Of a stretch of DNA of 20,694 nucleotides, positions 1 to 20,694 are shown one piece after another; position 1 is the stretch's first letter; each line of letters starts with the position of its first letter. The stretch is from a virus. The stretch lies in IMG/VR virus record IMGVR_UViG_3300026094_000049, positions 1 through 20,694 of that record; one strand, written 5' to 3'. The position numbers and the translations under genes are program-made. Below the pieces are notes generated by a model. The model ran no database searches and was not told the origin of the DNA. It saw only the letters and a list, made by a program, of their open reading frames with translations.

Positions 1-59
1 CTTGCATCAAGAACCTGAGTTAGTTCTTGTCCGTCAAATCTGTTAATGGTATATGCCAT
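1..59 (-). CDS. Third tail fibre gene, N-terminal fragment (3' end beyond window)
   Basis: An ATG at 57-59 opens a frame that runs to the window edge, 20 bases after the previous stop. AAGGA at 67-71 with a 7-base spacer supports the start. The 19 visible codons read MAYTINRFDGQELTQVLDA. This matches the opening of the two upstream fibres in style (MAYTIAYTDEANNG and MSYRINTTNGDL) and resembles fibre N-termini I recall from marine T4-like phages. It is therefore probably a third member of the tandem family carrying the same virion-attachment module. Its distal domain cannot be seen. Confidence 0.65.
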   Translation of the reverse strand, partial: MAYTINRFDGQELTQVLDA

Positions 60-79
60 TCGTTTATCCTTGTGCCCTA

Positions 80-1975
80 TTATGTCTCATATTGACTGGT
101 GTTTTGCCAAACCCAGCTTCCGTTTACTACTTGATAAACAAATAAAAATCTTGTAGGTACCGGAGTAAATGTTGCATCAGCAGTAGAAAAGTTAATGTCT
201 TTGACCACAGATTCTGACTGCAAATTGTTTTCAAGGTCTATTGGATCTGTTAATTTAGTTACATCTTCAAATGTTTTGTCCATTGCATTTGCAATGTTAA
301 TGCCAGAAATTTCTGTGTTTGCATAATCTACACCAAGAATGCGTGCAAAAACTCCATTTTCTTTTTCAACGGCTGGAGATAAATCTTGCAAAATGTCTCT
401 GACATCATTGTTTGGGTCGACTAACCCAGTAACATCAAGACTGAGGGCAACCGGCAGTTTTCTAATTTCGCTGTCTACGTAACCTTTGTTTGTGGCTGCT
501 GTGGCATCTGTGCCAGGCAAAGGAAGATTGGTTATCTTTTTGTTATTAACTGATATATTACCCTGAGGATTTAGAACCAAATCGGCTCCGCTGATGGTTG
601 ATATTGTGTTACCATCAATGTTCACATTGTCAACATTGAGATCAACCAATGTGCCTATGCTGTTTAATCCATTTGCTTGTGTGACACTGCTGGAAAGTGT
701 GTTTTGACTTAAAACCAGATTACCACCTATTTTGTAATGAAATCCATCTTCGACATTGACATGCACATTTGAAGTCCATGCGTTGTCTGTAAGATTCCAG
801 TACCAATCTTTTGATCCTTGAGATGATCTAACTGTTAATCCTGCACCGTCAACATCAGCATCTGTGCCTTCTGTTGATCCTTCTAGCAGTGCAAGCTCAA
901 TGTTTTTGTCTTCTACTTGCAATGTGTCTACATTTACATAAGTGGCAGAGCCGTTTACTGTCAAATTGCCATCGATCACGGTATCGCCTGTGGTGTGTAA
1001 ATCACCTGTGATATCCAGAGTGTATTGTGGAGCGGTATTGTATATGCCAATATTGGATTCAGAAGAATCAGAATACAATGCAGTAACAAAATTGTTGCTT
1101 ATTCTGTGCCTTATTGCAAAATCAGTGATAGGTTGTTGGGTTTCTATTACCGAAGTCGAGCCTATCACTTGCAGTGTTGCATAGTCAGTTCCGTCTAGAC
1201 CAATTGTCAGTCCTTCTGAGTTTTGAATGGTGAGACTGCCAGTAGTTTCCTGATTTTGATTAGCAAATAAAAAATCATTTGTGTTGAATTGATTGCCTTG
1301 AGAATCTTGCAAAGAAAAAGCTGACCGAACACTTCCGTGATAAACAAAATTGTCGTCTACAATATTATAGCCTTTCCTTATTAATTGCCGCAAAGGAAAC
1401 ACTGTGTCATTAGGGTCATCAGGATAACCTGGTATTTTTCCGCCCGCTCCTAATCTAAACTCGGCATTGGCGATTACAGCCACTAATGTATCAGACACAA
1501 AAAGATTTAGAACAACCTGTTCTTTGTTATTAACATCAATTACACTGGCTACTTCGAATCCTGTTTTTCCTTCGGCTCTGGTATATTCAGGGCCAACTAG
1601 TGTGATTTCACCGTCGTTGTTTCCGTCAAAGAAGTAAAGTTTTCTATTTTCAGAATCTATCCATAAATCGCCTGCTACTAAAATTGGCTGCGTAGGACTT
1701 ACAATTGGCGCGCCTGCTGTTTTAAATGTGTCGCCATTGTAAATTTTGAGACGCTGAGCATTGGTATCATACCATAATTGCCCGGTAAGAGGATTTCCCG
1801 GAGCATTTGTATTTGCAAAATTCTCCATTACACGTATAAAATTTTCATTTATACTTTCGCCGAACCCGGTTGAGTTTCTTCCAACAAGAGTAATGTCTGT
1901 GCTGGTTACATCCAACTGTCCATCTGCTAGTTCTACTACAAGATCACCGTTTGTGGTATTGATTCTATAACTCAT
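80..1975 (-). CDS. Tail fibre protein, paralogue of the preceding collar fibre (631 aa)
   Basis: The ATG at 1973-1975 overlaps the previous TAA as TAATG; only a weak AGAG lies 7 bases upstream, so re-initiation after the previous gene is likely. Residues 1-330 follow the same plan as the preceding fibre: GFGESINENFIRVMENFA, GQLWYD, LKIYNGDTF, GDLWIDSENRKLYFFDG, LVGPEY, then a shaft with NIGIYNTAPQYTLDITGD. After that it diverges. Residues 331-415 contain DGNLTVNGSATYVNVDTLQV and VEDKNIELALLEG followed by a WYWNLTDNAWTS stretch, a module I recall from cyanophage fibres. KITNLPLPGTDATAATNKGY near 480, followed by VDSEI, is the common fibre signature before the distal part. The C-terminus (FLFVYQVVNGSWVWQNT) has no collar domain and no S74 chaperone. 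It probably forms a trimeric fibre or a shaft segment that pairs with another fibre (inference). Confidence 0.82.
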   Translation of the reverse strand: MSYRINTTNGDLVVELADGQLDVTSTDITLVGRNSTGFGESINENFIRVMENFANTNAPGNPLTGQLWYDTNAQRLKIYNGDTFKTAGAPIVSPTQPILVAGDLWIDSENRKLYFFDGNNDGEITLVGPEYTRAEGKTGFEVASVIDVNNKEQVVLNLFVSDTLVAVIANAEFRLGAGGKIPGYPDDPNDTVFPLRQLIRKGYNIVDDNFVYHGSVRSAFSLQDSQGNQFNTNDFLFANQNQETTGSLTIQNSEGLTIGLDGTDYATLQVIGSTSVIETQQPITDFAIRHRISNNFVTALYSDSSESNIGIYNTAPQYTLDITGDLHTTGDTVIDGNLTVNGSATYVNVDTLQVEDKNIELALLEGSTEGTDADVDGAGLTVRSSQGSKDWYWNLTDNAWTSNVHVNVEDGFHYKIGGNLVLSQNTLSSSVTQANGLNSIGTLVDLNVDNVNIDGNTISTISGADLVLNPQGNISVNNKKITNLPLPGTDATAATNKGYVDSEIRKLPVALSLDVTGLVDPNNDVRDILQDLSPAVEKENGVFARILGVDYANTEISGINIANAMDKTFEDVTKLTDPIDLENNLQSESVVKDINFSTADATFTPVPTRFLFVYQVVNGSWVWQNTSQYET

Positions 1976-3996
1976 TACAGTACTCTGCCCATGTATATTA
2001 TGTAATTAAATGTAAGACTTGGATTCATCAAATTCAGCGGCTGACCAAGTTCGTCAGTAGACACTACTCCGCCTGAATTGGGAATTTTTTGTGCATTTCC
2101 AAAAGAAGTTGGTGCGCTTGCAGTTGATTCATTCCCAACAGGTGTGGAGTTGTCTTCTCTGGTTGCAAAAAACTGTTCTCCGTCGGTGCTGCGTAAATCG
2201 TGAACGTGTTGTGGCAAATTTTGCACGGAAATTTCTGTGTCTTCTTGTCCGCCTTCTGCGCCAACAAAATCGGCATAACTGGCTTCGACTACATCGGCAC
2301 TTGTGCCGCCCATATTATCCGCACCAAGCGGCATTCTGCCGCGCAAATCTGGCACACGGAAAAATCCTGGTGTTACTGTTGATTCTCCGCCAAATTTAAA
2401 ACCTATAGCTGCAAAAAGATCACTGTAATCGCCTATTAAATACTGCGACCCATCACAGAATTTCCAACCAGGCGGTTCTGTGTCTCCTACATAAGGCATT
2501 ATTACACCCGGCGGGTTAGTTGGAACAGAATCCAGCAAAGTCTTTTGTGAAACTTTGAATAATCCACTGGTGCCTTCGGTTCTGTTAACCAGCAGTTCAT
2601 CTGTGCCCAATGTGCTTGAAATCGAATCTTTAGAACTTATTACTGCGTTATTCAGTGTAGTTGTAAATGTTTTTAAAGATCCACCTGTTTTGCCGTCAAA
2701 CACAATATCGTCCGCTGCAACATCTCCAGTTATTCTAAATGTGGTAGCAGTTTCAAGCTGTTCTGCTTCGCCGGCAATTCCAGACACAGTTCCATTTACA
2801 TTGCCTGTTAGGTCGCCAATAAAATCTGTAGCAAAAACCTGCTGCCATTTTTCGTTGGAAGTTCCTAAATTTCGTGTGTTATTGCCATCGGGTCTCACAT
2901 TAGCAAAAGTTGACAAATTTGCAAAAGTCGAATCACCTGCTACGTTAAGGTTTTTTGCAATGCCTACGCCGCCTTTGGTTACTATAGCACCTGTGTTAAA
3001 ATCGTTGCTTTGTTGTGTGCTGTCTATCTCCAGTGTGCCACTGGTTTTTGCATTTCCTATTACGTCTAATGCTTCATCAGGAGCTTCGTTGTTTATTCCC
3101 AGTCTTTGAGCACTGTCAATGCGCAGCACAGTTTGCGATATACCATCACTTTTCACACGCACATCAATGCTGGAGCCTTCAATTTGATGTTCGATTAGAC
3201 CAGCTTGTCCTTCTATGCCAATGTTCAACGCTGCATCTGTACCAATGACTACGCCGCTGTTGTTTTGAACATTGATAGGAAAAAGAGTTGTAGATACAGC
3301 ATCGCCTCTGAGAAAGTTACCTGCTTCAACGGGTTCGTTGTTTACCAATAATGCTTCTGCTGTTTCTGCTCTGCCTATAAATTTTGGGACGCCGTTGCCT
3401 GTGATGTCTCTGTTGGCAAGATTAATACCTGGTCTTATTGTGGTAAACCCTGGAATAACAGTTTTTGGCGTAAATTCAAAGGACGAAATTATGGAAACCA
3501 CCTGTGCATCAACTTCGATTACGGTAACCGAGTAAACTTGGTTGTCAATTGCCACAACTTCTCTAGGCGATGACCCGGTTGCTAGACCGTCTGCAAAATC
3601 GGGTCCTATTAATATCCATTCAGAACCGCTGTTCAAATACAACTGACGATTATCAGTGTCGACCCATAAATCGCCTTCTTGAGTGAAAGCAACATCTGGC
3701 TCGTTGGTGCCTTTGTTTAGACCACCACCAGGAACCCAGCTGGTTCCATCATATACTTTCAACTGCTCTATGCCAGGAGTGTTGTCGTACCATAACTGCC
3801 CTTCTGTTGGACGGGGAGGAGGACTGGATGCTGAAAAATTTTCTAAAATGTGCAAAAAGTTTTCTGCAATAGCTGGGCCGTATCCTGTGTACTGTCTTCC
3901 GGGAATTTTGATAGAGGTTTGATTGTTGATTGTTCTGTCTTCAACAACTATCACTCCATTGTTTGCTTCGTCTGTGTACGCAATAGTGTACGCCAT
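1975..3996 (-). CDS. Tail fibre protein with C-terminal phage tail-collar domain (673 aa)
   Basis: Start ATG at 3994-3996; GAGG with a 7-base spacer sits inside the last codons of the upstream gene. Residues 1-135 are the N-terminal module shared with the next gene: GYGPAIAENFLHILENF, then GQLWYD, LKVYDGTSW, GDLWVDTDNRQLY and LIGPDF. Residues 220-360 hold a fibre shaft (NFLRGD, LGINNEAPDEALDVIGNA, then GAIVTKGGVGIAKNLNVAGD). Residues 373-415 contain RNLGTSNEKWQQVFATDF, typical of phage long fibres. From about 493 comes a tail-collar domain (Pfam Tail_Collar type): GVIMPYVG, PPGWKFCDG, FRVPDLRGRMPLGADN near 545, NLPQHVHD near 593 and a terminal NYIIYMG. Collar domains occur in T4 gp12 and in receptor-binding fibre tips; the NLPQHVHD histidines resemble the metal-binding His-x-His region of gp12-type tips. 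The N-terminal module probably attaches the fibre to the virion (inference from sharing). It may be this phage's short-fibre equivalent. Confidence 0.85.
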   Translation of the reverse strand: MAYTIAYTDEANNGVIVVEDRTINNQTSIKIPGRQYTGYGPAIAENFLHILENFSASSPPPRPTEGQLWYDNTPGIEQLKVYDGTSWVPGGGLNKGTNEPDVAFTQEGDLWVDTDNRQLYLNSGSEWILIGPDFADGLATGSSPREVVAIDNQVYSVTVIEVDAQVVSIISSFEFTPKTVIPGFTTIRPGINLANRDITGNGVPKFIGRAETAEALLVNNEPVEAGNFLRGDAVSTTLFPINVQNNSGVVIGTDAALNIGIEGQAGLIEHQIEGSSIDVRVKSDGISQTVLRIDSAQRLGINNEAPDEALDVIGNAKTSGTLEIDSTQQSNDFNTGAIVTKGGVGIAKNLNVAGDSTFANLSTFANVRPDGNNTRNLGTSNEKWQQVFATDFIGDLTGNVNGTVSGIAGEAEQLETATTFRITGDVAADDIVFDGKTGGSLKTFTTTLNNAVISSKDSISSTLGTDELLVNRTEGTSGLFKVSQKTLLDSVPTNPPGVIMPYVGDTEPPGWKFCDGSQYLIGDYSDLFAAIGFKFGGESTVTPGFFRVPDLRGRMPLGADNMGGTSADVVEASYADFVGAEGGQEDTEISVQNLPQHVHDLRSTDGEQFFATREDNSTPVGNESTASAPTSFGNAQKIPNSGGVVSTDELGQPLNLMNPSLTFNYIIYMGRVL

Positions 3997-3998
3997 TT

Positions 3999-4613
3999 TT
4001 AAACCTCGTTAAACCCAGACAACGACTGGACTCTCACAGTGTAATCAATCTGTATCAGCCTATTCAAACTTTTTTGCACCGGATGAAATATCACATGAGT
4101 AAGCAATCTTCCGTTTCCGGTGTTAGAAAATGCACGCAGTCCTAGTTCGTCAAAGATATAATCACTAGTGGTGTCCGTGCCGGTGTCAAATGCATCTTGA
4201 TCAGGCGGTTCGCCGTAATCCAATAAGCAGGTAACAAACACGTCGGTGTAATTTGTACCTGCAACGTGCCGTGTTTCTAATTTGTTTCTAACAGGATCCA
4301 GATTGTTTACTGAGCGGTCGTCTACAACTTTGGAATAGGTTTGATTGTACAAAGCAGCATTTGTTCCTGTGGAATTTGGCGTCAGGTATGTTATAATTCC
4401 TGTAGGGTCTACGGACGTTCCTCCATTTCCAAAACTCATCTCATAAATCATGCCTGTGCCTTGATTGGCAAGACTTTCAGCAAGTGAAATGCTCATGTTT
4501 TCATAATGAATAGCATTGCGCTTGTCAATTATAGTTTCACCTGACTCAGGATCATGAATTTTAATGTGTCCTTGCAATAAAATTCCATTGGTATCTTTAA
4601 AATTATCTGACAT
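3999..4613 (-). CDS. Conserved phage virion structural protein (204 aa), function unknown
   Basis: The ATG at 4611-4613 is preceded by GTAGGA with a 7-base spacer, 21 bases after the giant gene stops. It is a soluble protein without signal peptide or membrane segment. It reads as a compact beta-rich domain: GHIKIHDPESGETIIDKRNA opens it, followed by a Gly-rich turn (MSFGNGGTSVDPTG near residue 60) and a C-terminal HVIFHPVQKSLNRLIQIDYT segment. I recall very similar small proteins annotated only as virion structural protein beside fibre genes in marine T4-like phages. Its length and its place just before a tail-collar gene recall T4 gp11 (219 aa) before gp12, but I see no gp11 motif, so that is only a positional analogy. 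The final Glu-Val codons carry the GAGG ribosome site of the next gene, 2 bases away, so the two are probably translated together. A fibre connector or small baseplate component is a reasonable guess. Confidence 0.7.
   Translation of the reverse strand: MSDNFKDTNGILLQGHIKIHDPESGETIIDKRNAIHYENMSISLAESLANQGTGMIYEMSFGNGGTSVDPTGIITYLTPNSTGTNAALYNQTYSKVVDDRSVNNLDPVRNKLETRHVAGTNYTDVFVTCLLDYGEPPDQDAFDTGTDTTSDYIFDELGLRAFSNTGNGRLLTHVIFHPVQKSLNRLIQIDYTVRVQSLSGFNEV
4004..4007 (-). promoter_or_regulatory. Ribosome binding site of the collar-fibre gene, embedded in upstream codons
   Basis: GAGG with a 7-base spacer precedes the ATG at 3996. It is formed by the final Glu-Val codons of the 204-residue gene, so the two reading frames share this signal. 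Confidence 0.5.
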
Positions 4614-4618
4614 TTTTT

Positions 4619-4624
4619 ATTCCT
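4619..4624 (-). promoter_or_regulatory. Ribosome binding site of the 204-aa structural gene
   Basis: AGGA at 4621-4624 (part of GTAGGA), followed by an A-rich 7-base spacer, precedes the ATG at 4613. It fixes that start and lies just downstream of the late-promoter candidate. Confidence 0.6.
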
Positions 4625-4631
4625 ACTGTGT

Positions 4632-4639
4632 TATTTATC
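4632..4639 (-). promoter_or_regulatory. T4-like late promoter candidate, GATAAATA
   Basis: On the minus strand the octamer GATAAATA overlaps the stop codon of the giant gene. It fits the NATAAATA form of the T4 late promoter reported for cyanomyoviruses and has one mismatch to T4 TATAAATA. Initiation about 6-7 bases downstream would leave a leader of about 12 bases that still contains the GTAGGA ribosome site of the 204-residue gene. It sits in one of the few intergenic gaps. An eight-base motif in AT-rich DNA can also occur by chance. Confidence 0.4.
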
Positions 4640-7600
4640 GTGGTAGATCAGTTGTTTGAGACTGCAAAAAACGCGATATGTCTGATTCAGATTGTGCAAG
4701 TGGCACACCTTGAGTACTCCACACCGTGCCGACCTTGCGTATAATAGTTATGTTCTCGCCTTCACCCGGTGCTGTGTTCAAGATTACTGAATTATTTTGA
4801 ATAGCAAATTCAGTTGGTAAAACTGTATCGCCTTCTGGCGAGTCTTGGGCTAGCAAAGGGTCAAAACTGGCAATACTATTTTTACGCAGGCGCTGTCCGC
4901 CCACAAATATTTCCACAGCATCTTGCATTAACATTTCAAAGTCGACTTGATATTGCACAGTTTCTCCATCTCCTTCAAAAGTTTGCACATCGGTTCTATC
5001 GTTGTAAGGCAATGAATTGCTGGATCCTTGCTCCACAAATGATGTGCCTGTCGGATACAGTTGTTTTATACCTGTGCCAAGTGTGCCTCGTCTCAGCTGT
5101 TTTAAACTGTTGCCATCTTTTACAAAATATTCAATTCTTTCTCCATTAACAAATATCACACCAGGATAACGAGAATCATATTCCGGAGATGGTAGATCTG
5201 TGGCATCGTCAACTTCTATTACAGTGTCGTACCAGCGCAAGTCGGCAGCAAGGTTGAAGGTTTGTCCCAATCGTTTATAGTGAGTTCTGTTCAGCATGTC
5301 TTTGAACTGTCTCCAACCATATTTGTTAGTTGTTGGAATCTCTGCGAGATGAAAAACATCAATTTTGTCGCCTATGTTTGGTTCATTTACCAAAATCACA
5401 TACTGTCTGTCATTGGAGAGCCAATAATCAACACTGGGATCCAGAGAAATTCCATTGACAGTTACCCATACCCACTGTGCATCAGTTGCAGGGGCTCTAA
5501 GAGCAATCACTCCTTTGGCTAACTGTCGGTACTCAAAATACTCTGCAGTTCCTTGAAGGTATTCTTGATTTTCTTCAACCTGCACTGTGTATCGTTGTAT
5601 GCCTTGGCTGTTATGGTTTGAAAATGAATAAACACGTATTTTTTCTCCGGCAGCAGGACTTTCGTCTAGGTGCAGCACTGGCTTGCCGGAGTCCGTGCCT
5701 CTTTCTTCTACAAACTGTTGATCTGAATCAAAAAATCCAAATCTGTAATCGCCGTCTGAGGTAACAAAAACTTCCATTGTATCGCCGGCTTCGGCTACGC
5801 CAAGATTCAATTTAATTATGCTGCCACTGCCTGCGTTTGCGCCAGACACTGAACTATCAAAAACTCCTGCACTTTCAAAGACGTAATCCTCTGGCTGAGA
5901 CAATACCGAACCATTTAAATAAACTTCTACTTCGTAAAAAGTTATTTCTCCTACTGGAATTTGATTAATGTTCAGCTGATATTCTGTTTGATTTTGCACA
6001 ATCTCAAACACTTCGGAATATCCGCTGTTTAAAACTGTGTTTCCTGCCTGCACAATAGTGTTTGCTCTGGCAGGTTGTTGTTGAAAAATTTCATTACTCA
6101 ACATAAATTCTGTAGTTGACCCATCTGATATAAATTCGTCTATGCTGGTTTCACTGTAATTTCTTTCTTGCACAGTGTCTTGTTCCAGCAACATTACATT
6201 TATAGAACTGTCAGCAGCTGGTGCCGCAGCAAAGCGAATCAATGTGTTGCCTGAGATTTCAAAAGAATTGTCTGACTGCAACAAATCAAATGTCTGTTTT
6301 TGCCCGTTTACAGTGACAAATGCTTCCTGTGTGTCACTGTATTCAACATCGGTGAGAAAATCAGTGGTAACACCGTTGCCAGTAAACTGTTCAATGTCCA
6401 GTATCTCATTGCCAGAATTGCCCAAAATTGTGATTGAAATCCGATCTGATTCTGCTGGTGCTTGTACAAAATCCACAGTTTGAGCGCCATAATTGATGTA
6501 GTAATTTTCGTCCAGTATCTGATAAATTCCATTCAATTTAACAAAAACATTCTGTTGTTTGATAGGCTTTGTGGTTATATCAAATTGCAGACTTGTGCCA
6601 TCTCCTACATAGTTGAGATTAATCACTGAACTTGAGCCGCCTATTGGTCTTTCAAAAACCTGTATGTCTAAGGTGTCTATGATCTGACCAGGCACTAATT
6701 CTTCCGGTCCAGATGAAGTGGTTGCTGTAACAAATCCGTCTCCGTCTGTTATAATGTCGCCTGCTGCTAAACCAGTTGCAGTTTGGTATGCTAAATCTCC
6801 GCCAGTGACTTGGCTGTCCAAGGTAGTAGGATCAGGAACAAATGCGCCGTCGGATGTGGTTTTTCTAAAGATTAACAACACTGTGTTGTCTTCCACGTCA
6901 GGCTCAGTATCTATGTTATAGTCAGACAACACAAGAGCCTGCGTTGACCCATCGCCTGTTATAGTTTCTGTCACAGCATCATTGTTTGTTTGTTCCGCTG
7001 AGCCAAAATTAGGATCGTCGATGCGAAGGTTTCTAACAGTATTACCATTGTCGTCGATTTCTTTGACATAGATATTGTAATCTGTGTCCAGCGCGAGCGG
7101 CCTTTCCAGGATCACTGTTTCTTCGACTGCTGTAGGAATAGCAAAAGAACTGTCTTCGAAGAATATTGCATTTTCTGAACTGTCCTGTTCTTTAATACGC
7201 ACGTGATCTACAGTGTTGAACTGTGCGTTCATTGCGCATTCCAATTGAATAGTGTCATTGCCTATGAATTCCACATATCCAGTGCCAGTGGTGCTGTCTT
7301 GTGTTAGAATTTTTGAATCATCTAAATCAAATGCGTCAGGAACGATATTGCCTGCAAAATGCAAAGTAACTTGTTTTCTATACAGAACCTCGTCTTCAAA
7401 AACAGTATCATAGATGTCCCAGGATTTTGTAAACCAAGGATCTGCATCCCATCCTGTGGTGCCGCCAAAGTCATATGAATCAACTTGTACTCCGCCATAG
7501 TCGATGCCTTCCATTAACTGACCAAGCTCGTTGCCTAGCTGTCCTACATCTGGTTGATACAAAAGATTGATTCTGTCTTGAGCATCGAGCAAATCAATGT

Positions 7601-10600
7601 TTTTGTAATATACCACTCTTACAGAACGATTGGCTATAGGAGCCTGCTCAAATGATATTCTACCATTCTGTCTTTCTCTGTCTTTGTCTGTATTATCAAC
7701 ATTTTTGTACGAATATTGTCCGCCCAGAACTTCTGTGTTGTCTACAAAAACAGCTATCTTGTCAGTTCGTAAATCCATTGGCCATTCTAGATCAAAATCA
7801 AATGTGGTTCCTGTGCCTACAAATGTTTCTTCGGTTTCAAGATTTTCAAACACAAACTGTCCAGAAACTCTGTCAAATTTGATCTGTGAATGAATTGATC
7901 TCACTGGAGAGCCGCCTAACTGTGCAACGGCTCTGGCAGCAGTTCCGCCATCGGCAATTGAACCATTAATTAGCACATTGGGTGCAGAAATGTATCCTGA
8001 CCCGGGGTCTGTAACTGTGATGTCGGACACAGTGCCGCCGCGGCCAACAGAAGCAACTGCTTTGGCTCCAGATCCGCCGCCGCCGGTTATTGTCACATAA
8101 GGAGCAGCTGTGTATCTGGATCCTGCATCAGCAACAGCAATATCTTCAATTGAAAAACCTACTTCGTCTAACCAATGTTTTTGAGGATAATCGGTTATGC
8201 CTTGCACAATTATTGAATTATCTCTGACCTGAGGATTATAAGGTTCTATTTTTTGAGTCACAGTGTTAAATCTTGGTGCAAGATCAAAATCTGTTGTCAT
8301 AGACCTTGTGTTATCCAATTTTTCGTAACTGGAAAGATATTCTCTTATGTTGGTCTTGAAAGGTTTTACTTCATTGACATAATCTTCGTAGTTTGGAAGA
8401 TTGTCATTTTGAAAAGTGACTTTCTGTTCAAGTTCGCCTACATTGTGTTGCGCTTTTATAAAACTGGTTTTGAAAGCCCAGTCCACATAGTTTTGTTCTG
8501 CAAACACATAACGAAGACTTGCAAAAAACAGTTGATTGTATTCATTGGACAATTCGTCTACAAAAAGGTTGTCTCTCACAGTTTCAAGTATAATTCTGGT
8601 TTCGCGAGAAGGAATAGCGTCATAGACTGTGTCATCAAATGTGGTAACATCAAACCCTGCTAAATTTTCAGTTACATCATAAAGAGCACTATCAAACTGT
8701 ATTGTGCCATTTTGTCTCCCTATGGTTTTATAATTTACAGTATAGTCAACATTTTCTTGATCATCAATTTTTTCCAGCAACAGCCATCCGCCTGTGCCAA
8801 TCGATTCTATCTTGACAATGTCACCTATTGAATCGCCTAAGCCATTTAACTGGTACGATTGGTCAATAACAAATGCAACTTCTGTAAATGCAGAATAACC
8901 TTGAGCATACCAATCTTGATATTGCCAATATTGAGCAACATCAAATCCTTGGCTTTCTACTCTGGTCCACTCCTGATCTGTTCTTTCATAAATTGCCCAG
9001 CGTCCTGACAGGTCGAGATCCTTTTCTACAAGAACGCTGTAGGGACGCACTGTTAATTGGGTGTTATTGCTATAATATTCGCCGGCTTCGTCGATTGCAG
9101 CCGAAACAACCGAGCCGTTGCTGTCTATCTCCGTGCGAATTTCTGCACCTGTTCCGCTGCCAGCAATTTCTACTCTAGGAGGATTTTGATATCCTCGGCC
9201 AGACTGTTCAATGTCAACATTTATGATTCTGCCATTTTCTATCACTGCAGAAAGTTGTGCTTGGCTAATCCGAGCTGTGCCTATAAATTGAAGATCTGCT
9301 TCAGTTTCCACAGTTCTGTCCCATTTGCCTGTTTGTGCAATCGGCTGAGGCTCTTTTTCGGTTAATCTACTGATATCTTTTTCGTCAACAATGAGATTCT
9401 GTTGAAGGACTCTGTTAACACGGTCGACGGTCTGTTTTAATGCTTCTGCTCTGTTAACAAACCAGCTCTGCCTTGGTCGATTTAAAGAACCATATTTTTC
9501 CTTAGCGCTCAATTCAATTGCAGGAACAGGGCGTCTGGCATTGTCGAATCCCACCAAACTGTCAAACCATTTTTGCTCTACATCTCTTGAAGGACGACTT
9601 GACGTAAGCCCGTCTGTGATTATTTGATATTGATTGTGAATATTAATAGTTTGGTCGTCAATAGTCCAATACTGTATCGATAGAGCAATGTCCCGATTTT
9701 TAATCAGTCTTTTACAGTTGAAAATAGCCCATTGATCAGGCGCAATCAAAGTAATAAACTGATACCCTTCGGCAGCTGGGTCAGCTATAAGGTTTGCTAT
9801 TGACTGTGCAGACAGTCTTCTTGTCTGACTCTGTGGCACTGTGCTTTTATTTTGTACCCAAAAATAGTATTTGATCGCAAATGTTTTTGATTCTCTGAAA
9901 TAGATCCTTTTTTCCACATAACCGTTGTCGCCGTAGCGAGTTGTGCCTGTAATTCCACGTGAGAATCCCTGTTCTGTGCCAGACTGTCTGTCCCATTCGG
10001 AAGGAGGTATATCGCTTTCTGTCCATTCGAATATATCAACAGTTGCAGTATTAGAATACAATCTGTTCCAGTTGTTAGCAGAATATGTGACAGAACTTTG
10101 GTAGGGATTTATAAATCTGGCATTAGACAGATTCCACCATACTTGTCCTACCTGTTTTTCTCCCCAGGAATTTGTTACATCAATCTGCACATCTTCGCCG
10201 TCAGTGTAAACAGCAGGATCATAATAGAGTTTGTAATCTATTTCTTGCTCTGCAGGCCCGGGTATTTTTCCTTGGTTTACATCAATGTAATCCAACCTTC
10301 TCACTAGTTGGTTTTCTCTGGTGTCGTAAAGAATTATCTGTTTGATCTTGTCTACATCCACTGTGGGCTTGATTGATCTTTGAGTTACCCAAACTGCTGA
10401 ATCAACTGCACGTCTGTAATCGACCAACCTGCCTTGCAGAGAGGAGTCACCTGCTAATGTAGGTAAACCCGCATATACATGATTGTTGTTGGCTTTTATT
10501 GATCTTCCAAAAAATCTCACGCCATCTTTGTCATAATCGATGGTTTGTCCGTATATGAAATATCCATCCAGGTTTTGATAAATTCCCACTGTGCCTGCAT

Positions 10601-13600
10601 TTGCGGATACATCAACAAAATCAGTCAGTCCTCTGTCAAATATTGTTGCACTGCTGTCAAAAATGGTCTCTATTTCAGAGTCGCCGTTGTCTGCTGTGAC
10701 AATCAATGTTGTGCCGTCAAAGTCAACCTCTGATCCAAACAACAGTGCTTTTCCGTATTCCGAAGGGTGTACCAGTTGTTTTAGTTCATAAAATCCGTTT
10801 ATCTGTTCGTAAACATACACCACACCTTGGTTGACATTTTCATTGTCATTCAAAGGAGCACCAATTGCTAGATATGTTCCATCATTGCTGAGAGAAATAC
10901 TGGCGCCAAAAGCACTTTCTGGATTTTGCGCTGTTATGACCTGTGTTAAAACAAACAAACCGTTTATGCTTCTGTACACAGCAATTCTATTAATATCGCC
11001 ACTGTATTCCAGAGATGTTGCAACAACTTCTCCTGTATCCGAGGCTGCTGTGTCTCGGGTAAATGTCAACAATCCAGTTTGTTCTAACACACTGTTATTG
11101 TCCAGCTGCAATCCTGTGTTGTTTGGTATAAAGCCAATATAATCAATTGGCTGACCCAGCGTTTGCCAGTCTGCAGAATCAAACAGGCCGGGCATGATAT
11201 TGGTTGCAGCACTGTATAGTTTGCCACCTTCAAAGACTATATCATTTTCAAAGTATCTTCTATTGTCATCAAACTGTCCTGCATAAAGTTTGTTAATTCC
11301 AAGATCCCAGGAAAATCTTTGATTGTTGTCTAAGCCGTTTTTAATCACATACACTTTGCCTGCATCTGCAGCATTGGACTGTGTTGATACAAAAAGTCTC
11401 TGTAACTCATTGAATGTTGAAATCTCAACAGTATGACCTAATCTCTGATTTGGCGTTCTTTCTGGTGCGATAAACGAACCGACTCTTAACCACTGGCTGC
11501 CGCCGGCCTTCTGATAAACAGTATACAAACCCTCATTTTGCGGTCCTATGTTATTGCCTGCTGCTCCTGCAGGAATTCTGTAAACCTGCAACCAGTCATT
11601 GTTTGCTGAACTAGGAACATTTGCAGGTCTTGGTGCTCCATTAACAACTTGTTCATTGTAGAACCAGTATTCTGCATCAATCAAAGAAGTAGTGCCGGTG
11701 TACTCTATTGGTTCTGGATTTTCAAAAACCAACATTTTGCCTATTCCTGCACTTTCAAGTCCTAGGCTTCTTGACAGTATGTTGCCGATAGCTCTGGAAC
11801 CGCTAGCTGGATCAAATTCTTCACTGCCTGACCCGTCTGCGAGATATTCTATAATCCTGTTTTGGTTGAAATTGTCACCTAGTGCAAATTGTCCAGACAC
11901 ATTTTTTACATATACTCTAGCCAGCCTGTTTGTGAATTTTTGATAGAAAACCACTTCGGCTGTGCCGCCGAAATCTGTGTCCCGCACTGTGAGTCCTACC
12001 TTAGGTTCAACTGGCCGGCCTTGGTAATCATTTTGTATTTGAAAATCAATGTATCCATCCCATATATCTGTTATGGTTCTTGTTCCTGATATGTCTGATA
12101 CTGCAAGTCCGATGCTGTTAGGATCTTTCCATTCTTGATTTGCGTAAGTTTTGAGAGAATTATAAAACAAATCAATGGTATCGCCGATGTTTACCAGAGG
12201 AGTAAACGCCGAACTGTCTACCGCACCAGTTAACTCAGCCGGTGCTCTTACTGCCCACAAGGACGACGGGAAAATTCCTGAAGCCCCACCGGGTCCAGAA
12301 ACAGCTTCGTAAGTTAAACTGATAACTTCACTGTTTTTAGTATCTTCACTCGAAGAAATTTCGGTGTCAAAGTCCAAAACATTATAATAAAATCCATGAT
12401 CAACATCTCCAGCTGGAATAATGTCGGTGTAGACCAGTCCTTTACCAAGATCTGCTGCAGTATTGGCCACATCGTATGTGAAAGAAAGATCTATTTTGAA
12501 ATATCCATTCCAAAAACTGTCAATGTCAGCAGTTTGCGCTGCTGGTGCAACAGTTTCATATTGGCCTACAAACTCGCCAATGTCTGTGGTCGCTGCACCA
12601 GAATTGCCAAAATCACCATTTTGATTTTTGACATAAACCGTTATATCCACAGGAGAATTAGCGTACACATAGGCCACAGTGCCAAATGCCGTTATGGTTT
12701 CAATGGTTTGTCCAATTTGTGGAATATTATCTGAGTTTTCAAATCTCAAAATAGAATCAATTTTATCTGAAATCACATGCTTGCTGGTTAGAAAATCTGC
12801 ATCTATTTCGTCTATGGAGCCATTGAACGGCTGCACATCCTGCAGTTGTTCTGCGTTTTGATGTGCATAGGAGACTGTATTCCATTTGAGTTCAATTTCG
12901 TCGCCTATTACAGATGCTTCAAACATCTCCTGTGGTGCTTTTACAAGAAAGTGATCAACTTCAGAGATATTAGTGTATGGATAATTACCTGCAAGAAGAA
13001 CATTTACGTCTTCGCTGTTTTGATTTGTTAATCCAAGGTCCAGTAAAATCTGCGGCACACTTTGAAAAGAGCCTACCTCAATACTGGCCACGCTGCCTTG
13101 AATATCAACCAGTGCTTGCCAGTAAGCGTCGTTGAGTTCCGCTATCTCGTTTTCTGCATAAGATTTGGTTTCGCTGTAATCGCCGGCGAAAGTGCTTTTC
13201 ACATCGCTTGCTTGCGGCGATCCGACTGCAATAAAGTTACCAGTGTCATCTATTGCAACACTAGCGCCAAATCTTTGTCCAGGGCTGGCCAGATCCTCGT
13301 CGGCTTCCAGAACTGCATTTAATTCTAGAGTTTGATTCTCACTGGATCTATTATAGATATAGACTTTGCCGGCGTCTTCGTCTGGAGCTCCTACAACAAC
13401 TGTTCTGTTGGACCTGTCTGCATCAACAGCAGCAGCAAAATTGTCACCTTTTTGCGAGTCTGGAGTCACTGAGTCAGCTTCAACAAATGCGTCATTTCGA
13501 TTATACACTGCCCATGAATTATTGCCAGTTTCGTCTACCCAAATTCTGGACACACCTTTTTCAACCAAAGGAATCACTGTGTTTGCGTCTTGAAAATCTT

Positions 13601-16600
13601 CAAATCTCACGGAAGTAAATCTTGTGATTCTCCCCTGTATCTCTGTTTCTGGCAATTCAGGCACAGTTTCCGATAGCAGTTCCACACTATTGTTAGATAT
13701 TCCTGCAATTTTGTACAATCCATCTGCGTTTTCGCAATTGAACAGTCCAATTATCTCGTCAACAGCGAGATCAATGTCTGCTGTGGTCAAATTAACTGAA
13801 AATCCATTTGCAGTGTCTTCAATGGATTCAATTACATAATCAGTTTGAATGTGTGCATAAACATTCCAGCTGGTTCCGTCAATGCCTGCCCAAATCTTAG
13901 CACCTGCTGTGACATCGTCAAAATTCAGTTCCAGTATGTCTTCGTAGCTGTCAATTTGAAAATCAACATCATCAGGATGAACATATCCGCTGTTTTTGGT
14001 AAATGTGTCAACAACTGTTTTTTCAGGAAAAGGACGGTGGTCATAATTTTCCGGAGTTTGAAAAACTTCAGAGGGCGTAATTCTATAAATTAGATCAGTA
14101 GCAGTATCGCTGGTCTGATTTGTCAGCTGAAACTGCTGTGGCTCTGTTCTGAATTTCTGCTCGTCTAACAGATATTCAACTTCTTCAAATCCGTCAACAG
14201 CGCCGTATTGACCAGACTTTATTGCCCATTCTTCATAAAATTCAAGACTGTCTCTGTTTGCTGAACCTAAAACATCAAACAGTTTCCTAAAAGCATTTTC
14301 TGTGCCTTTGTCTTGAATAAAGCCTTGATAAAACTTGTACTGCGAAACATCATCGTTGATAATATTTGCCAGATACTCTCGATTCTGGTATCCAATTAGA
14401 TGTTGAGCAAATTTCTGCTGCTCTGCGTCAAAATTATCAGTGTCAAGATCATAGAAGTCAGCAAACTGATTGGTTTTATATTCCCAGTTAGGCAAAAGAC
14501 CGCCTGAGGGTTTTTCAGGCAGTCTAACCCAATTACGTGCTTCAAACACTGCAGTTCCTGGAACTCTGTTTCTAGCAGCATAATAAAACTCTTTGTAATT
14601 GACTATGTCGCCAATTGCATAATCACGCCATGGCTGCCATTCTTCTGCCTTGGCATCGTCGTAAACAAACCCTGGCACATTAATCGATCCGTCCCATTCT
14701 GCTGTTCTGTATCCGAGAACTTTTATTCTTTCCTGTCTGTAACCTGGTTCTTGATCGTAGATAATATCACCGAACACAGTTTTATTGTCAATGATTATTG
14801 CATGTTCTTTTTGTATCAGACTGATGCGTATTCCAAAAATACCATCTGCTGTGTTTTTGGTTCTTATATCAAACTCGTTGGGGTTGATCCTTGCAACCGA
14901 CACATTGCCGGGCTGTAGTTTTTTGCCGTCTGCTTTGGTCAAACTGTAACCATAAAAAGTGTCATAAACACTGTCTACTGTTGCAAATTCTGACACAAAT
15001 CTAAATTTAATGCCTGCTGGAGATACTGCTATAACAGCCCCTGCTTCCCAATTTTGCGTAGTCCAAAACAGAAATTCTCTTGCACTGGTTTTCCAATTGG
15101 TAACCAAGCCATTGTCTGATTCATAATAATCAAACACAAAACCTTTGCTTTCCAGCCAAGCGCCGTATCCAAGCAGAAAATCAACTACGTCTTGAATTTC
15201 TGAAAATGACTCTCCGTACCTAATTTCAGATTCCTGAGATTCAAACTTGGTTCTGAATTTGGCTGTTCTGCCGCCTTCAATCGGTATGTCTGGTAATTTT
15301 ACAAATTTGCCGGAATCAAAATTTGCCGCAGTTTGGTGTGTTTCGGTTACTCGATATATGGTGTTTTCGTACTGTACTATTTTGCCTTTAGTCAGTGTTT
15401 TTTCTGAATCCCAGTTTATTACGTTAGCTGATATACCGCCTATGGTTTCCGTTGAATCGCTATTAGCAGGCACGGGTTTGAAGTATGTGAAATAGGGTTG
15501 CTGGTTATTGTAGCCGCGCACCGTGAAACCTGCAGGTCTTTTTTCAACAACAACACCGCTATAATATATGTTTTCGATTGGAGCACTTGTGTTGAAAAAT
15601 ATCTGATAGTTTTCTTCAGGAACAAAAACGTTGCCTTGATTATTGGGCGTTCTAGAATCTAGGATCAACTTGAATTTTTCTTTGCTAGTTAGTCCTGCAA
15701 GTTTAAATCCAATTTGATTATTCAATGCTGAAATGTCTGACTTGTAATCATCATAAACTGCTGTTACATTAGAAGTAATGTAGTCTCTCACGTAATTGAC
15801 CAATCCACTGGTAAACACACGCTGATTATCCTGCACAGTGTTTGGAAGATTTATTTTTTCCAGTTGAATCTGTGTGTTTTCTTCTTGGTATGAAATTTGC
15901 CCAGACAGATCTCGGAACTGTCGTGTTCTGTCAAATGCAGTTGCAAAAACACTGTTTGGTCTATTCAGCACAAATGCTGTTAACAGAGCAAAAGCGTATT
16001 CTGAACTTTTTCGCCAAGCTGTTTCAACCGGTGACCAATCGCCAAATTGATAATTTTTATCCAGCAACTGACTGTTATAATAATCAACATAACCAGATGC
16101 CATCGGAGACACAAGATTACCAGCATCGTCGACCGGAAGATGACCAGTTAATCCAGGCCGAGCAAATTTTTCATAGACTACTGGCGTTTGTCCAGGCTGT
16201 TTAACTATGCCTTGCTCTATGTCTTCCCACAGCAGCAAATTGCCTTGTGTATACGGAGCAGGACCATACTGTTCATTCCACCAATCTGGCTTTTGAGAAA
16301 ATCCCAGCATTTCCCATGGTCTGGCATGCGGTGCATCTGTGTCATAGGCTTCTTGATAAACATTTCTCCAAGATCCCAAAATTGCATCGCCGTTCCAGTT
16401 GGTCATTCCTGTGTGATTCCAGGTAAATGGATTTTGTCTATCGTAAACAGGATTTTCAGTGAAATCGTTGTCTATCAATCTCAACCATTCAGTAAAATCT
16501 ACAAGCAAACTGGTATCTAAATTGGCTTTTGCAATGCCGTTGCTGCGATAAGTGCCTTGTTGATAGTTGTAAACGTCAAACAGCTCATCGTTGTATTCAA

Positions 16601-19600
16601 CTTTGAGGTTGTTGTAGATTCTTTTTTCCAATTCAAGTAGCAGATCATCTCTGAAATCATTAAACGCTATGATTCTGCTGCCATCGTGGCCGATTATAAC
16701 ATCGGTGGGATCGATATATGTATCGTCCTGCTGTTTTTCTGGAACAAAGCTAGGAAAAAGTCCCAGTTTTGTTGGAGTGGGCGGCACATAAGAACCAGTG
16801 GTGCTTTCGTACTCATAAACTTCTAATACATCGTCTCTGACTTGACCTGCTGTTAATTCTATAAAACCTTCGCTGTTGAAACGATAATCCTGCCCATGCA
16901 TCAGCTGACTACCATTTAAATAAACCAGCACAGCTTGATCGCTGGGTGCTTCTAGCGTAAATGGACTGTTGAGGCCAAAAAAGATTTGTTGATCTGATAT
17001 AATGTCAAACCTAAAAACTCGAGCTCCGCCTCTGGGAATCATGTCAGAGAAGTAAAAGGCATCTGTGTTTTTGTTGTTCTTTGTCAGCTCTCTCAGTATT
17101 GTTTCAACCTGTTGACGCACATTTCCTGAATCTGGTAGATCACGTGCAAGTTGTAAAAATTCTCTTTTGAATTTTGCATATTGAGATTTTGCAAAACGCA
17201 GTGATTTAACCACATTGGCATTTTTGTCAAGCAGGTGATACAATGCAAGGTTCAAGGGTGCCGAATGTTTGACAATGCGCTTGCCAAACGCAGTGATGTC
17301 GCCCAGATCGCGGAGATTAGAATTGCCAGGATATTGTCCTTGAAACTGATCTAATTCTTCTATTATTGTGCCCACATGATCGTTAACTTCGCCCAGTGTA
17401 AGTTCATTGACATCTCTGTTTAATGGATTTCTTTCTAGGTTGATAGGAATTTCATAAAAACCGTTGCTGTTTTTTGGCTGCGATGACCTAGTTTGCAAAC
17501 GCACAACATCATTTTCGTGAACCGGATTGTTCAATATAACAAATGCTGTAGACCTGCGTGTTTCAATTGTGTAATCGGTAGTATACAAACCATTTATAAA
17601 AACCTTTACACTGAGATCATCCAACATACCGCTGTTGTCATAAACATCAACAGCAAAATCTGTTTGATCAGTTTCTGCTTCAAACTGCCTGGTAACAGAT
17701 TGGTAACTGGGCTCATTGGCAATTTTCCAGCCGTTTTCTATTTCAAAATCAGTTCTAGACGAATATCTTCTCAAATAACCTGCTGACGTCTTTTCCTGTT
17801 GTGGCATTTCACCGTCTGGGCAGAAAGTTGCAGAATCAGTTAACAAATCAAATTCAAAAACAATGTCGCCGACGTTTTCAATCGAACGATATGCCAGTGG
17901 AAACCCCAGTTCGCTGTCAGCTGATCCCAAGCCCTGTTTGTAAGAGAACAGTTCTGTTCCAGCAAAATCTGTTGAAACATACACAGTGCTGTCACTTAAA
18001 CTGTCTCCGTCGCAATTGAAAATATCAAACAAAGGCGGTTGATTGGTTTGTTCTTTGTTTTGCGCTTGTTCCCAGCTTTCGCCGTTGAAGTACAAAATTG
18101 AACCTTTGTAAACATCGCCTTGGCCCACAAACACAGATTCGTTTTCAAGGGCTTCCGTATCATCAGCTGGCACCAAGGAAATTTGTCTGCGTCCCTTGAA
18201 AGTTATAAATTTGACTTGATAGATTTGATTTTTGACTCTGATATCAGTGTCAGCCGTAAACAGCACTCTCATGCCATTTGCAATATCAATGCCGTCAACA
18301 TTGTAACCTTCTTTGCCTTCTATGATGGAAAAAACATCAACAGTGAAATCGTCTACTAGATCCACAGGTTGTTTGGATACTGTGCCAAACTTAAACAGTT
18401 TTAAATTGGGTTCGAATTCAATGATAGGTCGTGTTGCACGTTGGCTCTGATCCAACAACAGTGCTGTGCCTGTAATTTCTGCTGAACGTTCTATTACACT
18501 GCGATGAAACCATCTATTGTATTTTGACCATAAATTTCCGTCTATTGAGGTTCGATTGATTGTGAGATAGTCTTTTTCTCTGGGATATCCTATTGCTGTA
18601 GAATAAGGAATTGTGTCAAATCCTTCAGAATCGAACTCAATTGATTCGTTGTCCACAAATGCGCCAGCTAATGTGAGCTCAGACTCTGGTATTAATTGAA
18701 TGGCTTCGCCCACTCCTTCAACATAGTAAAATCCATTTTGAAAAGTTTCAGGCCTCGTAGTGCCTTGAAAATATATTTTCATTCCATTGGAAAGATCAAA
18801 GCCGTCGCCAGTTGTGTAATTTGATTTGCCTAATATTTCGTTTTCAACATCTATAAACGCAGCTTCTTCTGGATCATACACTCTAATCAGTCCGCCGGCG
18901 TTTATATCTCTGTCGCTTACATAATAGATGTATTCTGGAGTGTTTTGATTTAGAGTGAGTTCAATCACGCCTTGTTCAACGCCCTGCTGAGAAACTTCAT
19001 TAAGCAAGTTAAATGTTGTATCAATCTGCCATTTTTCTTGGTCTGCTTCCAGGGTGTCATTGGATCGATGGGTAGCAACAGCTTGATAAACTGTTCCTTC
19101 ATATACCACAGTTTCTCCTACTGTAAACAAAGTGCCCGGGGTCCAGCGTTTTGCTGTGGTTTTTTGTGATCTAAAAGATAGCGGCAAACCTGGTGCGTCA
19201 ATTTCAAATCTATAAGTGACACCTCTGTAAAGAGTCAACTCTGGATTTTGTGTTAGTCCATCAGGAGTAAAAACAAATCCAAAATTGTCAAGGTTGTCAA
19301 CTGCAGAGACAGTGTATGTGCTTTTTATGCTTACGGAATCGCCAGAGACTGGCACCGGAGTCGGTCCGTTAGGCAACCAATAGTATTCTCTGAAATTGGC
19401 AAACTTGTCCCAGTCAATGTGCGGATTCCATGCATAATATTCCTGCTGGTTTAGCGCTGAATGATCGTCTGTGTATCCTCCTAGATTTGTTATTTGGTTG
19501 ATGTAGTCATTGTAATCTGCATAAAATGACACATTGTTCAACTGATCTTTGATGATTGTGGCAGGCTCAAATTGATAATTTTCTCGCTGTTGTGATACAT

Positions 19601-19826
19601 CACCTATGTAAAAATCATCAGTTGAAAACGCTTTGGCCTGTTTTCTTCCAAAGTAGCCATTGAGTTTTTCGGCCGCTCCTGGCTGTATCAATTGATCTAT
19701 AGTGGAGGAAAGAAATTTGTTGTTTACTTCTGTTCTAAAGAATTTAGGTAAATGTTCCGCACCGGTTCTTTTTTGATTCGAACCCTTAGGAAGTGGTAGA
19801 TCATTTTGCCCGTTATTGTAAGCCAT
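4635..19826 (-). CDS. Giant modular virion structural protein (5,063 aa), probably baseplate-associated
   Basis: One uninterrupted 15.2-kb frame. The ATG at 19824-19826 overlaps the upstream TAA and follows a GGAGGA ribosome site. Approximate layout in residues: 1-160 conserved N-terminus (GYFGRKQAKAF near 58; Trp/Tyr-rich EYYAWNPHIDWDKF near 130); 330-565 two copies of a GxDxxNGM motif unit; 709-783 and 934-1009 beta repeats; 1165-1210 Trp-rich PWEMLGFSQKPDWW segment; 1540-1610 and 1840-1900 conserved-looking core; 2124-3152 FG-GAP propeller, split by an insert at 2208-2763; 3520-3596 and 3889-3976 GSGY repeats; 3994-5038 mainly beta repeats, plus an LRRGTLGT domain near 4911. Five CBM5/12-like motifs are scattered through it. 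No signal peptide, membrane segment, protease or S74 chaperone motif was seen. It resembles large virion proteins of marine myoviruses that I recall. Position after gp6 suggests the gp7 slot, but I see no sequence proof of gp7 homology. Likely role: baseplate periphery and host-surface binding (inference). Confidence 0.85.
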   Translation of the reverse strand: MAYNNGQNDLPLPKGSNQKRTGAEHLPKFFRTEVNNKFLSSTIDQLIQPGAAEKLNGYFGRKQAKAFSTDDFYIGDVSQQRENYQFEPATIIKDQLNNVSFYADYNDYINQITNLGGYTDDHSALNQQEYYAWNPHIDWDKFANFREYYWLPNGPTPVPVSGDSVSIKSTYTVSAVDNLDNFGFVFTPDGLTQNPELTLYRGVTYRFEIDAPGLPLSFRSQKTTAKRWTPGTLFTVGETVVYEGTVYQAVATHRSNDTLEADQEKWQIDTTFNLLNEVSQQGVEQGVIELTLNQNTPEYIYYVSDRDINAGGLIRVYDPEEAAFIDVENEILGKSNYTTGDGFDLSNGMKIYFQGTTRPETFQNGFYYVEGVGEAIQLIPESELTLAGAFVDNESIEFDSEGFDTIPYSTAIGYPREKDYLTINRTSIDGNLWSKYNRWFHRSVIERSAEITGTALLLDQSQRATRPIIEFEPNLKLFKFGTVSKQPVDLVDDFTVDVFSIIEGKEGYNVDGIDIANGMRVLFTADTDIRVKNQIYQVKFITFKGRRQISLVPADDTEALENESVFVGQGDVYKGSILYFNGESWEQAQNKEQTNQPPLFDIFNCDGDSLSDSTVYVSTDFAGTELFSYKQGLGSADSELGFPLAYRSIENVGDIVFEFDLLTDSATFCPDGEMPQQEKTSAGYLRRYSSRTDFEIENGWKIANEPSYQSVTRQFEAETDQTDFAVDVYDNSGMLDDLSVKVFINGLYTTDYTIETRRSTAFVILNNPVHENDVVRLQTRSSQPKNSNGFYEIPINLERNPLNRDVNELTLGEVNDHVGTIIEELDQFQGQYPGNSNLRDLGDITAFGKRIVKHSAPLNLALYHLLDKNANVVKSLRFAKSQYAKFKREFLQLARDLPDSGNVRQQVETILRELTKNNKNTDAFYFSDMIPRGGARVFRFDIISDQQIFFGLNSPFTLEAPSDQAVLVYLNGSQLMHGQDYRFNSEGFIELTAGQVRDDVLEVYEYESTTGSYVPPTPTKLGLFPSFVPEKQQDDTYIDPTDVIIGHDGSRIIAFNDFRDDLLLELEKRIYNNLKVEYNDELFDVYNYQQGTYRSNGIAKANLDTSLLVDFTEWLRLIDNDFTENPVYDRQNPFTWNHTGMTNWNGDAILGSWRNVYQEAYDTDAPHARPWEMLGFSQKPDWWNEQYGPAPYTQGNLLLWEDIEQGIVKQPGQTPVVYEKFARPGLTGHLPVDDAGNLVSPMASGYVDYYNSQLLDKNYQFGDWSPVETAWRKSSEYAFALLTAFVLNRPNSVFATAFDRTRQFRDLSGQISYQEENTQIQLEKINLPNTVQDNQRVFTSGLVNYVRDYITSNVTAVYDDYKSDISALNNQIGFKLAGLTSKEKFKLILDSRTPNNQGNVFVPEENYQIFFNTSAPIENIYYSGVVVEKRPAGFTVRGYNNQQPYFTYFKPVPANSDSTETIGGISANVINWDSEKTLTKGKIVQYENTIYRVTETHQTAANFDSGKFVKLPDIPIEGGRTAKFRTKFESQESEIRYGESFSEIQDVVDFLLGYGAWLESKGFVFDYYESDNGLVTNWKTSAREFLFWTTQNWEAGAVIAVSPAGIKFRFVSEFATVDSVYDTFYGYSLTKADGKKLQPGNVSVARINPNEFDIRTKNTADGIFGIRISLIQKEHAIIIDNKTVFGDIIYDQEPGYRQERIKVLGYRTAEWDGSINVPGFVYDDAKAEEWQPWRDYAIGDIVNYKEFYYAARNRVPGTAVFEARNWVRLPEKPSGGLLPNWEYKTNQFADFYDLDTDNFDAEQQKFAQHLIGYQNREYLANIINDDVSQYKFYQGFIQDKGTENAFRKLFDVLGSANRDSLEFYEEWAIKSGQYGAVDGFEEVEYLLDEQKFRTEPQQFQLTNQTSDTATDLIYRITPSEVFQTPENYDHRPFPEKTVVDTFTKNSGYVHPDDVDFQIDSYEDILELNFDDVTAGAKIWAGIDGTSWNVYAHIQTDYVIESIEDTANGFSVNLTTADIDLAVDEIIGLFNCENADGLYKIAGISNNSVELLSETVPELPETEIQGRITRFTSVRFEDFQDANTVIPLVEKGVSRIWVDETGNNSWAVYNRNDAFVEADSVTPDSQKGDNFAAAVDADRSNRTVVVGAPDEDAGKVYIYNRSSENQTLELNAVLEADEDLASPGQRFGASVAIDDTGNFIAVGSPQASDVKSTFAGDYSETKSYAENEIAELNDAYWQALVDIQGSVASIEVGSFQSVPQILLDLGLTNQNSEDVNVLLAGNYPYTNISEVDHFLVKAPQEMFEASVIGDEIELKWNTVSYAHQNAEQLQDVQPFNGSIDEIDADFLTSKHVISDKIDSILRFENSDNIPQIGQTIETITAFGTVAYVYANSPVDITVYVKNQNGDFGNSGAATTDIGEFVGQYETVAPAAQTADIDSFWNGYFKIDLSFTYDVANTAADLGKGLVYTDIIPAGDVDHGFYYNVLDFDTEISSSEDTKNSEVISLTYEAVSGPGGASGIFPSSLWAVRAPAELTGAVDSSAFTPLVNIGDTIDLFYNSLKTYANQEWKDPNSIGLAVSDISGTRTITDIWDGYIDFQIQNDYQGRPVEPKVGLTVRDTDFGGTAEVVFYQKFTNRLARVYVKNVSGQFALGDNFNQNRIIEYLADGSGSEEFDPASGSRAIGNILSRSLGLESAGIGKMLVFENPEPIEYTGTTSLIDAEYWFYNEQVVNGAPRPANVPSSANNDWLQVYRIPAGAAGNNIGPQNEGLYTVYQKAGGSQWLRVGSFIAPERTPNQRLGHTVEISTFNELQRLFVSTQSNAADAGKVYVIKNGLDNNQRFSWDLGINKLYAGQFDDNRRYFENDIVFEGGKLYSAATNIMPGLFDSADWQTLGQPIDYIGFIPNNTGLQLDNNSVLEQTGLLTFTRDTAASDTGEVVATSLEYSGDINRIAVYRSINGLFVLTQVITAQNPESAFGASISLSNDGTYLAIGAPLNDNENVNQGVVYVYEQINGFYELKQLVHPSEYGKALLFGSEVDFDGTTLIVTADNGDSEIETIFDSSATIFDRGLTDFVDVSANAGTVGIYQNLDGYFIYGQTIDYDKDGVRFFGRSIKANNNHVYAGLPTLAGDSSLQGRLVDYRRAVDSAVWVTQRSIKPTVDVDKIKQIILYDTRENQLVRRLDYIDVNQGKIPGPAEQEIDYKLYYDPAVYTDGEDVQIDVTNSWGEKQVGQVWWNLSNARFINPYQSSVTYSANNWNRLYSNTATVDIFEWTESDIPPSEWDRQSGTEQGFSRGITGTTRYGDNGYVEKRIYFRESKTFAIKYYFWVQNKSTVPQSQTRRLSAQSIANLIADPAAEGYQFITLIAPDQWAIFNCKRLIKNRDIALSIQYWTIDDQTINIHNQYQIITDGLTSSRPSRDVEQKWFDSLVGFDNARRPVPAIELSAKEKYGSLNRPRQSWFVNRAEALKQTVDRVNRVLQQNLIVDEKDISRLTEKEPQPIAQTGKWDRTVETEADLQFIGTARISQAQLSAVIENGRIINVDIEQSGRGYQNPPRVEIAGSGTGAEIRTEIDSNGSVVSAAIDEAGEYYSNNTQLTVRPYSVLVEKDLDLSGRWAIYERTDQEWTRVESQGFDVAQYWQYQDWYAQGYSAFTEVAFVIDQSYQLNGLGDSIGDIVKIESIGTGGWLLLEKIDDQENVDYTVNYKTIGRQNGTIQFDSALYDVTENLAGFDVTTFDDTVYDAIPSRETRIILETVRDNLFVDELSNEYNQLFFASLRYVFAEQNYVDWAFKTSFIKAQHNVGELEQKVTFQNDNLPNYEDYVNEVKPFKTNIREYLSSYEKLDNTRSMTTDFDLAPRFNTVTQKIEPYNPQVRDNSIIVQGITDYPQKHWLDEVGFSIEDIAVADAGSRYTAAPYVTITGGGGSGAKAVASVGRGGTVSDITVTDPGSGYISAPNVLINGSIADGGTAARAVAQLGGSPVRSIHSQIKFDRVSGQFVFENLETEETFVGTGTTFDFDLEWPMDLRTDKIAVFVDNTEVLGGQYSYKNVDNTDKDRERQNGRISFEQAPIANRSVRVVYYKNIDLLDAQDRINLLYQPDVGQLGNELGQLMEGIDYGGVQVDSYDFGGTTGWDADPWFTKSWDIYDTVFEDEVLYRKQVTLHFAGNIVPDAFDLDDSKILTQDSTTGTGYVEFIGNDTIQLECAMNAQFNTVDHVRIKEQDSSENAIFFEDSSFAIPTAVEETVILERPLALDTDYNIYVKEIDDNGNTVRNLRIDDPNFGSAEQTNNDAVTETITGDGSTQALVLSDYNIDTEPDVEDNTVLLIFRKTTSDGAFVPDPTTLDSQVTGGDLAYQTATGLAAGDIITDGDGFVTATTSSGPEELVPGQIIDTLDIQVFERPIGGSSSVINLNYVGDGTSLQFDITTKPIKQQNVFVKLNGIYQILDENYYINYGAQTVDFVQAPAESDRISITILGNSGNEILDIEQFTGNGVTTDFLTDVEYSDTQEAFVTVNGQKQTFDLLQSDNSFEISGNTLIRFAAAPAADSSINVMLLEQDTVQERNYSETSIDEFISDGSTTEFMLSNEIFQQQPARANTIVQAGNTVLNSGYSEVFEIVQNQTEYQLNINQIPVGEITFYEVEVYLNGSVLSQPEDYVFESAGVFDSSVSGANAGSGSIIKLNLGVAEAGDTMEVFVTSDGDYRFGFFDSDQQFVEERGTDSGKPVLHLDESPAAGEKIRVYSFSNHNSQGIQRYTVQVEENQEYLQGTAEYFEYRQLAKGVIALRAPATDAQWVWVTVNGISLDPSVDYWLSNDRQYVILVNEPNIGDKIDVFHLAEIPTTNKYGWRQFKDMLNRTHYKRLGQTFNLAADLRWYDTVIEVDDATDLPSPEYDSRYPGVIFVNGERIEYFVKDGNSLKQLRRGTLGTGIKQLYPTGTSFVEQGSSNSLPYNDRTDVQTFEGDGETVQYQVDFEMLMQDAVEIFVGGQRLRKNSIASFDPLLAQDSPEGDTVLPTEFAIQNNSVILNTAPGEGENITIIRKVGTVWSTQGVPLAQSESDISRFLQSQTTDLPR
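4715..7845 (-). repeat. C-terminal beta-sandwich repeats of the giant protein
   Basis: Repeats follow the pattern FxGDGxTxxF, VxVNGxxQ, a DY-type turn, IxFxxAPxxGDxIxV. Copies lie at about residues 3994-4078, 4286-4330 (poor second half), 4405-4473, 4475-4551, 4560-4692 (expanded), 4741-4826 and 4946-5038. Examples are YVGDGTSLQFDI with VFVKLNGIYQ, and FTGNGVTTDFL with AFVTVNGQKQ. Two earlier copies sit at 709-783 and 934-1009. Such immunoglobulin-like domains are common in phage fibres and adhesins, where they act as spacers or weak binders. Between the last two C-terminal copies, about 4840-4933, sits a separate domain with GVIFVNGERIEYF and LRRGTLGTG that I recall from other large phage structural proteins. 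Confidence 0.6.
7900..9270 (-). repeat. GSGY-type glycine-rich repeats in the giant protein (two separated pairs)
   Basis: The first pair is at residues 3520-3596 (SGRGYQNPPRVEIAGSGTGA and AGEYYSNNTQLTV). The second is at 3889-3976 (AGSRYTAAPYVTITGGGGSG and PGSGYISAPNVLINGS). Each unit runs GxGYxxxPxVxIxG, a Gly/Ala-rich stretch, then GxVxxIxVT. About 290 residues of unrelated-looking sequence separate the pairs. This unit recurs in many environmental phage structural proteins I recall. The first pair is more degenerate, which suggests it is older or under different constraint. Confidence 0.6.
10370..13460 (-). repeat. Seven FG-GAP-like beta-propeller blades encoded within the giant gene (interrupted)
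   Basis: Approximate blades by residue of the giant protein: 1, 2124-2179 (NFAAAVD, VVVGAPDEDAGKVYIYN); 2, 2180-2207 plus 2764-2793 (RFGASVAIDDTGNFIAVGSP, resumed by GLYTVYQKAGGSQWLRVGSF); 3, 2794-2846 (RLGHTVEIS, GKVYVIKNG); 4, 2911-2969 (RIAVYRSINGLFVLTQVI); 5, 2969-3023 (AFGASISLSNDGTYLAIGAP, GVVYVYEQINGFYELKQL); 6, 3024-3100 (LFGSEVDFDGTTLIVTAD, VGIYQNLDGYFIYGQTI); 7, 3101-3152 (FFGRSIKANNNHVYAGLP). The pattern FGxSV, about 10 residues, LxVGxP, GxVYVY, GxWxLxxxL is that of bacterial FG-GAP repeats. Blade 4 lacks a clear FG-GAP opening and blade 3 has lost the Pro, so the count of seven is my reading by eye. Confidence 0.65.
11534..13207 (-). other. Insert of about 555 residues inside propeller blade 2, with recurring segments
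   Basis: The second blade breaks off after AVGSPQASDV and resumes with EGLYTVYQKAGG. Between them lie a CBM5/12-like motif (residues 2214-2256) and two rounds of related segments: APQEMFEASVIGDEIELKWN (about 2294) against APAELTG followed by IGDTIDLFYN (about 2527); FGTVAYVY with VYVKNQNGDF (about 2380) against FGGTAEVVFY with VYVKNVSGQF (about 2615); WNGYFKIDL (about 2440) against WDGYIDFQI (about 2588). The last two elements occur in different order in the two rounds. This suggests duplication followed by rearrangement, or overlapping repeat phases. Confidence 0.5.
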
Positions 19827-20694
19827 TAGTAACTGAGTCCTCCGCCTGTTGACCCGCTGTCTGTGGTATTAGTCATAGTTGATGCACTTTGTATGCCTGT
19901 TATAGATGAAGCTGTTGATTGAGTGGTAATAGATCCATCAGCTTTTAAACTAGCTGCTGTTATCTCGTCAATGATGTCTATGTCGCTGACAATTGCTCCT
20001 GATATGAAAATTTCGTCTGATTCTGCTTTAATTTCATACAAGGACCCAAACACTTGGTTGCCTTGCTCCGGAACAATCACAAATGTGACAATGTCTGGCG
20101 ACAGTTCGTTCATCACATAGCCACTGAGTTCTGAAAAGAAAAATCTGTCGCCAAAGTCCCAGTTTTCCAGCGCAAAAAATCTGTTGATTGCTGCTATCAC
20201 TCTTGATTTCACATCATTGTCATTGATTACTAGGTCTGGATTTTTGACCACTTTGAACTGTGCTTGCAGATCAGATTCTGCTTTGCTGCCAAACAGCACT
20301 TTGTATTTCACAGGATGATAAATTATCTCGTCTGAGAGAGACTTGATTCTGTTTAGTTGCTGTCCATACGACACAAAAAGATTGTCCGAGCTAGGTGGCA
20401 AAGGTTTTTGAGATCGTTCGCCGTCTAACCATTGTCTGAATTCAACATCGTAGCCTCTTGTGAGCAAGTAACTGTCAATGATATTGGATGCACTGGGATC
20501 AATTCTTTGATTTTCGTCGGCTGCATGTAGGTATCTAAATGACAATTTGTCACGACCTACTTGTGCGCGATACTGTGTGTCAATGTTGAATCTAGCAGTG
20601 TCTTTGTTGAAACGTTCAAAAATGTTTTCTGCAATGTAATAAAACAGTTGAGCATCGTTGTATTGTGACAGCGGCGTTGCTAATGCGGTTGCTT
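19826..20694 (-). CDS. Baseplate wedge protein, T4 gp6-like (C-terminal part; 5' end beyond window)
   Basis: The frame is open to the window edge, giving 288 visible residues and a TAA stop. A TTG at 20543-20545 could be read as a start, but 49 more in-frame residues lie upstream and read as real protein (such as NDAQLFYYIAENIFERFN), so the TTG is internal and the gene is 5'-truncated by the window. Segments such as FRYLHAADENQRIDPS, ENWDFGDRFFFSEL and FGSLYEIKAESDEIFISG match what I recall of the C-terminal region of T4-like gp6. That protein forms the inner ring of baseplate wedges and joins neighbouring wedges around the hub. The last 35 or so residues are a Ser/Thr/Gly-rich tail ending GGGLSY that looks unstructured. 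The stop overlaps the start of the giant gene as TAATG, so translation is probably coupled. The gp6 call comes from remembered family features, not an alignment; another baseplate_J-like protein is the alternative. Confidence 0.75.
   Translation of the reverse strand, partial: ATALATPLSQYNDAQLFYYIAENIFERFNKDTARFNIDTQYRAQVGRDKLSFRYLHAADENQRIDPSASNIIDSYLLTRGYDVEFRQWLDGERSQKPLPPSSDNLFVSYGQQLNRIKSLSDEIIYHPVKYKVLFGSKAESDLQAQFKVVKNPDLVINDNDVKSRVIAAINRFFALENWDFGDRFFFSELSGYVMNELSPDIVTFVIVPEQGNQVFGSLYEIKAESDEIFISGAIVSDIDIIDEITAASLKADGSITTQSTASSITGIQSASTMTNTTDSGSTGGGLSY
19838..19843 (-). promoter_or_regulatory. Ribosome binding site of the giant gene
   Basis: GGAGGA lies 11 bases before the ATG at 19826, inside the Gly-Gly codons near the end of the gp6-like gene. 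It is the strongest anti-Shine-Dalgarno match among the starts in this window, though its spacer is longer than the 7 bases seen at the other starts. Together with the TAATG overlap it suggests coupled translation of the giant protein. Confidence 0.6.

Follow-up and report, generated by a model that had tools for sequence, protein, structure and literature searches.

The giant protein encoded in the window, the 20,694-nucleotide stretch of viral DNA analysed here (IMG/VR record IMGVR_UViG_3300026094_000049), was found to contain seven FG-GAP_2-type units at residues 2124-3155, and the propeller region made up of these units fills a slot in the protein that was occupied in the same way in all complete slots of its uncultured relatives. 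The numbering of the first-pass annotation, which had placed the blades between residues 2124 and 3152, was correct (residue 2124 at base 13457 and residue 3152 at base 10373, on the minus strand).

Sequence evidence for FG-GAP repeats

The Pfam model FG-GAP_2 (PF14312) matched the region with 55-57 bits (E=6.8e-15 to 2.2e-15), where the curated Pfam cut-off is 23 bits, and it matched all 25 aligned members of the family. When the units were compared singly with this model, U1, U2 and U5 gave matches and no other unit did (Table 1). Profile-profile comparison added U4, U6 and U3, with U7 being weak, and the best of 81 control comparisons by the same method reached 3.3%. A profile match in at least four units, as looked for in the first-pass annotation, was narrowly missed by Pfam alone on the window, which gave three, and profile-profile comparison linked six. 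U6 and U7 also aligned to the genuine FG-GAP repeats of gp108 of phage Phosso (E=2e-13). Five clear FG openings had been reported; four were found literally (U2, U5, U6 and U7). U1 opens with FA in the window and with FG in its relatives, U3 opens with LG, and U4 has no FG opening.

The search of the window genome with PF01839, the integrin-type FG-GAP model of Pfam, gave no match at E 0.001, and a single-sequence search of the PDB returned nothing. The best PDB match of the sequence profile was integrin alpha-6 (E=0.003). A beta-rich protein carrying FG- or GAP-like strings by chance, with no propeller, would fit the three single-unit Pfam matches and the moderate TM to known propellers, but is very improbable in view of the Pfam E value near 1e-15, the match in 25 of 25 relatives, the controls below 4%, and the integrin heads and FG-GAP proteins that were the best structural matches. 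The FG-GAP-type propeller proposed earlier is backed by Pfam, profile-profile comparison, AlphaFold and Foldseek, and its seven repeats by the sequence together with 7x4 predicted strands.

The DYDKDG loop noted near residue 3096 was present between U6 and U7. It was the sole DxDxDG motif, the A-B loops of the units having none, and its conservation was limited to 6 of the 25 aligned relatives, or 6 of 66 when the set was widened. The calcium-binding role suggested for this loop is not supported, since the loop is poorly conserved and lies outside the integrin position.

Table 1. Features of the giant protein and its neighbourhood in the window
Feature	Residues	Position	Strand	Evidence
gp6-like baseplate wedge gene, C-terminal part		19826..20692	minus	phrog_10646 baseplate wedge subunit, E=5e-72
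Giant baseplate protein, 5063 aa		4635..19826	minus	ORF; carries propeller
Conserved core block upstream of slot	1200-1700	14727..16229	minus	A5 alignment
U0, before propeller	2062-2123	13458..13643	minus	predicted 3-4 strands; no FG-GAP similarity
U1	2127-2180	13287..13448	minus	Pfam FG-GAP_2 E=3e-5; hhalign 98% with U5
U2 first half, strands A and B	2184-2207	13206..13277	minus	Pfam FG-GAP_2 E=2e-4; hhalign 98% with U5
562-aa insert, B-C loop of U2	2204-2765	11532..13217	minus	AlphaFold strands and homologue alignment
CBM5/12-like module, N-terminal part	2210-2262	13041..13199	minus	hhalign 96% with second CBM-like module
Inner insert, repeat copy A	2280-2490	12357..12989	minus	hhalign 94.8% with copy B
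Inner insert, repeat copy B	2491-2705	11712..12356	minus	hhalign 94.8% with copy A
U2 second half, strands C and D	2766-2790	11457..11531	minus	AlphaFold strands
U3	2794-2842	11301..11447	minus	AlphaFold four strands; hhalign 60% with U5
Second CBM5/12-like insert, 76 aa, between U3 and U4	2843-2918	11073..11300	minus	profile A4 match
U4, no FG opening	2919-2970	10917..11072	minus	hhalign 97% with U5, 91% with U1
U5	2971-3024	10755..10916	minus	Pfam FG-GAP_2 E=4e-7, 30.6 bits
U6	3025-3103	10518..10754	minus	hhalign 88% with U2, 67% with U5; aligns to Phosso FG-GAP repeats
DYDKDG loop	3097-3102	10521..10538	minus	DxDxDG-like in 6/66 relatives
U7	3104-3155	10362..10517	minus	AlphaFold four strands; 22% with U5; aligns to Phosso FG-GAP repeat
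Conserved core block downstream of slot	3160-3480	9387..10349	minus	aligned to relatives

Predicted fold and insertions

AlphaFold modelled the propeller region as seven four-stranded units (pLDDT 83, pTM 0.67), with pLDDT mostly 80-93 in the strands. The best PDB matches of this model in Foldseek were integrin alpha heads (E=6e-8), and in the viral structure library FG-GAP proteins ranked among the top fold matches. L133, a natural homologue without most of the large insert in U2, was also folded (pTM 0.72, mean pLDDT 69.7); its propeller region was mostly confident, with the U1-U2 insertion and the first half of U2 being poor, and its best PDB matches were again integrin alpha chains. Foldseek superposition on propellers was loose (TM about 0.3-0.5, rmsd about 10 Å; TM 0.3 for the integrin heads). 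A closed ring is therefore putative, and it would have seven blades, or eight if U0, which directly precedes U1, is counted.

A ring of eight blades, in which U0 would join U1-U7 and take in a hairpin of the core, appears rather unlikely. It would agree with the 3-4 strands that AlphaFold gave to U0 with good confidence in both models and with the loose fit of the models to seven-bladed templates (TM 0.3-0.4), but the profile similarity of U0 to every other unit was below 2%, and a comparable VWID..WAV hairpin, with a weak profile match (iE 0.12), occupies the syntenic position in PA5oct, which lacks the propeller. U0 is possibly an eighth blade or an ancestral core hairpin. The question concerns architecture and is compatible with the functional readings.

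The insert within U2, previously put at residues 2208-2763, was found close to those limits (Table 1). In insert-poor homologues the second half of U2 stands close behind the first; in four uncultured relatives (L123, L126, L133 and L137) the insert has naturally shrunk to about 60 aa with the propeller kept, and such proteins would ease structure solution. The first CBM5/12-like module, with PF02839 detected in 17 of 25 relatives, is itself split by the inner insert. The profile of the second (A4) weakly matched residues 80-118 of tail spike gp124 of phage Milano (E=0.013). This 76-aa insert was absent from the first-pass annotation. The B-C loop of U6 is 33 aa long and was modelled with low confidence. 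Given the predicted strands, all insertions into the propeller fall on one face, formed by the B-C and D-A loops; the median loop length in the window was 10 aa at the top versus 3 aa at the bottom (p=1e-4), and the bottom loops were almost constant in length.

The slot in the giant protein and the role of the propeller

The giant protein matched phrog_10938 (E=4e-107, 7e-155 and 1e-76) and is homologous to virion proteins of Atu_ph07, Phosso (gp294), RaK2 (ORF070) and PA5oct (gp355, the record of which notes detection by mass spectrometry). Its gene lies directly downstream of the gp6-like gene in the window and in cultured relatives, in the order gp25-gp6-giant, and separate fibre genes with a Collar domain adjoin it. 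Neighbouring genes encode a collar-fibre protein (1975-3996), a 631-aa protein (80-1975) and a 204-aa protein (3999-4613). The baseplate location assigned earlier is backed by the gene order after gp6 and by the homology to the PA5oct protein seen by mass spectrometry. When compared with the T4 gene order, the giant occupies the gp7 position; this placement rests on synteny, because no homology to T4 gp7 was detected by hmmsearch and hhalign with the core profiles against T4 gp6-gp14, and PHROG models bridge the giant weakly to the T4 gp7/BW3 family. We propose that, in a clade of uncultured jumbo myophages, it is the wedge protein that comes after gp6, and the gene order suggests that the propeller lies at the baseplate rim. 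The upstream core block had at least 551 relatives in viral_contigs. A search for relatives in bacterial genomes found none. The flank alignment A3 was too poorly conserved as a query of the collection.

The propeller fills an insertion slot: in ten cultured phages without a propeller, the core could be aligned to either side of this slot. All 64 complete slots from uncultured relatives contained the propeller, which is inherited throughout the clade. In the cultured phrog_10938 members checked, the slot was short, as in RaK2-like phages, or filled with unrelated sequence, which in Atu_ph07 and Phosso consists of glycine-rich repeats. Among about 70 relatives, blades and insert were less conserved than both flanking cores, with identities of 33-40% for the blades versus 51-55% for the core; blade similarity equalled core similarity in close relatives. 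Among 49 non-redundant relatives, blades and core were co-inherited with r=0.81-0.85, versus 0.88 between core blocks, and no swap outliers appeared.

The propeller may dock fibre or spike proteins as a peripheral platform and so position the receptor-binding apparatus, a reading to which we give slightly less than an even chance. The seven-unit FG-GAP_2-type beta-propeller would occupy the variable slot of the wedge protein after gp6; a closed ring would bring its two ends together and could therefore sit in the chain with the core unbroken. It would be a rigid platform at the rim, facing outward, with one face (B-C and D-A loops) predicted to bear the two CBM5/12-like modules and the duplicated 430-aa domain, and this face would most likely be the docking surface. 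The part of Milano gp124 matched by the CBM-like module is the N-terminal, tail-binding part. This spike is wedged between the baseplate proteins BW2 and BW3, and RBPs usually attach to BW3, one of which is T4 gp7 (PMC10811340). A precedent is the SU10 nozzle, whose seven-bladed propeller has a loop for fibre docking and carries extra domains between its blades 2 and 3 (PMC9509320). Against docking stand the weakness of the gp124 match, the putative nature of ring closure, and the lack of homology between the giant and T4 gp7. The blades also diverge faster than the core, as would be expected equally of a domain facing the receptor.

A somewhat smaller chance is given to the propeller being itself a receptor-binding adhesin at the rim, where its variable face, the large insert or the CBM-like modules would touch the host surface. 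The lower conservation of blades and insert would agree with this, and propellers have been proposed as receptor-binding in phi11 RBP, PRD1 P2 and phiKZ gp131 (PMC4901313). Separate FG-GAP proteins were also present on the same contigs and in Phosso, where they are accompanied by laminin-G-like lectin domains. The co-inheritance with the core, the equal similarity of blades and core in close relatives, and the adjacent fibre genes speak against an adhesin, and CBM-like modules of phages can dock instead of binding sugar. Although faster blade divergence would be compatible with receptor binding, the strict co-inheritance would argue against a swappable host-range tip, and the docking platform is therefore slightly favoured over such a tip.

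A passive spacer that only makes the wedge large enough for a wide jumbo-phage baseplate, with no specific partner, is unlikely; the glycine-rich or short slots of the cultured phages would suit it, but a specific role of the surface is suggested by the modules being inserted selectively on a single face and by the retention of the propeller at all 64 loci. It is also improbable that the propeller acts as an integrin-like sensor head in the wedge, binding the receptor and signalling through the gp7-position protein to open the baseplate with no fibre between.

Comparison with known propellers

Propellers in phage tails are already known (phiKZ gp131, phi11 RBP and the SU10 nozzle), and no paper linking FG-GAP with the baseplate or with jumbo phages was found in the open-access literature. 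The earlier statement that such a role is not part of the T4 baseplate model held, as that model lacks this added domain, but in phiKZ the seven-bladed propeller of gp131 already sits at the baseplate periphery of a jumbo myophage (PMC4901313). The gp131 propeller (PDB 4GBF) differs in being the C-terminal domain of a separate protein, and was absent from the PDB sequence-profile matches and the 50 best fold matches. The SU10/T7 nozzle shares a tail propeller that serves as the core for inserted domains and has a loop where fibres dock, but is a podophage protein lining the tail channel, with no sequence relation to the giant seen (PMC9509320).

The repeat sequence resembles the FG-GAP_2 family (PF14312) above the Pfam cut-off. 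Gp108 of the Sinorhizobium phage Phosso, with 27 repeats, aligned to the giant over several of them. The best structural matches to the propeller included FG-GAP proteins from uncultured Caudovirales and from giant viruses (BFVD). These proteins are stand-alone with regular repeats, whereas the giant has seven degenerate units inside a baseplate protein and a 560-aa insert in one blade. The integrin alpha head is similar in its seven FG-GAP-type units, of which U7 is weak here, and in the extra domains on its propeller; the giant differs by the loose superposition and by lacking DxDxDG calcium loops where integrins carry them. In integrins the I domain lies between propeller blades 2 and 3, whereas the large insert of the giant lies inside blade 2.

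The closest relatives, the phrog_10938 giants (RaK2 ORF070, PA5oct gp355, Atu_ph07 and Phosso gp294), share the core over most of its length and the same order after gp6, but unlike the window giant, none of the cultured members checked has the propeller. In RaK2/PA5oct-like jumbo phages, the giant protein at the wedge position thus has an internal slot that accommodates whole extra domains, and in one large uncultured clade this slot holds an integrin-type FG-GAP propeller that appears to be a permanent baseplate component.

FG-GAP identity and predicted fold

The first-pass annotation had placed FG-GAP units (U1-U7) within the giant protein, and this identity was borne out by the Pfam match to PF14312 (FG-GAP_2, E=7e-15), found in all 25 members of the relatives' alignment. 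It had also expected matches in at least four units; Pfam applied to single units fell short (U1, U2 and U5), whereas HMM-HMM comparison of 25-sequence blade alignments added U4, U6 and U3. U1, U4 and U5 matched mutually at 91-98% and U2 matched U1 and U5 at 95-98%, followed by U6 (88% with U2), U3 (60% with U5) and U7 (weak, 22%), against a maximum of 3.3% in 81 control comparisons with insert windows. Phosso gp108, with 27 FG-GAP_2 repeats, aligned over U5-U7, and the region profile matched integrin alpha-6 among PDB sequences (E=0.003).

AlphaFold2 modeling of residues 2061-3166 with 25 sequences (mean pLDDT 83.2, pTM 0.67) assigned four strands to every unit from U1 to U7 and a further three to U0, the unit just before U1. 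Foldseek ranked integrin alpha heads at the top of the PDB (E 6e-8, TM by target about 0.3, rmsd 11 A), and phage and giant-virus FG-GAP proteins were among the best matches in a viral library (top match E 2e-17). For L133, a natural homologue in which the blade-2 insert is mostly absent, pTM was 0.72 and integrins were once more the top matches. The predicted propeller fold class is well supported by these models and matches. The seven proposed blades appear in the model as seven four-stranded units; ring closure and exact blade number were not well supported because the superpositions were loose. The DYDKDG string, proposed earlier as a calcium-binding loop, lies between U6 and U7 outside the A-B loops and is DxDxDG-like in just 6 of 66 relatives; judged from sequence, it is most likely no conserved calcium site.

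Blade-2 insert and loop faces

With strands A-D taken from the model, all insertions in the window and its relatives fell on the B-C/D-A face. Loop medians were 10 aa on this face versus 3 aa on the A-B/C-D face (Mann-Whitney p=1e-4), where length variation was nearly zero over 25 relatives (p=3e-4). At the site of the 562-aa insert, four uncultured homologues (L123, L126, L133, L137) carry about 60 aa with a lone CBM5/12-like module; thus the large insert was either gained later or lost in their branch. Nested within the CBM-like module, the inner part of the insert consists of two duplicate copies (94.8%), and Pfam gave no match to the duplicated domain. Phage CBM5/12-like modules may serve protein docking instead of sugar binding. 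The insert-poor homologues have a further U1-U2 insertion, also on the B-C/D-A face.

Coordinates of features in the giant protein, its neighbors and relatives
Feature	Nucleotides	Residues	Observation
Giant ORF	4635-19826, minus strand	5,063 aa	in 20,694-base IMG/VR record
U1-U7		2124-3152	
Blade-2 insert		2204-2765	in B-C loop of U2
Tandem duplication, inner insert	11712-12989	2280-2705	roughly 210-aa domain; motifs LVRAP...KWNTLSYA, GTVAYxY...IYVKxxNGxF
DYDKDG string		3097-3102	
CBM5/12-like module outside propeller	19062-19145	228-255	
CBM5/12-like module outside propeller	15324-15416	1471-1501	
PF03906 (T7 tail-fibre N-terminal domain)	6195-6392	4479-4544	near C-terminus; sub-threshold, E=4e-4
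Fibre-like gene	80-1975		no Collar domain
Fibre-like gene	1975-3996		Collar domain
U1-U2 insertion	L133 10596-12713	about 135-202 of segment	weak E1_FCCH-like match, E=2e-4
Slot, Atu_ph07	L003 16452-21074		NPGxGYxxAPxVxVxGGxGxGA repeats, no propeller
Slot, Phosso	L004 16503-21080		same repeats, no propeller
Separate FG-GAP_2 protein	L139:6498-13802	2,434 aa	7 Pfam repeats
Separate FG-GAP_2 protein	L140:4170-6863	897 aa	5 Pfam repeats

Distribution and inheritance of the propeller

Homologues of the giant are jumbo myophage virion proteins, including PA5oct gp355 (its record bears an ESI-MS/MS mark) and those of Atu_ph07, Phosso (gp294), Salicola phage SCTP-2, RaK2 (ORF070) and Vibrio phage 2.275.O. 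Homology to cultured relatives stops at about residue 1900-2020 and restarts at about 3125-3167. The slot in between measures about 110 aa in RaK2-like phages, 250-270 aa in Vibrio 2.275 and PA5oct, about 500 aa in SCTP-2 and about 1,500 aa of unrelated, glycine-repeat-rich sequence in Atu_ph07 and Phosso. Blade profiles matched none of ten cultured phages; the absence of a cultured member applies to INPHARED (August 2025) within tblastn sensitivity. An upstream-core search of IMG/VR returned at least 551 relatives, and among the best 80 the propeller was present in all 64 with both flanks complete. Phages of this clade also encode a second, separate FG-GAP_2 protein, and one of the two examples also has bactofilin-like beta repeats.

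Across about 70 relatives, the core blocks had a median identity to the window of 51-55%, the blades and insert one of 33-40%. Blade and core distances correlated at r=0.81-0.85 (core versus core 0.88), values that are descriptive as pairs of relatives are non-independent, and in close relatives blade similarity equaled core similarity. On these sequence comparisons, the lower blade identity and swap-free co-variation indicate that the propeller is a vertically inherited baseplate part evolving faster than its surroundings. A mosaic host-range cassette is disfavored, as blade distances tracked core distances without swap-like outliers.

Position and putative role at the baseplate

On the 5' side of the giant ORF lies a gp6-like baseplate wedge protein, represented by its C-terminal part (phrog_10646, E=5e-72); the 3' neighbors are a protein of 204 aa, a Phage-Tail-Collar protein and its 631-aa paralogue. 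The N-terminal halves of the two fibre-like genes are homologous (29% identity, E=8e-33), which suggests duplicated attachment domains. Gene order would place the propeller at the rim; sequence homology of the giant to T4 gp7 was not found.

The rim pins of T4 are built from the gp7-type wedge protein together with gp10 and gp11, and gp9 attaches to one domain of the gp7-type protein (PMC3004832). In most contractile tails, receptor-binding proteins attach to BW3, a baseplate wedge protein exemplified by T4 gp7 (PMC10811340). The propeller's CBM-like module weakly resembles Milano gp124 residues 80-118 (E=0.013), which belong to a tail-binding module wedged among baseplate proteins (PMC10811340), and the SU10 nozzle is a solved seven-bladed tail propeller that has inserted domains and a docking site for a fibre (PMC9509320). 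By these analogies we tentatively favor a rim platform that would dock or position receptor-binding proteins, a reading that falls a little short of an even chance. The main rival, direct receptor binding by the propeller, is plausible but rather doubtful.

Phage propellers known already include phi11 RBP and PRD1 P2 (PMC4901313), podophage nozzles (SU10, PMC9509320) and phiKZ gp131, which is seven-bladed and lies at a jumbo-phage baseplate rim (PMC4901313). Like gp131, the present propeller would be a rim propeller of a jumbo phage, although it is FG-GAP-type, embedded in the giant and assigned to the rim from gene order. The new element is an FG-GAP-type propeller inside a giant wedge-position protein, conserved across an uncultured clade.
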